NCBI RefSeq assembly: GCF_003751085.1
Contig: NZ_RJJY01000001.1
Location: 2,976,001 to 3,040,000, forward strand
Length of the DNA stretch: 64,000 nucleotides
Source of the DNA: Micromonospora sp. Llam0
Lineage (GTDB): Bacteria; Actinomycetota; Actinomycetes; Mycobacteriales; Micromonosporaceae
Reading direction: 5' to 3'
Shown here: in pieces, positions 1-64,000 of the stretch
Layout: each line of letters starts with the position of its first letter
Numbering within the stretch: the stretch's first letter is position 1
Notes under the pieces: generated by a model
Seen by the model: only the letters and a program-made list of their open reading frames with translations
What the model was told of the DNA's origin: nothing
Databases searched by the model: none
Made by a program: the position numbers and the translations under genes

Positions 1-1213
1 TCAGGCCGGTCGCCAGGACCAGGAACGCGGCCCAGCCGACGGCCTGCGGCCGGAGCAGGCCGGCGCTGTTCTGCACCAGGATCAGCGGCGAACTGACCGC
101 GACCAGAAAGGACCAGCAGGCGAGTCCGGCGAGGACCGGGACCGGCACCGCGGCGCGGTCGATGCCGCCGACCCACAACTCGATCAACGGGTGTCCCCAG
201 CCGACCAGCGCCGCACCCGCCACCCCGACCACCGCCCCGTAGAGCAACACCATCCGTCGGGTGTGCCGGCGTACCCAGGCCACCTCGCCACAGGCCAACG
301 CCGCGCCGTTCACCGGCCAGACGGTCATGCCGACCAGGCCGACGAAGATGGACAACACGCCGAAGAGCTTCACCACGACGGCGTAGTGCGCCGCCACGGC
401 GAGTCCGAGGATGTTCGCCACCAGCGGGCTGTCGACGTTGATGGCGATCGACGACATCGTGGTGAGCGCGAAGAACCGCAGGCCGAGCCGGAGCAGGCCG
501 GCTGCGGTCGCCCGGTCGACCAGCCTGGGGCCGGGACGCTTGGCCGGCTGCTGGACGCCGAAGTAGACCACGGTGTTGACCAGGTTGACGGCGGGCACCG
601 CCAGCACCGCGCAGGCGATCACCGCCAGCGGATCCCAGCCACCGCCGATGGCGCACAGCACCGCCACCATGGCAGTCAGCGAGCCCGCCGACTGCCAGAC
701 GCTGCTCTGCACGACCTGACCGTCGGCGTACTGAATCCGTTGGATCAGCGACAGCGGGATGTTGACGGCGAACGCCCCGAACGACAGCAGGACCAACGTC
801 GACGTCTCGGCGGCGATGCCCGGATCGGTCACCCCGAGAAGCCGGTCCCAGGGCACCAGCGGATTGACCACGAGCAGGCCGCCGAGCAGGGCGAGGGCGA
901 CCGTGCCGACGGTGGCGAACGCGCTGGAGATCTCCCTGGCCTGCTGCCGGACGTCGGCACCGAGCCGGCTGAGCCGGGTGAGCAGTCCGTTGCCCAGCCC
1001 CAGGTCGGCGAACCAGGCCATCCCGGTGAGCGCGGTGACCGCCATCCACAGCCCGTACCGCTGGTCGCCGAGATACTGGAAGCAGGCCGGGGTGATGACC
1101 AGCGGGGCCGCCATGCCGGTCGCCTTCGCCGCCATGGCCGCGGCGATGCCGGACCGGACGGCACGGTCACGGTCATTGCCGTCCGGTCCGGTCCGGTCGG
1201 CGGCCCCGGTCAC
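1..1213 (-). CDS. Polysaccharide flippase, Wzx/MOP family (C-terminus beyond window)
   Basis: Membrane protein expected to flip lipid-linked sugar repeat units across the cytoplasmic membrane. The frame stays open through the left edge of the window, so the C-terminus is missing. The translation is a series of hydrophobic helices, with an N-terminal region (PACFQYLGDQRYGLWM, then ADLGLGNGLLTRLSR) typical of Wzx-like exporters. The chosen start is the GTG at 1213-1211, which overlaps the stop of the upstream epimerase gene as GTGA, a sign of translational coupling. Internal ATGs at 1135 and 1114 are alternatives. It is the last visible gene of a leftward pair with the sugar epimerase, in a polysaccharide locus. 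Family assignment rests on topology and motif feel; the sugar substrate cannot be read from sequence. Confidence 0.75.
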   Translation of the reverse strand, partial: MTGAADRTGPDGNDRDRAVRSGIAAAMAAKATGMAAPLVITPACFQYLGDQRYGLWMAVTALTGMAWFADLGLGNGLLTRLSRLGADVRQQAREISSAFATVGTVALALLGGLLVVNPLVPWDRLLGVTDPGIAAETSTLVLLSFGAFAVNIPLSLIQRIQYADGQVVQSSVWQSAGSLTAMVAVLCAIGGGWDPLAVIACAVLAVPAVNLVNTVVYFGVQQPAKRPGPRLVDRATAAGLLRLGLRFFALTTMSSIAINVDSPLVANILGLAVAAHYAVVVKLFGVLSIFVGLVGMTVWPVNGAALACGEVAWVRRHTRRMVLLYGAVVGVAGAALVGWGHPLIELWVGGIDRAAVPVPVLAGLACWSFLVAVSSPLILVQNSAGLLRPQAVGWAAFLVLATGL

Positions 1214-2211
1214 CGGTTCGCGACGGGCTCGACGGGCTCCACGGGCTCGACGGGCTCGACGGGCTCGACGGGCTCGACGGCCAGCCGACGGGCCATCCAC
1301 TCGACGGTCGCCCGCAGGCCGTCCCTACGATCGACCGGGCTGATGCCGGGGAAGAGCGCCCGCAACGTGGCGGTGTCGGCGAGGGAGTGCGCGACGTCGC
1401 CGGGACGCGGCGGCGCGTGCTCGCGGTCGATGCGCCGGCCGAGCAGTCCGGCGAGGTCGTCGAGGACCTGCAGCAGGCTGGCCCGGGCGCCGAAGGCAAG
1501 GTTGACCGGGTGTGGGTGGTGCACCCGGCGCCGCAGCGCGTCCAGAATGACCGCGCACACCGTACCGACGTAGGTGAAGTCCCGGGACTGGGTGCCGTCG
1601 CCGTGCACCAGGGCCGGCTCGCCCCGCAGCGCGGCGTGGACGAACCGGGGGATGACGGCCGCGTAGGCGTGGTCGTGCCGCTGCCCGGGGCCGTACACGT
1701 TGAAGAACCGCAACGCCAGCGTCGGCAGCCCGAACGACGCCTGGTGGGCCAGGGCGTACGCCTCGGTGGCGAGCTTGCTGGCCGCGTACGGGCTCATCGG
1801 TCGGGTCCAGGTCAGCTCGGTCTTCGGCAGTGTCGGATTCATGCCGTACACCGATGAGGAGGAGGCGACCAGCAAGTGGGCCACGTCGTGCCGGCGGGCC
1901 GCCTCCAGCACCAGCAGGGTCCCGGTCGCGTTCGCGTGGTGGGAGGCCACCGGGTCGCGTAGCGATCGGGGCACGCTGGGCAGGGCGGCCAGGTGGACCA
2001 CGGCCTCCCGGCCGGCCATCGCGGCGTCCAGCGCGGCCGGATCCAGGATCGACCCCTCGACCACCTCGACGTCCAGCCCGGTGAGGTTGTCGCGCAGTCC
2101 GACCGACAGGTCGTCCAGGACGGTCACCTCCTTCACCGCCGGCTCGACCAGTGCGGCACGGGCCAGGTTGGAGCCGATGAAGCCGGCTCCGCCGGTGATC
2201 AGAATGCGCAT
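1210..2211 (-). CDS. NAD-dependent epimerase/dehydratase (UDP-sugar epimerase type)
   Basis: Extended short-chain dehydrogenase of 333 aa, acting in the cytosol on a nucleotide sugar. The N-terminal Rossmann motif GGAGFIG lies at residues 7-13. The catalytic YxxxK is Y142-AAS-K146, preceded by the serine-rich SSSSVYG strand near 117-123. Length and motif spacing fit the UDP-glucose 4-epimerase / dTDP-glucose dehydratase superfamily; 4-epimerase is likelier than dehydratase but not proven. The C-terminus carries an unusual run of about six Glu-Pro-Val units from a 9-bp DNA repeat, so the last 25 residues are probably a flexible tail rather than fold. Its stop overlaps the GTG of the downstream flippase. 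It supplies sugar precursors for the surface polysaccharide. Confidence 0.85.
   Translation of the reverse strand: MRILITGGAGFIGSNLARAALVEPAVKEVTVLDDLSVGLRDNLTGLDVEVVEGSILDPAALDAAMAGREAVVHLAALPSVPRSLRDPVASHHANATGTLLVLEAARRHDVAHLLVASSSSVYGMNPTLPKTELTWTRPMSPYAASKLATEAYALAHQASFGLPTLALRFFNVYGPGQRHDHAYAAVIPRFVHAALRGEPALVHGDGTQSRDFTYVGTVCAVILDALRRRVHHPHPVNLAFGARASLLQVLDDLAGLLGRRIDREHAPPRPGDVAHSLADTATLRALFPGISPVDRRDGLRATVEWMARRLAVEPVEPVEPVEPVEPVEPVANR
1225..1278 (-). repeat. Six tandem 9-bp units encoding an Glu-Pro-Val tail
   Basis: The unit GGGCTCGAC (plus-strand reading) is repeated six times head to tail, with one unit carrying a single substitution (GGGCTCCAC). It lies inside the 3' end of the epimerase gene and encodes repeated Glu-Pro-Val. 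Because the unit is a multiple of three, copy-number change would alter tail length without frameshift. Confidence 0.9.
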
Positions 2212-2467
2212 GGGACAACTCCTCGCAGTGCCGCCCGGTCACCTGTACATCGAGCCGACCGAGGACCGAGTAACGGGTCTATAACATCTTTTGTCGGAAA
2301 TATCATTTTAGGGTCAACCATGTCGCCGGTGAGGATCGCCGATCGTGCTGCGAGCACCCCCGCCGAACGGCCGGCAGCGCTGTCACGTCACCGACCGAAA
2401 AACGTCCTGAACTGCGAAAAGGCGCACAGTGACAGCAGATCGCGCGGCTCGCCACGGAGGTGCCCAG
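2212..2467. promoter_or_regulatory. Divergent promoter region with an AT-rich island
   Basis: This gap separates the leftward epimerase gene from the rightward tail-fibre-like gene. The stretch 2279-2312 is markedly AT-rich for this genome, which is where promoters for either direction would be expected. I could not pick a confident -35/-10 pair. A GGAGG at 2456-2460 is the ribosome binding site of the gene starting at 2468. Confidence 0.4.
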
Positions 2468-4495
2468 ATGCCTGGACTGACGGTCTACCGGTCGAACGCC
2501 CTGATGTCGATCAGGTCGAGGTTCGACGGCACCCGGGACCTGGTGATGCCGGCCAACCTGGCCTACGCCGAGTCCATGGTCGGCATGTGGCACGCGGGCC
2601 TGCCCCAGGTCACCCTCGTCCCGTCGACCGCCACCGACGCCCAGGTCTGGCCGGTCATGTCGGCGGTGGGCACCCGGATCCACGACACCTCGGACGACAA
2701 CTGCCCGATCCACACCGGCTGGTCGTACATCGGCGGCAACCACGGCTACAACATCGGCACCCAGGTCGCGGTCACCAACCACGGCAAGTCCACCGCCGAC
2801 CTGGGATCCCGGTGGACCGACGGAATCCGGACCTTCACCCTGCTCGCCGTGCCGAACGGCAACAGCCTGCTGTTCGGCAACCCGTACACGGTCGTCGACG
2901 GGGTCGCCCAGGGAGTACGGGTGCGGCCGGCGGCGGCGCTCACCCACGTCGCCGGGGCGAGGAACCGAACCACGGTACCGATCACCTGGTTGACCCCGGA
3001 CGTCCAGATCCGCCCGGCCACCCATTCCCACACAGTGGTCGTCGACCTCGACGGTCGGCCACTGCCCGACGGCCGGTCCACCGGTGACGAGCTACGGATC
3101 CGGGAGTCCTACGTCGTCCCCTCGTACCGGGGCATGATCGACACCGCTCAGGCCAACATCGGCACACCGCTCGCCACGATCATGACCCGGATCCCGCCGA
3201 TGTGTCGGATCGACAACGACTACCGCTGGTCGCCGGGGGGCCTGCTGGTCACCCAGCGGGTGACCGCCATGGACCGGTTCACCCTGAGTACCGGGGTCAC
3301 CCAGTGCTCGGCGCTGACCGTGCCGGCCGGCGGCAGCCGCCGGCAGTTCATGCCGAACGTCGAGGTGGCCGGGACCCTCAACTGGTCGACCTGGGCGCGG
3401 ATCGACACGATCACCGCGATCACCGACATCACCCCGGCGAGCCTGCGGGACCCGACGATGCCGGCGGCCGGCATGACCCAGTGGGCGATCAGCGGTGGCG
3501 GGTCCCAGCTGTGGGGATTCGCCGCTGGCCTGCTGCCGGTCGACGACGGGCAGCCGGCGACCAGGGTGCGGCACACCACGGCGAAGAGCTGGTTCGTCTC
3601 GTCCAGTCTGAAGAAGAACTACCCGCAGCTGGTGTGGGGTCGCGAGCTCTGGCCGGGACAGACAGTCACCGGTACCGCGTACCGTCGCTATCTGGCACCG
3701 CCGTCGGCCGCCACCGAGTTGGTTGTCTCCGACGGCAGCCGCGACTTCGTGATCATCGAACGGGTGGGTGCCGTCGCCGCCGCCCGGATGGCCGCGCCGG
3801 AACTGTTCCACCGCCGGCTGGTCCCGGTCGGACCGACGAACCTCGCGGTCGCGGAGCGGGTAGCGGCCGACGGCGTCGCCTACCAGGTGCCGGTCTCCCC
3901 CGGGTACGGCGTCTGGCGGGCGGACCCCGACCAGGCCAGCCCGCAGCCGCTGCCCGGAGCCACCTCCGGGATCGGCAGCTACTTCCTGCCGTTGGCCGGT
4001 CCGACCGGGACCACCAGGTGCACCGACGCGTTCCAGCGGCTGCTGCTGCACCCGATGTACTTGGCCGAGGCCACCCGGGTCGACCGGGTGTGTGTGGAGG
4101 TGACGGCCGCCGGCAGCGGCTGGTTGCGGCACGGGGTGTACGCCCACGACCCGACGACCGGCCGACCGGCGTCGCAGGGGCCGATCGCCGATTTCGGCGC
4201 GCTCGGCGTGGCAACCGCCGGTATCCGGGAGTACGTGCTGGCCACGCCGGTGACGCTGCCCGCCGGCTGGCACTGGTACGCCGTCGTGTGGCAGGGCTCC
4301 GCCACCACCCCGCCCACCCTGCGGACCAGTCAGGTCGGCGGTGCCACGGCGTTGAACATCGGCACCGGCCCGGCGGCGATGGCCGGTGACCGGTTCGGCT
4401 ACCAGATGTCCGGTGTGGCCGGTCTACTCGGACCGGTCACCGTCGCCGGCGTGCACCAGTTCCCGCCGCCGCGGATCGCCTACCGCCGGGCCTGA
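2468..4495 (+). CDS. Uncharacterised protein with phage-tail-fibre-like C-terminal domain
   Basis: A 675-aa protein that I cannot assign to a function. No signal peptide or membrane segment is visible. Roughly the last 150 residues (from about FQRLLLHPMYLAEATRVDRV through HWYAVVWQGS) read like the small beta-sandwich seen at the ends of phage tail fibres and minor tail proteins, with the pattern 'temperature/position strands, GVYAHD, LPAGWHWYAVV'. The rest is Gly/Thr/Val-rich beta-type sequence. The start is the ATG at 2468, with GGAGG seven bases upstream. An in-frame GTG at 2429 lacks a good ribosome binding site. Its 3' end abuts the converging acetyltransferase gene directly. No other phage genes are nearby, so it may be a polysaccharide-binding protein of the surface locus. 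Confidence 0.6.
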   Translation: MPGLTVYRSNALMSIRSRFDGTRDLVMPANLAYAESMVGMWHAGLPQVTLVPSTATDAQVWPVMSAVGTRIHDTSDDNCPIHTGWSYIGGNHGYNIGTQVAVTNHGKSTADLGSRWTDGIRTFTLLAVPNGNSLLFGNPYTVVDGVAQGVRVRPAAALTHVAGARNRTTVPITWLTPDVQIRPATHSHTVVVDLDGRPLPDGRSTGDELRIRESYVVPSYRGMIDTAQANIGTPLATIMTRIPPMCRIDNDYRWSPGGLLVTQRVTAMDRFTLSTGVTQCSALTVPAGGSRRQFMPNVEVAGTLNWSTWARIDTITAITDITPASLRDPTMPAAGMTQWAISGGGSQLWGFAAGLLPVDDGQPATRVRHTTAKSWFVSSSLKKNYPQLVWGRELWPGQTVTGTAYRRYLAPPSAATELVVSDGSRDFVIIERVGAVAAARMAAPELFHRRLVPVGPTNLAVAERVAADGVAYQVPVSPGYGVWRADPDQASPQPLPGATSGIGSYFLPLAGPTGTTRCTDAFQRLLLHPMYLAEATRVDRVCVEVTAAGSGWLRHGVYAHDPTTGRPASQGPIADFGALGVATAGIREYVLATPVTLPAGWHWYAVVWQGSATTPPTLRTSQVGGATALNIGTGPAAMAGDRFGYQMSGVAGLLGPVTVAGVHQFPPPRIAYRRA

Positions 4496-5080
4496 TCACC
4501 CCGCCGGTACGCCGTAGATCCGCTTCATCTCCGCATGCTTGACGGCGACCGGAAGGTGCCCGATACCCAACGACTTGGCCTGCAGCCGGCGCAGATAGTC
4601 GTCGGTGCTGCGCAATGGTCGGGCCGGCACCCCCGCCGCCACCGTGTTGTCCGGGATGTCGCGGGTGACGACCGAACCCGCGCCGATGACGCACCGGTTG
4701 CCGATGGTCACCCCGGCCAGGATCATCGACCGCATCCCGATGTAGACATCGTCGCCGATGACGATCGGAGCGGTCCAGTCCAGCTCCGGGTGCTCCTTGC
4801 GGAGGATCAGGGTGCCCCCGTCATGGGTGACGAACTGCACCTCGGAGGTGACGTAGACGTTGTCGCCGATCGTGATCAGCCACGGCTCCGAGCCGAACAT
4901 CGCACGGTTCACGCCGTAGAACCGCACCCGACCGGTCAGGTTGACCCCTAACGATCGGACGAAGGCCTCGGGGTCCCGGCTGGCCGCCAGATGGTCCCGC
5001 ACCCGCCGGACGATCGTACGAACACGACTGGACACACCCAGTCCAACGAGCCTGGCGCCGCACCGGTGACGGTGGGTCAC
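4496..5080 (-). CDS. Hexapeptide-repeat O-acetyltransferase (LbH fold)
   Basis: 194-aa acyltransferase of the left-handed beta-helix class, expected to transfer acetyl from acetyl-CoA to a sugar hydroxyl of the polysaccharide precursor. The hexapeptide pattern shows as ITIGDNVYVTSEV, IVIGDDVYIGMRSMILAGVTIGNRCVIGAGSVV and the closing AAGVPARPL. A histidine in QFVTHDGG occupies the place of the usual catalytic His of maltose/galactoside acetyltransferase-like enzymes. The GTG start at 5080-5078 overlaps the stop of the upstream glycosyltransferase (GTGA), so the two are coupled. The 3' end meets the rightward 2468-4495 gene with no space, so any terminator must lie inside coding sequence. Confidence 0.85.
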   Translation of the reverse strand: MTHRHRCGARLVGLGVSSRVRTIVRRVRDHLAASRDPEAFVRSLGVNLTGRVRFYGVNRAMFGSEPWLITIGDNVYVTSEVQFVTHDGGTLILRKEHPELDWTAPIVIGDDVYIGMRSMILAGVTIGNRCVIGAGSVVTRDIPDNTVAAGVPARPLRSTDDYLRRLQAKSLGIGHLPVAVKHAEMKRIYGVPAG

Positions 5081-6300
5081 CGGCAGAAGTGGCGGGCGTG
5101 GTCGAGGACGTTGAGTTCGCGTACCTGCCGCCGCCAGAGCCGGTACCGCCGCCCCGCCGTCACCTTCGCCGCGGCCCGCTCACCCGCCGGCCGACCGGCC
5201 AGCTCGTCCACCACCTCGGCCAGCGCCGGCACCGTCATCGGCCGGACCACCGCCCCACCGGCACTGGAGATCAACTCACTGAACGGGGTCCGGTCGGAAC
5301 AGACGACCGGGCAGCCGGCCGCCAGACTCTCCAGGATGACGTGTCCGAAGTTCTCGCCCAGGGTCGGGAACAGGAATGCGTCGTACCGGGCGAACGTCGA
5401 CAGCACCTCGTCGGCCGGCAGCTCGCCGTGGTACCGCACCCGGACATGGCCGGGCATCGTCGCGATGAGCTGGCCGCACCGTGCCCAGTACGGCTCGTCC
5501 TCGTCGGGCCCGAAGATGTCGAAGTCGACCGGCCGGGTCGCCCGGGCCACCGCCGCCAGCGCCGTGACCAGGTTCTTCATCGGTGATATCCGGCCGATGA
5601 AGACCAGCCGCAACGGACCGTCGTGCGCCACGACCGGTGGCGGCGGACGGTCCGGGATCGGGCACTCGTTGCCGTTGACCATCACCCGGGCCCAGGGCAG
5701 CGCCGCCGCGATCTGATCCGCTTCCAGCTGGCTGCACGCCTGCCACCGCACGCCGAGCCGACGTAGCACCGGCGCCCACCCCGCCAGGAAGAGCCGTTTC
5801 TTGCCGCTCTTGATGGCCAGCGCGGCAGGGGCCAGTTCGCCGCGCGGGGCGATCATGATCGCCGGTACCCGCAGCAGTCGCAGGGCCACCGCCAGGATCG
5901 GGACCACCGAGAACATCGACCAGAGGCTGTTGACGTACAGCAGATCGACCGGCCGCGACCGGATTTGCCGCAGCAGCCGCAGCCACTGCCGGGGACGCAC
6001 CGGATCGAGATAGAACACCGCGGACCGGGCGTCGCGGTGGACCAGTTCACCGGACAGCCCCGGGTACCGCTCGGTCGCGTGCAGGTCCCGGTCCCGGGTG
6101 ACCAGGGTGACGTCGACGTCGTCGGGCAGGGTGTCCAGGATGAAGCGCAGCGACCGGATCGGGCCACCGCCACGGAACCCCGGCTCGAACACCGCGGCGG
6201 TGGCGAGGATCCGGAAGGCGGTGGTTGCCGCGTCGGCGGCACTCTGCCGGGCCGCCGGCCCGCCGGCGGTGGGTCGGTCCCGGGTTGTCGTTTCACGCAC
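5077..6300 (-). CDS. Glycosyltransferase, GT4 family (GT-B fold)
   Basis: 407-aa cytosolic or membrane-associated retaining glycosyltransferase. The C-terminal nucleotide-sugar half contains LRLVFIGRISPMKNL followed by FLFPTLGENFGHVILESLAAGCPVV, the E-x7-E motif of GT4 enzymes. The N-terminal half has GGGPIRSLRF and APRGELAP, typical acceptor-domain signatures. The start is a GTG at 6300 with only a weak ribosome binding site; the first 25 residues are low-complexity, so the true start may be internal. It is coupled to the downstream acetyltransferase by a GTGA overlap and follows the UDP-GlcNAc 2-epimerase gene, so it probably builds the same repeat unit. Donor sugar unknown. Confidence 0.85.
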   Translation of the reverse strand: MRETTTRDRPTAGGPAARQSAADAATTAFRILATAAVFEPGFRGGGPIRSLRFILDTLPDDVDVTLVTRDRDLHATERYPGLSGELVHRDARSAVFYLDPVRPRQWLRLLRQIRSRPVDLLYVNSLWSMFSVVPILAVALRLLRVPAIMIAPRGELAPAALAIKSGKKRLFLAGWAPVLRRLGVRWQACSQLEADQIAAALPWARVMVNGNECPIPDRPPPPVVAHDGPLRLVFIGRISPMKNLVTALAAVARATRPVDFDIFGPDEDEPYWARCGQLIATMPGHVRVRYHGELPADEVLSTFARYDAFLFPTLGENFGHVILESLAAGCPVVCSDRTPFSELISSAGGAVVRPMTVPALAEVVDELAGRPAGERAAAKVTAGRRYRLWRRQVRELNVLDHARHFCR

Positions 6301-6336
6301 TGTCGGCTCGGCTTTCGATTCGTCCGGCTGCCGCGC

Positions 6337-7473
6337 TCAGCGACGCAGCCCGGCCCACTCGTGGTGGCGCCGCACAGTGGACAGGATGAAATCGACGACC
6401 CGCCGCGAGGTGTCGGGAACCTGGTAGTCCGCCGGGCAGGGCACCCCGGCCGAGGCGACCTGCTCGACGGTTGCCCGGACGGCTTCCACCACGCCGGCCG
6501 GGTCCAGCCCGGTCATGATGATGCCGCCGGCGTCCAACGCCTCCGGCCGTTCGATCGACTCCCGCAGTGTCACCGCTGGAAAGCCGAGGATCGCCGCCTC
6601 CTCGCTGATCGTGCCGCTGTCGGACAGCGTGCAGCGGGCGGCGCACTGCAGGCGTACGTAGTCGAACAGCCCGAACGGCTCGTGGAAGGTGATCCGGTCG
6701 AGGCTGGTCGGGTCGGTGGCCAGGGCCTCCAGCCGTTTGCGGGTCCGCGGATGGGTGGAGACCAGCACCGGCAGCGCCCACTCGTCGCGTACCGCCCGCA
6801 GGCAGTCGAGCAGCCGGTGCAGCCGGTCCGGGCGGTCGACGTTCTCCTCACGGTGGGCACTGACCACGAAGTACCCGTCGGCGGTCAGTCCGAGCTGGTC
6901 GAGCACGGTGGACCGGACGATGTCCGACCGGTAGTGCTCCAGCACCTCGCGCATCGGTGAGCCGGTGTGCAGGATGCGGCGCGGGTGCAGACCCTCGGCG
7001 ATCAGATTGCGGCGGGCGTGCTCGCTGTAGACGAGATTGAAGTCGGAGACGTGGTCGACCAGGCGTCGGTTGGTCTCCTCGGGCACGTTCAGGTCGAAGC
7101 ACCGGTTGCCCGCCTCCATGTGGTAGACCGGCACCCGCATCCGGCGGGCCATCAGGGCGGCGATAGCGCTGTTGGTGTCCCCGAGCACCAGCAGGGCGTC
7201 GGGCCGGCAGTCATCGAGGGCTGCCTCGATGCCGACCAGGACGCCGCCGAGCACCCGGCCGAGCGAGGTGGTGTCCACGCCCAACGACCGGTCCGGTGGA
7301 CGCAACCGCAGCTCGGTGAAGAAGACCTCGGACAGGACCGGATCCCAGTTCTGCCCGGTGTGTACCAGGACATGGTCGACGGTGCGGTCCAGCCGGTCCA
7401 TCACCCGGGACAGCCGGATGATCTCCGGCCGGGTGCCGACGACCGTCATCACGCGGGTCATGACCGACTCCAT
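6337..7473 (-). CDS. wecB: UDP-N-acetylglucosamine 2-epimerase (non-hydrolysing)
   Basis: Interconverts UDP-GlcNAc and UDP-ManNAc in the cytosol, feeding ManNAc-containing surface polymers. The 378-aa protein shows the family signature near the N-terminus (VVGTRPEIIRLSRVM), then LVHTGQNWDPVLSEVFF, VLGDTNSAIAALMARRM, YHMEAGNRCFDLNVPEETNRRLVD and, near the C-terminus, CTLSDSGTISEEAAILGFPAVTLRESIERPEAL. Every recognised block is present, so it looks intact. The reading frame opens at 7473; the ATG four codons later (MTRVMTVVGTRPE) is equally plausible. It is the first gene of the leftward polysaccharide run. Confidence 0.9.
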   Translation of the reverse strand: MESVMTRVMTVVGTRPEIIRLSRVMDRLDRTVDHVLVHTGQNWDPVLSEVFFTELRLRPPDRSLGVDTTSLGRVLGGVLVGIEAALDDCRPDALLVLGDTNSAIAALMARRMRVPVYHMEAGNRCFDLNVPEETNRRLVDHVSDFNLVYSEHARRNLIAEGLHPRRILHTGSPMREVLEHYRSDIVRSTVLDQLGLTADGYFVVSAHREENVDRPDRLHRLLDCLRAVRDEWALPVLVSTHPRTRKRLEALATDPTSLDRITFHEPFGLFDYVRLQCAARCTLSDSGTISEEAAILGFPAVTLRESIERPEALDAGGIIMTGLDPAGVVEAVRATVEQVASAGVPCPADYQVPDTSRRVVDFILSTVRRHHEWAGLRR

Positions 7474-7662
7474 TCATTGCCGACTCGGGGCGCACACCTA
7501 CTACCAGCACAAAAACGGGCAATCTCCGCATACCATAGCGGAACATCGAGGCAACGGTGACGGCCCGGCCGAATCCGAACCGTGGCACCCTGGCCCGTTC
7601 GTACTGTCGTCCACCTGACAGAAGAACTTGTTGGCCGGGGCGGACCGCCGCTCTCCCAGTTG

Positions 7663-7675
7663 TTGTCCGACAACC
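7663..7675. promoter_or_regulatory. 13-bp palindrome upstream of the secreted hydrolase
   Basis: GTTGTCCGACAAC is a perfect inverted repeat (6+1+6) centred 36 bases before the hydrolase ATG at 7705. It could be a repressor site or a small hairpin in the leader. No matching regulator is in the window. Confidence 0.35.
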
Positions 7676-7704
7676 GTCGGGCACATCGAGAGGAGCAGCG
7701 GACC

Positions 7705-9543
7705 ATGAGATCCGAATCCGTACGCGGCACCCTGAGCCGCGTACTCGCCGCGCTGATCGTCGCGGCGACGGCGGCCACGCTCGCCGGTGGGGCGACGACC
7801 CCGGCAGCGGCCCACCCGGGCCCGCCCTCGGCCGTCTTCGATCCCGACGAGGTGGCCTGGGCCTCGGTGCGGGACATGACCCCGGCCGACTTCCAGGTGC
7901 GGTTCGACGAGTACGCCGCCGCCGGTTATCTGGTCGTCGACCTGGATTTGGACGTGGCCGACGACGGACGGCGCATCGGCGCCGCCTTCCAGCGCAACCT
8001 CGACGGGCGGGGCTGGCTGGTACGCACCAGGCTGACCAAGGCCGAGTTCGACACCGAGTTCGTCAAGGCGGCGGACGACGGGATGCGGCTGGTCGACTTC
8101 GAGACCTACGTCGAGGGCAGTGCCCGCTACTACGCCGCCGCCTGGGTACGCAACGTGGAGGGCTACGGCTGGTCGATGAAGTACAACCTGACCGCCGCCG
8201 AGTTCACCGCGTACTACACGGAGCAACGACGCACCCGGATGCCGGTCGACGTCGACATCTACCCGACCGGTGCCGGCACCAGGTACGCGCTCGTCTGGGT
8301 GGACAACGCCGAGAACCTGGACTGGCGGCTGCTCGGCGGCATCACCCGCACCGAGTACCAGGACGCGGTCGACGCCTACCAGATCGTCTACCGGTCGCTG
8401 GTGGTCGACTCGGCGCTCACCACCGTCGACCAGCGGTACGCCGGCATCTGGGTGGAGAACACCAACCACCGCCGCTGGTGGGTACGCAGCGATCTGACCC
8501 GACAGGAGTACGTCAACTGGTGGCACCGGTACGCCGACGAGGGCTACCGGGTGATCAACTTCGAGCGGTACGAGACCGCCAAGGGCACCCGGTACGCCGG
8601 CGTCTGGCGGCAGAACTCCGACCGGCCGGGCTGGAAGCTGCGCCGGTCGGTGGACAACCTGGTGCAGGCCGAGGCGAACAGTCTGAACATGCCGGGCATC
8701 GCCGTGGCGGTGATCCAGGACGGCGAGTTCCGCTACCTGCGCGGGTTCGGGCACGCCAACGTCGACGACGACGTGTGGTTGGACTCCGGGCACGTGCTAC
8801 GGATCGCGTCGGTGTCCAAGGGGGTCGGCGGGGTGCTCACCATGCGGGCGGTCGAGGACGGACAGATCGACCCGGCCGACGTCGCGCAGTGGCAGGCCGA
8901 GGACACCGATCTCGGCACCACCTGGTACGCCAACGCCACCGCGGCCGCGGCCGAGTTCTGGGACTCCGACCTGGTCTGCCCGGTCGGTGACGGGCACTAC
9001 AGCACCCACGGCTACACCGTCCTGGGCGCGGCGTTGGAGGGCGCGACCGGCACCCCGGTGGCGGAGCTGACCGAGTCGGAGTTGACCGCCTCGTTCAACC
9101 TGGGCACCCTGCGACCCGAGGACCTGTCGGACACCTCGGTACGACGCAGCACCTTCTACGACGGCGCCAACGACGAGTACGGCGGCGACGAGGTGAGCTG
9201 GAAGGTCCTCGGCGGCGGGATGGAGTCCTCGGTCGCCGACCTGGCCCGGTTCGCCGACAAACTGATCGGCGCCGAGATCGTCGGCCCGGACTCGCTCGAC
9301 GCCATGTGGGTCGACACCGGGTGGAGCTACGCCTACGGGTGGTCGATCAGCACCGAGGACGGGCACCGCCGGATCGGCAAGAACGGTGGCGCCAACGGGT
9401 CCACCGCGTACCTGCAGATGTACCCGGACGACGGGATCGTGGTGGCGGTGCTGATGAACCGGGCCGACGGGGTCTCCGGCGAGAACCGGGCCGAGGCGCT
9501 GGGCTCCGAGATCGGCACGCTGGTACTGAACACGTTGCCCTGA
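7705..9543 (+). CDS. Secreted beta-lactamase-fold serine hydrolase with BTRD1 repeats (polyglycine-hydrolase-like)
   Basis: 612-aa exported protein. Residues 1-36 form a Sec signal peptide (basic start, LAALIVAATAATLAGG, cleavage after an AAA-type site). About residues 45-310 hold five related units of about 50 residues, each with a 'aaW.rN..g..W' core (RIGAAFQRNLDGRGWLVRT, YYAAAWVRNVEGYGWSM, and so on), matching bacterial tandem repeat domain 1. The C-terminal domain is a class-C-beta-lactamase-like esterase/peptidase with SxxK at S369-VS-K372; the expected Tyr box is YSTHGY rather than YxN. Fungal polyglycine hydrolases share this two-part architecture, so cleavage of Gly-rich linkers in host or competitor chitinases is possible but unproven. 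The start is chosen for the signal peptide and the upstream GAGAGGAG ribosome binding site. A hairpin follows the stop. Confidence 0.8.
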   Translation: MRSESVRGTLSRVLAALIVAATAATLAGGATTPAAAHPGPPSAVFDPDEVAWASVRDMTPADFQVRFDEYAAAGYLVVDLDLDVADDGRRIGAAFQRNLDGRGWLVRTRLTKAEFDTEFVKAADDGMRLVDFETYVEGSARYYAAAWVRNVEGYGWSMKYNLTAAEFTAYYTEQRRTRMPVDVDIYPTGAGTRYALVWVDNAENLDWRLLGGITRTEYQDAVDAYQIVYRSLVVDSALTTVDQRYAGIWVENTNHRRWWVRSDLTRQEYVNWWHRYADEGYRVINFERYETAKGTRYAGVWRQNSDRPGWKLRRSVDNLVQAEANSLNMPGIAVAVIQDGEFRYLRGFGHANVDDDVWLDSGHVLRIASVSKGVGGVLTMRAVEDGQIDPADVAQWQAEDTDLGTTWYANATAAAAEFWDSDLVCPVGDGHYSTHGYTVLGAALEGATGTPVAELTESELTASFNLGTLRPEDLSDTSVRRSTFYDGANDEYGGDEVSWKVLGGGMESSVADLARFADKLIGAEIVGPDSLDAMWVDTGWSYAYGWSISTEDGHRRIGKNGGANGSTAYLQMYPDDGIVVAVLMNRADGVSGENRAEALGSEIGTLVLNTLP

Positions 9544-9548
9544 CCGAT

Positions 9549-9605
9549 GCCGGATCCCCGGTCCGCGAGATGCCCGAGCGGCGTCCGGCGGGCCGGGGAT
9601 CCGGC
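9549..9605 (+). terminator. Stem-loop terminator after the secreted hydrolase
   Basis: A perfect 13-bp inverted repeat, GCCGGATCCCCGG at 9549-9561 and its complement at 9593-9605, begins five bases after the stop codon, with a 31-nt loop. There is no U tract, as is common for actinobacterial terminators. Confidence 0.6.
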
Positions 9606-9660
9606 GTCGCCGCCGGTACGCCGAGCGGCCGGTGACCGGCGACTTTCCCTCGATCAACGT

Positions 9661-9679
9661 TTAGGGTAGCCTCACCTAA
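9661..9679. promoter_or_regulatory. Iron box (IdeR/DmdR-type operator)
   Basis: TTAGGGTAGCCTCACCTAA is a 19-bp imperfect palindrome very close to the actinobacterial IdeR/DmdR1 consensus TTAGGTTAGGCTAACCTAA. It ends one base before the ATG of the siderophore ATPase gene. Fe(II)-bound regulator here would repress the downstream ABC importer when iron is sufficient. Confidence 0.88.
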
Positions 9680-9680
9680 C

Positions 9681-10496
<816 letters not shown>

Positions 10497-10525
10497 GCGC
10501 CGGTCAACCAGCAAGTGAGGAACCC

Positions 10526-11554
10526 ATGAGAACCCGATCGATGACGGCTGCCCTGGCCGCCGTCCTGCTGATCCCGCCGATGCTGGCCGCCTGCGGCACC
10601 AGCGATCCGCAGACCGCAGACGAGACGCCCACGGCCAACGCCTCCGGTGAATGCGCCGACGACACCACCGCCACCTCGACCGACCCGGTCGAGGTCACCG
10701 ACGCGCTCGGGCGCACCGTGACGTTGGACGCGCCGGCGCAGCGGGTGGCCGTACTGGAATGGCAGCAGATCGAGGACGTCCTCACCCTGTGCCTGACCCC
10801 GGTAGCGGTCGCCGACCCGGACGGCTACCGCACCTGGGACACCGCCGAGGAGCTACCGGACGGCGTCGCCGACGTGGGCCTGCGCGGCGAGCCCAACCTC
10901 GACGCGCTGTTCGCCGCCAACCCGGACCTGGTGATCGTCGAGGCCACCGCCGAGGACGACCCGGTCATCGCGCAGCTCGCCGAGTACGACGTCCCGGTGC
11001 TGGCCACCCGGGGTGCGGACGCCGCCGACCCGGTCCAGAACATGCTGGACACCTTCGCCCTGATCGCCGAGACCGTCGGTCGCTCCGACCGGGCCGACCT
11101 CGTCGCCGACGAGTTCCGGGCCAGCCTCGACGAGGCGAAGCAGCAGATCACCGACGCCGATCCGGCGAGCACCGAGTTCGTCTACTTCGACGGGTGGGTC
11201 CAGGGCGGCAACGTCGCCATCCGGCCGTTCGGCCAGGGATCGCTGATCGGTGAACTCGGCGAGGCGATCGGCCTGACGAACGCCTGGACCGGCGAGGTCG
11301 ACCCGGTGTACGGCCTGGGCCAGACCGACATCGAGGGGATGACCACCGTCGGCGACGCCACCCTGCTGTACACCGGCACCACCGACCCCGCCGGCAGCGT
11401 GCTGACCGAGTTGGAGAAGAACGAGATCTGGGCGTCGCTGCCGGCGGTCGAGCAGGGCCGGGCGTACGCGTTCCCGGCCGGCATCTGGACCTTCGGCGGA
11501 CCCCGCTCGTCGCAGCAGGTGCTCGACGCCTACGTCGACGTCCTGGCCAGCTGA
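10526..11554 (+). CDS. Iron-siderophore substrate-binding lipoprotein
   Basis: 342-aa extracellular lipoprotein that captures a ferric siderophore for the adjacent ABC importer. The N-terminus has a lipoprotein signal with lipobox LAAC near residues 21-24. A Ser/Thr/Asp-rich linker follows, then a FecB/FepB-type periplasmic-binding fold: VEVTDALGRTVTLDAPAQRVAVLEWQQIED, DLVIVEATAEDDP and DTFALIAETVGR. The ATG at 10526 has AGGAAC upstream. It lies 29 bases after the ATPase gene and 5 bases before the permease gene, so it belongs to the same iron-box-controlled operon. The siderophore type cannot be deduced; no siderophore biosynthetic genes are in this window. Confidence 0.92.
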   Translation: MRTRSMTAALAAVLLIPPMLAACGTSDPQTADETPTANASGECADDTTATSTDPVEVTDALGRTVTLDAPAQRVAVLEWQQIEDVLTLCLTPVAVADPDGYRTWDTAEELPDGVADVGLRGEPNLDALFAANPDLVIVEATAEDDPVIAQLAEYDVPVLATRGADAADPVQNMLDTFALIAETVGRSDRADLVADEFRASLDEAKQQITDADPASTEFVYFDGWVQGGNVAIRPFGQGSLIGELGEAIGLTNAWTGEVDPVYGLGQTDIEGMTTVGDATLLYTGTTDPAGSVLTELEKNEIWASLPAVEQGRAYAFPAGIWTFGGPRSSQQVLDAYVDVLAS

Positions 11555-11559
11555 GCATC

Positions 11560-13695
11560 GTGAACGACGGTCCACGGTCACCCACGGGGCTCCGCCCGAC
11601 GCCCGACGCCGCCACCGCCCGACCGGCGGCGGCGTCCGGGGCGGACCGCCGGACCGTGGTCGGCGGGTTGGGCACCCTGCTGTCACTCGGGGTGGCCCTG
11701 GCGATCGCCGCCGGCTGGCACCTCACCCAGGGCACCTCGTCGGTGGGGCTCGGCGACCTGCTCGCGGCCACCGTCGGCGGCGAGACAGGTGCCGCCGGGG
11801 CGGCCCGGGAGATCCTGCTCGGCTCCCGGCTCCCACGGCTGGCGGCCGGGATCGCGGTCGGCTTCGCGCTCGGCGTCGCCGGTGCCCTGTTCCAGTCGCT
11901 GGCCCGCAACGCACTCGCCTCGCCGGACACCCTCGCGGTGACCGCCGGGGCGTACTTCGCGGTCAGCGCGGTCGCGGCGTTCGGCCTCGGGGTGCCACTC
12001 TGGGCGTCGGGCGTCGTCGCCTTCATCGGCGGACTGTTGGCCGCCGGTCTCGTCCTCGGTCTGGCCGGCGGCGCCGGCAGTTCGACGACCCGTCTCGTCC
12101 TGGCCGGCTCCGTGGTGGCGATGGCGTTGCAGTCGGCCACGGCCGCGGTGCTGATCGGTTTCCAGCAGGAGACGACCGGGCTGTTCGCCTGGGGCAGCGG
12201 ATCACTGAGTCAGCTGGGGCTGACCGCCTTCGGGCAGGCCGCACCGGTCGTGGTCGGCGCCACGGCGGTGGCTCTGCTGCTGGCCCGCCGGCTCGACCTG
12301 CTGGGCCTCGGCGACGACACGGCCGGGGCGCTGGGCGTACCGGTCCGGGCGACCCGGGCGGTCGGGACGGTGCTCGCGGTGCTGCTCACCGCAGCGGCGG
12401 TGACCCTGGCCGGCCCGATCGGGTTCGTCGGTCTCTGCGCGCCAGCGGTGACCCGGATGTCGGCACGGTTCGTACCGGCACTGCACCGGCACGCCGTACT
12501 GGTGCCGGCGGCGGGTCTGGTCGGCGCGCTGACGGTCGTCGCGGCCGATGGGGTGGTCCGCGCCCTGCTCGGCGCGGACCGGGCCGGCCAGGTGCCGACC
12601 GGGGTGGCCACCACCCTGGTCGGGGCCGTCCTGCTAGTCGTGTTGGCCCGCCGGGTGCGCGATAGCGGCCCGACCCGACGGCCACCGGGCAGCCGGATGG
12701 GGCCGCAGGGTCGTCGCCGGTACTGGACGGTGCTGGCGGTCGTCGGCGCGACCGCCGCCGGCACCGGACTGCTCGGTCTGCTCGCCGGCAACACCTGGCT
12801 GCTGACCGGCGACATCGCGCTCTGGCTGACCGGCGAAGGGTCGCCGGTGGTCCGCTTCGCGCTGGACGAACGGGCGCCACGGGTGGCGGCGGCGCTGGCC
12901 GCCGGGGGTGCCCTCGCGCTGTCCGGTTCGCTGGTCCAGGCGACCTGCCGCAATCCGCTCGCCGAGCCGGGCATCCTGGGCATCACCGGCGGCGCCGGGC
13001 TGGCCGCGGTGGTCGTGGTGACCGGCGGTGTCGGCGGTGTCGGCGGCAACGCGATGATGATCGCGGCCGCCACCGGCGGTGCGCTGGCCGCCTTCGGCCT
13101 GGTCTACTCGGTGGCCTGGCGCGGTGGGCTGCACACCGACCGGCTGGTCCTGGTCGGCGTCGGTGTCTGGTACGCGGCGACCGCCCTGACGACCTATCTG
13201 CTGGTGCGGTCGAATCCGTGGGACACGCCGAAGATCTACACGTGGCTGTCCGGCACGACGTACGGCCGCAGCTGGACCCAGGTGGTCCCGGTGGTGCTCG
13301 CCCTGCTGGTGGCGCTGCCGGTGGCCCTGGCCGCCCGCCGGGAGCTGGACCTGCTCGCCATCGACGAGGACACGCCCCGGATCGTCGGCGTCGGTCTGGA
13401 ACGGACCCGTCTATTGGTGCTGGCGCTCGCCGCCGCGCTGGCCGCGTTGAGCGTGACCGCGATCGGCGTCGTCGGCTTCGTCGGGCTGGTCGCGCCGCAC
13501 GCCGCACGGGCGCTCGTCGGTGGCCGCCACGCCCGGATCATCCCGGCCGCGGTGCTGCTCGGTGCGGTCCTGCTCGGACTGGCCGACATCGTGGGCCGTA
13601 CCGTCGTCGCGCCGGCTCAGCTGCCGGCCGGACTGGCGGTGGCGCTGATCGGTGCCCCGTACTTCGTCTACCTGCTGGCCCGGTCCCGGGCCTGA
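11560..13695 (+). CDS. Iron-siderophore ABC transporter, fused double FecCD permease
   Basis: 711-aa membrane permease in which two FecCD units are fused head to tail, as in FhuB. Unit 1 (about residues 35-365) contains SRLPRLAAGIAVGFALGVAGALFQ and GPIGFVGLCAPAVTR; unit 2 (about 385-705) repeats these as ERAPRVAAALAAGGALALSGSLVQ and GVVGFVGLVAPHAAR. The paired conserved 'GxxGFVGLxxPxxxR' loops contact the ATPase. About 18-20 hydrophobic helices are expected. The GTG start at 11560 lies five bases after the lipoprotein stop. One fused permease, one ATPase and one binding protein together make a complete importer. Confidence 0.93.
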   Translation: MNDGPRSPTGLRPTPDAATARPAAASGADRRTVVGGLGTLLSLGVALAIAAGWHLTQGTSSVGLGDLLAATVGGETGAAGAAREILLGSRLPRLAAGIAVGFALGVAGALFQSLARNALASPDTLAVTAGAYFAVSAVAAFGLGVPLWASGVVAFIGGLLAAGLVLGLAGGAGSSTTRLVLAGSVVAMALQSATAAVLIGFQQETTGLFAWGSGSLSQLGLTAFGQAAPVVVGATAVALLLARRLDLLGLGDDTAGALGVPVRATRAVGTVLAVLLTAAAVTLAGPIGFVGLCAPAVTRMSARFVPALHRHAVLVPAAGLVGALTVVAADGVVRALLGADRAGQVPTGVATTLVGAVLLVVLARRVRDSGPTRRPPGSRMGPQGRRRYWTVLAVVGATAAGTGLLGLLAGNTWLLTGDIALWLTGEGSPVVRFALDERAPRVAAALAAGGALALSGSLVQATCRNPLAEPGILGITGGAGLAAVVVVTGGVGGVGGNAMMIAAATGGALAAFGLVYSVAWRGGLHTDRLVLVGVGVWYAATALTTYLLVRSNPWDTPKIYTWLSGTTYGRSWTQVVPVVLALLVALPVALAARRELDLLAIDEDTPRIVGVGLERTRLLVLALAAALAALSVTAIGVVGFVGLVAPHAARALVGGRHARIIPAAVLLGAVLLGLADIVGRTVVAPAQLPAGLAVALIGAPYFVYLLARSRA

Positions 13696-14277
13696 TCCCG
13701 GCGGCCGCAGCCGCGTCCAGCAGCCAATGTGGTCACGGCTGGTGACCCTACGCCCTTCCACATCTTCTGTCGACACTGGCAAAAGTCTGGGATGAACCAC
13801 CGAAAGATGTAGACACCTCGATCCCAAGTCCGCTAGCCTCCAGATCACCGAGGCATTCGGTTAGGTAGCCAAACAGTTTGGCTGCCCCGACCGGACGCCG
13901 TCGGGCGGGCACGGCACCCGCCCGACGGCGACAACCTCGCCGGGGCCGTGGCACCCCCCGGAAACACTGGACGCATCCGATCGGCGCGGCGGCGCGCGCC
14001 TGCACCCCCGTCGCCCTACTCATTCCCTGGCCAGCCAGGGCAGTCGTCACCTGTCGGACCCGCCCGGACGTTTCCCGTCACCCACCACCCACACACCCGG
14101 TATCACCACCGCACCCGCCCGGCGTCGGCCGCCGAGCTCGGTTGCCGGTGAACCGTGCCCGCCGCACCCGTATCCCACTGGTGCAGCTACCACGCGCCCG
14201 GATCACCCCCAACTTCTGGCCGACCATGCGCCGAGTCCGTCCAGAACGGACCGGTCTGTGATGAAAGGTACGCAGAC
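13696..14277. promoter_or_regulatory. 582-bp non-coding region upstream of the secreted sugar/redox cluster
   Basis: I find no convincing gene here; open frames are Arg/Pro-rich shadows without ribosome binding sites. It holds a relatively AT-rich stretch at about 13760-13885 and the palindrome at 13867-13883. A GAAAGG at 14262-14267 serves as ribosome binding site for the ATG at 14278. The length suggests a long leader or several regulator sites for the cluster 14278-21589. Confidence 0.45.
13867..13883. promoter_or_regulatory. 17-bp perfect palindrome, candidate operator
   Basis: AGCCAAACAGTTTGGCT is a perfect inverted repeat with 8-bp arms around one central base, embedded in the AT-richer part of the gap before the secreted sugar/redox cluster. 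Size and symmetry suit a dimeric repressor. No regulator gene is nearby. Confidence 0.45.
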
Positions 14278-16251
14278 ATGGCAGTCAACCCTGACCAACA
14301 CGGCGGAGCTGTCCGCCCGAGCAGAGCACCGACCCGACCGAGACGGTCGCTGACCGCCCTGGCGGCCGTGGTCGGCATGGTCCTCACCAGTACGTTGGCC
14401 GCAGCTCCGGTCAACGCCCGCCCGACTCACGGCGGTCCACCCGAGTACCGGGCCACCCAGGTGCTGACCTGGACCGCCGGCAACGACGTCACCGCGTACA
14501 CCTCGGCGCCGACCACCGCCGAACCCGGCCCGGCGACGCTGGTCTTCGAGAACAGTGCCGCGACCGGCAACACCAGCGGCATGCAGCACACGCTCACCTT
14601 CGAGACCGGGGACCCGACCTACAACCAGGACGTGAACGTCAACATCCTGGCCGACCCGTACGACGCCAACGGCGGCCTGTGGACGGTCGACGTGGTACTC
14701 AGCCCGGGGACGTACCGGTACTTCTGCGCCATCCCCGGCCACGGTCTGATGAACGGGCTGCTGGTGGTCAGCGACGACGGCACCGAGGACACCACCGCAC
14801 CCCAGGTGACCGCAGCGCTGTCCGGGCCGCGCGACGACGACGGGGCCTACCTCGGTGCCGCCACCGTCACCCTCACCGCCACCGACGACATGTCCGGTGT
14901 CGACACCATCGAACACTCCCTCGACGGCGGCGAGTTCAGCGAGTACACCGCCCCGGTCACCGTCAACGAGCCGGGCCAGCACACCGTGGCCTACCGGGCG
15001 ACCGACATCGCCGGCAACACCTCGGATCCGCAGTCGGTCACCTTCACCGTCGCCCCGCCGCCGGACCCGGACACCACCGCGCCCACGGTGACCTCGTCCG
15101 TGTCCGGCGCGCAGAGCGCGGACGGCTCCTACCTCGACACCGCAACGGTCACCCTGGTCGCGACCGACGACGACTCCGGGGTCGCCAGTGTCGAGTACTC
15201 CCTCGACGCGGGCGCGTACACCGACTACACCGCCCCGGTGACGGTGAACAGCCCGGGTACGCACACCGTCAGCTACCGCGCCACCGACGAAGCCGGCAAC
15301 ACCTCCGACCCCGGGTCGGTCACCTTCACCGTGGTCGCCGGCGGCGGCGATCCGCAGTGCCCGGTGCTGGACACCCGCCCGACGGTCTGGCTAGGCACCC
15401 GCAACAGTGCGGTGCCCAACCGGCAGGTGGGCCCCGGCTGCACCATCAACAACCTGATCGCCAGCGAACGCATCTGGCGTAACCACAACGAGTTCATGCA
15501 GCACGTCCGCGCGGTGGTCAAGAACCTGCGCGAACAGGGCGTCATCAGCCAGGCCGAACGGGTCACCCTGATCGACACGGCCAAGCTGTCCGCAGTCGGC
15601 AAGTCGGACGCCCACACCGGCTACCAGTCGATTCTCAACCGGTCGGGCGCGTCGTTCCAGCAGTGGGAGCAGGTCGGCGCGGGCGGTTTCACCCGCAACG
15701 CCGACGGTTCGATCACCAGCCAACCGGTCGCCGGACTCGGCCTGCTCTGGTTCCCGATCCGCACCTACGGCGACTTCTCGATGAAGCTGCAGTGGCGCGA
15801 CGACGCACCGGGTGACGCCCGGGCCAACAGCGGCGTCTTCGTCCGGTTCCCCGCAGTGCACCAGCATCCGCAGGAGCCCCGGCCGGAATGGGTGGCCATC
15901 AAGTACGGCCACGAGGTGCAGATCTTCGACAGCCCGGACGGCGACCGATACAAGACCGGTTCGGTGTACGGGTTCGACGGCGTCGACGTCGACGCCGCCG
16001 GGGTCACCCCGAAGGGCACCTGGAACGACTACGAGATCCGGGTGGTCGGCCAGCACTACTCGATCTTCCGCAACGGGGAGCTGGTCAACGAGTTCGTCAA
16101 CACCCCCGACCTGGTGTTCGACCCGCCCCGGGCCGACGACCCGGGCGGCGCCGGCCGGCAGCGCACCGAAGGCTACCTCGGCCTGCAGGTGCACGGCGCC
16201 GACGACATCGTCAGCTTCCGCAACGTCCGGATCGCCCCGCTGACGCCGTGA
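14278..16251 (+). CDS. Secreted cupredoxin / Ig-like / 3-keto-glycoside hydrolase-like (DUF1080) protein
   Basis: 657-aa exported modular protein. A basic, then hydrophobic leader (about residues 20-46, ending APVNA) is a signal peptide. About 58-165 is a plastocyanin-like cupredoxin with all type-1 copper ligands visible: His in MQHTLTF, Cys and His in YFCAIPGHG, and Met in GLMNG. About 172-360 are two Ig-like repeats (each opening DTTAP and closing DxAGNTSDP.SVTFTV). About 450-655 is a DUF1080 concanavalin-like domain (DDAPGDARANSGVFVRF, WNDYEIRVVGQHYSI), the family of 3-keto-disaccharide hydrolases. The start is chosen from the GAAAGG ribosome binding site and the leader; the frame opens further upstream without support. 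The same linker plus DUF1080 unit recurs in the 1326-aa protein downstream, implying duplication. A copper electron carrier fused to a sugar-cleaving domain is unusual. Confidence 0.82.
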   Translation: MAVNPDQHGGAVRPSRAPTRPRRSLTALAAVVGMVLTSTLAAAPVNARPTHGGPPEYRATQVLTWTAGNDVTAYTSAPTTAEPGPATLVFENSAATGNTSGMQHTLTFETGDPTYNQDVNVNILADPYDANGGLWTVDVVLSPGTYRYFCAIPGHGLMNGLLVVSDDGTEDTTAPQVTAALSGPRDDDGAYLGAATVTLTATDDMSGVDTIEHSLDGGEFSEYTAPVTVNEPGQHTVAYRATDIAGNTSDPQSVTFTVAPPPDPDTTAPTVTSSVSGAQSADGSYLDTATVTLVATDDDSGVASVEYSLDAGAYTDYTAPVTVNSPGTHTVSYRATDEAGNTSDPGSVTFTVVAGGGDPQCPVLDTRPTVWLGTRNSAVPNRQVGPGCTINNLIASERIWRNHNEFMQHVRAVVKNLREQGVISQAERVTLIDTAKLSAVGKSDAHTGYQSILNRSGASFQQWEQVGAGGFTRNADGSITSQPVAGLGLLWFPIRTYGDFSMKLQWRDDAPGDARANSGVFVRFPAVHQHPQEPRPEWVAIKYGHEVQIFDSPDGDRYKTGSVYGFDGVDVDAAGVTPKGTWNDYEIRVVGQHYSIFRNGELVNEFVNTPDLVFDPPRADDPGGAGRQRTEGYLGLQVHGADDIVSFRNVRIAPLTP

Positions 16252-16321
16252 GCGGACCGGGACCCCGACGGACACCCCACACCCGGCCGGCGATGACCGG
16301 CCCGACGAACAGGAACGGGCG

Positions 16322-17551
16322 TTGAACGATACGACAGAGTTGAGCACCGAACCGATCGACGAACCGGCCAGACCGGGCGGCCCGCTCGGCAACGGCGTGG
16401 GCCGGGCCCTGGTGGTCCTGGCGGTCCTGGCGGTCACCTTCGCCAGCGCGGGCGCCGCGTACGCCGTCAACCACCGCGCCACCGACCAGGTCGCCGCGGT
16501 CGAACCAGCCGACGGCGTGGTACCCGAAGGCTGTGTGGCACCCGACCGGGAGCTGCAGATGTACGCCGTGGAGCTGCCCCGCGACCCGGTGACCAACCAG
16601 ATCCGGCTGGGCTACGGCCTGACCCCGGAGACCGCCTCCTATCCCGGTCCGACGATGGAGATGATCGAAGGCGAGTGTCTGGCGATCACCCTGCACAACC
16701 AGGTGACCGCCGAGACGCTGGGGCAGCTGCGGACCGATCCGGAGCACCCGCTCGGCGTCTCGTTGCACGTGCACGGGGTCAAGTACACCCAGGACTCGGA
16801 CGGCACCGTACACAGTGGCTCATTTGTCGGTCCGGGCGAGTCGCGGACCTACACCTGGTACGCGAAGCCGCGCAGCTCCAGGACCGGATCTCCGGGGACC
16901 GCCGGCTACTGGTGGTACCACGACCACGTGGTCGGCGGCCCGCACGGCACCCAGGGCATCGGCTCGGGCCTGTTCGGCGGCCTGGTGGTACGCCGGCAGG
17001 GCGACCCCCGCCCGGACCGGACCTACGTGACCGTCTTCGGCGACCGCCAGTCGATCAACCTGCGCCGAGGGGCCGCTACCGACGACTGCGACCTGGACAA
17101 CCCGGTGCCCGGCCCGGCCTGCTTCGTAGCGAAGGTCGGCGAACGGGTCGAGTTCATCGTGGTCGGCGTCGGCGACGACATGCACACCTGGCACGTCCAC
17201 GGCCACTCCTGGGCGGACACCCGCACCGGCGTGGTCGCCGGCGACAACAAGGCGATCGTCGACTCCATCCCCGTCATCGACAACAAGACCCTCGGTCCCG
17301 GCGACTCGTTCGGCGTGACCATCATCGCCGGCGACTCGGTCGGACCGGGCCACTGGATGCTGCACTGCCACATGCAGTTCCACTCCGACCTGGGCATGGC
17401 CACCACCCTGCACGTCCTCGACGAGAACGGACAGATGCCGCCCGGCGGTCACCAGCACCGGGCGGTGCTCGCCCAGTCGGGTGTCGACGTCGGCGGCGAG
17501 CCGGCCACCGACATCCAGGCCGGTGCCGGACACGACGGCCACCAGAACTGA
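16322..17551 (+). CDS. Membrane-anchored two-domain multicopper oxidase
   Basis: 409-aa laccase-like oxidase expected outside the membrane, taking electrons at a type-1 copper and reducing O2 to water at the trinuclear centre. One N-terminal transmembrane/signal-anchor helix lies at about residues 28-47. All four copper motifs are present: SLHVHG, WWYHDH, HTWHVHGHSW and WMLHCHMQFHSDLGM. Size and motif set fit small two-domain oxidases. The start is a TTG at 16322 with AGGAAC at 16311-16316. It sits between the cupredoxin-DUF1080 gene and the sugar-dehydrogenase gene in one direction, suggesting it is the terminal oxidase of that extracellular system. A stand-alone phenol oxidase role is the alternative. 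Confidence 0.87.
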   Translation: MNDTTELSTEPIDEPARPGGPLGNGVGRALVVLAVLAVTFASAGAAYAVNHRATDQVAAVEPADGVVPEGCVAPDRELQMYAVELPRDPVTNQIRLGYGLTPETASYPGPTMEMIEGECLAITLHNQVTAETLGQLRTDPEHPLGVSLHVHGVKYTQDSDGTVHSGSFVGPGESRTYTWYAKPRSSRTGSPGTAGYWWYHDHVVGGPHGTQGIGSGLFGGLVVRRQGDPRPDRTYVTVFGDRQSINLRRGAATDDCDLDNPVPGPACFVAKVGERVEFIVVGVGDDMHTWHVHGHSWADTRTGVVAGDNKAIVDSIPVIDNKTLGPGDSFGVTIIAGDSVGPGHWMLHCHMQFHSDLGMATTLHVLDENGQMPPGGHQHRAVLAQSGVDVGGEPATDIQAGAGHDGHQN

Positions 17552-17608
17552 CCCGTCCCAGCCACCCCACCCCGGCGCACTCCGCGCCGGCCGCCCTAAG
17601 GAGCAGGA

Positions 17609-20600
17609 ATGGCCGACAGACGCCATTTCAGATTCCCCCGACTGCGCCACCGATCAGCCGCCGCAGCTGCGGCCGTCACCCTGCTGGCCGGTCTGCTGAC
17701 CGCGCCGGTCTCCCCCGCCCTGGCCGACCCCACGCCACCCACCTGGGGCAACCGGGTCGTCAACGTGCTGGTCTTCCACGGCCCCGAGGCCGAACAGAGC
17801 GACCCGGTCCGCCGGGCCACCAACGTCATCCGACGGCTCGGCAACGAGCACGGCTTCTACGTGCACTCATCCGACGATCCGAGCGTGTTCAATCCCGACA
17901 ACCTGGCCCGCTACCGCAGCGTGGTCTTCCTCTCCACCGCCGGCGTCACCCTCGACGACGCGCAGGAGGCGGCTTTCCAGGCGTACGTCAAGGGCGGCGG
18001 CGGCTTCGTCGGCGTGCACGACGCGGCGTACGCCCAGCCCGGCTCGGAATGGTTCACCGGTCTGCTCGGCACCCGGCCGGCACCGACCCTGCCACCGGCG
18101 GAGACGGTGATCGAGGCGAGCGCCAGCGGCAACAACCCGCCGAACGAGACCGCCAGCCACGCGTTCGACCGCGCCACCGGCACCAAGTGGCTGACCCGCT
18201 CGCCGACCGGCTGGCTGGCCGGTGAGCTGGCCGAACCGACCGTGGTCAACCGGTACGCGCTGACCTCGGCCAACGACTTCGCCGGCCGGGACCCGCGGGA
18301 CTGGACGCTGCAGGGCTCCAACGACGGCGAGAGCTGGACCGACCTGGACCGCCGGACCGGGCAGAGCTTCCCGCAGCGGTTCCTCACCCGGCAGTTCGCG
18401 TTCGACAACACCGAGGCGTTCCGGCACTACCGGCTGGACATCACGGCGAACAGCGGCGAGCCGCTGACCCAGCTCGCCGAGCTCTGGCTGATCGGCGCCG
18501 ACGCCGGTGCGGCACCAGAGACCCAGGTCCAGCAGGCAAAGGTCGACGTCACCGACCGGAACCACCCGGCGACCCGCGACCTGCCGGTGCACTGGACCCG
18601 CGACGACCAGTGGATCAGCTGGGATCCGAGCCCGGTGGGCCGGGTGCACGTCGTGGCCCAGGTCGACGAGACCAGCTACGACGCGGGGCTCAGCGGCAAC
18701 GGTCCGTTCCACCCGGTCGCCTGGTGCCACGACTACGACGGTGGCCGGTCGTTCTACACCGGGATGGGCCGCACCGAGGCGAGCTGGGCCAAGGACCTGC
18801 AGTTCCGCGACCACATCCTCGGCGCGATCCGGTGGACCGCCGGCACGGTACGCGGTGACTGCCAAGCGACGATCGCCGCCAACTACCGGGTCGAGCGGCT
18901 CACCGGCGCCAACCAGCAGGGCGAGATGGACCAGATCGGTGAACCGCACGGCCTGACCATCGCGCCGGACGGCACGGTCTTCTACATCGGCCGCGCCGCC
19001 TGCGCTTCCGGGGCGATCCCCGACTGGTCGAACCCGGACATCGGCAAGGGCTGCGGCACCATCCACCAGTGGGATCCGCAGACCAGGCAGGTGAAGCTGC
19101 TCACCACCCTGGAGGTGATGGGCAACCGGGGCAGCGGCAGTGAGCTGGTCAAGAGCGAAGAGGGCCTGCTGGGCATGACCCTGGACCCGGCGTTCGCCGA
19201 CAACGGCTGGTTCTACGTGTACTGGATGCCGCACGAGTCGATCGACCGGGAGAACCGGATCGGCCAGCGGACCGTGTCCCGGTTCACCTACGACCACGAC
19301 ACCGCCAGCATCGACCAGGCCACCCGTGAAGACCTGCTCAGCTGGGACACCCAGATCCACAGCTGCTGCCACGCCGGCGGCGGGATGACCTTCGACGACG
19401 CGGGCAACCTGTACGTCAGCACCGGTGACGCCAACTCGTCCGGTGGCTCCAGCGGCTACTCCGGCAACAACTGGACCCAGGAGTACGCCGGCACCTCGTT
19501 CCAGGACGCCCGCCGTACCGCCGGCAACACCAACAACCTCAACGGCAAGATCCTGCGGATCACGCCGGAGCCGGACGGCACGTACAGCATCCCGGACGGC
19601 AACCTGTTCACCGGCGAGGAGGAAGGCGGCGGCAAGACCCGCCCGGAGATCTACGTGATGGGGGTACGCAACCCGTCGCGGATCGCCTGGGACCCGGTCA
19701 ACGACTGGCTGACCGCCGCCTGGGTCGGCCCGGACGCCACCAACCCGGACCCCGAGCTCGGGCCGGCGAAGTACGAACACGCCACGATCATCACCTCCGC
19801 CGGCAACCAGGGCTGGCCGTACTGCATGGGCAACCGGCAGCCGTACCGGGACCGCAGCAACACCGACGCGTCGGTGCTGACCGGCTGGTACGACTGCGAC
19901 AACCCGCGTAACACCTCGCCGCGCAACACCGGTCTGGTGGAGCTGCCGCCGGTACGGGACAACATGATCTGGTACTCGCCGCAGGGCGGTGGGCCGGTCT
20001 TCCCGACCCGCACCGACGGCAGCGGACTGCCGACCTACGAGCCGGGCGAGGAGACCTTCACCCGGCCGTACCTGCGCGGCGGCGGCCAGGCCGTGATGAA
20101 CGGCCCGACGTACCACCGCTCGCAGGTCGACACCGACAGCGGCGTCGCCTGGCCGGCGTACTGGGACGGCAAGTGGTTCATCGGCGACCAGTCCAACTCC
20201 GGCAACCGGGTGGCGGTCACCGTCGACCCGGCGGTAGTGCCCGACCAGGGCGCCCCGGCCTACGCGGAGGACCTACGGGCGATCATCCCCGGTGGTGGCG
20301 GCGGCTCCCAGCTGCAGTCCTGGATGGATGCCAAGTTCGGCCCGGACGGCGCGCTCTACCTGCTGGACTACGGCGGCGGCTTCTTCACCCTGCACGGCAA
20401 CCAGAAGCTGATCCGGATCGTCTACGACGGCGACGCGCCGACCCCCGGTCCGCAGTACGCCTCGGCCCGGGTCCCGGACCCGAGCGACCCGCGTACGGTC
20501 ACCTTCTCCAGCCACCGCGTCGGCGGGGTGGCCTGGGAGTGGACCTTCGGTGAGGGCAACCGGGTGTCGCACCTGCCGCACCCGACCCACACCTACCGCA

Positions 20601-21589
20601 AGCACGGGCGGTTCGAGGCGACGGTGAAGGTGACCTACGCCGACGGCGAGGTGGCCGAGCACACCGTCGTGGTCGACACCGGCTGCGACGCGCCGGATGC
20701 CCGGGAGACGGTCTGGCTGCTGGACACCGACACCGGCGTACCGAACCACGACGCCGGTGCCGGGTGCACGGTCAACGACCTGATCGACGACGAGCGGCAG
20801 TGGCCGAACCAGGGCTCGTTCACCAGTCACCTGGACGAGGTGCTGGCGCAGCTCACCGACGCCGAGGTGCTCGACGAGCAGGAGGCGGCGACGCTGCGTA
20901 CCGCCGGTGCCGACTCCCCCGTCGGTCGGACCGCCGGCTACCGGACGTTGTTCGACGGCACCAGTCACTCACTGTCCGGCTGGCGGCAGGCCCCCGGCGG
21001 CACGTTCCGGCTGCTACCGGACGGGTCGATCAGCAGCTCCGGCGGGCTGGGCATGCTCTGGTACGGCGAGGAGGAGTTCGCCGACTATTCGCTACGGCTG
21101 CGGTTCAAGGACGTCTCGCCGGGTGACACCCGGGCCAACAGCGGGGTGTTCGTCCGGTTCCCGGATCCACGGGTGCCGGTGGACGAGCGGCCGGAGGGCA
21201 GCTGCGGCACGGTCGGCTCCGCCCGTAGTTCCCAGGCCTGGGTGGCGATCTTCTGCGGCCACGAGATCCAGCTCTACGACGGGGCGGGCGGGGAACCGCA
21301 GAAGACCGGGTCGATCTACAACTTCCAGCCCAACGACCTGGACCAGGCGCTGCCCGCGCCGAAGGACGAATGGAACGACTACGAGATCCGGGTGGTCGGG
21401 CAGCACTACACGATCATCCGTAACGGGGTGACGATCAGCGAGTTCGACAACGTGCCGGGCAAGCAGTCGTCCCGGGCCGGTGACCCGCCTACCGATCTGC
21501 GCCAGTTCGTCAGCGGATTCATCGGTTTGCAGAACCACGGTAACAGCGACGTGATGGAGTTCCGCGACGTACGACTACGGGCTCTCTGA
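17609..21589 (+). CDS. Secreted ThuA / discoidin / sugar dehydrogenase / PKD / DUF1080 megaprotein
   Basis: 1326-aa exported protein, signal peptide about 1-39 (ends SPALA). A ThuA-like domain begins at about 45 (VLVFHGPEAEQ, GGGGFVGVHDAAY), is interrupted at about 167-300 by an F5/8 type C (discoidin) sugar-binding domain (FDRATGTKW, WTLQGSNDGESW), and resumes at about 307-415 (HPATRDLP, FHPVAWCHDYDGGRSFYTGMG). About 424-935 is a glucose/sorbosone-dehydrogenase beta-propeller (GEPHGLTIAPDGTVFYIG, EEGLLGMTLDPAFADNGWFYVYW, MGVRNPSRIAWDP). About 945-1015 is a PKD domain and about 1110-1326 a DUF1080 domain (GDTRANSGVFVRF). ThuA and DUF1080 families are linked to 3-keto sugar metabolism, and the propeller family oxidises sugars, commonly with PQQ. 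The ATG has AAGGAG upstream. I infer oxidation plus cleavage of an extracellular glycoside. Confidence 0.87.
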   Translation: MADRRHFRFPRLRHRSAAAAAAVTLLAGLLTAPVSPALADPTPPTWGNRVVNVLVFHGPEAEQSDPVRRATNVIRRLGNEHGFYVHSSDDPSVFNPDNLARYRSVVFLSTAGVTLDDAQEAAFQAYVKGGGGFVGVHDAAYAQPGSEWFTGLLGTRPAPTLPPAETVIEASASGNNPPNETASHAFDRATGTKWLTRSPTGWLAGELAEPTVVNRYALTSANDFAGRDPRDWTLQGSNDGESWTDLDRRTGQSFPQRFLTRQFAFDNTEAFRHYRLDITANSGEPLTQLAELWLIGADAGAAPETQVQQAKVDVTDRNHPATRDLPVHWTRDDQWISWDPSPVGRVHVVAQVDETSYDAGLSGNGPFHPVAWCHDYDGGRSFYTGMGRTEASWAKDLQFRDHILGAIRWTAGTVRGDCQATIAANYRVERLTGANQQGEMDQIGEPHGLTIAPDGTVFYIGRAACASGAIPDWSNPDIGKGCGTIHQWDPQTRQVKLLTTLEVMGNRGSGSELVKSEEGLLGMTLDPAFADNGWFYVYWMPHESIDRENRIGQRTVSRFTYDHDTASIDQATREDLLSWDTQIHSCCHAGGGMTFDDAGNLYVSTGDANSSGGSSGYSGNNWTQEYAGTSFQDARRTAGNTNNLNGKILRITPEPDGTYSIPDGNLFTGEEEGGGKTRPEIYVMGVRNPSRIAWDPVNDWLTAAWVGPDATNPDPELGPAKYEHATIITSAGNQGWPYCMGNRQPYRDRSNTDASVLTGWYDCDNPRNTSPRNTGLVELPPVRDNMIWYSPQGGGPVFPTRTDGSGLPTYEPGEETFTRPYLRGGGQAVMNGPTYHRSQVDTDSGVAWPAYWDGKWFIGDQSNSGNRVAVTVDPAVVPDQGAPAYAEDLRAIIPGGGGGSQLQSWMDAKFGPDGALYLLDYGGGFFTLHGNQKLIRIVYDGDAPTPGPQYASARVPDPSDPRTVTFSSHRVGGVAWEWTFGEGNRVSHLPHPTHTYRKHGRFEATVKVTYADGEVAEHTVVVDTGCDAPDARETVWLLDTDTGVPNHDAGAGCTVNDLIDDERQWPNQGSFTSHLDEVLAQLTDAEVLDEQEAATLRTAGADSPVGRTAGYRTLFDGTSHSLSGWRQAPGGTFRLLPDGSISSSGGLGMLWYGEEEFADYSLRLRFKDVSPGDTRANSGVFVRFPDPRVPVDERPEGSCGTVGSARSSQAWVAIFCGHEIQLYDGAGGEPQKTGSIYNFQPNDLDQALPAPKDEWNDYEIRVVGQHYTIIRNGVTISEFDNVPGKQSSRAGDPPTDLRQFVSGFIGLQNHGNSDVMEFRDVRLRAL

Positions 21590-21593
21590 CCGG

Positions 21594-21636
21594 TGACGTG
21601 CCGGGCCCGGACGCATCGTCCGGGCCCGGCACGTCA
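21594..21636. terminator. Bidirectional terminator between converging genes
   Basis: A perfect 19-bp stem with a five-base loop (GCATC at 21613-21617): arms 21594-21612 and 21618-21636. It lies between the stop of the rightward 1326-aa gene and the stop of the leftward flippase, so it can end both transcripts. Confidence 0.8.
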
Positions 21637-21656
21637 GGTCGTCGGGGCCCGGCGCG

Positions 21657-23159
21657 TCAGGTCGTCCGGCCGGCGACCTTCGTCCAGAGTTCGGTGACGA
21701 CGACCCGCCGCAACGACGGCACCAGCACCGTGTAGCCCGACCAGACCAGGCCGATCGCGACGCACGAGGCGGTCGTGCGGAGCAGTCCGTCACCGGCCAG
21801 CGCCCAACCGACGACAACCGTGGCAGCCACCGCCGGGGCCAGCAGTGACAGCAGCCGGACCAGTTGGCGGATCAGGTGCAGCGACAGCGCCGAGCCGAGC
21901 AGCATCACGAGGCTGGCGACCGTCGCGGCGACCCCGATCGTGACCGGACCCCAGTAGCGCCACATGACCAGGTTGACCACGGCGGCGGCACCGAAGGACA
22001 GCCCGTTGACCACCGCCACCCGTCTGTTCCTGCCCCTGGCGTTGAGCACCTTCACGAAGGTGTACCCGAGGACGTGCGCCCAGATGCCGAGGGAGAAGCC
22101 GAGCAGCATGACCGACGTCACGTCCACCGCCCGGTCGTCGAACGCACCACGGGCGTACAGCACCGAGGTGATGCCCCGGGCGTTGACCGTCAACGCGACA
22201 GACAGCGGGATCGTCACCAGCAGCACCGGGGCGATCAGCCGCTGCAGCCCCGCGACGACCTCGTCGCCACGCATCCTGGCGAAGGCGGCGAGGCTGGCCA
22301 GACCGAGCGGGGCGGCAATCAGCGCCATCAACGAGTCAACGACGAACCGGGAGTACTCGGTCGCCGCGACCACCTCGATGCCGAGCAACGAACCCACCGC
22401 CCGCTCGACGGCGATCGACCCCTGCAGCAGCACCGGAAGCAGCAGCAACGGGCGGAGCCGACGCCAGAACATGGTCAACGCCACCGCGTACTGCGCCCGC
22501 GAGGTGGGCGGCAGCGACCCGTCGCCGCCGTCGGCACGCAGATACCCCCTGCGCCGGACCCAGTACGCACCCCAGAGGAAGAGCACCACGTACGGCGCGG
22601 TGAAACCCCAGGCGAGCAGGACCACGTCGCCGGTGAGATAGGCGAGCAGCGTCGCGCCGATCAGGCCGACGCTCTGCACGCAGGCGCGCAGGTTGACCAG
22701 GCTGACGTCGTCACGGGCCAGGGCGACCAGCGCGTACAGCGCGTACAGCACGTAGAACGGCACCGAGAACGCCGCGATGGTCAGCATCGCCACGGCGAGC
22801 GTGGCGGCGGCGGCGTCGAGACCGGGTCCGAGCAGTGCGATCCACAGCTTCCGCAGCAGCAGCAACGCGACGACCAGCAGCACGGAAAGTCCACCCAGGA
22901 TCGTCCGGACCGCACGGTAGAGCGCCACCGCCAGCGCCGGGCTGTCCTGCCGGTAGCGCACGTAGAGCGGCAGGAACCCAGCGGACAGCGCGTCCGCGGT
23001 GAAGAAATTGACCGGGACCATGGTCGCGGTCTGCGCGACCCGGTTCGCACCCACCGCCCGGCCGGCGCCGAACAGAGCCGCCAGCAGCACCTCGCGGACG
23101 ATGCCGAGGAGCTTCCCGGCGATACCACCAAGTACGAGACGAAGAAAGATGCTAGCCAC
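21657..23159 (-). CDS. MurJ/MviN-type flippase (MOP superfamily)
   Basis: 500-aa polytopic membrane protein with 13-14 hydrophobic helices. The N-terminal block LGGIAGKLLGIVREVLLAALFGAGRAV and the helix TADALSAGFLPLYVRYR are characteristic of the MurJ branch, which flips lipid-linked precursors such as lipid II. In a cluster with glycosyltransferases and a polymerase-like protein, it more likely handles a polysaccharide repeat unit than peptidoglycan. It is the last gene of the leftward group from 26887 to 21657, 18 bases after the GT4 gene. With the Wzx-like protein at the left edge, the locus has two flippases of different branches. Start ATG at 23159. Confidence 0.85.
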   Translation of the reverse strand: MASIFLRLVLGGIAGKLLGIVREVLLAALFGAGRAVGANRVAQTATMVPVNFFTADALSAGFLPLYVRYRQDSPALAVALYRAVRTILGGLSVLLVVALLLLRKLWIALLGPGLDAAAATLAVAMLTIAAFSVPFYVLYALYALVALARDDVSLVNLRACVQSVGLIGATLLAYLTGDVVLLAWGFTAPYVVLFLWGAYWVRRRGYLRADGGDGSLPPTSRAQYAVALTMFWRRLRPLLLLPVLLQGSIAVERAVGSLLGIEVVAATEYSRFVVDSLMALIAAPLGLASLAAFARMRGDEVVAGLQRLIAPVLLVTIPLSVALTVNARGITSVLYARGAFDDRAVDVTSVMLLGFSLGIWAHVLGYTFVKVLNARGRNRRVAVVNGLSFGAAAVVNLVMWRYWGPVTIGVAATVASLVMLLGSALSLHLIRQLVRLLSLLAPAVAATVVVGWALAGDGLLRTTASCVAIGLVWSGYTVLVPSLRRVVVTELWTKVAGRTT

Positions 23160-23177
23160 CGGTCTTCGCCAGCCCGG

Positions 23178-24302
23178 TCACACCAGCTCCCGGTAGAGCG
23201 ACTCGAGCTTCGCGGCCTGTCTGCGCAGATCGAAGCGCTCCTCGATCAATGCCCGGCCGCCGGCACCGAGCCGCTGACACAGGTCCGGATCAGCGAGCAG
23301 CGCGACCAGGCGATCAGCGAGCGCCGCGGGGTCGCGCTCCGGTACCAGGTAGCCGGTGACGTCATCAATGACGGCCTCAGGGATACCGCCGTGCCGGGTG
23401 CCGACGACGGGTCGACCGGTGGCGGCCGCTTCCAACAGCACCATGCCGAGCCCTTCCTGGTCGCCGTTGGACGCCGTCACGCTCGGCAGGCACAGCACTC
23501 GAGACCGCGCCACCGTGGCCAGTACCTCGGCGTGTGGACGGACCCCGAGGAATCGCACCGTCTCCGCTACGCCCAGCTCCGTGGCGAGTGCACCCAACCG
23601 CCCCCGCAGCGGGCCGTCGCCAATGACGACGAGCTCCGCCGCAGGCACGGCTCGGCGCACGACGGCGAAGGCGCGCAGCAGGTCAGCGGTGCCCTTCTTC
23701 TCGACCAGCCGGGCAACGTGCACGATCCGAGGTGTCTGCGGCAGCGGCACCGGTGTGATGACGTCGGTGTCCACCCCGATCGGGAGCGTCAGGGTCCGTT
23801 CGGCCGGGTAGCCCCACTCGATCGCGCACCGCCGGATGTGCTCGGATACGCAGATGAACTTCGCACCGGTGTCGAACAGTGAGTCCCGCCGGGTCACATA
23901 GGTGATCCAGGAGGGTTTCCGCGATGCGAGGAGTTGCCTTTTGGTGACGGTCACGTCGAAGCCGTGCAGTGTCGTCACGAGCGGCACCCCGAGCGTTCGG
24001 GCCGTGGGGGCGATGTAGACGCCCTCGACGCCGAAGTGCGCGTGCAGAATCCGCACCCCACGGTTGCGCAGGGTCCGCACCAGATGGTCGGACCTACGGG
24101 TCAGCAGGTACGACAGGGCCGCCGCCCGGCCGTGGGCGGCGAGGCTGACGACGTCAGCGCCGGCCGGTGCCCGGGGCGCCGGGTCCCGGCCGACGAAGAC
24201 CGGATGGTACGTGCGCATCGCCAGCGCCTGCGCCGGGATGAATGTCTCGGACGGCTGGAACAGCTGGTGGCGCACTATCCCGACGCTCGGTCTGCCGGAC
24301 AC
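23178..24302 (-). CDS. Glycosyltransferase, GT4 family
   Basis: 374-aa GT-B glycosyltransferase. N-terminal VGIVRHQLFQPSETFIPAQA is the acceptor-side signature of colanic-acid/EPS-type GT4 enzymes. The C-terminal half has RIVHVARLVEKKGTADLL, VVIGDGPLRGRL and the E-x7-E motif in DQEGLGMVLLEAAATGRPVV. The open frame extends to 24941, but I place the start at GTG 24302 because GAGGAGG lies six bases upstream and conserved sequence begins there. This makes the gene overlap the 3' end of the polymerase-like gene by about 150 bases. It probably adds one sugar of the surface polysaccharide; the donor is unknown. Confidence 0.87.
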   Translation of the reverse strand: MSGRPSVGIVRHQLFQPSETFIPAQALAMRTYHPVFVGRDPAPRAPAGADVVSLAAHGRAAALSYLLTRRSDHLVRTLRNRGVRILHAHFGVEGVYIAPTARTLGVPLVTTLHGFDVTVTKRQLLASRKPSWITYVTRRDSLFDTGAKFICVSEHIRRCAIEWGYPAERTLTLPIGVDTDVITPVPLPQTPRIVHVARLVEKKGTADLLRAFAVVRRAVPAAELVVIGDGPLRGRLGALATELGVAETVRFLGVRPHAEVLATVARSRVLCLPSVTASNGDQEGLGMVLLEAAATGRPVVGTRHGGIPEAVIDDVTGYLVPERDPAALADRLVALLADPDLCQRLGAGGRALIEERFDLRRQAAKLESLYRELV

Positions 24303-25608
24303 GTCGGACCTCCTCGGGAAGCGGATGGACCAGGTAGCACAGGAGCAGGGCGATGACCGGGATGGTGTGGATGTCACCGAAGACGTCGGTGTTCTCCCCC
24401 ATTGCCTGGATGCAGACCCAGCCGACGGCCGCGCCGGTCCAGGCCACGAACATCGCGTTGCGCGGGGAGCCAGCGGCCGCGGCCCGGGCGACGAGTCGAA
24501 ATTCGACGACGAAGAATCCGATGGTCGCGGCAAGACCCGGCAGGCCGGTGGACGCCCAGGCCGCCAGCAGGATGTTGTGTGGTGGGAAGGCGTCGTCGTA
24601 GATGTCGTTGCGGCGCGCGTAGTCGGCGAAGCCTTCCAACCAGCCACCCCAGCCGAGCCCCAGCACGGGGCCGTCCCGGAACGCCGCCGCGGCGTACCCC
24701 CAGATCTCGGTCCGTTGGCCGAACGCCGTGCGGACCGCGCCGAGAAAACCGCCACCGTCACCGAGGGCCACCAGCAGCACGGCCGGCACCGCCGTGGCAC
24801 CCACCGTGACCAGCAGAAGGCGGCGGGCCCGGACGGTCGTCCGGGTCTGCCAGTAGTACGCGGCGACCACGGCCAGCGGCAGCAGCGCCGCGAGCACCCA
24901 GCCCGCCTTGGAGCCGGTGAACCAGACGCCCAGGTAGGCAACGAGCCCGCAGATCAGCACGATCCGCTGCCGGGTGACCGACCAGATGGCGAACGCCGCC
25001 ATCGCGCAGACGCCGAGGAACAGCCCGGCGACGTTGCCGTTGACGAACACGCCACCGGCCTTCGCCGGGTCGAGAACGTTGTTCCGGTGCACGTCGAACA
25101 GCCCGGCGACGGTGTTCTGCCCGGCGAAGTATCCGGCGACCCAGCGGAGGTAGGCGTCCTCCACATCGGGGAAGAGCTGAAAGACCGCGACCAGGACGGA
25201 CTGCGCGACGACGAACGGCCACAGCAGGTAGTGGGCCCGGTAGAGCAGCCACGGATCCTCCCGGGCCGCGTTGTCCATCAGCACCAGCGTGACCAGGAAC
25301 TGCACCAGCAGCATGGTCGGCAGCCGCCCGTCCCCCGGAACCGGCGACCAGGCGAACGCCGCCAACCGGGCGAGCAGCAGCACGAGCAGGCTGTACCCCA
25401 GGGCGGTACGCAACAGTCCGCCGCCGGGAGTGCTGCACGCCCGGGCGGCGACGACCGGCGCCAGCGCCAGCGCGGCGACCGTCGACAACGGGACGTCGAT
25501 CGTGCCGGCCGGCAGGAGATACAGCTGCGGCACCGCGAGCGCGAAGACGATCATGACGCCGGTCCGTTGCGGTACCTGCGTAGCGGCGGCCACGATTCGG
25601 TTCAGCAT
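24154..25608 (-). CDS. O-antigen ligase / Wzy polymerase-like membrane protein
   Basis: 484-aa membrane protein with about ten hydrophobic helices and a large extracytoplasmic loop, the layout of Wzy polymerases and WaaL ligases. The motif region around GLGWGGWLEGFADYARRNDIYDDAFPPHNILLAAWASTGLPGL contains the PHN sequence typical of the O-antigen ligase domain family. It probably joins or polymerises lipid-linked repeat units outside the membrane. The ATG at 25608 begins the hydrophobic region; the frame opens a little further upstream without support. The last 50 residues (Arg/Pro/Gly/Ala-rich) overlap the next glycosyltransferase gene in another frame and look non-structural, so the true 3' end may have been extended by a frameshift or lost stop. 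Confidence 0.82.
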   Translation of the reverse strand: MLNRIVAAATQVPQRTGVMIVFALAVPQLYLLPAGTIDVPLSTVAALALAPVVAARACSTPGGGLLRTALGYSLLVLLLARLAAFAWSPVPGDGRLPTMLLVQFLVTLVLMDNAAREDPWLLYRAHYLLWPFVVAQSVLVAVFQLFPDVEDAYLRWVAGYFAGQNTVAGLFDVHRNNVLDPAKAGGVFVNGNVAGLFLGVCAMAAFAIWSVTRQRIVLICGLVAYLGVWFTGSKAGWVLAALLPLAVVAAYYWQTRTTVRARRLLLVTVGATAVPAVLLVALGDGGGFLGAVRTAFGQRTEIWGYAAAAFRDGPVLGLGWGGWLEGFADYARRNDIYDDAFPPHNILLAAWASTGLPGLAATIGFFVVEFRLVARAAAAGSPRNAMFVAWTGAAVGWVCIQAMGENTDVFGDIHTIPVIALLLCYLVHPLPEEVRRVRQTERRDSAPPAVPAVRDIHPGAGAGDAHVPSGLRRPGPGAPGTGRR

Positions 25609-25660
25609 TTTTCGGGCCTCGATCGGGGGGTCAGAGGAGCCGGGTAGCCGGTGAATTCGG

Positions 25661-26887
25661 TCATCCGGCGGCGGTCCGCCGGGCGGTGAGCAGCGCGGCC
25701 AGCAACTGACGCAGCAGCTGACCACGCTCGCCCCAGCCGTGCCGCCCGGCGCTGTCGATCCGTCCGGCGATCACCTCGTCGGTGACCGGGGTCAGCAACC
25801 GGCCCAGATGGTCGGCGAATTCGTCGTTCCCGGCGGTGACGACGTGCGGGTTCGATTCCGCCACCCGGCGCACCGACGGCAGCGGGGTGCTGAGCACCGC
25901 GAGGCCGGACGACAGATACTCGAAGCACTTCAACGGGCTGACGCCGACGGTGTACTCGTTCAGCGCGTACGGGACCAGGCCGACCGCGCAGCTGCCGGCC
26001 ACCTCGGCGAGCTGCGCCGGGGTGAGCAGACCGACGTGGCGGGCACCCAGCTGTTCGAGCCGACGCAGCTCGGCGGTGAAGCTGCCGCCACCGGCTGCGA
26101 GCGGGCCGGCCAGGATCAGCTCACCGCCCAGCTCTGCGACGGTGACGGCGACCCGCTCCAGCAGCGCGACATCGAGCTTGGCCGTGGTGAGGTTGCCGGA
26201 GAAGATCGCCGCCGGTCGGCGCTCGGCCGCCGGACGGCTGCCCCGCTGGAACACCGTGCTGTCCGCGACGTTCTCCAACAGCTCGATCCGGGAGAAACCG
26301 GACGACGCCAGGTGGTCGCGTACCGCGTCACTGGTCGCGATCGCCACCACGCCGGGCCGGGCGGCGAGGTCGCGCTCGCCGTTGGTCACGGCCACCGGGT
26401 CGACGCCAGGAAACCTGGCCAGCAGGTCGACACAGTGGTAGACGACCACGTCCGCCGTGTCCTCGAGCCCGTAGGTCACCGGGGTGAACGTCCACAGCAC
26501 CCGCGGCCGGTCACCGGTGAGCCAGTCCGCCGTCGCCCGGCGCAGGACGGCCCGGTTCAATGGTCGCGTCGGTGCCCGGTGCACCGGTACCACCAGCGGC
26601 GAGACGATCGTGGTGTTCGCCGGCCTCGCTCTGGCCGGCTGGCGGGTTGACGGACCGGCCGACGCGCCGAAGGCCCGCCGGACGCGGCCCACCATCCGGG
26701 CGAGGTCGGCAGGGCGCAGTGTCGGTCGACGTAGACCGAGCGACTCCACGAAGGTGACCTGCGCACCGACCGCCAACTCACGGGTGACGTAGTGCTGGTT
26801 GGTGGCGACGGCCGAATCCCATTCGGCCGTACCCAGGATCAGCACGCTGACCGCAGGTTCTGTCGCACCGCCCGGTGTACTGAGCAT
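25661..26887 (-). CDS. Glycosyltransferase family 1/4-like protein
   Basis: 408-aa GT-B protein resembling the biofilm/EPS transferases that start VLILGTAEWDSAVATNQHYVTRELA. Other recognisable blocks are PRVLWTFTPVTYGLEDTADVVVYHCVDLLARFPGVD, AIFSGNLTTAKLDVALLERVA and the donor-side region VGLVPYALNEYTVGVSPLKCFEYLSSGLAVLSTPLPSV. The frame opens at 27187, but the ATG at 26887 begins the conserved part, and the upstream 100 residues overlap the divergent gene at 26997 and read as shadow. It is the first gene of the leftward polysaccharide group ending at 21657. Donor and acceptor unknown. Confidence 0.83.
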   Translation of the reverse strand: MLSTPGGATEPAVSVLILGTAEWDSAVATNQHYVTRELAVGAQVTFVESLGLRRPTLRPADLARMVGRVRRAFGASAGPSTRQPARARPANTTIVSPLVVPVHRAPTRPLNRAVLRRATADWLTGDRPRVLWTFTPVTYGLEDTADVVVYHCVDLLARFPGVDPVAVTNGERDLAARPGVVAIATSDAVRDHLASSGFSRIELLENVADSTVFQRGSRPAAERRPAAIFSGNLTTAKLDVALLERVAVTVAELGGELILAGPLAAGGGSFTAELRRLEQLGARHVGLLTPAQLAEVAGSCAVGLVPYALNEYTVGVSPLKCFEYLSSGLAVLSTPLPSVRRVAESNPHVVTAGNDEFADHLGRLLTPVTDEVIAGRIDSAGRHGWGERGQLLRQLLAALLTARRTAAG

Positions 26888-26996
26888 CGTCCATCCAACG
26901 AGTCCGCCCGGGCAGAGGAATCGGAGGAACCGACAGTTGCTCGACCCACGGGCGGCCTTCGTCGCACCACGGCCCGCCGACTGCGACAATCGCGCC

Positions 26997-28133
26997 ATGG
27001 GTGACAGCGATGAGAGCGTTGACCGTGCCTCGGCGAGCGCGGACTTCCTGGAGTGGAGCTTCTCCCTGAGGGGAGAGAGTTCCCCGTGGTCGGTGGAGCA
27101 GAGCATGACCCAGTTGCTCGCCCACGAGAGCGCCGAAGGGATCGGCCTGCCACTCGCCGACGCCGTACAGGCCGACGCCGCGGTCATTCACGAACTGGGC
27201 CGGCGGCGGACCCCGACGGCGGTCGCCGCGCTGCGCGGCTTCCAGGCGATGAGCACCATCGACACCCAACGGGAACTCGCCCGGCTCAACGCCGACCGGC
27301 TCGTCGGGCACGGGCTACCGGAACCGCCCTGGACCGGCACCATCGGCCGGGTCGACATCGACTGCTGCCGGTGGGCGCACGACCCGTACGGCGAGACGGC
27401 GGTGCTGCTCTGCGGCTTCTCCTACGGCGGCACCGACGAACACGGCATCCTCACCGTGATCGACCAGGCGATCGGCGGTGGACGGATCCGGGAGATCCTG
27501 CTCGGCACCCGGGTCGACTCGCTACGGCAGCTGCTCGACCGGACGCACGGGGGCGAGGACGGCTTCGTGACCGAACCGCTCGATCCGGCGCTGGCCCGAC
27601 GACTGCTCGAGGACGCCGTCGCCACGTCGGACGAGCTGATGGAGAACCCGGAGTACAAACTGCGGCCGATGCCCGACGCGTACCGGAAGATGCGGGCGTT
27701 GACGTTGGCCCGGGCCCGCGCGCTCAGTGACGTCGCGGCCCCGCCGGAGCCGTTTCCGACCACCGTGGAGATCGAGCTGCTGAAGCGGGCGTTCCTGGCC
27801 TCCGAGGCGGCGGCCGGGTTCCCGGCCGACGGCACCGCCAGCCGCGCGGTCGACCTGCTCGTCGAGCAGTTCGTCGAGCAGGCCGCCTGTCATCCGCTGC
27901 AGCTGGGTCCACGCCGGGTGCTCGCCGTACTCGGCCTGCCGGCGCTCGCCGCCGAAGCCGGTGCCGACCCGGTGGCCGGCCCGGTCCTGCCCGACGTCGC
28001 CGCGGCCTGGGTCGGCTGGACCGCCACCGAACGCGGGTTGAGCCCCGACGCGCGCGAGCGACTCGCGCGTACGGCGGACCAGGCTTGCGCTCAGCTGCGG
28101 TCGGCGATCGCCGGTGGTGACCCGCCGGTCTGA
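26997..28133 (+). CDS. Conserved-looking protein of unknown function
   Basis: 378-aa soluble protein without signal peptide or membrane helix. I do not recognise a family. It is acidic and Ala/Leu-rich, with a central stretch resembling a beta-sheet domain (VDIDCCRWAHDPYGETAVLLCGFSYGG, ILTVIDQAIGGGRIREILLGT) followed by alpha-helical repeats. The start is taken at ATG 26997, because the upstream extension is basic, shadows the divergent glycosyltransferase and has no ribosome binding site. Codon use matches its neighbours. It is divergent from the polysaccharide operon and convergent with the His-rich miniprotein gene, so the neighbourhood gives no functional clue. Confidence 0.6.
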   Translation: MGDSDESVDRASASADFLEWSFSLRGESSPWSVEQSMTQLLAHESAEGIGLPLADAVQADAAVIHELGRRRTPTAVAALRGFQAMSTIDTQRELARLNADRLVGHGLPEPPWTGTIGRVDIDCCRWAHDPYGETAVLLCGFSYGGTDEHGILTVIDQAIGGGRIREILLGTRVDSLRQLLDRTHGGEDGFVTEPLDPALARRLLEDAVATSDELMENPEYKLRPMPDAYRKMRALTLARARALSDVAAPPEPFPTTVEIELLKRAFLASEAAAGFPADGTASRAVDLLVEQFVEQAACHPLQLGPRRVLAVLGLPALAAEAGADPVAGPVLPDVAAAWVGWTATERGLSPDARERLARTADQACAQLRSAIAGGDPPV

Positions 28134-28146
28134 CAAGCCAGCGCGG

Positions 28147-28356
28147 TCACCAGCGCTTACGCCGGTAGTGGCCGTGGTAGCCGTGGTGGCCGCTGCCGTA
28201 GTGGCCGTGGTGGCCGCCCCGGTGCCGGCGGTTGAGCCGGTGGTCGACCTCACGGAGCAGGCTGTCGACGGGCGAGCCGTTCCCCCGCCGCCGGGCGTGC
28301 CGGCTCAGCTTCGACGCGAGCATCGACAGCAGGAAACGTTTGACGAAGCGGCCCAT
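28147..28356 (-). CDS. Histidine/glycine-rich miniprotein
   Basis: 69-aa basic protein. The N-terminal 25 residues form an amphipathic, Arg/Lys-rich helix (GRFVKRFLLSMLASKLSRHA). The C-terminal 27 residues are a His/Gly/Tyr repeat (HHGHYGS then HHGYHGHY) ending RRKRW. The gene has a strong ribosome binding site, GGAGGAA about eight bases before the ATG at 28356, which is why I accept it despite its length. The DNA repeat of 'gtggccgtggtag' type underlies the His/Gly run. Function unknown; metal binding by the His cluster is possible. It is divergent from the M23 peptidase gene. Confidence 0.6.
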   Translation of the reverse strand: MGRFVKRFLLSMLASKLSRHARRRGNGSPVDSLLREVDHRLNRRHRGGHHGHYGSGHHGYHGHYRRKRW

Positions 28357-28432
28357 CGTAGGTTCCTCCAGCCCTCGGGTCCCCGACGCCCGTCACGGTA
28401 GCCGGCGGTGTCCAGCCGGGCCGGTGTCTGCC

Positions 28433-29086
28433 ATGCTCGCAAGGGTGACCACCGGGTTCCCCACCAGCCGCCACCCAGGCCAACGTCGTCACCGGACGCT
28501 GCGTACCCTGCTGATCCTCGTCGCCGTCGCGACCGTGCCGGCCGTCGTCGCACTGGGTGTGGTCGTGGTGCCGTGGCTGCGCGAGCCCGGGCCGCGGCCG
28601 CTGTTCCAGCTTCCGGTCGCCTGCGGCGAGACCTGGCAGCTGGGCACCTACCCCGGCCACGACGACTACGACGTCGACCTGTTCCCGACCGAGGGCGAAC
28701 CGTGGGGTCGACCGGTGCTCGCCTCCTACGACGGCGTCGTCACCGTGGCCGGGATCAACGGCTCGGTGGGCGGCCGGAACCCGGACAACCCGGACGGACC
28801 CCGGGGCCGCGGTGGCGGCTACTGGGTGAAGATCGACCATGGCGGCCGGTGGGAGACTCAGTACCTGCATCTGCTCGAACCGCCGATGGTCCGGGAGGGT
28901 CAGCGGGTCGCGCGCGGCGAACAGATCGGGCTGCTCGGCAGCACCGGAAACTCAGGCGCGCCACACCTGCACTACGAGCAGCGGCGCGGCTGGCAGAAGG
29001 TGGAGACCTACTTCGACGGCCTGCCGTCGGGCATCACCCACGACGACTACGAGTACACCGTACGGCTGACCAGCAACAACTGTTGA
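28433..29086 (+). CDS. M23-family peptidase (LytM-type) with N-terminal membrane anchor
   Basis: 217-aa zinc metallopeptidase, expected to cut peptidoglycan cross-bridges outside the membrane. One hydrophobic segment at about residues 24-48 is a signal anchor. The metal ligands fit the family: H-x3-D in GHDDYDVDLF, and HxH in APHLHYE. The middle has VLASYDGVVTVAG and GYWVKIDHGGRWETQYLHL, the conserved beta-barrel strands. The ATG at 28433 lacks a clear ribosome binding site; a GTG at 28445 is an alternative. The enzyme looks catalytically complete, unlike many activator-type LytM proteins. Confidence 0.82.
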   Translation: MLARVTTGFPTSRHPGQRRHRTLRTLLILVAVATVPAVVALGVVVVPWLREPGPRPLFQLPVACGETWQLGTYPGHDDYDVDLFPTEGEPWGRPVLASYDGVVTVAGINGSVGGRNPDNPDGPRGRGGGYWVKIDHGGRWETQYLHLLEPPMVREGQRVARGEQIGLLGSTGNSGAPHLHYEQRRGWQKVETYFDGLPSGITHDDYEYTVRLTSNNC

Positions 29087-29217
29087 CCCACGCCGCTGCG
29101 CGAGCCGGAGTCTCTCGACGTTTCCGCTCCGCCCGGCTAACATTTCCGCCGTCTGGATCTGCTGGCGCGATTCACCAGGCACCGACCACACGTACGTACG
29201 TCCGTGCAGGAGCCTTC

Positions 29218-32200
29218 ATGCGCCTCAGATACCATCCACTCCGCCCACCCGTGCGCCTGGCCGCCCTGGCCGCGTTCTGCGCGGCCGCGCTGGTGGCCAC
29301 GATCGCGACCGCCCCGTCCGCGACGGCGGACACCACGGTGCTCGCCAACGACTTCGAGTCCGGCTCGTACGCACCGTGGGGCCCCCGCGGTGACGTGACA
29401 TTGGCGATCGCCGACGAAGGCCGGGACAGCGCGAGCAGCCTGTCGGTCACCGGCCGTACCGCCGACTGGCAGGGCCCCGCGACCAGCGCGACCGACCTGT
29501 TCTCGCCCGGCGTCGCCTACTCGGTCACCGCCTGGGCGAAGCTGCCGGCCGGCACCGACGGCTCGGCCGGTGTCCACTTCACCGTCGCCGCCACCCCGGC
29601 CGACGGCGGCGACGACACGTACACCTGGATCGGCGACGAGGCCGAGACCACCGCCGACAGCTGGGTGCGGATCGGCGGTGCGTACACCATGCCGGCGGGC
29701 CTGACCTCGGCGACGCTGTACGTCGAAGCCGCCGGGACCACTCCCTTCCTGCTCGACGACGTTCTCGTCACCGGCCCCGACGAGACTCCCGGCGTGGTCA
29801 CGGTGAGCGCGGTCGACTTCGAGGACGGCACCACCGGCACCTGGTCCGCCAGCGGCGGCCCCACCCTGACCGTCGTGGACGCCGAGGACGGCCGGGCGCT
29901 GCGGGTCAGCGACCGTGTCGAAGGGTTCGACGGGCTGCAGAGCCCGGCCGCCATCTTCACCGCCGGCGTCGCGCACACGTTCTCGGCCCGCGTCCGGCTG
30001 GCCCCGGACGGGCCGGCGTCGTCCGGATTCCGGTTCGTCATGAAGCCGGACTACGACTGGATCGGCGACACCACCGTCACCGCCGACGACTGGACCACGG
30101 TGACCGGCGAATTCACCGTGCCGGCCGACGCCGACCCGGCCACGTACCAGGTCTACCTGGAGGCCGCCGAGGCCACCGCCACGTACCTGGTCGACGACAT
30201 CCTGATCACCGCGCCGGACACCGGACCGGGCGGGCCGCCGCCGGGCACCGTCGTCATCGACAGCGACTTCGAGGACGGCCTCGACGGTTGGGGGCCGCGC
30301 GACGGTGGCCCGGGGGCACCGACGGTCGAGCTGACCGACGTCGCACACGGTGGCGAATCGGCCGCGCTCGTCACCGACCGGGTCAACCAGGGTGCCGGGA
30401 TCGGGCGGGACGTCACCACCGCGTTCGAGCCGGGCGTCGGCTACGAACTGTCCGGGTGGCTGCGGTTCGCGCAGGGTCAGCCGACCGACGCGATCTGGTT
30501 GAGCATCGCCACCACCACCGCCGACGGCAGCGAGTCGTTCAGCACCCTCGCCCAGTTCGACACGGTCACCGACGACGGGTGGACCGAGGTGACCGCGAGC
30601 TTCACCGCACCCACCTTCGCCAGCGCGTTCCTCTACTTCGAGACCAGCTGGCAGGGCGCGGACGTCACCGGCAACACCAGCGACTTCCTGCTCGACGACG
30701 TCGTGGTGCGGGTGCCCGAGCCACCGGTCGTCGAGGACCTCACCGGAATCCACGAGACCACCGACTTCCCGGTCGGCGTCGCGATCGACAGCCGGGAGAC
30801 CACCGGCTCCGCCGCCGAGCTACTGACCCGGCACTTCACCAACATCACGCCGGAGAACCACATGAAGCCGGAGGCGTGGTACGACCCGGACCGCAACTTC
30901 CGGCCGCACGAGCAGGCGATCGCGATGATGGACTTCGCCCAGGCCAACGAGCTCGGCGTGTACGGGCACGTGCTGGTCTGGCACAGCCAGACCCCCGAGT
31001 GGATGTTCCAGGACGCCGACGGCGAGCCGCTGAGCTCGTCGGCCGCCGACCAGCAGGTGCTGCGCGACCGGCTGCGCGGGCACATCTTCGCGGTGGCCGG
31101 GTCGCTGAGCGACCGGTACGGCCGGTTCGGCTCCGACACCAACCCGCTGAACGCGTTCGACGTGGTTAACGAGGTGGTCAGCGACAGCGGCGAGTACGCC
31201 GACGGCCTGCGCCGCAGCGAGTGGTACCGGATCCTCGGCGAGGAGTTCATCGACCTGTCGTTCCAGTACGCCGACGAGGCGTTCAACGACGTGTACGCGG
31301 TGGCGGACACCGACCCGGTCACCCTGTACATCAACGACTACAACACCGAGCAGAGCGGCAAGCAGACGCGCTACCACGCGCTCGTGCAGCGGCTGCTCGA
31401 CCGAGGCGTGCCGCTGGACGGGGTGGGACACCAGTTCCACGTGTCACTGTCGACACCGGTCGGCAGCCTCGAAACCACGCTGGAGAGGTTCGCCGGCCTG
31501 CCGGTGGTCCAGGCGGTCACCGAGCTCGACGTCACCATCGGGACCCCGGTGACCCAGGCCAACCTGATCGAGCAGGGCTACTTCCTGCGGGACGCGTTCC
31601 GGATCTTCCGGGCGTACACCGAGAAGCTGGCCGTGGTCACCGTGTGGGGGCTGACCGACGGCCGGTCGTGGCGCGCCGACAACGGCGCCCCGCTGCTGTT
31701 CGACGACGGATTCCAGGCCAAGCCGGCGTACTATGGCGCGGTCGACGCCCAGCTGCCGGCCCGGTTGCGCACCGCGAACGTCTTCGCCGGCGAGGTCGCG
31801 TTGTCCGCCGGGGCCACCTCGGACCTCACCTGGCGCACGCTGCCCCTGCATCAGGTGGAGGAGACGGCGGGGTTCCAGCTGCGTTGGTCGGCGGACCGGC
31901 TGACCGCGTACGTCTCGGTCACCGACGCTGACCCGTCGTCGGACGACCGGGTGAAGTTCGTACTCGACGGCGAGACGTACCCGGTGGCCCGGGACGGATC
32001 GGGCGACGTACCGGCGGTGGCGACCGAGCGGGACGGCGGCTACGCCGTCGTCGCGCAGCTGCCGCTGACCGACCCGGCCGAAGGCGGCACCGTCTCCTTC
32101 GACCTGCGGGTCACCGACGACGACACCACGACCGGCTGGGCCACGGCCGACACCGTCGGTACCCTCACCCTGGTCGAGGAGCTGTCCTACCTGGAGGTGG

Positions 32201-33027
32201 TACGGACGCCGAGCGCACCGGTCATCGACGGTACGGTCGACGCGGGCTGGTCGCACGCGACCGAGGTCACCACCGCCAAGCAGGTGTCCGGCACCGACGG
32301 GGCGGTGGCCACCGTCCGGACCCTGTGGCAGGACCAGACGTTGTACGTGCTGGCCGAGGTGGCCGATCCGGTGGTCGACGTCACCGGCTCCGATCCGTGG
32401 ACGCAGGACTCGGTGGAGATCTACGTCGACGCCGGCAACGCGAAGAACGGCCCCTACCGTTACGACGACACGCAGATCCGGATCAACGCCGACAACGTCG
32501 TCTCGTTCGGCACCGGTGACGAGGCGTTCCAGGCCGGCCGGTTGACCAGCGCGGTGGAGCGCACCGACACGGGCTACACCGTCGAGGCGGCGATCAGTCT
32601 GCTCGAGTACGGCGGTCCGGGCACCTTCCACGGGCTGGACTTCCAGGTCAACGACGCCGCCGACGGTGCCCGTACGGCGATCCGCAACTGGGCCGAGCCC
32701 GACGGCGTCGGCTACCAGACGACCGCGCGGTGGGGGGTCGGCCGGCTGGTCGACGGCACCAACGTCGACGTGACGTTCGAGCCGATCACGCAGTGGGACT
32801 CGGACAGCGGCGGCGGGTACTGCACGGAGATCGTCGCCAGCAACGCCACCGATCAGCCGGTCGACTGGCGGGCGGCGGTCGAGCTGCCCGGCGACATCTA
32901 CACGGCGTGGAATTTCGAGCGGGAGTCGTTCGGTGACGGGACCTGGCGGATCACCGGCGTGGACTGGAACCGGACGTTGAAGGCGGGTGCCCGGACGTTC
33001 AGCGTCGGTTACTGCGCCACCTGGTGA
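29218..33027 (+). CDS. Secreted multi-domain GH10 endo-1,4-beta-xylanase
   Basis: 1269-aa exported xylanase. Signal peptide about 1-37 (ends SATA). Three related carbohydrate-binding modules of the CBM4/9/22 type precede the catalytic domain (about 39-190, 195-340, 345-500), each with a 'DFE.G' opening and LDDV..T ending. The GH10 domain is about 505-845: YGHVLVWHSQTPEW, acid/base Glu652 in DVVNEVVSD and nucleophile Glu769 in AVTELDVTIG. Two CBM9-like regions follow (about 860-985 and 990-1185), then a short CBM2-like segment with paired cysteines (YCTEIV to SVGYCATW). The ATG has GCAGGAG upstream. It degrades xylan outside the cell. A hairpin follows the stop. Confidence 0.93.
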   Translation: MRLRYHPLRPPVRLAALAAFCAAALVATIATAPSATADTTVLANDFESGSYAPWGPRGDVTLAIADEGRDSASSLSVTGRTADWQGPATSATDLFSPGVAYSVTAWAKLPAGTDGSAGVHFTVAATPADGGDDTYTWIGDEAETTADSWVRIGGAYTMPAGLTSATLYVEAAGTTPFLLDDVLVTGPDETPGVVTVSAVDFEDGTTGTWSASGGPTLTVVDAEDGRALRVSDRVEGFDGLQSPAAIFTAGVAHTFSARVRLAPDGPASSGFRFVMKPDYDWIGDTTVTADDWTTVTGEFTVPADADPATYQVYLEAAEATATYLVDDILITAPDTGPGGPPPGTVVIDSDFEDGLDGWGPRDGGPGAPTVELTDVAHGGESAALVTDRVNQGAGIGRDVTTAFEPGVGYELSGWLRFAQGQPTDAIWLSIATTTADGSESFSTLAQFDTVTDDGWTEVTASFTAPTFASAFLYFETSWQGADVTGNTSDFLLDDVVVRVPEPPVVEDLTGIHETTDFPVGVAIDSRETTGSAAELLTRHFTNITPENHMKPEAWYDPDRNFRPHEQAIAMMDFAQANELGVYGHVLVWHSQTPEWMFQDADGEPLSSSAADQQVLRDRLRGHIFAVAGSLSDRYGRFGSDTNPLNAFDVVNEVVSDSGEYADGLRRSEWYRILGEEFIDLSFQYADEAFNDVYAVADTDPVTLYINDYNTEQSGKQTRYHALVQRLLDRGVPLDGVGHQFHVSLSTPVGSLETTLERFAGLPVVQAVTELDVTIGTPVTQANLIEQGYFLRDAFRIFRAYTEKLAVVTVWGLTDGRSWRADNGAPLLFDDGFQAKPAYYGAVDAQLPARLRTANVFAGEVALSAGATSDLTWRTLPLHQVEETAGFQLRWSADRLTAYVSVTDADPSSDDRVKFVLDGETYPVARDGSGDVPAVATERDGGYAVVAQLPLTDPAEGGTVSFDLRVTDDDTTTGWATADTVGTLTLVEELSYLEVVRTPSAPVIDGTVDAGWSHATEVTTAKQVSGTDGAVATVRTLWQDQTLYVLAEVADPVVDVTGSDPWTQDSVEIYVDAGNAKNGPYRYDDTQIRINADNVVSFGTGDEAFQAGRLTSAVERTDTGYTVEAAISLLEYGGPGTFHGLDFQVNDAADGARTAIRNWAEPDGVGYQTTARWGVGRLVDGTNVDVTFEPITQWDSDSGGGYCTEIVASNATDQPVDWRAAVELPGDIYTAWNFERESFGDGTWRITGVDWNRTLKAGARTFSVGYCATW

Positions 33028-33033
33028 CCGCCG

Positions 33034-33072
33034 CCCGGGGGTGCGTCGACGGGTCGTCGGCGCACCCCCGGG
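33034..33072 (+). terminator. Stem-loop terminator after the xylanase gene
   Basis: A perfect 12-bp inverted repeat, CCCGGGGGTGCG at 33034-33045 and its complement at 33061-33072, with a 15-nt loop, begins seven bases after the xylanase stop codon. Confidence 0.65.
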
Positions 33073-33144
33073 TGCCACCGGCGGGCGGGGTGCCGGGCCG
33101 GGGCATTGCCCGGTCGACCGGACCGGGCATACCATCAGGTCAAC

Positions 33145-33158
33145 CAAGCATTTGCTTG
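33145..33158. promoter_or_regulatory. Palindromic operator candidate, KstR2-site variant
   Basis: CAAGCATTTGCTTG is a perfect 6+2+6 inverted repeat 54 bases before the isochorismatase-type gene. It contains the CAAG and CTTG half-sites of the KstR2 motif, but spaced by six instead of two bases. The overlapping 14-mer at 33143-33156 matches AnCAAGnnCTTGnT with one mismatch. It may bind the same or a related TetR regulator. Confidence 0.5.
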
Positions 33159-33211
33159 ACAGGTGTCCGGGTCCCGGGCGCCACCCGCCCCGCCGACCCC
33201 CGGGAGCTCCG

Positions 33212-33880
33212 ATGGCCCGCAGCTACCTCGGTCACGTCCTGCCCGACCGCCTCGACCTCAAGATCGAACCGACCCGTACGGCACTGCTCGTCGTGGACAT
33301 GCAGAACGACTTCGTGCACGACGACGGATACTGTGCGAAGGCCTTCGGCACGGCGATGGTGGCCGGCTTCCAGAGCGTGGTCGCGCCGATCGCCCGGCTC
33401 GTCGCCGCCGCCCGCGCGGCCGGCGTCGCGGTGCTCTACTGCCGGGTGGTGCAGCATCCCGACGGGTCCCTGGCCTCACCGGTCTGGCTCGCCGACAACC
33501 TGCGGCACGGCTTCGAACCGCTGCACTGCATGCGGGGCACCTGGGGTTGGGAGATCGTGGACGAGCTCGCCCCGCAGCCGGGCGACGTGGTGTTCGAGAA
33601 GCTGCGGCGCAGCGCGTTCGTCGGCACCCAACTGGAGAACCTGCTCCGCAGCCGGGACATCCGCAGCCTGGTGGTGACCGGTGTCGCCGGCACCGGATGT
33701 GTCGAGTCCACCGTCCGCGACGCGATCGAACGGGACTACTTCACCGTCGTGCCGGCCGACTGTATCGCCAACAACAACGCCGAGCTCACCGCCGCCTGCG
33801 AACCGGCGTTCCGGGCGCTGCTCGCCCCGGAGGACTGGACCACCAGCGATCAGGTCGTCGCGGTCTGGTCCGGCTCCTGA
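33212..33880 (+). CDS. Isochorismatase-like cysteine hydrolase
   Basis: 222-aa cytosolic hydrolase of the isochorismatase/N-carbamoylsarcosine amidase superfamily. The catalytic triad is visible: Asp29 in VVDMQNDF, Lys130 in FEKLRRSAF and Cys163 in VAGTGCVESTVRDA. A nucleophilic Cys at this position argues for amide hydrolysis (amidohydrolase, nicotinamidase-like, ureidoacrylate-type) rather than isochorismate cleavage. The ATG has GGGAG upstream. It is convergent with the fadD-type gene of the steroid-type operon and is preceded by a KstR2-like palindrome, so it may belong to the same catabolic island. Substrate unknown. Confidence 0.85.
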   Translation: MARSYLGHVLPDRLDLKIEPTRTALLVVDMQNDFVHDDGYCAKAFGTAMVAGFQSVVAPIARLVAAARAAGVAVLYCRVVQHPDGSLASPVWLADNLRHGFEPLHCMRGTWGWEIVDELAPQPGDVVFEKLRRSAFVGTQLENLLRSRDIRSLVVTGVAGTGCVESTVRDAIERDYFTVVPADCIANNNAELTAACEPAFRALLAPEDWTTSDQVVAVWSGS

Positions 33881-33920
33881 CCCCGCCGTACGGGACCGTC
33901 GTCGACCTCGCACCGGCCGG

Positions 33921-35582
33921 TCAGCCGAATCGGTTCGCGGCATCGGCCCGCAACCGGGCCTTGTCCGCCTTGCCGCCCGCGCTCAGCGGCAGCTCGGCCA
34001 GGGTGACCAGCCGTTCCGGCCACTCGTACTTGGAGACTCCCCGGGCGGCCAGCTCGGCCCGCAGCTCGTCGAGGGTCAACTCGGCTCCGTCGGTGGTCAC
34101 CACGTACGCGCAGGCCCGCTCGCCGAGCACCTCGTCGGCGGCCGGCACCACCGCCACCTGGGCGACCCGCCCACAGCCGCCGACCGCCTCCTCGACGGCC
34201 AGCACGCTGATGTTGTGTCCACCCCGGATGATGAAGTCCGCCACCCGGCCGGTGACCGTCAGGTAGCCGGCCGGGTCGATCCGCACCAGGTCACCGGTGA
34301 GCATCCAGCCCTGCGGGTTGACCAGTTGCCGGTTGGCGTCCGGGTCGTCGTAGTAGCCCGGGGTCAGCCCGGGCCCCCGGGCGGCGCACTGCCCAGGCCC
34401 GCCGGACGCGGTCACGTCGGCACCGTCGGCGTCGAACAGCCGCACCCGCATCTGCGGGATCACCCGGCCGGCGGTGCCCAGCCGATGCTCCCGGGAGTCG
34501 TCGACCCGGGTCACACTGATCGGTCCGGCCTCGTTGGAGCCGTAGAACTGCAGTACGGCGCAGCCGGTCTCCTCCTCGAACCGCGCCGCCCGCTGCGCCG
34601 GCACCCGCTCCCCGCCGGTGAACAGCACCCGCAGCGACGACACGTTCCGCCCGGCGTACCCACCGGCGTTGAGCATCATCACGAACTGGCTGGTCACGGC
34701 GGCGAGCACGGTGACCCGGTGCCGTTCGATCAGCTGCCAGGTCTGCTCCGCGTCGAACTCCTCGGCCAGCACCGTCGGGTAGCCGTACATGGTCGGCACC
34801 ACGTGCCCGCTCCACTGCCCGAAGCCGTACGGGGCGGGCAGCACACTGGCGAACACCTCATCCGGGCCGAACCGGGCGGCCTCGGCCGCGAGCGGCCCGA
34901 AGTACTTGCGGGTGTTCATCGTCTGCATCACGCACTTGGGCAGGCCGGTCGTGCCCGACGTGGAGTTGAGGAAGAACAGGTCGTTGGCGCCGAGGCCGCG
35001 GCCGGCGAGGGCCGCGGTCGCCGTGGCTACGTCGGGCAGCGGGAGCCGCTCACCGTCGCGCAACAGGCTGACCTCGCCGGCCGCAGTGAGCTGCACGGTC
35101 AGGTGCGCCGGCGGGTCGGCGGGGGGTTCAGGTTCACCGGCGCGCAGCTCGGCGGCCAAGTCGGCGGCGGCGCGGCCCCGGTGCACCGGCCGGGTGAGCA
35201 GCGCGGTCGCGCGGGTACGCCGGATGAGGTGCCGTACCTCGGCCGCGCCGGCCCGGGGGCCGATGCCGACCGTCACCAGGCCGGCCTTCTGCGCCGCCAG
35301 GTAGGCGACGTGCACCAGCGCGCCGTTGGTGAGCAGAGTGGCGATCCGCTCCCCCGGCCGCAGGCCGGCCAGCGCGTAGCCGCCGGCCAGCCGGGTGCTC
35401 AGCGTGTCGTACGCCGACCAGCTCAGGGTGGCGTCGGTGGCGAAGAACGCCGGGTCGTCGGGGCGGGCGGCGGCGTGCCGGGCGACCATCGACGCGATGG
35501 TGTCGTCGTCCCAGTGCCCGGCCCGGGTGTACTCGTCGATGGTCGCCCGGTCGAAGACGGCCGGTCCGGTGGCTGCGGTCAT
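33921..35582 (-). CDS. Acyl-CoA synthetase / AMP-dependent acid-CoA ligase
   Basis: 553-aa adenylate-forming enzyme activating a carboxylic acid to its CoA thioester. The P-loop-like motif is STSGTTGLPK; the A5 motif is QFYGSNEAGPI; the A7/A8 motifs are MLTGDLVRID and GRVADFIIRGGHNI, with a C-terminal SAGGKADK lysine. Opening sequence (RATIDEYTRAGHWDDDTI) resembles cyclohexanecarboxylate- or dihydroxybenzoate-type ligases more than mycobacterial FadD3, so I do not call it fadD3 although its operon position suits that role. The ATG overlaps the preceding oxidoreductase stop (ATGA). It is the last gene of the ten-gene leftward operon. Confidence 0.88.
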   Translation of the reverse strand: MTAATGPAVFDRATIDEYTRAGHWDDDTIASMVARHAAARPDDPAFFATDATLSWSAYDTLSTRLAGGYALAGLRPGERIATLLTNGALVHVAYLAAQKAGLVTVGIGPRAGAAEVRHLIRRTRATALLTRPVHRGRAAADLAAELRAGEPEPPADPPAHLTVQLTAAGEVSLLRDGERLPLPDVATATAALAGRGLGANDLFFLNSTSGTTGLPKCVMQTMNTRKYFGPLAAEAARFGPDEVFASVLPAPYGFGQWSGHVVPTMYGYPTVLAEEFDAEQTWQLIERHRVTVLAAVTSQFVMMLNAGGYAGRNVSSLRVLFTGGERVPAQRAARFEEETGCAVLQFYGSNEAGPISVTRVDDSREHRLGTAGRVIPQMRVRLFDADGADVTASGGPGQCAARGPGLTPGYYDDPDANRQLVNPQGWMLTGDLVRIDPAGYLTVTGRVADFIIRGGHNISVLAVEEAVGGCGRVAQVAVVPAADEVLGERACAYVVTTDGAELTLDELRAELAARGVSKYEWPERLVTLAELPLSAGGKADKARLRADAANRFG

Positions 35583-36484
35583 GCGCTTTCTCCTGCGGGG
35601 TAACCGGTCGATGCCGGGTCGGGCCACAGCGGCGCGAGCCGCTCGGCGACGGAGTCGAGGGCGGCCAGCCGGTCCGCCCGGGTGGCCGCCGGTGGCAGCC
35701 GGGTGAACGGCGCGACGACCAGGTGGTCCAGACCGGCGTCGCGGTACGCCTCGACGGCGGCGACGCTGATCTCGCCGGAGAGTCGGACGTGATAGGTGAA
35801 GTCGTCGTCGGCCCGGCCGAGCTGCTCCCGCAGCGCGGTGATCCGAGCGCACAGCCGGGCGGAGGTGGCCAGGTCGACATCCGGACCGAACCAGCCGGCG
35901 CCGTGCCGGGCCGCCCGCCGCAGCGCGGCCCGGCTGTGCCCGCCGACCACCACCGGCACCGGCGGTTGCGGCGCGGCACCGAAGTGTACGGTCGGGAAGT
36001 CGAAGAACCGTCCGTGGTGGGCGACCGGCCGGCCGGACCAGAGCAGGTCGAGCACCCGCAGCATCTCGTCGGTACGGGCACCCCGGGTGCCGAAGTCGGT
36101 GCCGAGCGCGGCGAACTCCTCGGCCATCCAGCCGACCCCGACGCCGAGCACCGCCCGGCCGGCGGACAACTGCTGCAGGCTGGCCCAGGCACGGGCGATG
36201 TGGAACGGGTCTCGCAGCGGGGCGATCAGCACGCCGGTGCCGAGCCGGATCCGGGTGGTCCGGGCGGCCAGGTGACCGAGCGTGACGGTCACGTCGGCCA
36301 ACGGGGTACTCGGCCGGATGCCGGGGTCGCCGGAGGACCGGTACGGGTAGGTCGGTGCGTACCGGGCCGGGGTGATCACGTGGTCGGCCAGCCAGACGGT
36401 GTGGAAGCCGAGCCGCTCGGCGTGCACCGCGAGCGGCGCGTACTCGGCGGCCGGCAGACCGAACAGCTGCAGGTCGAACCGCAT
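35579..36484 (-). CDS. Luciferase-like (F420-dependent type) oxidoreductase
   Basis: 301-aa TIM-barrel oxidoreductase of the bacterial-luciferase-like superfamily, the branch that in actinobacteria usually uses F420. The N-terminal RFDLQLFGLPAAEYAPLAVHAERLGFHTVWLADHV, the RIRLGTGVLIAPLRDPFHIARAWASLQQLSAGR block and VPVVVGGHSRAALRRAARHG are family signatures. Start ATG 36484 shares one base with the upstream hydratase stop (TGATG), so translation is coupled. Position inside the IpdAB-type operon suggests a redox step on a CoA-linked ring intermediate. I do not recognise it as a standard member of the mycobacterial KstR2 gene set. Confidence 0.85.
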   Translation of the reverse strand: MRFDLQLFGLPAAEYAPLAVHAERLGFHTVWLADHVITPARYAPTYPYRSSGDPGIRPSTPLADVTVTLGHLAARTTRIRLGTGVLIAPLRDPFHIARAWASLQQLSAGRAVLGVGVGWMAEEFAALGTDFGTRGARTDEMLRVLDLLWSGRPVAHHGRFFDFPTVHFGAAPQPPVPVVVGGHSRAALRRAARHGAGWFGPDVDLATSARLCARITALREQLGRADDDFTYHVRLSGEISVAAVEAYRDAGLDHLVVAPFTRLPPAATRADRLAALDSVAERLAPLWPDPASTGYPAGESA

Positions 36485-37362
36485 CAGCCGGCACCGTCCG
36501 TCGGCTCGCGCATGCTGCGGGCGTCGTGGCCGGCCAGCGGATCGTCGCCCACCTCCGCGTTGTGCGCGTGCGCCACGTGGTGCAGACCGAACACCGAGTC
36601 CATCCCGGCGCGCAGACCCATCAGGTCCTCGGCCTGGTTGACCGCCTTCTTGGTCAGCGCCAGGCCGAGCCGGGGCATGGTCGCGATCCGGCCGGCCAGC
36701 TCCATCGTGTACGGCTGCAGCTCGGCCCGGGGCACCACCCGGTTGACCATGCCGAGGGCCAGCGCCCGGTCCGCGTCGACCCGTTCGCCGAGGAAGAGGA
36801 ACTCCTTGGCGAACCGGGGGCCCATCACCCACGGGTGGGCGAAGTACTCGACGCCGGGGATGCCCATCCGCACGACCGGGTCGGCGAACCGGGCGTCGTC
36901 GGCGGCGACGATCAGGTCACAGCACCAGGCGAGCATCAGCCCGCCGGCGACGCAGGCGCCCTGCACCATGGCGATGGTCGGCTTGGGCAGTTCCCGCCAG
37001 CGCCGGCACATGCCGAGGTAGACCTCGGACTCGCGGGCGAACCGGCTCTCCGCGCCGGCCTTGCCGACGTGGTCCCACCACAGCCCGGCCCGGCGCGGGA
37101 AGCTGCGGTCGGCGTCGCGCCCCGGGGTGCCGATGTCGTGCCCGGCGGAGAAGTGCTTGCCGGCACCGGCGAGCACCACCACCCGTACGTCGTCGTCGGC
37201 GGCGGCCCGGGAGAACGCGTCGTCGAGGGCGTAGGTCATCGCGGAGTTCTGCGCGTTGGCGTACCGGGGGCGGTTCATGGTGACCACCGCCACCGGCCCG
37301 TCGGTGGCGTACCGGACCACCGTCTCGTCGTGGGCCGTAGCGTCGTCGGCGGCGTCGGTCAC
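36484..37362 (-). CDS. Enoyl-CoA hydratase/isomerase family protein
   Basis: 292-aa crotonase-fold protein. The oxyanion-hole segments are AGAGKHFSAGHDIGTPG and QGACVAGGLMLAWCCDLIVAADDARF. The loop before the second contains a long insertion (RAGLWWDHVGKAGAESRFARESEVYLGMCRRWRELP), seen in the actinobacterial EchA branch acting on bulky CoA esters. The start is a GTG at 37362 that overlaps the upstream acyl-CoA dehydrogenase stop as GTGA. It probably hydrates or hydrolyses a beta-oxidation intermediate. It is distinct from the EchA20-like protein in the same operon (39561-40385). Confidence 0.88.
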   Translation of the reverse strand: MTDAADDATAHDETVVRYATDGPVAVVTMNRPRYANAQNSAMTYALDDAFSRAAADDDVRVVVLAGAGKHFSAGHDIGTPGRDADRSFPRRAGLWWDHVGKAGAESRFARESEVYLGMCRRWRELPKPTIAMVQGACVAGGLMLAWCCDLIVAADDARFADPVVRMGIPGVEYFAHPWVMGPRFAKEFLFLGERVDADRALALGMVNRVVPRAELQPYTMELAGRIATMPRLGLALTKKAVNQAEDLMGLRAGMDSVFGLHHVAHAHNAEVGDDPLAGHDARSMREPTDGAG

Positions 37363-38405
37363 GGTCGTCCTCCTTGCTCGGCGGTGGCGGCGGGCAGTCC
37401 GATCGCGGTGCCGAGCCGGTCGAGGTGGTGGTCGGTGCCGGCGGCCGCAGCTACGATCGCCCACACCCGCTTGGCGTACAGGTGCAGGTCGTACTCGGTC
37501 GTGTAGCCGATCGCGCCGTGGCACTGCAGCGCGGCGCGCGCGGTGCGCTCGGCGGCGTCGGCGGCGAGCAGGTAGCCGGCCGAGACGTCGGCCGGGCGGC
37601 TGTCGGCGCCGGTGGCGGCCGCCCAGCTGGCGGCGAGCACCGCCGGGGCCGCCAGTTCCAGCCCGAGCAGGGCATCGGCGAGCTGATGCTGCACCGCCTG
37701 GAAGCTGCCGACCGGGGCGCCGAACTGGCGGCGGGTGCCGACGTGCGCGACGGTGAGGTCGAGCATCCGGCGGCCGAGCCCGACCAGCTGGGCCGACGCG
37801 GCCAGGGTGGCCCGGTCGGCGGTCAGCGCCAGCAGGTGGGCCGGCACGTCGAGCCGGGTGCCGGCCGACGGCCCGATGACGGGGTCCCCGGTGAGCCGCA
37901 GCGCGGCCCGGCTGCCGTCCATTGTCGGTACCGGCGTGGTCGCGACCTCGTCCGGCCGGACCAGTCGGGCTCCGTCCGGCGGGGTCAGGATCAGCAGCAG
38001 GTCGGCCCGCTGCCCGTACGGGACGAGGCCGCCCGGCCCGGCGACGGCGATCCGGCAGCGGCCCTCGACGAGCGCGGCGAGCTGCCCGCCGGGGTCGCCG
38101 GCGGCGGCCAGCAGCGGGCCGGCGACGGCGGCGGTCTCGGCCACCGGCAGCGGCACCGCCGCGTACCCGGCGGCGGTGAGCGGTGGCACCAGGTCCACCT
38201 CGGTCAGTCCGAGTCCGCCGGCGGACTCGGGCACCGCTGCGGCGAGCAGGCCCATTTCGGCGAGCGCGGTCCACAGCCGGTCCAGCGGCGCGGGGTCGCC
38301 ACCGGGCCAGCCGGCACGGACCACCGCCGGCGGGCATTCGGCGGTGAGCAGGTCGTCGACCGCGTCGCGCAGCGTGGCCTGCTCGTCGGTGAGGGCGAAC
38401 CACAT
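37359..38405 (-). CDS. Acyl-CoA dehydrogenase, short subunit type
   Basis: 348-aa flavoprotein-family protein of the acyl-CoA dehydrogenase fold, shorter than the usual 380-400. N-terminal WFALTDEQATLRDAVDDLL and C-terminal GTRRQFGAPVGSFQAVQHQLADAL and QCHGAIGYTTEYDLHLYAKRVW are typical. Short, divergent FadE proteins of this kind pair with a longer partner to form heteromeric dehydrogenases in steroid-degrading actinobacteria; the neighbouring gene (38418-39557) is the likely partner. Start ATG 38405, 12 bases after that gene. FadE32/FadE33-like identity is plausible, not certain. Confidence 0.87.
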   Translation of the reverse strand: MWFALTDEQATLRDAVDDLLTAECPPAVVRAGWPGGDPAPLDRLWTALAEMGLLAAAVPESAGGLGLTEVDLVPPLTAAGYAAVPLPVAETAAVAGPLLAAAGDPGGQLAALVEGRCRIAVAGPGGLVPYGQRADLLLILTPPDGARLVRPDEVATTPVPTMDGSRAALRLTGDPVIGPSAGTRLDVPAHLLALTADRATLAASAQLVGLGRRMLDLTVAHVGTRRQFGAPVGSFQAVQHQLADALLGLELAAPAVLAASWAAATGADSRPADVSAGYLLAADAAERTARAALQCHGAIGYTTEYDLHLYAKRVWAIVAAAAGTDHHLDRLGTAIGLPAATAEQGGRP

Positions 38406-38417
38406 GCCGTCTCCTCC

Positions 38418-39557
38418 TCAGCGTCGGGGCAGGCCGAGCAGCCGCTCGGCGACGATGCCGCGTTGGATCTCGTTGGTGCCGGCGTAGATCGGGCCGGCCA
38501 GGGAGAACTGGAAGCCACGGGTCCACTCGGCGTCGACCTCGGCGTCCGGCCCGAGCAGTTCGAGGGCGGTGCGGTGCAGCGCGATGTCCAGCTCGGACCA
38601 GTGGATCTTGTTGAGGCTGGCCGCCGCGCCCGGCGGGTCGCCGTCGAGCATCCGGGTCACCTGGGCCAGGGTGAACAGGTGATAGGCGCGGGCACCGAGC
38701 CAGGCCCGGACCACCTGCTCGCGCAGCCGGCCGGTGAGCCGGTCCGGACGGTCGCCGGCCAGCTGGACCAGCCGGGCGGCGGCCGCGGTGAACCGGCCCG
38801 GCGGGCGCAGGGTGAGGCCCCGCTCGGAGCCGGTGGTGGCCATCGCCACCCGCCAGCCGGCCCCGACCTCGCCGATCACGTCGGCGTCGGGCACGAACAC
38901 GTCGTCGAGGTAGACGTCGGCGAACCCTTCGTCGCCGTCGAACCGGCCGAACCCCCGCACGGTCACCCCGGGGGCGTCCAGCGGCACCAGGAAGTAGGTC
39001 AACCCCCGGTGTCGCTGCTGCTGCGGGTCGGTTCGGAACAGACCGAACAGGTGGGTGCAGAACGCGCCCCGGGTGGTCCACGTCTTGTGCCCGGTCAGCC
39101 GCCACCCGCCGGCCGCGTCGTCGCGGACCGCCCGGCTGGTCAACGCGGCCAGGTCGCTGCCGGCGCCCGGCTCGGACCAGCCCTGGCACCACAGTTGGCG
39201 GGCGGCTGCCATCGCCGGGAGGATCCGGTCCCGCTGCTCGTCGGTGCCGAACTCGAACAGCGTCGGCGCGAGCAGGAAGATGCCGTTCTGGGTGACCCGC
39301 TGCGGCGCACCGGCGGCGGCGTACTCCTCCTCGAAGATCAGCCACTGCCAGAGCGAGGCGTCCCGGCCGCCATAGCGGCGCGGCCAGGAGACCACCGACC
39401 AGCCGCCGTCGTGCAGCGTGCGCTCCCACTCCAGGTGGGCGGCGAAGCCGGCGCGGGTGTCGCCGGAGGGCAGCGGGCGGGACGGCCGGTGGGCGCGCAG
39501 CCAGTCGCGGGCCTCGGCGCGGAACTGTTCGTCGGCGGGGTCCGGACGCAGGTCCAT
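38418..39557 (-). CDS. Acyl-CoA dehydrogenase, FadE31-like
   Basis: 379-aa acyl-CoA dehydrogenase. The FAD-binding and substrate region shows QGWSEPGAGSDLAALTS, TGHKTWTTRG and VYLDDVFVPDADVIG, and the C-terminus ends in PIYAGTNEIQRGIVAERLLGLPR. The N-terminal WPRRYGGRDA and FEEEYAAAGAP resemble mycobacterial FadE31 as I remember it. It should introduce a double bond into a CoA ester of a ring C/D intermediate, probably as a heteromer with the 348-aa neighbour. Start ATG at 39557, three bases after the EchA20-like gene. An alignment would be needed to separate FadE30 from FadE31 type. Confidence 0.87.
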   Translation of the reverse strand: MDLRPDPADEQFRAEARDWLRAHRPSRPLPSGDTRAGFAAHLEWERTLHDGGWSVVSWPRRYGGRDASLWQWLIFEEEYAAAGAPQRVTQNGIFLLAPTLFEFGTDEQRDRILPAMAAARQLWCQGWSEPGAGSDLAALTSRAVRDDAAGGWRLTGHKTWTTRGAFCTHLFGLFRTDPQQQRHRGLTYFLVPLDAPGVTVRGFGRFDGDEGFADVYLDDVFVPDADVIGEVGAGWRVAMATTGSERGLTLRPPGRFTAAAARLVQLAGDRPDRLTGRLREQVVRAWLGARAYHLFTLAQVTRMLDGDPPGAAASLNKIHWSELDIALHRTALELLGPDAEVDAEWTRGFQFSLAGPIYAGTNEIQRGIVAERLLGLPRR

Positions 39558-39560
39558 CGG

Positions 39561-40385
39561 TCAGCCCTCCCGGCCCGGGTCGGCGGCCGGGCCAGCACCG
39601 TTTTGCTGCGCCGCCCCGGTGTCGGGCCGGTCGCCGAAGCCGTCACGGACCCGGTGGGCGACACCGGAAAGGTTGAGCTCGAAGGTGAAGCCCTGCTCGT
39701 AGCGGTAGCTGCGTTTGACGTCCCACGGGTCGATGCCGTTGAGCGACTCCTTGGCCGCCCGGATCACCACCGGGTCCTTGGCGGCGATCTGCCGGGCGAC
39801 CTCCAGCGCGGCGGACCGCAGCTCGGCGGCGGGGACCACGCGCAGCACCGAGCCGTAGGCGTGCAGCTCGGCGGCGGTGGCGGTGGCGGAGGTGTAGAGC
39901 ATCGCCCGGGCCCGGTGCTGCGGCACCAGCCGGGACAGGTGGGTGGCGGCGCCGAGCGCGCCCCGGTCCACCTCCGGCAGTCCGAACGTGGCGTCGTCGC
40001 TGGCCACGATGATGTCGGCGTTGCCGACCAGGCCGATGCCGCCGCCGAGGCAGAAGCCGTGAACGGCGGCGACCACCGGCACCGGGCAGTCGTAGACGGC
40101 GGCAAACGCCGCGAAGCAGCCCCGGTTGGCGCCGATCAGCGCGTCGTTGCCGGGGTCCGCCTGGATCTGCTTGATGTCGACCCCGGCGTTGAAGCCGCGG
40201 CCCTGCGCCCGCAGCACCACCGCCCGGGTGGCCGGGTCGGCACCGGCGACGGTGACCGCCTCGGCGAGGCGGTACCAGCCGGCGACCGGCAGGGCGTTGA
40301 CCGGCGGCCGGTCGACCACGATCTCGGTCACTCCGTCGGCGCCGGTGGTCGCGACGACCATCGCACTGTCCGCTGTCGATGTCAT
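39561..40385 (-). CDS. echA20: EchA20-like ring-cleaving CoA hydrolase (crotonase fold)
   Basis: 274-aa crotonase-family protein. Diagnostic stretches match mycobacterial EchA20: VDRPPVNALPVAGWYRLAEAV, RAQGRGFNAGVDIKQIQ, ANRGCFAAFAAVY, GFCLGGGIGLVGNADIIVASDDATFGLPEV and RGALGAATHLSRLVPQH. EchA20 opens ring D of the bicyclic CoA intermediate HIEC-CoA to give COCHEA-CoA, the substrate of IpdAB, and the latter genes lie upstream in this operon. The last 25 residues are Gly/Ala/Asp-rich and probably disordered. Start ATG at 40385, 10 bases after the IpdF-like gene. Of all the genes here, this one and IpdF fix the pathway most firmly. Confidence 0.88.
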   Translation of the reverse strand: MTSTADSAMVVATTGADGVTEIVVDRPPVNALPVAGWYRLAEAVTVAGADPATRAVVLRAQGRGFNAGVDIKQIQADPGNDALIGANRGCFAAFAAVYDCPVPVVAAVHGFCLGGGIGLVGNADIIVASDDATFGLPEVDRGALGAATHLSRLVPQHRARAMLYTSATATAAELHAYGSVLRVVPAAELRSAALEVARQIAAKDPVVIRAAKESLNGIDPWDVKRSYRYEQGFTFELNLSGVAHRVRDGFGDRPDTGAAQQNGAGPAADPGREG

Positions 40386-40395
40386 GGTCGGGTCC

Positions 40396-41232
40396 TCACG
40401 GGTGTTGGCTGCTGACCGAGAGCACCTCGCCCACCAGGTACGAGGCGTAGTCGCTGGCCAGGAAGACGATCACGTTGGCCACCTCCCAGGGTTCGGCGGC
40501 CCGGCCGAACGCCTCCCGGTCGGCCAGCGCGGCCAGCAGGGCGTCGTCGGTGACCTTGGCCAGGTTGGCGTGCATCGCGAGGCTCGGCGCGACCGCGTTC
40601 ACCCGGACGCCGGCCTCGGCCGCCTCGACGGCGCTGCACCGGGTCAGCGCCATCACCCCGGCCTTGGCCGCGGCGTAGTGCGCCTGACCCTGCTGGGCCC
40701 GCCAGCCGAGCACCGAGGCGTTGTTGACGATCACGCCGCTGCCGCGCGGCATCATGTGCCGCAGCGCGGCACGGGTGCACCGGAAGGTGCCGGTGAGGGT
40801 GACGTCCAGCACCCGGTGCCACTGGTCGTCGGTCATCTCGGTGATCCGGGCCGTGCCGCCCAGCCCGGCGTTGTTGACCAGCACGTCGAGCTGGCCGTAG
40901 CCGGCGACGACCTGGTCGACCATCGCCTGGACCTGCGACTCGACGGTCACGTCGCAGACGACCGCGAGGGGTTCGACACCGGTCGCGGCGGCGAGTTCGG
41001 CGGCGGTCGCCCGCAGCCGGGTCTCGTGCCGGTCGCTGATCGCCACCCTGGCACCCTCCTCGGCGCAGCGCCGGGCCGTCGCCGCGCCGATGCCGGTGCC
41101 AGCGGCGGCGGTGACCAGCACGGTCCGGCCGGCGAGCAGGCCGTGCCCGGCGGGCGGGCGCGGCCCGGCCGCCCCGCCGGGCGGGCGCGGCCCGGTGGAC
41201 GTGCGTCCGGTCGGTGGTTCAACGGTCGCCAT
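40396..41232 (-). CDS. ipdF: IpdF-like short-chain dehydrogenase
   Basis: 278-aa classical SDR. The cofactor motif is unusual, TAAAGTGIG instead of TGxxxGIG, and is shared with mycobacterial IpdF, as are the preceding GHGLLAG, the serine region VIVNNASVLGWRAQ and the YAAAK active-site motif. The C-terminus RAAEPWEVANVIVFLASDYASYLVGEVLSVSSQHP also matches. In HIP catabolism IpdF oxidises the 5-hydroxyl of the CoA-linked hydrindane. The ATG at 41232 gives a 30-residue Pro/Gly extension before the fold and a 14-base overlap with the upstream IpdC gene; a later start is possible. Confidence 0.88.
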   Translation of the reverse strand: MATVEPPTGRTSTGPRPPGGAAGPRPPAGHGLLAGRTVLVTAAAGTGIGAATARRCAEEGARVAISDRHETRLRATAAELAAATGVEPLAVVCDVTVESQVQAMVDQVVAGYGQLDVLVNNAGLGGTARITEMTDDQWHRVLDVTLTGTFRCTRAALRHMMPRGSGVIVNNASVLGWRAQQGQAHYAAAKAGVMALTRCSAVEAAEAGVRVNAVAPSLAMHANLAKVTDDALLAALADREAFGRAAEPWEVANVIVFLASDYASYLVGEVLSVSSQHP

Positions 41233-42343
41233 CGGCTCGTCCCTCCTGCAGTCCGTCCAGCACCGCCGACGCCTCGGCGACGATCCGGTCGATCAGCTCG
41301 GCGCAGCTGGGCAGGTCGTCGATCAGCCCGGTCACCTGCCCGGTCGCCATCACCCCGAGGTCGGCCCGGCCGTCGACCATCGCGGCCCGCAGCAGCATCG
41401 GGGTGTTCGCGGCGAGCAGCACCTGGCCCCAGGTCAGCTCCCGGTTGCGGCGCATCGCCCGACCTTCGGCGAGCAGGTGCCGCCACGAGGTGCCGGTGAG
41501 CCGCCGGAACCGGGCGGCGCTGCGTACCGAGCGGACCAGCCGGCGTGCCGGCCCGGCGCGTTCCAGCCGGTCGATGAAGTCGGTGCGCAGCACCCGCTGT
41601 GGTACGCCGTCGAGCGCCCGGGTCACCACGGTGCCGTCCAGCCCGGCGTCGAGGTAGCGCCGCAGTACCTGCGGGCTGACCGTGCTGTCGCTGGTGAGCA
41701 GGAACCGGGTGCCCATCGCCACCCCGGCCGCGCCGTAGGCGAGGGCGGCGACCAGCCCCCGGCCGTCGAAGAACCCGCCGGCGCCGATCACCGGGATGTC
41801 GACGGCGTCGGCCACCTGCGGCAGCAGCAGACTGGTCGGTACCGCTCCGGTGTGGCCGCCACCCTCGCCGCCCTGCACGATGACCGCGTCGGCACCCCAG
41901 GCGGCCACCTTCTCGGCGTGCCGGCGGGCACCGACCGAGGGCACCACCCGTACCCCGGCGTCGCGCAGCCGGGCGATCAGCTCCGGCTTCGGGGCCAGGG
42001 CGAACGAGGCCACCCGGACGTTCTCCCCGATCAGCAGGTCGATCCGCTGCGCGGCGTCGGCGGCGTCGGCCCGCACGTTCACCCCGAACGGCCGCGTCGT
42101 GTTCCGCCGGATCTCGGTGATCGCGGCGGCCAGGTCGGGCAGGTCGAGGGTGGCACCGGCGAGGATGCCCAGCCCGCCGGCCTCGGCGGTGGCGGCGACC
42201 AGCCGGGGGCCGGAGACGAAGCCCATGCCGGTCTGCACGATCGGGTACCGCACCCCGAACAGCTCGCAGATCGGGGTACGCAGCGCCGGGTGGGCCGAGG
42301 TCGGCGTCGGGCCGGCAGCCGGCCGCGCCGGGCGGTCGGTCAT
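41219..42343 (-). CDS. ipdC: IpdC-like flavin-dependent oxidoreductase (nitronate monooxygenase family)
   Basis: 374-aa FMN TIM-barrel protein of the nitronate monooxygenase / 2-nitropropane dioxygenase family. The family motifs are YPIVQTGMGFVSGPRLVAATAEAGGLGILA, PFGVNVRADA, WGADAVIVQGGEGGGHTG and VIGAGGFFDGRGLVAALAYGAAGVAMGTRFLLT. In steroid C/D-ring catabolism IpdC introduces unsaturation into a hydroxy-hydrindane-CoA. The start ATG 42343 overlaps the IpdB stop (ATGA), and the gene order ipdA-ipdB-ipdC is the mycobacterial one. The operon context raises confidence over the generic family name. Confidence 0.88.
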   Translation of the reverse strand: MTDRPARPAAGPTPTSAHPALRTPICELFGVRYPIVQTGMGFVSGPRLVAATAEAGGLGILAGATLDLPDLAAAITEIRRNTTRPFGVNVRADAADAAQRIDLLIGENVRVASFALAPKPELIARLRDAGVRVVPSVGARRHAEKVAAWGADAVIVQGGEGGGHTGAVPTSLLLPQVADAVDIPVIGAGGFFDGRGLVAALAYGAAGVAMGTRFLLTSDSTVSPQVLRRYLDAGLDGTVVTRALDGVPQRVLRTDFIDRLERAGPARRLVRSVRSAARFRRLTGTSWRHLLAEGRAMRRNRELTWGQVLLAANTPMLLRAAMVDGRADLGVMATGQVTGLIDDLPSCAELIDRIVAEASAVLDGLQEGRADGDR

Positions 42344-43101
42344 CGCCGTACCTCGGCGTCGCGGTGGCCGGCCGGGTCGATGACGGTACGGATGAGGGTC
42401 AGCTCGTGCGCCGTCGGCAGCCGGGTCTGCGGCACCTCCCCGCCGGTCCACAGCTCGAACCCGGTCGCCTCGTGGACCTGTTCGACGGTGACGCCGGGAT
42501 GCGTCGACACCAGTCGCATCCGGTGGTCCGGGCCGGTGAAGTCGAAGACCCCGAGGTCGCTCACCACCCGGCGCAGCTGGTGGAAGCGGGCCGCGGACGG
42601 CCCGGCAGACGCGGCCCTGTCGTAGCCGATGCCGCAGACCAGGTCGACCTGTTCGACGAAGGTCCGGCGGCTGTGCCGGGGCACCCAGTAGCTGCACGGG
42701 TGGCTGACCGTGTTGCCCGGTGCGCCCCGTACTCCGAGCAGGGCCACCTTCGGCCGGTGGAAGTCACCGATCGCCGAGATGTTGATGTTGCCGTACCGGT
42801 CGATCTGGCCCGGCCCCATCATGACGTGCCGGCGGCCGGACCAGATCAGCTCGAAGATCTGCCGGAACGGCAACGCTCCCTCGGTCTGCGTCGGGGATCC
42901 GCCGACCGGCCAGGTGCCGACGCCGAGAGCGGCTTCGCCGTCGGTGAGCAGCAGTTCCGGGGAGAAGGTGGCCCGGGCCAGCCGGGCGCCGATCGTCGGG
43001 ACCAGCCCGATCGGGCTGGCCAGGATCTCGCCGTCGCCACGCCATGCCTCGGCGCAGGCGACGACGCACACCTCGGCGCGCGTCGGCGCGGTGCCGGTCA
43101 C
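42340..43101 (-). CDS. ipdB: IpdB-like CoA-transferase-fold subunit (ring-cleaving hydrolase)
   Basis: 253-aa beta subunit of the CoA-transferase-like heteromer IpdAB, which in mycobacteria hydrolyses ring C of COCHEA-CoA. Characteristic blocks are ILASPIGLVPTIGARLARATFSPELLLTDGEA, RHVMMGPGQIDRYGNINISAIGDF and VRGAPGNTVSHPCSYWVPRHS. The start GTG at 43101 overlaps the IpdA stop as GTGA, giving tight coupling for 1:1 subunit synthesis. The frame opens slightly upstream without support. The alternative, a true acetate or succinyl CoA-transferase, is unlikely given the neighbours. Confidence 0.9.
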   Translation of the reverse strand: MTGTAPTRAEVCVVACAEAWRGDGEILASPIGLVPTIGARLARATFSPELLLTDGEAALGVGTWPVGGSPTQTEGALPFRQIFELIWSGRRHVMMGPGQIDRYGNINISAIGDFHRPKVALLGVRGAPGNTVSHPCSYWVPRHSRRTFVEQVDLVCGIGYDRAASAGPSAARFHQLRRVVSDLGVFDFTGPDHRMRLVSTHPGVTVEQVHEATGFELWTGGEVPQTRLPTAHELTLIRTVIDPAGHRDAEVRR

Positions 43102-43961
43102 CGGATCACCTCCATCTGCGGGCCCCGGGCGGCGACGGCCTGCTGGTAGCCGGCCTCGTCGGTGTCGAGGTAGCGCTGGCGGAACGCGGCCCACCGGTCG
43201 GTGCCGGCCACCGCGGCGTACTCGCGTTGGAACCGCTCGTCACGGGGGTAGTCCGGGTCGCACGAGGTGAAGTGGGCACCGCGTGCGGCCGGAACCACCC
43301 CGCGGACCTGGTGGCGGCGGACGAGTACCGAGGCGGCCGGGGTGAGCTGCTCGGTCGGCACGACCTGTTCGCAGGAGACGTAGGCGCGGTCGGCGGCCGC
43401 GCAGTACAGGTCGTCGAAGTACGGGTCGGGCCCGAGGCAGAGGGCGTTGCCGTGGATGTCGGCGCGGTGCAGGTGGACCAGGGCGGCGTCCAGCCGCAGC
43501 GCCGGCACGGCGAGCAGTTCCTCGTCGTCGTACGGCGAGCGCACGGTCCGCAGGTCCGGGTTGATCCGCATCAGGTCGGAGCCGAGTCCGACCCGGGTGG
43601 GCAGGAACGGCAGCCGGCAGGCGGCGGCGTACAGGCCGAGGTAGAGCATGCCCTCGTCGTACTCGACGGCCTCGACGGCGCCTGCCTGGCGGGCGGCCCG
43701 GAAGTGCGGCTCCAGCGGAATCGAGTCGAGCGAGACGAAGCCGTACACCAGCCGACGGACCTTGCCGGCGGCGAGCAGCAGGCCGGCGTCGGGGCCGCCG
43801 TAGGTGACGACGGTCAGGTCCTCGAGGTCCGACCGCAGGATCGCCCGGATCAGGGACATCGGCTTGCGGCGCGAGCCCCAGCCGCCGATGCCGATGGTCA
43901 TGCCGGAGCGCAGTTCGCTCACCACCTGCTCGGCGGTCATCCGTTTGTCGGTCATCGCCAC
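43098..43961 (-). CDS. ipdA: IpdA-like CoA-transferase-fold subunit (ring-cleaving hydrolase)
   Basis: 287-aa alpha subunit partnering IpdB. The N-terminal MTAEQVVSELRSGMTIGIGGWGSRRKPMSLIRAILRS, VVTYGGPDAGLLLAAGKVRRLVYGFVSLDSI and LPTRVGLGSDLM are typical of IpdA and its GctA-like relatives; ALVHLHRADIHGNALCLGPDPYFDDLY is a further conserved block. The start is a GTG at 43961 (AGGA eight bases upstream); ATG at 43955 is an alternative. It is the first gene of the ten-gene leftward operon, with a KstR2-type operator 60 bases upstream at 44021-44034. Confidence 0.9.
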   Translation of the reverse strand: MAMTDKRMTAEQVVSELRSGMTIGIGGWGSRRKPMSLIRAILRSDLEDLTVVTYGGPDAGLLLAAGKVRRLVYGFVSLDSIPLEPHFRAARQAGAVEAVEYDEGMLYLGLYAAACRLPFLPTRVGLGSDLMRINPDLRTVRSPYDDEELLAVPALRLDAALVHLHRADIHGNALCLGPDPYFDDLYCAAADRAYVSCEQVVPTEQLTPAASVLVRRHQVRGVVPAARGAHFTSCDPDYPRDERFQREYAAVAGTDRWAAFRQRYLDTDEAGYQQAVAARGPQMEVIR

Positions 43962-44020
43962 CTACTCGATCCTGGCTGGTCACGGGTGCGGGTACGCCGG
44001 AACCGGCGCACCCGCAATGT

Positions 44021-44034
44021 ACCAAGCGCTTGAT
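44021..44034. promoter_or_regulatory. KstR2-type operator upstream of ipdA
   Basis: ACCAAGCGCTTGAT fits AnCAAGnnCTTGnT, the motif described for the TetR regulator KstR2, at every fixed position. It lies between the fadA6-like stop (44053) and the ipdA start (43961), placing it in a promoter for the ipdA-led operon. HIP-CoA is the known KstR2 effector in mycobacteria; relief of repression by a pathway CoA ester is expected here. Confidence 0.82.
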
Positions 44035-44052
44035 TGGTTGGCCAGCCCGGGT

Positions 44053-45294
44053 TCAGCTCGCCCGCTCGATCACCATCGCCATTCCCTGACCACCGGCCGC
44101 GCACATGGTGACCAGCCCGAACTGCCGGTCACGTTCGCGCAGCGCCCGGATCAGGCCGGTGGTGATCCGGGCACCGGTCATCCCGAACGGGTGACCCACC
44201 GCGATCGCCCCGCCGTTGACGTTCACCCGGTCGGGATCGATGCCGAGCAGCCGCACGCAGGGCAGCACCTGGGCGGCGAAGGCCTCGTTGATCTCCACCA
44301 GGTCGATGTCGCCGATGGTCAGCCCGGCGTGCCCCAACGCCCGCCGGGTCGCCTCCACCGGGCCGAGACCCATGATCTCCGGACTGAGCGCGGAGACACC
44401 GGTGGCCACGATCCGGGCCAGCGGGGTGACGCCCAGCTCGGCGGCCCGGGCGGCGCTCATCACCACCAGAGCGGCGGCACCGTCGTTGAGCGGGCAGCAG
44501 TTCCCGGCGGTGACCGTGCCGTCCGGGCGGAACACCGGCTTGAGCGCGGCGACCGACGCCAACCGCACTCCGGGGCGGGGGCCGTCGTCGCGGTCGACGA
44601 CGGTGCCGTCCGGCAACGTCACCGGGGTGATGTCGCGGGCGTAGAAGCCGTCGGCGATCGCCTGCTCGGCCAGGTTCTGGCTGCGCACCGCGAACTCGTC
44701 CTGGTCGGCCCGGCTCACCCCGTACACCTGCGCGACGTTCTCGGCGGTCTCCCCCATCGCGATGTACGGATCCGGCGGCACCCCGGTGTCCCGGGGGTCC
44801 TGCCACCGCCCACCGTCGCCGGCGGCGCGCGCCGCGCTGCGGGCACCGGCGGCCGCGTACCGCTCGTTGCGGGTGCCCGGCAGATTGTCCGACTTGCCGG
44901 CCTCGTACCGGGAGACCATCTCCACCCCGGCGGAGATGAAGACCTCGCCCTCCCCGGCCCGGATCGCGTGGAAGGCCATCCGGGTGGTCTGCACCGACGA
45001 GGCGCAGTAGCGCTGCACGGTGGTGCCGGGGGTGCCGTCCAGGCCCAACCCGACGGCGACCATCCGGGCCAGGTTGTGGCCGTGTTCGCCGGCCGGCTGG
45101 GCGCACCCGAGCAGGACGTCCTGCACCTGCGCCGGGTCCAGGGCGGGCACCTGGGCCAGCGCGGCCCGGGTGATGTCCACGGCGAGGTCGTCGGGGCGCA
45201 GCGTGGCGAGCGAGCCCTTGCGCGCCCGGCCGATCGGCGAGCGGGCGGCGGCGACGATCACGGCCTGCGGGGTGGCGGAGTCTCGGGGCGACAT
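44053..45294 (-). CDS. Acetyl-CoA acetyltransferase, FadA6-like thiolase
   Basis: 413-aa degradative thiolase that cleaves a 3-ketoacyl-CoA with CoA. The acylated cysteine is Cys97 in QRYCASSVQ; the other active-site elements are [31 protein letters not shown] and the C-terminal CAAGGQG. Start ATG 45294 has no ribosome binding site and lies 17 bases from a KstR2-type operator, so the transcript may be leaderless. Position next to ipdAB suggests FadA6, the thiolase finishing ring-C/D degradation, but the sequence is not close enough to my memory of FadA6 to exclude another thiolase. Confidence 0.88.
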
Positions 45295-45311
45295 GGCGGG
45301 CAGCGTACCCT

Positions 45312-45325
45312 AACAAGCGCTTGGT
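45312..45325. promoter_or_regulatory. KstR2-type operator between fadA6-like gene and redox operon
   Basis: AACAAGCGCTTGGT matches AnCAAGnnCTTGnT at all fixed positions. It lies 17 bases upstream of the leftward thiolase ATG and about 165 bases upstream of the rightward monooxygenase start, so it can control the thiolase and perhaps both directions. Confidence 0.82.
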
Positions 45326-45368
45326 ACGCCATGGTCGGCCCGACCGGCAGTCCGGCAACCGGCGGCCG

Positions 45369-45416
45369 TTCTGCTGACCAGAAACGCCGCTCGACGCAGA
45401 TTCTTCTGAACAGAAG
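45369..45416. promoter_or_regulatory. Two related inverted repeats upstream of the redox operon
   Basis: TTCTG-N5-CAGAA at 45369-45383 and CTTCTG-AA-CAGAAG at 45403-45416 share the half-site TTCTG/CAGAA, with centres about 33 bases apart, close to three helical turns. They lie between the thiolase and the TTG start at 45491. This looks like a paired site for a second, unidentified regulator. Confidence 0.45.
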
Positions 45417-45490
45417 CGGGGTTAGCGTCGGGCAACCTCGGCCGGCCCGCGTCCGCAGACCGGCCCGGCCCACACCCACCAGGAGGCACG

Positions 45491-46810
45491 TTGACGGCCA
45501 GCGACGGGCAGACCGACGAGTTCATCCTGGTCGGTGGCGGCATCGGCGGGCTCGGCACCGCTCTCGCCCTGGCCCGCGCCGGGCGGCAGGTCCGGGTGCT
45601 GGAACGGGCCGCCGCCTTCGGCGAGGTCGGTGCCGGCATCCAGCTCGCCCCCAACGCCACCCGGCTGCTGCGCGAATGGGGCCTGCTCGACCGGTTGATC
45701 ACCGCCGGGCTGGCGCCCCGACACCTGGTCCTCGCCGACGCCCGCACCGGCCGGGAGCTGAACCGACTCGACCTCACCGGGCCGTTCACCGACCGCTACC
45801 TGGCCCCGTACGTCGTCGCGCACCGCCGTGACCTGCTCGACCTGCTGCTCGCCGGGGCCGCCGAGGCCGGCGCGGTACTCGAACCCGACCGCGAGGTGAC
45901 CGCGGTCCGGCCCGGCCCGGACGCCGTCGAGATCGACTGCGCCGGCGGGCAGCGTTACCGGGCCCGCGCGGTCGTCGCCGCCGACGGCCTGCACTCCCGG
46001 TTCCGCGCCCTGGTCAGCGCCGACGAACCGGAATGCAGCGGCTACGTCGCCTACCGGGGCGCCATCCCGATCGAGCAGGCCAGCCGGACCGCCGACCTGT
46101 CCGACGTGGTCGCCTTCATCGGCCCCGGGATGCACTTCGTGCAGTACGCCCTGCGCGGCGGCAGCTACTACAACCAGGTCGCGGTGTTCCGCAGCGAACG
46201 GTACCGGCAGGGCGACCCGGACTGGGGCGGCCCGGCCGAGCTGCGGGAGGCGTTCTCCCGGGCCTGCCCGCACGTGCGGACCGCCGTCCAGGCGATCCGG
46301 ACCGACCAGCGGTGGCCGATGTACGACCGGACGCCGATCGCCGACTGGGTACACGGCGGCCGGGTCACCCTGCTCGGCGACGCCGCCCATCCGATGCTGC
46401 AGTACCTGGCCCAGGGTGCCTGCCAGGCGTTGGAGGATGCCGCCGCGCTCGCCGCCGCCGTCACCCGGCACCTGCCCGCCGGGTCGATCGGCGCCGACGC
46501 CCCGGTCCACCTCGCACTTCGGGAGTTCGTCCGCGAACGGGCACCCCGCACCGCCCGGGTGCAGCGCAACGCCCGTACCTGGGGCGACATCTGGCACGTC
46601 GACGGCGTCGCCGCCGCGCTGCGCGACGACGCGCTGGCCCATCGCGGACCGACCGACTACCGGTCCACCGACTGGCTCTTCGGCCACACCCCCGCGCAGC
46701 GGGGCTCCTCGCCTGCCGCGAGCCCCGCCGCACGCGCCAGCGCCAGCGCCGCCACGGCGGCGGACGCGCCGACCGCCACCCCGACGACGAGCCGAAACGA
46801 GGCGCGATGA
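45491..46810 (+). CDS. FAD-dependent aromatic-ring-hydroxylase-type monooxygenase
   Basis: 439-aa group A flavoprotein monooxygenase, nearest in feel to 3-hydroxybenzoate 6-hydroxylase / salicylate hydroxylase. The Rossmann motif is VGGGIGGLGTALALARAG (residues 12-29), the DG motif is VVAADGLHSRFR and the GD motif is VTLLGDAAHPMLQYLAQGACQALEDA. The last 40 residues are Ala/Thr/Arg-rich and probably disordered. The start is a TTG at 45491, supported by a full AGGAGG at 45481-45486. Its stop overlaps the next ATG (ATGA), heading a five-gene rightward operon. The substrate need not be benzoate; the context suggests a ring compound linked to steroid-type catabolism. Confidence 0.88.
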   Translation: MTASDGQTDEFILVGGGIGGLGTALALARAGRQVRVLERAAAFGEVGAGIQLAPNATRLLREWGLLDRLITAGLAPRHLVLADARTGRELNRLDLTGPFTDRYLAPYVVAHRRDLLDLLLAGAAEAGAVLEPDREVTAVRPGPDAVEIDCAGGQRYRARAVVAADGLHSRFRALVSADEPECSGYVAYRGAIPIEQASRTADLSDVVAFIGPGMHFVQYALRGGSYYNQVAVFRSERYRQGDPDWGGPAELREAFSRACPHVRTAVQAIRTDQRWPMYDRTPIADWVHGGRVTLLGDAAHPMLQYLAQGACQALEDAAALAAAVTRHLPAGSIGADAPVHLALREFVRERAPRTARVQRNARTWGDIWHVDGVAAALRDDALAHRGPTDYRSTDWLFGHTPAQRGSSPAASPAARASASAATAADAPTATPTTSRNEAR

Positions 46811-48294
46811 TCCCGGACCCCGGACGCGACTGGCACCTACTGATCGACGGTCGGCTGGTCCCGGCCGGCGACGGCGGGGCGACCCCGACCCGGTCACCGG
46901 CCACCGGCGCGGTGCTCGGCCGGGCACCCGCCGCCACCGTCGCCGACGTCGACCGGGCCGTACGGGCCGGGCACGCCGCGCAACCGCAGTGGGCGGACAC
47001 CCCGCCCCGGCACCGGGCCGCCGTACTGCGGGCGATGGCCGACGTGCTGCGCGCGCACCGCGCCGAACTCGGTCACCTCGACGCCGCCGACGGCGGCAAC
47101 CCGGTGACCGCGATGACCGCCGACGTCGACCTCGCCGCCGAGCTGCTGGACCGGTTCGCCGACTGGGCCGACCAGCTGGGCGGCCGGACCGTGCCCGGCG
47201 ACGACGACCATCTGCACTACACCACCCGACGGCCGTACGGCGTGGTCGCCCGGATCGTGCCGTACAACCATCCGGTCATGTTCGCCGCCTCCCGGGTCGC
47301 GGCGCCGCTGCTGGCCGGCAACTCGGTGGTGCTCAAGGCCCCCGACCAGACGCCGCTGTCCGCGCTGCGCTTCGGTGAACTGGTCGCCGACCTGCTGCCG
47401 GCCGGGGTGCTGGCGGTGCTGACCGGCGACGGCGCCACCGTCGGGCCGGCGCTGGTCGGCCACCCGCTGGTGCGGCGGATCGCGTTCACCGGCAGCACCG
47501 GCACCGGCCAGGCGGTGCTGCGCACCGCCGCCGCGCACGGCGTCAAACAGGTGTCGCTGGAGCTCGGCGGCAAGAACCCGATGGTGATCCTGGCCGACGC
47601 CGACGTCGCCGCCGCCAGCGCCGGCGCGGTCGCCGGGATGAACTTCCACTGGACCGGCGGGCAGTCCTGCGGCTCCACTTCCCGGCTGCTGGTGCACCGC
47701 TCGCTCGCCGACGAGGTGGTCGAGCGGGTGGTGGCCGGCACCCGCGCCGTCCGGGTCGGGGATCCGCTGGACCCGGCCACCGAGATGGGCACCATGGTCT
47801 CCGCCGCCCACCGGGACCGGATCGCCGGATTCCTGCGGCAGGGCCGCGATGCCGGGCTGACCGTGGCCACCGGCGGTGGCCTGCCCGCCGGGCCCGGCGC
47901 GTACGTGGAGCCGACCGTCTTCGTCGACGTGCCGCCGGACAACCCGCTGGCCCGCGAGGAGATCTTCGGGCCGGTGCTCTGCGTCACCCCGTTCGACGAC
48001 GAGCGGGAGGCGCTACGGATGGTCAACGACTCGCCGTACGGACTGACCGCGAGTGTCTGGACCGACGACGTCGGTCGGGCGCACCGCTGGGCCCGGTCGG
48101 TCGACGCCGGCTACGTGTGGATCAACACCGCGTCCCGGCACTTCGCCGGCCTGCCGTTCGGCGGGGTCAAGGACTCCGGCCTCGGCAGCGAGGAGAGCGT
48201 CGAGGAACTGCATTCGTTCACCCAGCCCAAGTCGGTAACCGTCCACCTGGGACCGACGAACGACCCACGAGGAGGCGACCGTGGCGACCACTGA
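46807..48294 (+). CDS. Aldehyde dehydrogenase
   Basis: 495-aa NAD(P)-dependent aldehyde dehydrogenase. The general base glutamate sits in SLELGGKNPMVIL; the catalytic cysteine is in TGGQSCGSTSRLLV; REEIFGPVLCV and FGGVKDSGLGSEES are the C-terminal signatures. The start ATG overlaps the monooxygenase stop, and the 3' end overlaps the GTG of the next gene by 14 bases. It would oxidise an aldehyde formed after ring or side-chain cleavage by the partner enzymes of this operon. Substrate unknown; similarity to betaine-aldehyde/benzaldehyde-type enzymes is generic. Confidence 0.9.
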   Translation: MIPDPGRDWHLLIDGRLVPAGDGGATPTRSPATGAVLGRAPAATVADVDRAVRAGHAAQPQWADTPPRHRAAVLRAMADVLRAHRAELGHLDAADGGNPVTAMTADVDLAAELLDRFADWADQLGGRTVPGDDDHLHYTTRRPYGVVARIVPYNHPVMFAASRVAAPLLAGNSVVLKAPDQTPLSALRFGELVADLLPAGVLAVLTGDGATVGPALVGHPLVRRIAFTGSTGTGQAVLRTAAAHGVKQVSLELGGKNPMVILADADVAAASAGAVAGMNFHWTGGQSCGSTSRLLVHRSLADEVVERVVAGTRAVRVGDPLDPATEMGTMVSAAHRDRIAGFLRQGRDAGLTVATGGGLPAGPGAYVEPTVFVDVPPDNPLAREEIFGPVLCVTPFDDEREALRMVNDSPYGLTASVWTDDVGRAHRWARSVDAGYVWINTASRHFAGLPFGGVKDSGLGSEESVEELHSFTQPKSVTVHLGPTNDPRGGDRGDH

Positions 48295-49909
48295 CCACCC
48301 GGCCGACACCTACGACGGCATCATCATCGGGGCCGGCCAGCACGGCCTGATCCTCGGCACCTACCTGGCCCGGGCCGGGCTGCGGGTGCTCCTGGTCGAG
48401 CGGCGGCTGCGCCACGGCGGCGGGCTGAGCACCGAGGAACGCACCCTGCCCGGCTTCCAGCACAACCTGCACTCGATCAACCACTTCAGCGTCACCTCGA
48501 CGCCGTGGTTCCGTGACCTGGGGCTGTCCGCCCGGGTGCGCTACCTGACCCCACGGTACGAGTTCGCCCAACCGCACCGCGACGGCAGCGCGCTGGTCTT
48601 CTCCCGCGACCTCGACGAGACGCTGGCCAGCATCGGCCGGTTCAGCAAGGCCGACGCCGACACGTTCCGCGAGTGGAACGCCAAGGCCGAGGAGATGACC
48701 CAGCGGATCTTCCTGCGGGAGCGGTTCAGCGAGCCGCTGAGCCCGGCCGACCGCGACGAGCTGCTCGGCCGTACCGCGTTGGGTCGCGACTTCCTGGAGC
48801 TGACCCGGCGGCAACCCGGCGAGGTGGTCGAGGAACTGTTCACCGACGAGCGGGTCAAGGTGCTGTTCCTGTTCAAGCTGTCACTGTTCGGCACCGTGCT
48901 GCACGAGACGCTCGGCACGCACAGCCCGCTCGGCTCACTGATCCGCGCCTTCGACCTGACCACCGGCTACGAGCTGTGCGCCGGCGGCAGCTGGAACCTG
49001 GCCCGTGGGCTGATGGAGGAGTTCATCGCCGCCGGCGGGCACTTCGTCAACCAGGCACACGTAGAGCGGATCGTCGTCGAGGGCGGCCGGGCCACCGGCA
49101 TCGAGCTCGCCGACGGGCGCTCGATGCGCGCCCGGCAGTTCGTGGCCAGCACCCTGGACCTGCACCAGACCCTGGAGACGTTGATCGGCCGCGATCAACT
49201 GCCCGCCGACTACCTGGCCCGGCTGGACAAGTTCCACTACACCGGCTGGACGTTGTTCGGCCTGCACCTGGCGCTCGACGAGGCCCCGGCGTACACCTCG
49301 GCGGCCTTCGACCCGCACGTGAACGGGGCGCTGAAATACAACATCGGCTCGGAGACCATCGCCAGCCTGATGGCCGCGCACGACGACGTGGACAACGGTC
49401 GGGTACCGAGCAACGTCCAGTTCGGCGCCGGGGCGCTGAGCGTGCTCGACCCGAGCCAGGCGCCGCCGGGCAAGCACACCGCGTACGCCTGGCACGTGGT
49501 GCCGTGGGCGCCCGACGGCGACCACGAGAACCTGCGCCGCATGCAGGGCGACATGGCCGCGTCGATCATGGACAGGTGGCGGGAGTACGCGCCCAACCTG
49601 ACCGACGCCACCGTGCTGGGCTCATACACCTACACCGCGTACGAGTACGCCCAGGAGCTGATCAACATGCGGCACGGCGACATCTTCATGGGGGCGCTCA
49701 GCGCGGACCAGGTGCTGCACAACCACTTCGGCTACCGCACCCCGCTGCCGAACCTCTACCTGGCCGGCTCGGCCTGCCATCCCAACGGGGCGATCAGCGG
49801 CGGCGCCGGGTACATCGCCGCCGGGGTGATCGCCCGCGACCTGGGTGTCGAGCCGTGGTGGCAGCCGATGGACGCCCGTACCGAACTGTCCCGGCTCGGC
49901 GATGGCTGA
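48281..49909 (+). CDS. Phytoene-desaturase-like FAD-dependent oxidoreductase
   Basis: 542-aa flavoprotein with the dinucleotide motif IIIGAGQHGLILGTYLARAGLRVLLVERR at residues 13-41 followed by HGGGLSTEE, as in NAD(P)/FAD amine-oxidase/desaturase proteins. The C-terminal NLYLAGSACHPNGAISGGAGYIAAGVIARDL is the second FAD-contact region of this family. The start is a GTG at 48281 with GAGGAGG upstream, inside the aldehyde dehydrogenase gene end. No carotenoid genes are nearby, so a desaturation of an alicyclic or steroid-derived ring is more plausible than carotenoid synthesis. Function unproven. Confidence 0.85.
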   Translation: MATTDHPADTYDGIIIGAGQHGLILGTYLARAGLRVLLVERRLRHGGGLSTEERTLPGFQHNLHSINHFSVTSTPWFRDLGLSARVRYLTPRYEFAQPHRDGSALVFSRDLDETLASIGRFSKADADTFREWNAKAEEMTQRIFLRERFSEPLSPADRDELLGRTALGRDFLELTRRQPGEVVEELFTDERVKVLFLFKLSLFGTVLHETLGTHSPLGSLIRAFDLTTGYELCAGGSWNLARGLMEEFIAAGGHFVNQAHVERIVVEGGRATGIELADGRSMRARQFVASTLDLHQTLETLIGRDQLPADYLARLDKFHYTGWTLFGLHLALDEAPAYTSAAFDPHVNGALKYNIGSETIASLMAAHDDVDNGRVPSNVQFGAGALSVLDPSQAPPGKHTAYAWHVVPWAPDGDHENLRRMQGDMAASIMDRWREYAPNLTDATVLGSYTYTAYEYAQELINMRHGDIFMGALSADQVLHNHFGYRTPLPNLYLAGSACHPNGAISGGAGYIAAGVIARDLGVEPWWQPMDARTELSRLGDG

Positions 49910-50654
49910 CCGGCTGACCGGCCGGGTGGCCATCGTCACCGGCGGCGGACAAGGGCTCGGCCGGGCCTTCGCGCACCGGCTGGCCGCTGACGGGGCGCGG
50001 GTGGTGGTGGCCGACCGCAACATGGCCGCAGCCACCGCCGTTGCCGCCGAGATCGGCGACGGCGCGCTCGCCGTCGAGGTCGACGTCGCCGACCCGGACA
50101 GCGTGGCGGCGATGGTCCGGCGCGGCACCGACGCGTACGGCGGGATCGACGTCCTGGTCAACAACGCGGCGATCTTCTCCACCCTGGCGATGCGCCTGTT
50201 CGAGGAGATCGACCCGGCCGAGTGGGACCTGGTGATGGCGGTCAACGTGCGCGGACCGTTCCTGTGCACCCGGGCGGTGGCACCGGTGATGCGCCGGGCC
50301 GGCTACGGCAAGGTGGTCAACATCTCGTCGGCCACGGTGTGGATCGGCCGGCCGCACTATCTGCACTACGTCACCTCGAAGGCGGCGCTGATCGGGATGA
50401 CCCGGGCACTGGCCACCGAACTGGGCCCGGCCGGGGTACGGGTCAACGCGGTCACCCCGGGCGCCACCCGGACCGAGATTCCACGGGCCACCGTCACCCC
50501 GGAGCAGGAGGCGGCGATCGTCGCCGGCCAGGCGATCAAACGGCGGCAGGTGCCGGCCGATCTGGTCGGCGTGGTCGCCTTCCTGGCCGGGCCGGACAGC
50601 GATTTCATCACCGGGCAGACGGTCAACGTCGACGGTGGTGCGGCATTCCACTGA
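49902..50654 (+). CDS. Short-chain dehydrogenase/reductase
   Basis: 250-aa classical SDR. The cofactor motif is TGGGQGLG (residues 12-19), then LVNNAAIFS, NISSATVW with the active serine, and YVTSK as the YxxxK pair; C-terminal TGQTVNVDGGAAFH is typical. The start is the ATG at 49902, which overlaps the preceding stop by eight bases; the upstream extension of the frame is shadow. It belongs to the rightward operon from 45491. It should oxidise a hydroxyl or reduce a ketone on a substrate shared with the neighbours; acidic residues after the second strand (ADRN) suggest NAD(H). Confidence 0.9.
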   Translation: MADRLTGRVAIVTGGGQGLGRAFAHRLAADGARVVVADRNMAAATAVAAEIGDGALAVEVDVADPDSVAAMVRRGTDAYGGIDVLVNNAAIFSTLAMRLFEEIDPAEWDLVMAVNVRGPFLCTRAVAPVMRRAGYGKVVNISSATVWIGRPHYLHYVTSKAALIGMTRALATELGPAGVRVNAVTPGATRTEIPRATVTPEQEAAIVAGQAIKRRQVPADLVGVVAFLAGPDSDFITGQTVNVDGGAAFH

Positions 50655-50689
50655 GGAGTACGCGAATCGGTACGAGGATCGGAGGCACC

Positions 50690-51691
50690 ATGGCGCACCG
50701 GCTGCCGATCAGCCTGGCCTGCTGGGACTACGACCGCACCCGGGCACTGCGGGAGGGCACCGTCCGGCCGACCGGCGTGGACCTGACCTACCTGCCGCTG
50801 CCACCGGAGGAGACCTTCTTCCGGATGCTGCGCTGGCAGGAGTTCGACGTCGCCGAGATGTCCCTGTCGTCGTACGTGCTGTCGCTGTTCGCCGACGAAC
50901 CGCCGTTCGTGGCGATCCCGGTCTTCCCGTCGCGGGTGTTCCGGCACGGCTCGATCTACCTGGCGCCGTCGTCGACGGTCCGCGACCCGGCCGAGCTGGC
51001 CGGCCGCACCGTCGGGATCCCCGAGTACCAGATGACCGCGGCCGTGTGGATCCGCGGCATCCTGGCCGAGCACCACGGGCTGCCGGTGGACGGGGTCAGG
51101 TACCGCACTGGCGGTCTGCACCACGCCGGCCGGCAGGAGAAGCTGCGGCTGGACCTGCCGGACCGGTTCGACGTACGGCCGATCGGCGCGGACGAGACGC
51201 TCGACGGGCTGCTGCGTACCGGCGCGATCGATGCCCTGTACACCGCCCGGGCACCCCGGTCGTTCGAGCCGGCCGGCGGCCCGGACCGGGTCCGGCGGCT
51301 GTTCGCCGACCCGGCCGCCGCCGAACGGGCGTACCTGCGGGCCACCGGCATCTTCCCGATCATGCACACGGTGGTGCTGCGACGCGACGTCTACCAGCGG
51401 CACCGGTGGCTGGCCAGGGCGCTGCTGGACGCGTTCACCGAGGCGAAGGACCGGGTCTACGCCGAGCTACGGGAGGTGACCGCGTTGAAGGTCAGCCTGC
51501 CGTGGGTGGTGCCGGCCGCCGAGGAGGCGGCGGCGCTGCTGGGCGACGACTTCTGGCCGTACGGCGTCGAACCCAACCGGACGGTGCTGGAGACGTTCCT
51601 GCGCTACTCGCACGAACAGGGCCTGGCCCGGCGGCGGCTGGACCCGGCGGAGCTGTTCGCCCCGGAGACCCTCGCCGACACCCTGGTCTGA
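50690..51691 (+). CDS. 4,5-dihydroxyphthalate decarboxylase-like / NMT1-type protein
   Basis: 333-aa protein of the periplasmic-binding-like fold family that includes 4,5-dihydroxyphthalate decarboxylase (Pht5) and NMT1/THI5-type binding proteins. It has no signal peptide, so it is cytosolic and more likely enzymatic than a transport receptor. Recognisable parts are LACWDYDRTRALREGTVRPTGVDLTYLPL, FDVAEMSLSSYVLSLF, FVAIPVFPSRVFRHGSIYL and LAGRTVGIPEYQMTAAVWIRGIL. The ATG at 50690 has GGAGG five bases upstream. It closes the rightward operon 45491-51691. Decarboxylation of a dihydroxy-aromatic acid is the family reaction; the actual substrate here is unknown. Confidence 0.8.
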   Translation: MAHRLPISLACWDYDRTRALREGTVRPTGVDLTYLPLPPEETFFRMLRWQEFDVAEMSLSSYVLSLFADEPPFVAIPVFPSRVFRHGSIYLAPSSTVRDPAELAGRTVGIPEYQMTAAVWIRGILAEHHGLPVDGVRYRTGGLHHAGRQEKLRLDLPDRFDVRPIGADETLDGLLRTGAIDALYTARAPRSFEPAGGPDRVRRLFADPAAAERAYLRATGIFPIMHTVVLRRDVYQRHRWLARALLDAFTEAKDRVYAELREVTALKVSLPWVVPAAEEAAALLGDDFWPYGVEPNRTVLETFLRYSHEQGLARRRLDPAELFAPETLADTLV

Positions 51692-51730
51692 ACCCGACAC
51701 CTGACACACGCTGGTCTCAGTCCGGGCCGG

Positions 51731-53980
51731 CTACGACACCGCGGACCGGCGCAGCAGGGCCCGCAGGGCCGGCTCCTCCACCGGCCGGGACAGGCCGAAC
51801 CCTTGACCGAACTCGCAGCCCATCGCGGTCAGCTCGGCCCGCTGGTCGTCGTTCTCGATCCCCTCGGCCACCGTGCTGAGCCGCAGCCCCCGGCTCATCG
51901 CCAGGATCGCCCGGACCACCGGCAGGCAGGTCGGATCCTCGGCGCCGATCCGGCCCACGAACATCTTGTCGATCTTCAACTCGTCGATCGGATAGCGGTG
52001 CAGGTGGCCGAGGGAGCTGAATCCGGTGCCGAAGTCGTCCAGGGCGATCCGCACGCCGAGTCGACGCAGCGCGGACAGCTGCGACTCGATCGCGTCGTGC
52101 TCGGTGGCCAGGACGCTCTCGGTCATCTCCAGGGTCAGCGTGGCCGGCGGCAGACCGGAGCGTTCCAACGCGGCCAGCACGTCCGCGACCACGTCGCCCA
52201 GCATGAACTGGCGCACGCTGACATTGACGTTGATCTGCAACGGTCGGCCACTGAGTCGCTGCCATCCGGCACCGGTGACACAGGCCTCGCCGAGGATCCA
52301 GCGGCCGAGTGGCACGATCAGGCCACTGCCCTCGACCAGCGGGATGAACTGGTCCGGCCGGACCATTCCGCGCTGCGGGTGACGCCACCGGACCAACGCC
52401 TCCACTCCACGTACCGCACCGTCCGACAGCGTGTGGATCGGCTGGTAGTGCAGGACGAACTCGCGCCGTGACAGCGCGTCCTGGGCCTCCACCTGCAGGC
52501 GTATCCGGTCGACCGCAGGCTGGTGCAGTTCGGTGCGGTAGCGCACCCGGCGGGCCCGGGGCGCGGCCTTGGCGATCTGCAGCGCGATGTCGGCCTCGCG
52601 CATCAGCCGGTCGGTGTCGGCGTCGCCGTCGCCGATCGCGATGCCGACCCGGGCGGAGACCAACCGCAGGTGGCCGGCCACCTCGATCGGCCGGTCGAAG
52701 ACCGCCAACAGATCGTCGGCGATCCGCTCGGCGTCGCGGGCGGCGGCCCGCTCGGCGGTCAACAGCACGGCGAACTCGTCACCGCCGAGGGCAGCCAGCA
52801 GGTCGGTGGCCGCCAGCTGGTGCCGTAGCAGGCCGGCGACCGCGACCAGCAGCTCGTCGCCCGCCTGGTGGCCGAGAGCGTCGTTGACCACTTTGAAGGC
52901 GTCGATGTCGAGCAGCAGAAGCGCCACGTCGGTGGTGGTGGTGCCGAGCGCCGCGGCCAGCCGTTCCCGTAGCAGGGCCCGGTTGGGCAGTCCGGTCAGC
53001 GGATCGTGGTAGGCCTGGTGACGCAGCCGCTCGGTGAGCCGTACCCGCTCGGTGACGTCCCGAACGGCGAACAACAGCCCGCGTACGTTCGGATCGTGCA
53101 GCAGGTTCTGCCCGCTGATCTCGACCGTGGCCGGCTGGTCGGCGTCCAGGACCGGGACCCGGCACTGCAGCGTCGCCGCCGCACCGGCCTCATCGAGCAA
53201 CCGCGTAAGCCACCTGTCGGCCGCCGGCCGGTCCGCCGGGACGATCCAGGAGAGCAGCCGGTCACCGGGCAGCCCGTCGGCGAGGCCGAACACGTCCACC
53301 GCCGCCGGGCTCAGGTAGCTGACCGTGGTGTCCCGGCCGGTCAGCACGATCACGTCGCGCGACGACCGGACGACCGCCTCGAACCGGGCGGCGGTGCCGG
53401 CCTCGTACCGGCGGACCGCGACCAGCACCAGACGCAGCGCCAACGACGACAGCAGCAGGCCGGGGCCGTACTGGCCGAGCTGCACCTCGGCCAGCGTGCC
53501 GCCGGCGGCGAGCACGCCGGTGGTCATCGCCGCGAGGGTGAACCCGACCGAGAGCACCGCGGTGGGCAGGCCGCCGTAGAGCGCGCGCAGCGCGGTGCCG
53601 ACGAACAGCACCCCACCGGCCGGTAGCGCCCCGACCGCCCAGATCACCACACCGACGGCGACGGCGGCGACCAGGTCGTGGGCGATCGTCGGCTGTTCCC
53701 GCCGGTACAGCCGCACGGCGAGTACCGCCAGGACGGCGACGGCGGGTAGCACCGGCCAGGACCGGTTCGGCTCGACCACCGGTGAGATGAGCCACTGTGG
53801 AATGACGGTGGCCAGGCAGGCCAGCAGAAAGGCCAGGAAAGCCCGGCGCACCACCGGCAGCAACGGTTGGTCCGCGCCGACCTTCACCCAGGAGCGCAGC
53901 GCGGTCAGCCACTGCCGGTGGCGTCCAAGGGCCATGTCCGCCAGACTACGGTCTGCGATCATGGCACGGGGGGACGACAT
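51731..53980 (-). CDS. Membrane-bound PAS-GGDEF-EAL cyclic-di-GMP protein
   Basis: 749-aa regulator of c-di-GMP level. About residues 40-190 hold five or six transmembrane helices. A PAS domain follows at about 195-315 (DVIVLTGRDTTVSYLSPAAVDVFG). The GGDEF domain lies at about 320-485, with LGGDEFAVLL intact near residue 401, so cyclase activity is possible. The EAL domain covers about 500-745, with VEALVRW near 527, DDFGTGFSSLGHL and KIDKMFV intact, so phosphodiesterase activity is possible too. Start ATG 53980. It is convergent with the redox operon and separate from its neighbours, so it is probably not pathway-specific; ligand of the membrane/PAS part unknown. Confidence 0.92.
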   Translation of the reverse strand: MSSPRAMIADRSLADMALGRHRQWLTALRSWVKVGADQPLLPVVRRAFLAFLLACLATVIPQWLISPVVEPNRSWPVLPAVAVLAVLAVRLYRREQPTIAHDLVAAVAVGVVIWAVGALPAGGVLFVGTALRALYGGLPTAVLSVGFTLAAMTTGVLAAGGTLAEVQLGQYGPGLLLSSLALRLVLVAVRRYEAGTAARFEAVVRSSRDVIVLTGRDTTVSYLSPAAVDVFGLADGLPGDRLLSWIVPADRPAADRWLTRLLDEAGAAATLQCRVPVLDADQPATVEISGQNLLHDPNVRGLLFAVRDVTERVRLTERLRHQAYHDPLTGLPNRALLRERLAAALGTTTTDVALLLLDIDAFKVVNDALGHQAGDELLVAVAGLLRHQLAATDLLAALGGDEFAVLLTAERAAARDAERIADDLLAVFDRPIEVAGHLRLVSARVGIAIGDGDADTDRLMREADIALQIAKAAPRARRVRYRTELHQPAVDRIRLQVEAQDALSRREFVLHYQPIHTLSDGAVRGVEALVRWRHPQRGMVRPDQFIPLVEGSGLIVPLGRWILGEACVTGAGWQRLSGRPLQINVNVSVRQFMLGDVVADVLAALERSGLPPATLTLEMTESVLATEHDAIESQLSALRRLGVRIALDDFGTGFSSLGHLHRYPIDELKIDKMFVGRIGAEDPTCLPVVRAILAMSRGLRLSTVAEGIENDDQRAELTAMGCEFGQGFGLSRPVEEPALRALLRRSAVS

Positions 53981-54055
53981 TCCAGCGTTCGGTGTCCCTG
54001 GTGGACTATTCGGTGGATACCGCCGGCCGGGTCGCCGGTGGTACCCGCCGACGCG

Positions 54056-54817
54056 TCACAACAAGTTGGACCGGTGGAACCCGCCGTCGACCGGGATCAT
54101 CGCCCCGGACAGGTATGACGAGTCCTCCGAGCACAGGAAGGCGATGGCCGCGGCGAACTCGTCGTACCCGCCGACCCGGCCCAGGTGTACCGCCCGGTCC
54201 AGATGCTGCTGGCGGTCCGGGGTCCGGTTGGGAAACGGCGCGTTGCCGACGACGATCCCGTTCGACGAGACGCCACGGGGTCCGTACTCCTTGGCGATCG
54301 AGGCGATCAGGGCGCTCATCCCCGCCTTCGCGGCGGCGTAGGCCGCACCGTTGACCTGACCGTTGGTGCCGGAGATCGAGCCGATGCCGACGATGTGCCC
54401 GCGCCCGGCGGCCAGCATGCCGGGCAGTACGGCCCGGGCGCAGAGGAACGCCGAGGTGAGGTTCAGGGCGAGGAAACCGCTCCAGTCCTCGACGCTGGCG
54501 TCGGCCACCGCCGCCCACGCGGCTCCGGGCAGTGCTCCACCGGCATTGTTGACCAGGATGTCGACCGGGCCGTACCGGTCGGCTACCTCGGCGACCAGGT
54601 CGGCCACCTGGTCGGCCGAGGTGACGTCGGCCCGGCCGGCGACCGCCCGGCCGGCCAGGTCGTCGGCGGCCGCCCGGGTCTGGGCGATGCCGTCGGGGTT
54701 GATGTCGTTGACGACCACCGTCGCGCCTTCGGCGGCGAACCGCAGCGCGGTGGCCCGGCCGATTCCCCGGCCGGCTCCGGTGACCAGAGCCACCTTTCCG
54801 GTGAACCTCCCGGGCAT
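54056..54817 (-). CDS. Short-chain dehydrogenase/reductase
   Basis: 253-aa classical SDR with TGAGRGIG (residues 13-20), [11 protein letters not shown], active serine in IGSISGTNG and YAAAK. NDINPDG after the second strand suggests NAD(H). A '[35 protein letters not shown]' segment is the substrate-side lid. It lies four bases downstream of the SnoaL-like gene in a two-gene leftward unit whose promoter region contains a KstR2-type operator (55430-55443). Substrate unknown; a hydroxy/keto interconversion in the same catabolic island is inferred. Confidence 0.9.
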
Positions 54818-54821
54818 CGCG

Positions 54822-55385
54822 TCAGCCTTTCTGAAACAGGGGGTTGCGGGCGTTTTCGCTGATCACGACCATGGTGGCGAAGCGCCAGCCGACGTCGGGC
54901 TCACGTCGCATGCCGAACAGGTAGGCACCTTCGTGCTCACCCCGGCGAAACCGCAGGCCGTCGCCGCTGGTCGCGACGAGGCTGTACACGGCGGCGACCG
55001 AGGCGGTGCGGCCGTCGTCGGCGACCCGGATCACCGGAGGGTGGATGAGGTGACGCAGTTCGTAGGTGTTGATCACGTCGGCGGACGGCGGCCCGTCGGC
55101 GTCGCCGGAGCGCGGCAGCACCGGGCGGAAGTACAGCTCGCGGAGCTTCTCCTTGCCCTTGACGGTCTCGTTCAGGGTGCCGCGCAGCTGCCGCTCGAAG
55201 TCCTCGGTGTAGTACTCCAGCAGGTCGTCCCAGCGGCGCCGGTCGCACAGCCAGCCGTAGAGCATCACCAGGTCGGCGATCCGGCGGTGGTCCTCGGCGA
55301 GGGCCACCCGCTGCTCGACCGTGTCCGGGGTCCGCTCGGGCAGTTGGACCACGGCGATCAGTTCGTCGAGTTCGTCGTCAGTCAT
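54822..55385 (-). CDS. SnoaL-like / NTF2-fold protein
   Basis: 187-aa protein of the SnoaL-like polyketide-cyclase/dehydratase superfamily. The family core is seen in [34 protein letters not shown], which carries the usual Tyr and Asp/Asp-Phe positions, and the closing [14 protein letters not shown] strand. Members include isomerases such as ketosteroid isomerase and various dehydratases. The ATG at 55385 lies 45 bases from a KstR2-type operator, first in a leftward pair with an SDR gene. A ketosteroid-isomerase-like role would suit the context but is only an inference. Confidence 0.82.
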
Positions 55386-55429
55386 CGGGTCTCCACGTTT
55401 CAGGCAGGTAACAGGGTCTCGCTCAAAGT

Positions 55430-55443
55430 ACCAAGCGCTTGTT
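55430..55443. promoter_or_regulatory. KstR2-type operator between SnoaL/SDR pair and ABC transporter
   Basis: ACCAAGCGCTTGTT matches AnCAAGnnCTTGnT exactly. It sits in the 69-bp divergent gap, 45 bases from the leftward SnoaL-like start and 11 bases from the rightward ABC ATPase start, so one bound repressor could close both promoters. Confidence 0.82.
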
Positions 55444-55454
55444 AGGCTGGCAAC

Positions 55455-56552
55455 GTGCGATCCGATGAACCGGCTCCGTTGCTCGCCGTCGAGAACCTCG
55501 CCACGAGCTTCTCGACGCCGCGCGGTGTGCTGCGCGCCGTCGACGGGGTCTCCTTCACCCTCGCGCCCAGCGAGGCGCTCGGCGTCGTCGGCGAATCCGG
55601 CTCCGGCAAGTCGGTGCTGGTCCGGACCGTCATGAACATCCTGCCCCGGCAGGCGCAGGTCGCGGCGGAAAGTCGGATCCTGTTCGAGGGCCACGAGGTA
55701 CGCGACCGACGAGGCGCCGCCGCCCGACACTTCTGGGGCGCCGAGGTGGCCATGGTGTTCCAGGATCCGATGACGTCACTCAACCCGGTGCGCACCATCG
55801 GGCGGCAACTCACCGAGCCGATGCGTCACCACCTCGGGCTCAGCAGACGGACCGCCGACACCCGCGCCGCCGAACTGCTCGCCGAGGTCGGCATCAGCGA
55901 GCCGGTCCGACGGCTGAGGCAGTACCCGCACGAACTCTCCGGCGGCATGCGGCAACGCGTCATGATCGGCATCGCGCTGTCCTGCTCACCCAAGCTGCTC
56001 ATCGCCGACGAGCCGACCACCGCGCTGGACGTGACCGTGCAGAAGGAGATCCTCGACCTGCTCGCCCGGCTGCGTACCGAACTGCGGATGGCGATGATCC
56101 TGATCAGCCACGACCTGGCCGTGGTGTCCGGCCGCACCGACCGGACCATGGTCATGTACGCCGGACGGGTGGCCGAGATCGGTCCGACCGCCGAGCTGTT
56201 CCGGCACACCCGGCACCCGTACACGGCGGCCCTGCTGCGCTCGACCCCCCGGATCGACCAGCCCAGCCACACCCCGCTGGAGGTGATCGCCGGCGGCGCC
56301 CCCGACCTGGTGCACCCACCGCCCGGCTGCCGCTTCGCCCCCCGCTGCCGGCAGGCCCGGCCCCGGTGTCAGCAGGAGGACCCGCGTCTGGTCGACGACC
56401 CCGGGCACCGGTACGCCTGTTTCTACCCGGTGGGCACCGCCGCCGGTGACCGGGCGCTCGCCGAAAACCTCGCCGCCGGCCGGACCGGGGCCGGGCTCGA
56501 CCTCGGGCCGGTCAGCACCGACCAGTCCACCCTCGACGGGGCGGTGCAGTGA
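55455..56552 (+). CDS. Oligopeptide-type ABC transporter, ATP-binding protein (DppD/OppD-like)
   Basis: 365-aa ATPase of the peptide/nickel/opine importer family. Walker A is GESGSGKSVL, the signature is LSGGMRQRV, Walker B is LLIADEPTTALD. The C-terminal oligopeptide-transporter extension with conserved cysteines is present (HPPPGCRFAPRCRQARPRCQ). The start is a GTG at 55455 without ribosome binding site and 11 bases from a KstR2-type operator, so translation may be leaderless. It overlaps the second ATPase gene. The matching permeases and binding protein lie on the other strand at 60758-64000. The substrate may be an amphipathic catabolite rather than a peptide. Confidence 0.92.
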   Translation: MRSDEPAPLLAVENLATSFSTPRGVLRAVDGVSFTLAPSEALGVVGESGSGKSVLVRTVMNILPRQAQVAAESRILFEGHEVRDRRGAAARHFWGAEVAMVFQDPMTSLNPVRTIGRQLTEPMRHHLGLSRRTADTRAAELLAEVGISEPVRRLRQYPHELSGGMRQRVMIGIALSCSPKLLIADEPTTALDVTVQKEILDLLARLRTELRMAMILISHDLAVVSGRTDRTMVMYAGRVAEIGPTAELFRHTRHPYTAALLRSTPRIDQPSHTPLEVIAGGAPDLVHPPPGCRFAPRCRQARPRCQQEDPRLVDDPGHRYACFYPVGTAAGDRALAENLAAGRTGAGLDLGPVSTDQSTLDGAVQ

Positions 56553-57577
56553 TGGCCGGTACCGGCAAGGCACACCTGCGCGACACCGACGACGTGGTGC
56601 TGCGGGTCGAGGACCTGACCGTACGGTTCCCGGCCGGCCGGGGACGCAGCGTGCAGGCGGTCTCCGGAATCAGCCTCGACGCCCGGGTCCGGGAGACCGT
56701 CGGCCTGGTCGGTGAGTCGGGCTGCGGCAAGTCCACCACCGGCCGGGCGATCCTGCAGCTGCCCCCGCCGACCAGCGGATCGGTCCGGTTCGACGGCACC
56801 GAGTTGACGTCGCTGCGCGGCGAGCGGCTGCGCCGCACCCGCACCCGACTCCAGATGATCTTCCAGGACCCGATCTCGTCGCTCAACCCCCGCCGTACCG
56901 TCCGGGACATCGTCGCCGAAGGTCTGCGGATCTGGCACCGCGAGGGCGGTCCCGCCGCCCGTCGGCGGGTGGACGAGGTCCTCGACGCCGTCGGGCTGGA
57001 CCCCCGGCTGGTCGGCGACCGACGACCGCACGAGCTCTCCGGCGGGCAGTGCCAGCGGGTCTGCATCGCCCGCGCGCTGGTGCTGGAACCGGCCGTGGTG
57101 CTCTGCGACGAACCGGTCAGCGCGCTGGACGTCTCGGTGCAGGCCCAGATCCTCAACCTGCTGGAGGAGATGAAACAGCGGTACGGCCTGACGCTGCTGT
57201 TCGTCGCCCACGATCTGGCGGTGGTGAAGCGGGTCAGCGACCGGATCGTGGTGATGTACCTGGGCAAGATCTGCGAGGTCGCATCGCCGGACGTGCTGTT
57301 CGCCCGTCCCGCCCACCCGTACACGGCGCTGCTGCTGCGCTCGATCCCGGAGCTGGACGACGGCTCCCCGGCACCGGCCCGCACCAGCGGCGAGCTGCCG
57401 TCGGCACTCGACCCGCCGAGCGGCTGCCGGTTCCGCACCCGGTGCCCCCGCGCGGCGGATGTCTGCGCCCGCACCGAGCCGCAGCTGCGCCAGACCGGCC
57501 CGGACCAGTACGTCGCCTGCCACTTCCCGCAGGACGCACCGGCCGACGGACCCACCGCCGGCCGGTCGCGGCCGTGA
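56549..57577 (+). CDS. Oligopeptide-type ABC transporter, ATP-binding protein (DppF/OppF-like)
   Basis: 342-aa second ATPase of the heterodimeric pair. Walker A is GESGCGKSTT, the signature is LSGGQCQRV, Walker B is VVLCDEPVSALD, and the C-terminal extension has the paired cysteines in GCRFRTRCPRAADVC. The frame begins with GTG 56549 overlapping the preceding stop; ATG 56552 one codon later is equally possible. Both ATPases look intact, so the importer should be energised by this pair. It is convergent, eight bases apart, with the leftward SnoaL-like gene. Confidence 0.92.
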   Translation: MMAGTGKAHLRDTDDVVLRVEDLTVRFPAGRGRSVQAVSGISLDARVRETVGLVGESGCGKSTTGRAILQLPPPTSGSVRFDGTELTSLRGERLRRTRTRLQMIFQDPISSLNPRRTVRDIVAEGLRIWHREGGPAARRRVDEVLDAVGLDPRLVGDRRPHELSGGQCQRVCIARALVLEPAVVLCDEPVSALDVSVQAQILNLLEEMKQRYGLTLLFVAHDLAVVKRVSDRIVVMYLGKICEVASPDVLFARPAHPYTALLLRSIPELDDGSPAPARTSGELPSALDPPSGCRFRTRCPRAADVCARTEPQLRQTGPDQYVACHFPQDAPADGPTAGRSRP

Positions 57578-57585
57578 CGGCCGGG

Positions 57586-58053
57586 TCAGTCCGCGGCGGC
57601 CGGCGCGACCAGCAACTCGTCGCGGCGCATCCAGTCCAGCACGTGTTCCCGACGGCTGATCAGCCAGCGGCCGTCGACCCGGACCAGTTCGTCGAGGTAG
57701 CGCAGACCCCGGGTGCGCATCCGGGGGCCGGTGGCCGGCCGGTCGATCAGGTGGGCCTGGGCGTAGGTCTGCGCCACCGCACGGTCGCCGGTCACCTCGG
57801 CGAAGTGGTTGCCGATGAAGTGCATCGACGCCCGCAGGTCGACGATCTCCAGGGGGAACCGGACCGGCGACCGGCCGGTGAAGAACGCCATGATCCGGTC
57901 GATCCCGCCGGCTACCCGTACTCCTTCGTAGATTCCCTCCACGTCATCGGTGAAGCAGCCACGCAGCCGGTCCCAGTCCCGGCTGTCGATCGCCATGAAG
58001 TACCGGTTCACCACGTCGGCGATGGCCAGCCGGTCGGCGGTCAGCGTTTCCAT
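57586..58053 (-). CDS. SnoaL-like / NTF2-fold protein
   Basis: 155-aa single-domain protein of the SnoaL-like superfamily. The N-terminal LAIADVVNRYFMAIDSRDWDRLRGCFTDDVEG carries the conserved Tyr and Asp-Asp pattern, and the C-terminal strands TRGLRYLDELVRVDGRWLISRREHVLDWMRRDE complete the cone-shaped fold. A His in ASMHFIGNHFAEV lines the expected pocket. The start is ATG 58053, with GGGAG upstream; the longer frame is unsupported. Divergent from a second SnoaL-like gene of similar size. Reaction unknown (dehydratase, isomerase or cyclase). Confidence 0.82.
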   Translation of the reverse strand: METLTADRLAIADVVNRYFMAIDSRDWDRLRGCFTDDVEGIYEGVRVAGGIDRIMAFFTGRSPVRFPLEIVDLRASMHFIGNHFAEVTGDRAVAQTYAQAHLIDRPATGPRMRTRGLRYLDELVRVDGRWLISRREHVLDWMRRDELLVAPAAAD

Positions 58054-58080
58054 GACCCGATCTCCCGTTCTTGAGTCGAC

Positions 58081-58102
58081 GGTGCCGCGCAACTGCGGCA
58101 CC
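58081..58102. promoter_or_regulatory. Perfect 8-bp inverted repeat between two SnoaL-like genes
   Basis: GGTGCCGC and GCGGCACC flank a six-base centre (GCAACT) in the 65-bp gap between divergent genes. It could be an operator shared by both or a hairpin in a leader RNA. Confidence 0.4.
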
Positions 58103-58118
58103 CAATCGAAAGGTGTGC

Positions 58119-58583
58119 ATGATGCCCGGATACGCCGATGACCGAGCGGCCATCGTCGAGTTGCTGAACCGGTACGCGCAGTGCTGCGACCGGCGTGAGT
58201 TCGAGGCGGTCGGCGGCTGCTTCACCGACGACGCCCAGGCCGAGTACTCCGGCAAGCGGCTGCCGCGCGGGGTGCGCCACATCGTCGCGCACATGGCGCC
58301 GCTGGCCCGGCTGGCCGCCAGCCAGCACGTGGTCGGCTCGGCCACCGTCGAGGTCGACGGCGACTCGGCGGTCGCCAGCTCGTACACGGTGGCCCACCTG
58401 GTCCGGCCGGTGCCGGACGGGCACGAGGTGGTGCACCGGGGACTGCACTACGCCGACCGGCTGGTCCGCACCGGCGACGGCTGGCGAATCAGCGAACGGG
58501 TGCACCAGGTGCTCTGGAGCACCAGCTCGCCGACCACCTGGCCGGTGCCCCGGTTCACCACCGCCGCCCAGCCGGCCGACTGA
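58119..58583 (+). CDS. SnoaL-like / NTF2-fold protein
   Basis: 154-aa SnoaL-like protein related to, but distinct from, the divergent neighbour. The core is RAAIVELLNRYAQCCDRREFEAVGGCFTDDAQAEY, with a central VVGSATVEVDGDSAVASSYTVAHLV and C-terminal GLHYADRLVRTGDGWRISERVHQVLW. The tandem ATGs at 58119 and 58122 follow AAAGG; I take the first. It is monocistronic and convergent with the aminotransferase gene. Its pairing with another SnoaL protein hints at two steps on related ring substrates, but no reaction can be assigned. Confidence 0.82.
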   Translation: MMPGYADDRAAIVELLNRYAQCCDRREFEAVGGCFTDDAQAEYSGKRLPRGVRHIVAHMAPLARLAASQHVVGSATVEVDGDSAVASSYTVAHLVRPVPDGHEVVHRGLHYADRLVRTGDGWRISERVHQVLWSTSSPTTWPVPRFTTAAQPAD

Positions 58584-58645
58584 CCGGTCGCTGCAGGCGG
58601 ATCCGGGGTTGCCGGCGGATCCGGGTGGGTCCGGCACTGCCGGAC

Positions 58646-59872
58646 TCACCCGGACGCCGTCAGGTCGTCGAAAGCGTCCCCGAGGCGGTCGACCGCGGCC
58701 ACCAGACCCGCCGGGCCCAGCATGCTGAACGACAGGCGCAGGTGCCGGGGGTAGCCGTCGGCCAGTGAGAACTCGTTACCCGGGACCACCGAGACGGCCC
58801 GGCGCATGGCGGCACGGGCCAGGGCCAACGCGTCGATCCCCGGGGTCTGGACGCCGGCCCAGACGAACATCCCGCCGTCCGGCATCTGGGTGGCCAGCCG
58901 ACCGACCAGCTGGTCGGCCACCGCCCCGGTCAGGGCTTCGGCCCGCACCCGGTACAGGTCCCGCAGCCCGGCCAGGTGCCCGGCGAACCAGTCCGGATCG
59001 GCCAGCAGCTCGACGAGCAGCCGTTGGCTCAACGCGGCGGAGTTCAGATCGGTCGCCTGCTTGGCCACCGCCAGCGCCCGGTGCAGCCACCTCGGTGCGG
59101 CCAGGTAGCCGACCCGCAGCCCGGGTGCCACCAGCTTGGAGAAGCTGCCGAGGTAGACCACCTGCTCGGCGTCGTCGGCGGCGACCGGCGGCAGGTCCGC
59201 TCCGGCGAACCGCAGCTGGCCGTACGGGTCGTCCTCGACGACGAGGAAGCCGTACCGGGCCGCGAGCTGCGCCAGTCGGGTACGCCGTCGCGCGGTGAGG
59301 GTGCGTCCGCTCGGGTTGGAGAAGTTCGGCACCAGGTAGCACAGCTTCGGCCGCAACCCGGCCCGCAGCCGCCCGGCCAGCACCTCGGTGTCCATCCCGT
59401 CGTCGTCGACCGGCACCTCGACTATCCTCGGCTGGTATCCGGCCAACGCCCGCAGCGCCCCGACGTAGGCCGGCGACTCGACCACCGCCACGTCACCGGG
59501 GTCCAGCAGAACCTTGCCGATCAGGTCGAGCGCCTGCTGCGAACCGGTGGTGACCAGCAACCGCCCGGTCGGGTCGGGCAGCCGCAGCCGGCCGGCCAGG
59601 TCGGCACCGACCAGGTCGAGCAGGTCCGGGTCGCCCTCGGTGGCCGAGTACTGCAGGGCGGAGCCGGCGGAGCCGGCCAGCGCCCGCTCGGCCGCCGCGG
59701 CAACCGCCCGCGCCGGGAACGCCTCGGCCGGCGGCAGCCCGCCGCCGAGCGACAGCAACGCCGGCCCGGGTACGTCGCCGGCGGACGGCCGGGCCGCCGC
59801 CGCGACCAGCTCCCGCAGCTTCGACGGACGCATCCCGGCGGTACGGGCGGCGAACTCCGGTCGGGACGTCAT
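58646..59872 (-). CDS. PLP-dependent aminotransferase (class I/II, 2-aminoadipate/LysN-like)
   Basis: 408-aa fold-type I aminotransferase. The Schiff-base lysine is in YLGSFSKLVAPGLRVGYLA; LQYSATEGDPDLLDLV, TTGSQQALDLIGKVLLDPGD, PNFSNPSGRTL and EDDPYGQLRF are the typical LysN/KAT II-like blocks. There is no N-terminal GntR domain, so it is an enzyme, not a MocR regulator. The ATG at 59872 has GGAAGGAA five bases upstream. It lies at the end of the leftward unit that begins with the ABC binding protein, so the imported compound or a product may carry an amino group. Mycobacterial C/D-ring clusters also carry an aminotransferase-family gene (aspB). Confidence 0.9.
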   Translation of the reverse strand: MTSRPEFAARTAGMRPSKLRELVAAAARPSAGDVPGPALLSLGGGLPPAEAFPARAVAAAAERALAGSAGSALQYSATEGDPDLLDLVGADLAGRLRLPDPTGRLLVTTGSQQALDLIGKVLLDPGDVAVVESPAYVGALRALAGYQPRIVEVPVDDDGMDTEVLAGRLRAGLRPKLCYLVPNFSNPSGRTLTARRRTRLAQLAARYGFLVVEDDPYGQLRFAGADLPPVAADDAEQVVYLGSFSKLVAPGLRVGYLAAPRWLHRALAVAKQATDLNSAALSQRLLVELLADPDWFAGHLAGLRDLYRVRAEALTGAVADQLVGRLATQMPDGGMFVWAGVQTPGIDALALARAAMRRAVSVVPGNEFSLADGYPRHLRLSFSMLGPAGLVAAVDRLGDAFDDLTASG

Positions 59873-59901
59873 CGCATTCCTTCCGTGGACGCTGGTCGAC
59901 G

Positions 59902-60705
59902 TCACCCCATCGACCATCCGCCGTTGGCCCGGATCAACTGCCCGGTGACGAACCGGGCGGCGTCGGAGACCAGATAGAGCACCAGCAGCGCCTGGTCCTG
60001 CGGCTCCCCGACGATGTTCAGCGGCGAGCGGGCAGCCATGCCGGCCAGCCACTGGCTGCGCCGCTCCTCGTCGACGGTGCCGTCCGCGGCGGTGAAGTTG
60101 CGGGCGCTGAAATTGGTCAGGGTGGCACCGGGCGCGATCGCGTTGACCCGTACCCCTTTCGGGCCGAGCTCCAGGGCGAGGGTCCGGGTCATCCCGACGA
60201 CGGCGAGTTTGCCGAGGTGGTACAGCCCATAGCCGGCGGCGGGCAGATCGGCGGCGGTCGACGAGATGTTGACGATGGCCCCGTGGCCCTGGCGCGTCAT
60301 CACCGTCGCGGCGGCCTGGCAGCCGTACAGCACGCCCTTGACACTGATCGCGAACTCGGCGTCGAGGTCCGCGCCGGTGACCTCGGTCAGCTCGCGGACC
60401 AGGGACGGCACGCCGGCGATGTTGCACGCGACGTCGAGGCCGCCGTACCGGTCGACGGCGGCGGTGGCCAGGGCGTCCAGGTCGGCCCGACGGCTGACAT
60501 CGGTGTACTGGAAGCTGGCCCGACCGCCGGCGGCGATGATGTCGGCGACGGTCGCCGCGCCGCGTTCGGCGTCGATGTCGGCGACCACCACGGCGGCGCC
60601 GGCGCGGGCGAGGGTCTGTGCGACCGCCTGGCCGATTCCGCTGCCGGCGCCGGTGACCGCGGCGACCCGGCCGTCCAGCCGGAACGCCGACTCGTCCATC
60701 CGCAT
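59902..60705 (-). CDS. Short-chain dehydrogenase/reductase
   Basis: 267-aa classical SDR: TGAGSGIG, ADIDAERG for NAD(H), CNIAGVPSL in place of NNAG, NISSTAADL with the active serine, and YHLGK. The ATG at 60705 has AGGAGG five bases upstream, which fixes the start. The unusual CNIAG (for NNAG) is seen in some ring-hydroxyl dehydrogenases. It lies between the ABC permease gene and the aminotransferase gene in one leftward unit. Substrate unknown. Confidence 0.88.
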   Translation of the reverse strand: MRMDESAFRLDGRVAAVTGAGSGIGQAVAQTLARAGAAVVVADIDAERGAATVADIIAAGGRASFQYTDVSRRADLDALATAAVDRYGGLDVACNIAGVPSLVRELTEVTGADLDAEFAISVKGVLYGCQAAATVMTRQGHGAIVNISSTAADLPAAGYGLYHLGKLAVVGMTRTLALELGPKGVRVNAIAPGATLTNFSARNFTAADGTVDEERRSQWLAGMAARSPLNIVGEPQDQALLVLYLVSDAARFVTGQLIRANGGWSMG

Positions 60706-60757
60706 GACGTACCTCCTGCTGCTCGGGTCGAGGGCGGCCCGGTCCCGGACGTTGCCG

Positions 60758-61633
60758 TCAGACCTGGGAGTCCCGGGGATCCCAGCGGGCCCGGGCACGT
60801 TCCCCGACGATGTTCAGGCTGAAGACGGTGAGGAACATGAACACCCCGGGGATCAGCGGTACGTGCGGGTGCCGGCGCAGCTCCCGCAGGCCACCCTCGG
60901 CGATCATGTTTCCCCAGGACGGGGCGGGCTGCTGCAGCCCGAGGCCGAGGAAGGCCAGCGATCCCTCCGCGACGATCAGCACGGCGGCGACGATGAAGGC
61001 GTAGGAGACCAGCGGCAGTGCCACGTTGGGCAGCAGTTCGCGGATCAGGATCCGGGTGTGCCGGGCGCCCATCGCCCGGCTGGCGGTGACGAACTCCCGT
61101 TGGGCGAACAGCAGCGTGTTGGCCCGGGCCAGCCGGATCATCGTCGGGATGCCGACCACGGCCAGGGCCAGACCGCTCTTCAGCACCGCCTCCGGCACGG
61201 TCCGGGGCGGGCCGAGCACCGCGGCGAAGGCGATCAGCAGGACAAGTGCGGGGATCACCAGGGCCGCGTCGGCGAAGACGCCGATCACCACGTCCACCCA
61301 GCCACGGAAGTAGCCGGCGACCATGCCGACCGCACCGCCGATCAGCAGGCTGGCCAGCACGGTGCAGCCGACGGTCAGCAGACTCACCCGGGCTCCGTAG
61401 ATGGACCGGGCCAGCAGGTCGAGACCGAAGCCGTTGGTGCCCAGCGGGTTGGCCGAGAACAGGTCGGGGCGGGCGTAGCCGGCGATCCCGATTGTCTGGG
61501 TGGTGTCGTCGGCGTTGCCCAGCGGCAGCAGGTCGGCGAGCAGGGCGCAGCCGGTGAGGGCGACCAGCCAGCCGAGGCTGAGCCAGAAGGCGACATCGGT
61601 GCGACGGCGTCGGGTACGGCTGGGCTCAGGCAT
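60758..61633 (-). CDS. Oligopeptide-type ABC transporter permease (DppC/OppC-like)
   Basis: 291-aa membrane permease with five or six helices. N-terminal helix at about residues 15-35; extracytoplasmic loop contains ANPLGTNGFGLDLLARSIYGARVSL, the DppC signature (HPLGTD.LGRD variant). The EAA-type loop is REFVTASRAMGARHTRILIRELLPN, followed by FLGLGLQQPAPSWGNMIAEG. The ATG at 61633 overlaps the DppB-like gene by eight bases. It forms the membrane channel with the adjacent permease and is powered by the ATPases at 55455-57577. Confidence 0.92.
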   Translation of the reverse strand: MPEPSRTRRRRTDVAFWLSLGWLVALTGCALLADLLPLGNADDTTQTIGIAGYARPDLFSANPLGTNGFGLDLLARSIYGARVSLLTVGCTVLASLLIGGAVGMVAGYFRGWVDVVIGVFADAALVIPALVLLIAFAAVLGPPRTVPEAVLKSGLALAVVGIPTMIRLARANTLLFAQREFVTASRAMGARHTRILIRELLPNVALPLVSYAFIVAAVLIVAEGSLAFLGLGLQQPAPSWGNMIAEGGLRELRRHPHVPLIPGVFMFLTVFSLNIVGERARARWDPRDSQV

Positions 61634-62582
61634 GCCGCCTCCGGATCCGTGGGTCCAGATAGCCGTACAGCACGTCGACGGTGAGGTTCAGCAGCAGGTA
61701 GATGACCGCGATCAGCAGTACGCCGCCCTGCACCAGCTTGTAGTCGTTGCTCTGCGCGGCGTTGATGATCACGTTGCCCACCCCGGGCAGGACGAAGACC
61801 GCCTCGACGATGATGGTGCCGCCGAGCAGCCGGCCGGCGCTCACCCCGGCCAGCGTGATCAGCGAGAACGACGAGGGGCGCAGCGCCTCCCGGAGCATGA
61901 TGTGCCAGCCGGGCATGCCCTTGGCCTTCGCGGCCAGGATGAAGTCCTCCTGCAGGGTGGCGACCAGGTCGCCGCGCAGCAGCCGGGCGAAGACCGGGGC
62001 CTCGGCCAACGCCAGGGTGAGCGCGGGCAGGAAGGCGTGCCACAGGTTCTGGCCCAGACCGTCGTCGGACGGCCGGGACCACTGCCCCAGCGGGAACCAG
62101 TCCAGGTGGATGGCGAACACCAGCAGCAGAAGCAGGCCGACCAGGAACGGCGGCACCGAGATGACGCCGATGGTGCCGGCCGAGATCCACCGGTCGACCA
62201 GTCCGCCGGCCCGGTACGCCGACCACATCGCCAACGGGACGGCGATCAGCAGAGCCAGCACGATGGCCATCGCGGCGAGCTGCAGGTTCACCGGGAACGC
62301 CCGCAGCAGCCGGTCGGAGACGTCTTCGATCGGCGGGACCAGGTTCTGGCCGAGGTCGCCACGCAGCACACCGCCGAGCCATTCGAGGTAGCGCTGCACC
62401 GGCGGCTGGTCCAGCCCCATCTCGGTCCGGATCCGCTGGTAGTCGGCGGGCGTACCGGTGTTGCCGAGCACCTGCGCGGCGGGGTCGCCCGGCCCCATCT
62501 GGAGCAGGACGAACGTGCCCACACTGACCAGGAACAGCACCGGGACGAGCAGGGCCAGTTTGACGGCCACCGTCCGTAACAT
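61626..62582 (-). CDS. Oligopeptide-type ABC transporter permease (DppB/OppB-like)
   Basis: 318-aa permease. The N-terminal helix and GPGDPAAQVLGNTGTPADYQRIRTEMGLDQPPVQRYLEWLGGVLRGDLG are characteristic of DppB. The EAA loop is EDFILAAKAKGMPGWHIMLREALRP, and VEAVFVLPGVGNVIINAAQSNDY is the conserved C-terminal segment. Six helices are expected. Start ATG 62582; it follows the SDR gene by 28 bases and overlaps the second permease gene. The gene order binding protein-SDR-permease-permease on one strand, with both ATPases on the other strand 5 kb away, is unusual for this importer family. Confidence 0.92.
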   Translation of the reverse strand: MLRTVAVKLALLVPVLFLVSVGTFVLLQMGPGDPAAQVLGNTGTPADYQRIRTEMGLDQPPVQRYLEWLGGVLRGDLGQNLVPPIEDVSDRLLRAFPVNLQLAAMAIVLALLIAVPLAMWSAYRAGGLVDRWISAGTIGVISVPPFLVGLLLLLVFAIHLDWFPLGQWSRPSDDGLGQNLWHAFLPALTLALAEAPVFARLLRGDLVATLQEDFILAAKAKGMPGWHIMLREALRPSSFSLITLAGVSAGRLLGGTIIVEAVFVLPGVGNVIINAAQSNDYKLVQGGVLLIAVIYLLLNLTVDVLYGYLDPRIRRRHA

Positions 62583-62610
62583 CAGTGCTCCTCCTCTCGT
62601 CGTCGCCGGC

Positions 62611-63450
62611 TCACACCAGCGGGGCCGGGCCGCCGTCGACCTCGATGGTCTGGCCGGTCAGGTACGACGCCGCGTCGCTGGCCAGCCACCGGATCGCCGC
62701 GGCGATCTCGGCAGGGTCGCCGATCCGGCCGAGGACCGCGATCCGGCCCATCGCGTCGATCTCGGCGGCGCTGCGGTTGCGCTCCATCAACGGGGTACGG
62801 ACCGGTCCGGGTGCGACGCAGTTGACCCGGACCCCGGCAGGACCGTGGTCGATGGCCAGCGCCCGGGTCAGTCCGACGACCCCGGCCTTGGCGGCGCAGT
62901 ACGCCGGGTTGGCCCGCATGCCGCGCAGTCCCGCCCCGGACGAGACGTTGACGATGGCCCCGCCGACCGCCGTCAGCTGCGGCAGCGCGGCCCGGCACAT
63001 CAGGTAGACCGACGTAAGGTTGAGTGCCAGCCAGCGGTCCCACTCGGCGAGGTCGATGTCGATCACGGTACGGCCGGGCCGGCTGCCGCCGACCACGTTG
63101 ATCAGCGCGTCCAGCCGCCCGTACCGGGTGGCGGCCGCGTCGACCGCCGCGGCAGCCCCGGCCTCGGTGGTCGCGTCGGCGACCACGGTCGTCACGCGGT
63201 CGCCGCCGCCCGGTTCAGCGCCGGCCAGGTCGGCGGCGGTCGCTGCCAGCCCGACCGCGTCGACGTCGGCCAGCACCAGCCGGTATCCGGCCTCGGCGAA
63301 CGACCGTGCGGTGGCCGCCCCGATCCCGTGGGCGGCCGCGGTGATCAGGGCCACCGGGGGTGCCGGGGTGGTGCCGGCAGCGCCGGCACCACCCCGCCCG
63401 GTGACCCGCGCCGACGGGTCAGCGGCGTCGGTCGCGGATCGTCCGGTCAT
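62611..63450 (-). CDS. Short-chain dehydrogenase/reductase
   Basis: 279-aa SDR. After a 30-residue Gly/Ala-rich leader the fold starts ALITAAAHGIGAATARSFAEAG, with TAAAHGIG replacing the usual TGxxxGIG. Active-site elements are NVSSGAG and YCAAK; the C-terminus is TGQTIEVDGGPAPL. The ATG at 63450 overlaps the stop of the binding-protein gene (ATGA), so an enzyme gene is translationally coupled inside the transporter operon. This implies that the SDR acts on the imported compound. Cofactor probably NAD(H) from LADVD after strand two. Confidence 0.88.
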   Translation of the reverse strand: MTGRSATDAADPSARVTGRGGAGAAGTTPAPPVALITAAAHGIGAATARSFAEAGYRLVLADVDAVGLAATAADLAGAEPGGGDRVTTVVADATTEAGAAAAVDAAATRYGRLDALINVVGGSRPGRTVIDIDLAEWDRWLALNLTSVYLMCRAALPQLTAVGGAIVNVSSGAGLRGMRANPAYCAAKAGVVGLTRALAIDHGPAGVRVNCVAPGPVRTPLMERNRSAAEIDAMGRIAVLGRIGDPAEIAAAIRWLASDAASYLTGQTIEVDGGPAPLV

Positions 63451-64000
63451 CCTCGCGTCGCCCTGCCGAGCAGCACCACGGTGTTGACGCTCTGCAGCAC
63501 GTCGCCGACCTCGTCGGAGATCAGCACGACCTCCGGCTGGGCGGTCAGCGCGAGGAACGGCACGTCCTCGGCGTACGCCCGGGCGATGGTGCTGATCGCG
63601 GCCTTCACCTCGGCTTCGCTGCCGGCGCCCCGACCGGCGGCGATCGCCTCGTCGACGGTGGGGTTGACGTAGCCGGAGAAGTTGCCGCCGCCGGTGGTGA
63701 CGTAGGTCGAGTTGAAGTCGCGGTTGAGGGCGAAGAACGGCTCGGCGTCGGAGATCGACGAGCCGAAGCAGGCCAGGTCGAAGTCCTTGCGCACGATGAC
63801 CGCCGAGGTGTTCGCGGCGATCTCCTGCTGGTCGGTGAGGTCGACCTGCATACCGGCCGCCTCCAGCATGCCCTGTACCGCGGTCCCCCAGGTCGGCAGG
63901 CCGGTGTGGCAGCTGACCCGGATCCGTCCGTCCCAGCCGTCGGCCTTGGCCTGCTCGACCAGGTCGCGGGCCCGCTCGATGTCGTAGGCCGGTCCTTCGA
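63447..64000 (-). CDS. ABC transporter substrate-binding protein, family 5 (N-terminus beyond window)
   Basis: C-terminal 183 or so residues of a DppA/OppA-type binding protein; the frame is open at the right edge. The visible part includes AYDIERARDLVEQAKADGW (the usual '.A+.LL..AG' region), QVDLTDQQEIA and FDLACFGSSISDAEPFFALNRDFNSTY, then the closing GDVLQSVNTVVLLGRATRG. The stop overlaps the SDR start by ATGA. It would capture the substrate outside the membrane for the permeases at 60758-62582. The signal peptide and promoter lie outside the window. Confidence 0.88.
   Translation of the reverse strand, partial: EGPAYDIERARDLVEQAKADGWDGRIRVSCHTGLPTWGTAVQGMLEAAGMQVDLTDQQEIAANTSAVIVRKDFDLACFGSSISDAEPFFALNRDFNSTYVTTGGGNFSGYVNPTVDEAIAAGRGAGSEAEVKAAISTIARAYAEDVPFLALTAQPEVVLISDEVGDVLQSVNTVVLLGRATRG

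Follow-up and report, generated by a model that had tools for sequence, protein, structure and literature searches.

Predicted KstR2 operators join steroid C/D-ring genes and two Opp-type importers in one cluster of Micromonospora sp. Llam0

We analysed a stretch of 64,000 nucleotides of the Micromonospora sp. Llam0 genome (the window) together with its continuation to the right, for which the position count is carried on. The following pathway genes and operators were predicted in its first part, with identities given to the genes in the corresponding positions of the comparison genome G092.

33143..33156, unstranded: probable further predicted KstR2 operator, ACCAAGCATTTGCT, one mismatch
33212..33880, + strand: isochorismatase-fold hydrolase (PF00857, 1.4e-43), downstream of the site at 33143
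33921..35582, - strand: AMP-dependent acyl-CoA ligase (NF005801, 224 bits against a cut-off of 657, below the FadD3 cut-off)
35579..36484, - strand: luciferase-like monooxygenase (PF00296)
36484..37362, - strand: enoyl-CoA hydratase, PRK08290 type (NF006140, 456 bits, cut-off 280)
37359..38405, - strand: acyl-CoA dehydrogenase, FadE32-like (39% to the FadE32-position gene)
38418..39557, - strand: acyl-CoA dehydrogenase, FadE31-like (54% to the FadE31-position gene)
39561..40361, - strand: EchA20-like hydrolase (NF005925, 408.8 bits, cut-off 260; 67% to the EchA20-position gene)
40396..41046, - strand: IpdF-like SDR (61% to the IpdF-position gene)
41219..42343, - strand: IpdC-like flavin enzyme (PF03060; 63% to the IpdC-position gene)
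42340..43101, - strand: IpdB-like CoA-transferase fold subunit (PF01144; 56% to the IpdB-position gene)
43098..43955, - strand: IpdA (PDB 6co6, 'Probable CoA-transferase alpha subunit', 1e-95; 57% to G092)
44021..44034, unstranded: operator 1, 66 bp upstream of ipdA
44053..45294, - strand: thiolase, PRK07851 type (NF005890, 701 bits)
45312..45325, unstranded: operator 2, 18 bp upstream of the thiolase
45491..46810, + strand: FAD monooxygenase (PF01494), first gene of an operon on the + strand; distance to operator 2, 166 bp

The first-pass annotation of this DNA had described operators 1 and 2 as flanking classical pathway genes. This description stands for IpdA, IpdB, IpdC and EchA20 as well as for the IpdF-, FadE31- and FadE32-like proteins, all of which are present, but not for the thiolase, nor for FadD3, FadA6, KshA and the HsaC-type dioxygenase, whose models had no match in any of the seven genomes sampled from the genus. 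The ipdA, ipdB, ipdC and echA20 genes all lie behind a predicted operator, and we take PDB 6co6 to be IpdA. Assignment of the thiolase as FadA6 was rejected; the protein is of the PRK07851 type and shares 33% identity with the FadA6-type G092 protein. The nearest solved relatives of the ligase are aryl-AMP ligases (PDB 5wm2, 1.8e-59), and an EchA13/ScdN-like role would be our guess for the PRK08290-type hydratase. Comparison with G092, confined to the cluster, revealed no equivalents of fadE30, fadE33, Rv3548c and Rv3549c. The cluster contains genes of the gentisate dioxygenase, maleylpyruvate isomerase and FAH types. HIP side-chain oxidation could run on other enzymes of the genome.

The remainder of the cluster is organized around operator 3 and extends beyond the right edge of the window.

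54056..54793, - strand: SDR (SDRx; PF13561), downstream of the SnoaL gene
54822..55385, - strand: SnoaL_4-like protein (PF13577, 7.9e-15)
55430..55443, unstranded: operator 3, between the SnoaL gene and oppD
55455..56552, + strand: OppD1 ATPase of importer 1 (PF00005 and PF08352)
56552..57577, + strand: OppF1 ATPase of importer 1 (PF00005 and PF08352)
58646..59872, - strand: class I/II aminotransferase (PF00155), last gene of the SBP1 run
59902..60705, - strand: SDR (SDRa)
60758..61633, - strand: OppC1 permease (PF00528)
61626..62582, - strand: OppB1 permease (PF00528 and PF19300)
62611..63276, - strand: SDR (SDRb)
63447..64000, on to continued position 65084, - strand: SBP1, family 5 solute-binding protein (PF00496, 5.9e-59)
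65157-65170, outside the window: one-mismatch operator
65229-65242, outside the window: exact operator
65297-65974, + strand, outside the window: kstR2, from a structure-database match
74100, 79347 and 79450, outside the window: predicted operators of the importer 2 and BVMO set
74233-83521, outside the window: importer 2 and BVMO set
83555-89283, outside the window: ALDH-SDR-OYE-flavoprotein run
89342, outside the window: predicted operator of this run

As first proposed, operator 3 is positioned between a SnoaL/SDR pair and an Opp-type importer. The oppD1 start is taken as a GTG 11 bases after the operator, compared with 55479 according to a simple gene caller. A family 5 binding protein, BPD_transp_1 permeases and ATPases with an oligo_HPY tail place the transporter in the Opp/Dpp class. 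Importer 1 is split across two operator-bearing transcripts, one with oppD/F behind operator 3 and one with a site facing the binding protein/permease operon, and importer 2, also of the Opp type, has predicted operators of its own. Searches with the binding proteins led to PDB chains with mixed names and indicated no single ligand. The SnoaL gene is found in five of the seven genus genomes; its protein had no PDB match at 0.01. The link of the third site to an importer, presented earlier as without known parallel, fits the site set, but other genomes also have an operator in front of an importer (one Opp-type case in Enemella, LIV-type cases in Virgisporangium and G099). Titles and abstract beginnings of the open-licence papers listed contained no mention of an Opp importer under KstR2, and work on Nocardioides, in the part relayed by a citing paper, predicted KstR2 sites in 29 operons.

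The coordinates of the three sites (44021-44034, 45312-45325 and 55430-55443) were correct, each fits AnCAAGnnCTTGnT exactly and all three are intergenic. Scanning the window with this pattern returned three exact sites and one with a single mismatch, compared with a mean of 0.28 and a maximum of 2 in shuffles at up to one mismatch. In the 8.9-Mb genome the exact pattern occurs four times, all inside the 21 kb of G000:C1:3020021-3041242 and nowhere else, with the fourth copy in front of the kstR2-like gene beyond the window. At up to one mismatch the site set comprises ten over 56 kb, including 33143. The site count as such was dropped as evidence, since controls yield equal or larger numbers genome-wide: the reversed pattern gave four exact matches against four and 142 against 133 at up to one mismatch, and the controls for CAAGCGCTTG and VMAAGCGCTTKB gave 10 against 6 and 14 against 12. 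While the number of matches is at chance level, their clustering is above it, with at least nine sites (up to one mismatch) in 45.3 kb, a stretch picked post hoc with the sites already seen, for which the density across the genome predicts 0.68 (Poisson 4.5e-8). Five of the six CAAGCGCTTG copies are inside the cluster and the sixth is outside the genes found by the simple gene caller. According to PMC3068626, KstR2Mtb bound such sites in EMSA, and AACAAGCGCTTGGT is part of the site listed there for the kstR2 promoter of R. jostii; this 14-mer is that of operator 2 and, read on the other strand, that of operator 3.

The first-pass annotation had further stated that the regulator must lie elsewhere, which was not borne out. 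Although the KstR2 search produced no match inside the 64-kb window, a kstR2-like gene starts 1,297 bases (1.3 kb) past its end. KstR2 is the switch for the last two steroid rings and is fed from inside the cell, with HIP-CoA as the published effector in other actinobacteria. Over about residues 6-193 the encoded protein matches PDB 2ibd, presumably the R. jostii KstR2 protein, at 8.9e-51 and the KstR2 chains 4w97/4w1u at 4e-45, and it shares the HTH stretch GILSGSLYHHF with 4w97; a KstR2-family protein is thus present in the genome. Neither of the two outcomes named in the first-pass annotation as speaking against it, equally good matches spread over the genome or a lack of any KstR2-family protein, was observed for the exact pattern and the regulator. 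Its own promoter carries an exact AnCAAGnnCTTGnT site 55 bp upstream of the start. R162 and W166 of KstR2 matter for HIP-CoA, and the ligand-domain stretch YRFIRD..W is present as YRFIRDAVW, matching motif KstR2-5. This motif was taken from PMC13176608, which reports the signature KstR2-3, [ED][DE][RM]N[RK][QE]QRK, for Mycobacteriaceae only; KstR2-3 is absent from the cluster KstR2 sequence and, because of this restriction, does not define the wider family. A KstR2 gene was called in 74 of 80 fetched named loci; 36 of the 74 have an exact site, and 14 more a one-mismatch site, no further than about 350 bp upstream of it. Of 1,600 stretches drawn at random from these loci, 29 and 38, respectively, have such sites. 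The motif, the clustering and the kstR2-like gene with its own-promoter site all support the operator reading, and on sequence grounds we have little doubt that the three sites are KstR2 operators and that the neighbouring KstR2 orthologue is their predicted regulator.

The models for KshA, the HsaC-type dioxygenase, FadD3 and FadA6, which match nothing in the genus, do find matches among the 23 KstR2-positive relatives outside it, each in 16 to 20 of them (KshA_C 16/23, HsaC-type 18/23 and FadD3 18/23), and among 101 genomes KshA matches 17 and the HsaC-type 21. The FadD3 and FadA6 searches were run at E 1e-160 with the best 13 or 16 first-look candidates scored per genome. In Llam0 itself all 61 FadD3 candidates were scored, the highest reaching 357.8 bits against the cut-off of 657, and a KshA_C search at 1e-3 had no match. 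The absence is not peculiar to the genus, as G009 and G059 match none of the models and 8 of the 23 relatives are without at least one. Since none of the four models has a match in the genus, the regulon seems to be separated from the degradation of whole steroids; judged by its predicted genes, it retains importers and the pathway half leading from HIC-CoA to MOODA-CoA. We lean towards an importer-fed, 'headless' pathway, in which the substrate would be a hydrindane acid taken up ready-made and not a whole steroid. Family 5 binding proteins import varied solutes, an observation that counts against it.

The strongest competitor, though an unlikely one, is an ordinary KstR2 regulon with whole steroids being degraded, HIP made inside the cell and rings A and B handled by divergent enzymes or by another route involving a KstD/ChcC-like flavoprotein, gentisate-type genes and the nearby BVMO and OYE genes. 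The flavoprotein has 3-ketosteroid dehydrogenase matches in the PDB, although its scores stay under the cut-offs of all NCBIfam equivalogs listed, the cluster does hold the gentisate dioxygenase-, maleylpyruvate isomerase- and FAH-type genes, and BVMO, hydrolase and SDR genes are behind a predicted operator. On the other hand, KshA_C, HsaC-type and FadD3 matches are missing throughout the genus and common in the relatives, and the gap between the divergent gentisate and IclR genes holds no site, even with one mismatch allowed.

That another TetR protein is the main regulator of the sites is improbable. The chief candidate, which could take over the role or have a share in it, is a second KstR2-like protein at 2151 kb, 61% identical and with a nearly identical HTH stretch, whose type is matched at 58-60% in all seven genus genomes and is the sole KstR2-like match in G002. 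Yet the 34 kb around this paralogue contain no site at up to one mismatch, whereas the cluster kstR2 has its exact promoter site and sits among the other sites, and G002, with the paralogue only, is without the SnoaL gene. With one mismatch allowed, no 14-base palindrome was detected in the 220 bp upstream of the paralogue in G000 or G002. A frame break in the paralogue gene was considered and rejected, with translation placing the reported stop at the normal end.

Operators 1, 2 and 3 are invariant at all 14 positions across five genus genomes, and the site at 33143 is exact in G001, has one mismatch in G003 and G006 and is absent from G005. A -10-like hexamer of the form TANNNT abuts four of the six flanks of the three operators: TACATT on the ipdA side of operator 1, TAGGGT on the thiolase side only of operator 2, and TACTTT and TAGGCT, one on each side, at operator 3. 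Where a gene starts within 120 bp, 57 of 132 distinct flanks carried a TANNNT beginning at the last operator base; where no gene starts within 400 bp, 7 of 51 did. These abutting hexamers suggest repression via promoter occlusion. Because none abuts operator 2 on the side of the operon starting at 45491, KstR2 control of that operon is doubtful. The hexamers on both sides of operator 3 and its invariance also speak against the importer and SnoaL/SDR genes being mere neighbours, with the 55430 site regulating one of them or none, as do the operators of the other half of importer 1 and of importer 2. We regard this reading as quite improbable even though a KstR2 site between divergent genes may act one way, as reported for kstR2/MSMEG_6010 of M. 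smegmatis in PMC3068626, and although conservation around site 3 is high in general, with 101 of the 110 columns that flank it invariant.

Parts of the cluster are missing from several congeners. In fetched stretches searched by tblastn, importer 2 and its sites were kept in G004 and G006, from which the 79347 site and the genes for the BVMO and the hydrolase were missing, while in G005 the pathway and importer genes were gone from the locus and kstR2 remained with an exact site. The BVMO, hydrolase and SDR genes of G001 match only partly in one frame. For the 13 genes tested, dN/dS was 0.03-0.35 where obtained; the kstR2 values exclude G003 and G006, in which the gene was found by search at 91-94% without a stop. 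That the cluster is a decaying steroid-regulon remnant without present function, as the missing upper-pathway markers, the G005 loss and the partial G001 matches might suggest, is highly improbable given these dN/dS values, the operators invariant in five genomes and the sites carried by the importers and extra operons.

The favoured importer-fed pathway draws on sites, clustering, conservation, regulator family, gene content and the four-model absence, all read from the DNA, from which we infer binding, ligand, transport substrate and flux. A KstR2 dimer on the 14-bp palindrome would cover the promoter at the abutting -10 hexamer and block RNA polymerase, and a CoA thioester derived from the substrate, as we infer here by likeness to HIP-CoA elsewhere, would release it. 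The set controlled in this way would form one cluster of about 56 kb with the lower C/D-ring enzymes (IpdF, IpdC, EchA20, IpdAB, FadE31/32-like, hydratase, thiolase and the aryl-ligase-like CoA ligase), two Opp-type importers and further genes (SnoaL, SDR, BVMO, hydrolase and aldehyde dehydrogenase). Most likely, the importers would supply a hydrindane(one) carboxylic acid that is already trimmed, or its conjugate, a cluster ligase would make the CoA ester and the cluster enzymes would then open both rings. More tentatively, KstR2 may have become detached from steroid degradation in this genus and re-used for import and breakdown of a hydrindane carboxylic acid entering at the HIC-CoA level. 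Speculatively, other steroid degraders might be the source from which such an acid is scavenged, or it might be unrelated to steroids, e.g. an amino-acid-conjugated metabolite presumably resembling the coronafacoyl type; the Opp importers, aminotransferase and isochorismatase-fold hydrolase would fit a conjugate. If true, C/D-ring fragments or look-alike natural products would be traded between microbes as food in their own right, and the cluster offers named binding proteins and promoters for direct testing.

Compared with the KstR2 regulon of M. tuberculosis, M. smegmatis and R. jostii, as described in PMC3068626 and PMC5380842, Llam0 shares the TetR-family regulator, the 14-bp motif and the own-promoter site, as well as ipdABC/echA20 and FadE genes behind sites. 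The known regulon has three sites in these sources, in contrast to ten (up to one mismatch) over 56 kb in Llam0, where two Opp-type importers, BVMO, SnoaL and others also lie behind sites, FadD3 and FadA6 are unmatched, and KshA and the HsaC-type are unmatched in the genus. Virgisporangium ochraceum (G060/L085) and Dactylosporangium siamense (G049/L086) have a site at kstR2 and several ipd-operon genes 71-86% identical to those of Llam0, but differ in that FadD3 and FadA6 are present; the importer behind a site is LIV-type in Virgisporangium, as in G099, versus Opp-type in Llam0. Enemella dayhoffiae (L100) has an Opp-type importer with an exact site near kstR2 (47% OppB2, 44% OppC2 and 31% SBP2) and differs in gene order and in the FadE30- and FadE33-like genes alongside. 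The cam genes of R. jostii are controlled by KstR3, not KstR2, and the known perhydroindane importer of this species is an MFS protein, which counts against the ABC import reading. According to PMC8399759, R. jostii RHA1 takes up A-ring-aromatised cholate metabolites by the ABC transporter CamABCD and perhydroindane ones by the MFS protein CamM. The likeness to Llam0, where Opp-type ABC importers lie behind KstR2-type sites, is one of description rather than sequence and consists in dedicated import of partly degraded steroid acids, proposed here from gene content.

The first-pass annotation had attributed three sites upstream of steroid C/D-ring and other genes to the TetR repressor KstR2, and these were confirmed at 44021-44034, 45312-45325 and 55430-55443 (operators 1, 2 and 3), all intergenic and with an exact fit to AnCAAGnnCTTGnT. 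A search of the 8.9 Mb genome (two contigs), in which the window occupies G000:C1:2976001-3040000, returned four exact matches, the fourth being located at contig position 3041229, 1.2 kb beyond the window end. Match number was discarded as evidence for operators, since the controls yielded as many or more: the reversed pattern also had four exact matches, one-mismatch sites numbered 133 versus 142 in the reversed control, CAAGCGCTTG was present in 6 copies versus 10, and VMAAGCGCTTKB matched 12 times versus 14. It is the positional clustering that is telling. All four exact sites fell within 21 kb, five of the six copies of CAAGCGCTTG within 45 kb, and at least nine sites with no more than one mismatch within 45.3 kb, against 0.68 expected for this stretch, which was picked after the sites were known. 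With the window site at 33143 added, at least ten such sites are spread over 56 kb. Transcript units were deduced from strand and spacing, and the sites and genes are as follows (positions above 64000 continue past the right edge of the window):

33143-33156: one-mismatch site in the window, preceding an isochorismatase-fold hydrolase gene
44021-44034: operator 1; downstream ipdA, ipdB, ipdC, ipdF-like, echA20-like, FadE31-like, FadE32-like, hydratase, luciferase-like and ligase genes
45312-45325: operator 2; downstream a thiolase gene
55430-55443: operator 3; SnoaL and SDR genes lie in one direction and OppD1 and OppF1 genes in the opposite one
65157: one-mismatch site facing SBP1, SDR, OppB1, OppC1, SDR and aminotransferase
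74100: one-mismatch site preceding SBP2
79347: one-mismatch site preceding a BVMO-hydrolase-SDR set
79450: one-mismatch site preceding OppB2-OppC2-OppDF2
89342: one-mismatch site preceding an ALDH-SDR-OYE-flavoprotein run
contig 3041297-3041974: KstR2-like TetR gene (225 residues), with exact site 3041229 lying 55 bp upstream
G000:C1:2151000-2151584 (L041:15001-15585): second KstR2-like TetR gene, its product 61% identical to the cluster KstR2

Since operator 3 and site 65157 each precede part of Opp-type importer 1, this importer is split over two operator-bearing transcripts. Between its halves, two more SnoaL_4 proteins are encoded divergently (57586-58583) with no KstR2-type site. Gentisate dioxygenase-, maleylpyruvate isomerase- and FAH-type genes (70499-74054; L005, L008) also lie within the cluster, adjoining an IclR regulator and a KstD/ChcC-like flavoprotein and lacking a KstR2-type site of their own.

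No NCBIfam model matched the cluster TetR protein at 1e-40. Its closest solved structures, aligned over approximately residues 6-193, were 2ibd (8.9e-51), which we take to be the protein of R. jostii, followed by two KstR2 chains, 4w97 and 4w1u (4e-45), presumably from M. tuberculosis. KstR2 matches at E 1e-25 or better were present in 30 of 101 genomes, this one included. Among the best 80 named loci of the matches listed, a script called the KstR2 gene in 74, and the approximately 350 bp upstream contained an exact site in 36, a one-mismatch site in 14 and neither in 24, while 1,600 random stretches from the same loci held 29 exact and 38 one-mismatch sites. The motif therefore tends to accompany the KstR2 gene. 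Kendall et al. (PMC3068626) defined this motif, showed binding of KstR2Mtb to three such sites and listed a R. jostii kstR2 promoter site containing AACAAGCGCTTGGT, which is identical to operator 2 and, on the opposite strand, to operator 3. The main doubt over which regulator acts comes from the second KstR2-like protein, for which a 58-60% match was found in all seven genus genomes; no site with up to one mismatch occurred in the 34 kb around its gene in this genome. For the operators and the regulator, the case is close to the strongest that sequence alone can offer.

Four of the six flanks of the window operators, those facing ipdA, thiolase, SnoaL and oppD, carry a TANNNT hexamer whose first base is the final one of the palindrome; the remaining flanks, which are free of it, lead to the thiolase gene end and to an FMO operon 166 bp off. 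Over all loci it was found on 57 of 132 distinct flanks that have a gene starting no more than 120 bp away and on 7 of 51 comparison flanks with none within 400 bp, the last operator T being set by the motif so that this offset needs two more matching bases and other offsets three. A separate tally gave 10/25 genus flanks and 51/147 others. Its abutment on operators near gene starts points to repression in which KstR2 would cover the -10 region. Operators fused in this way to a -10-like TANNNT are frequent at many actinobacterial loci.

Cluster synteny was kept in G000 (this genome), G001, G003, G004 and G006, and across these each window operator was invariant at 14/14 bases, with 76, 47 (depressed by gap columns) and 101 of 110 invariant flanking columns for operators 1, 2 and 3; the invariance of operator 3 is the least telling because its surroundings are themselves conserved. 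Where obtained, dN/dS for 13 cluster genes was 0.03-0.35. The SnoaL gene was missing from G002 and G005. Site 33143 was exact in G001, had one mismatch in G003 and G006 and was absent in G005 (no G004 alignment). By tblastn of fetched stretches, G004 and G006 had no BVMO or hydrolase gene and no 79347 site and retained SBP2, OppB2, OppC2 and OppDF2 with their sites. In G001 (L046, region positions ~46000-48200) a single frame gave only partial matches to the BVMO, hydrolase and SDR genes, suggestive of gene disruption or of errors in the sequence. None of the tested pathway or importer genes were detected by tblastn in the fetched stretch of G005, which retains kstR2 (95%) with an exact site, a partial SDRx, the hydrolase of 33212 and the GGDEF-EAL gene that lies amid the catabolic cluster at 51731-53935 in the window. 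This orphan kstR2 and operator (C1 ~1940 kb, L048) represent a natural deletion; site 33143 is absent as well, and the isochorismatase-fold hydrolase is still there.

PMC5380842 describes activation of HIP by FadD3, HIP-CoA as KstR2 effector, and conversion of 5-OH HIC-CoA to MOODA-CoA by IpdF, IpdC, EchA20, IpdAB and a thiolase; compared with the pathway described there, the cluster covers this last part. The names IpdF, FadE31 and FadE32 reflect identity to G092 genes assigned by KstR2-regulon order in Table 1 of that paper. The cluster ligase is closer to aryl-AMP and benzoate-type ligases than to FadD3. Across 101 genomes, models for FadD3 (NF005801, E 1e-160), KshA_C (PF19298, 1e-15), FadA6 (NF005865, 1e-160) and HsaC-type proteins (TIGR03213, 1e-30) matched 20, 17, 23 and 21 genomes and none of the seven in the genus; for FadD3 and FadA6, scoring covered the 13 or 16 candidates of each genome that ranked highest at first look. 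The HsaC test used a biphenyl-dioxygenase model, which reached E 1e-75 or better in all but one of the 21 positives, with only three above the curated cut-off. Outside the genus 23 genomes were KstR2-positive; the markers were present in 18, 16, 20 and 18 of them, and by cross-count all four in 15; of the remaining eight, G009 and G059 matched none, G015 and G026 one, G088 and G099 two, and G046 and G049 three. The genus is therefore not alone in marker absence.

The cluster genes are best explained by an importer-fed, partial C/D-ring pathway acting on a putative imported acid, a reading from sequence that we consider probable by a modest measure; our confidence was lowered slightly by two facts: perhydroindanes have a known importer of MFS type, and G009 and G059 also match no marker. 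The main rival, which we hold less probable, is that a larger steroid-like compound is degraded by a route not recognised here; the KstD/ChcC-like flavoprotein, the gentisate-type genes with their IclR gene, the BVMO set and the OYE genes leave room for it.

As to the importers of the favoured partial pathway, the solutes taken by family 5 binding proteins vary, and PDB matches fix no ligand. A precedent for such import comes from R. jostii: PMC8399759 describes CamABCD, an ABC transporter that takes up A-ring-aromatised cholate metabolites, and CamM, an MFS transporter for the perhydroindane ones. A survey of 10 relative regions together with 80 named loci, two sets that share at least two genomes, showed operators heading ABC genes in seven rows from five sources; among these rows, the LIV-like matches of L093, L098 and G099 were weaker. 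An importer behind a KstR2-type site thus recurs, though in few surveyed loci: Enemella dayhoffiae (L100) has an Opp-type importer with an exact operator near kstR2 in a different gene order, and in Virgisporangium ochraceum and G099 a KstR2-type operator heads LIV-type genes.
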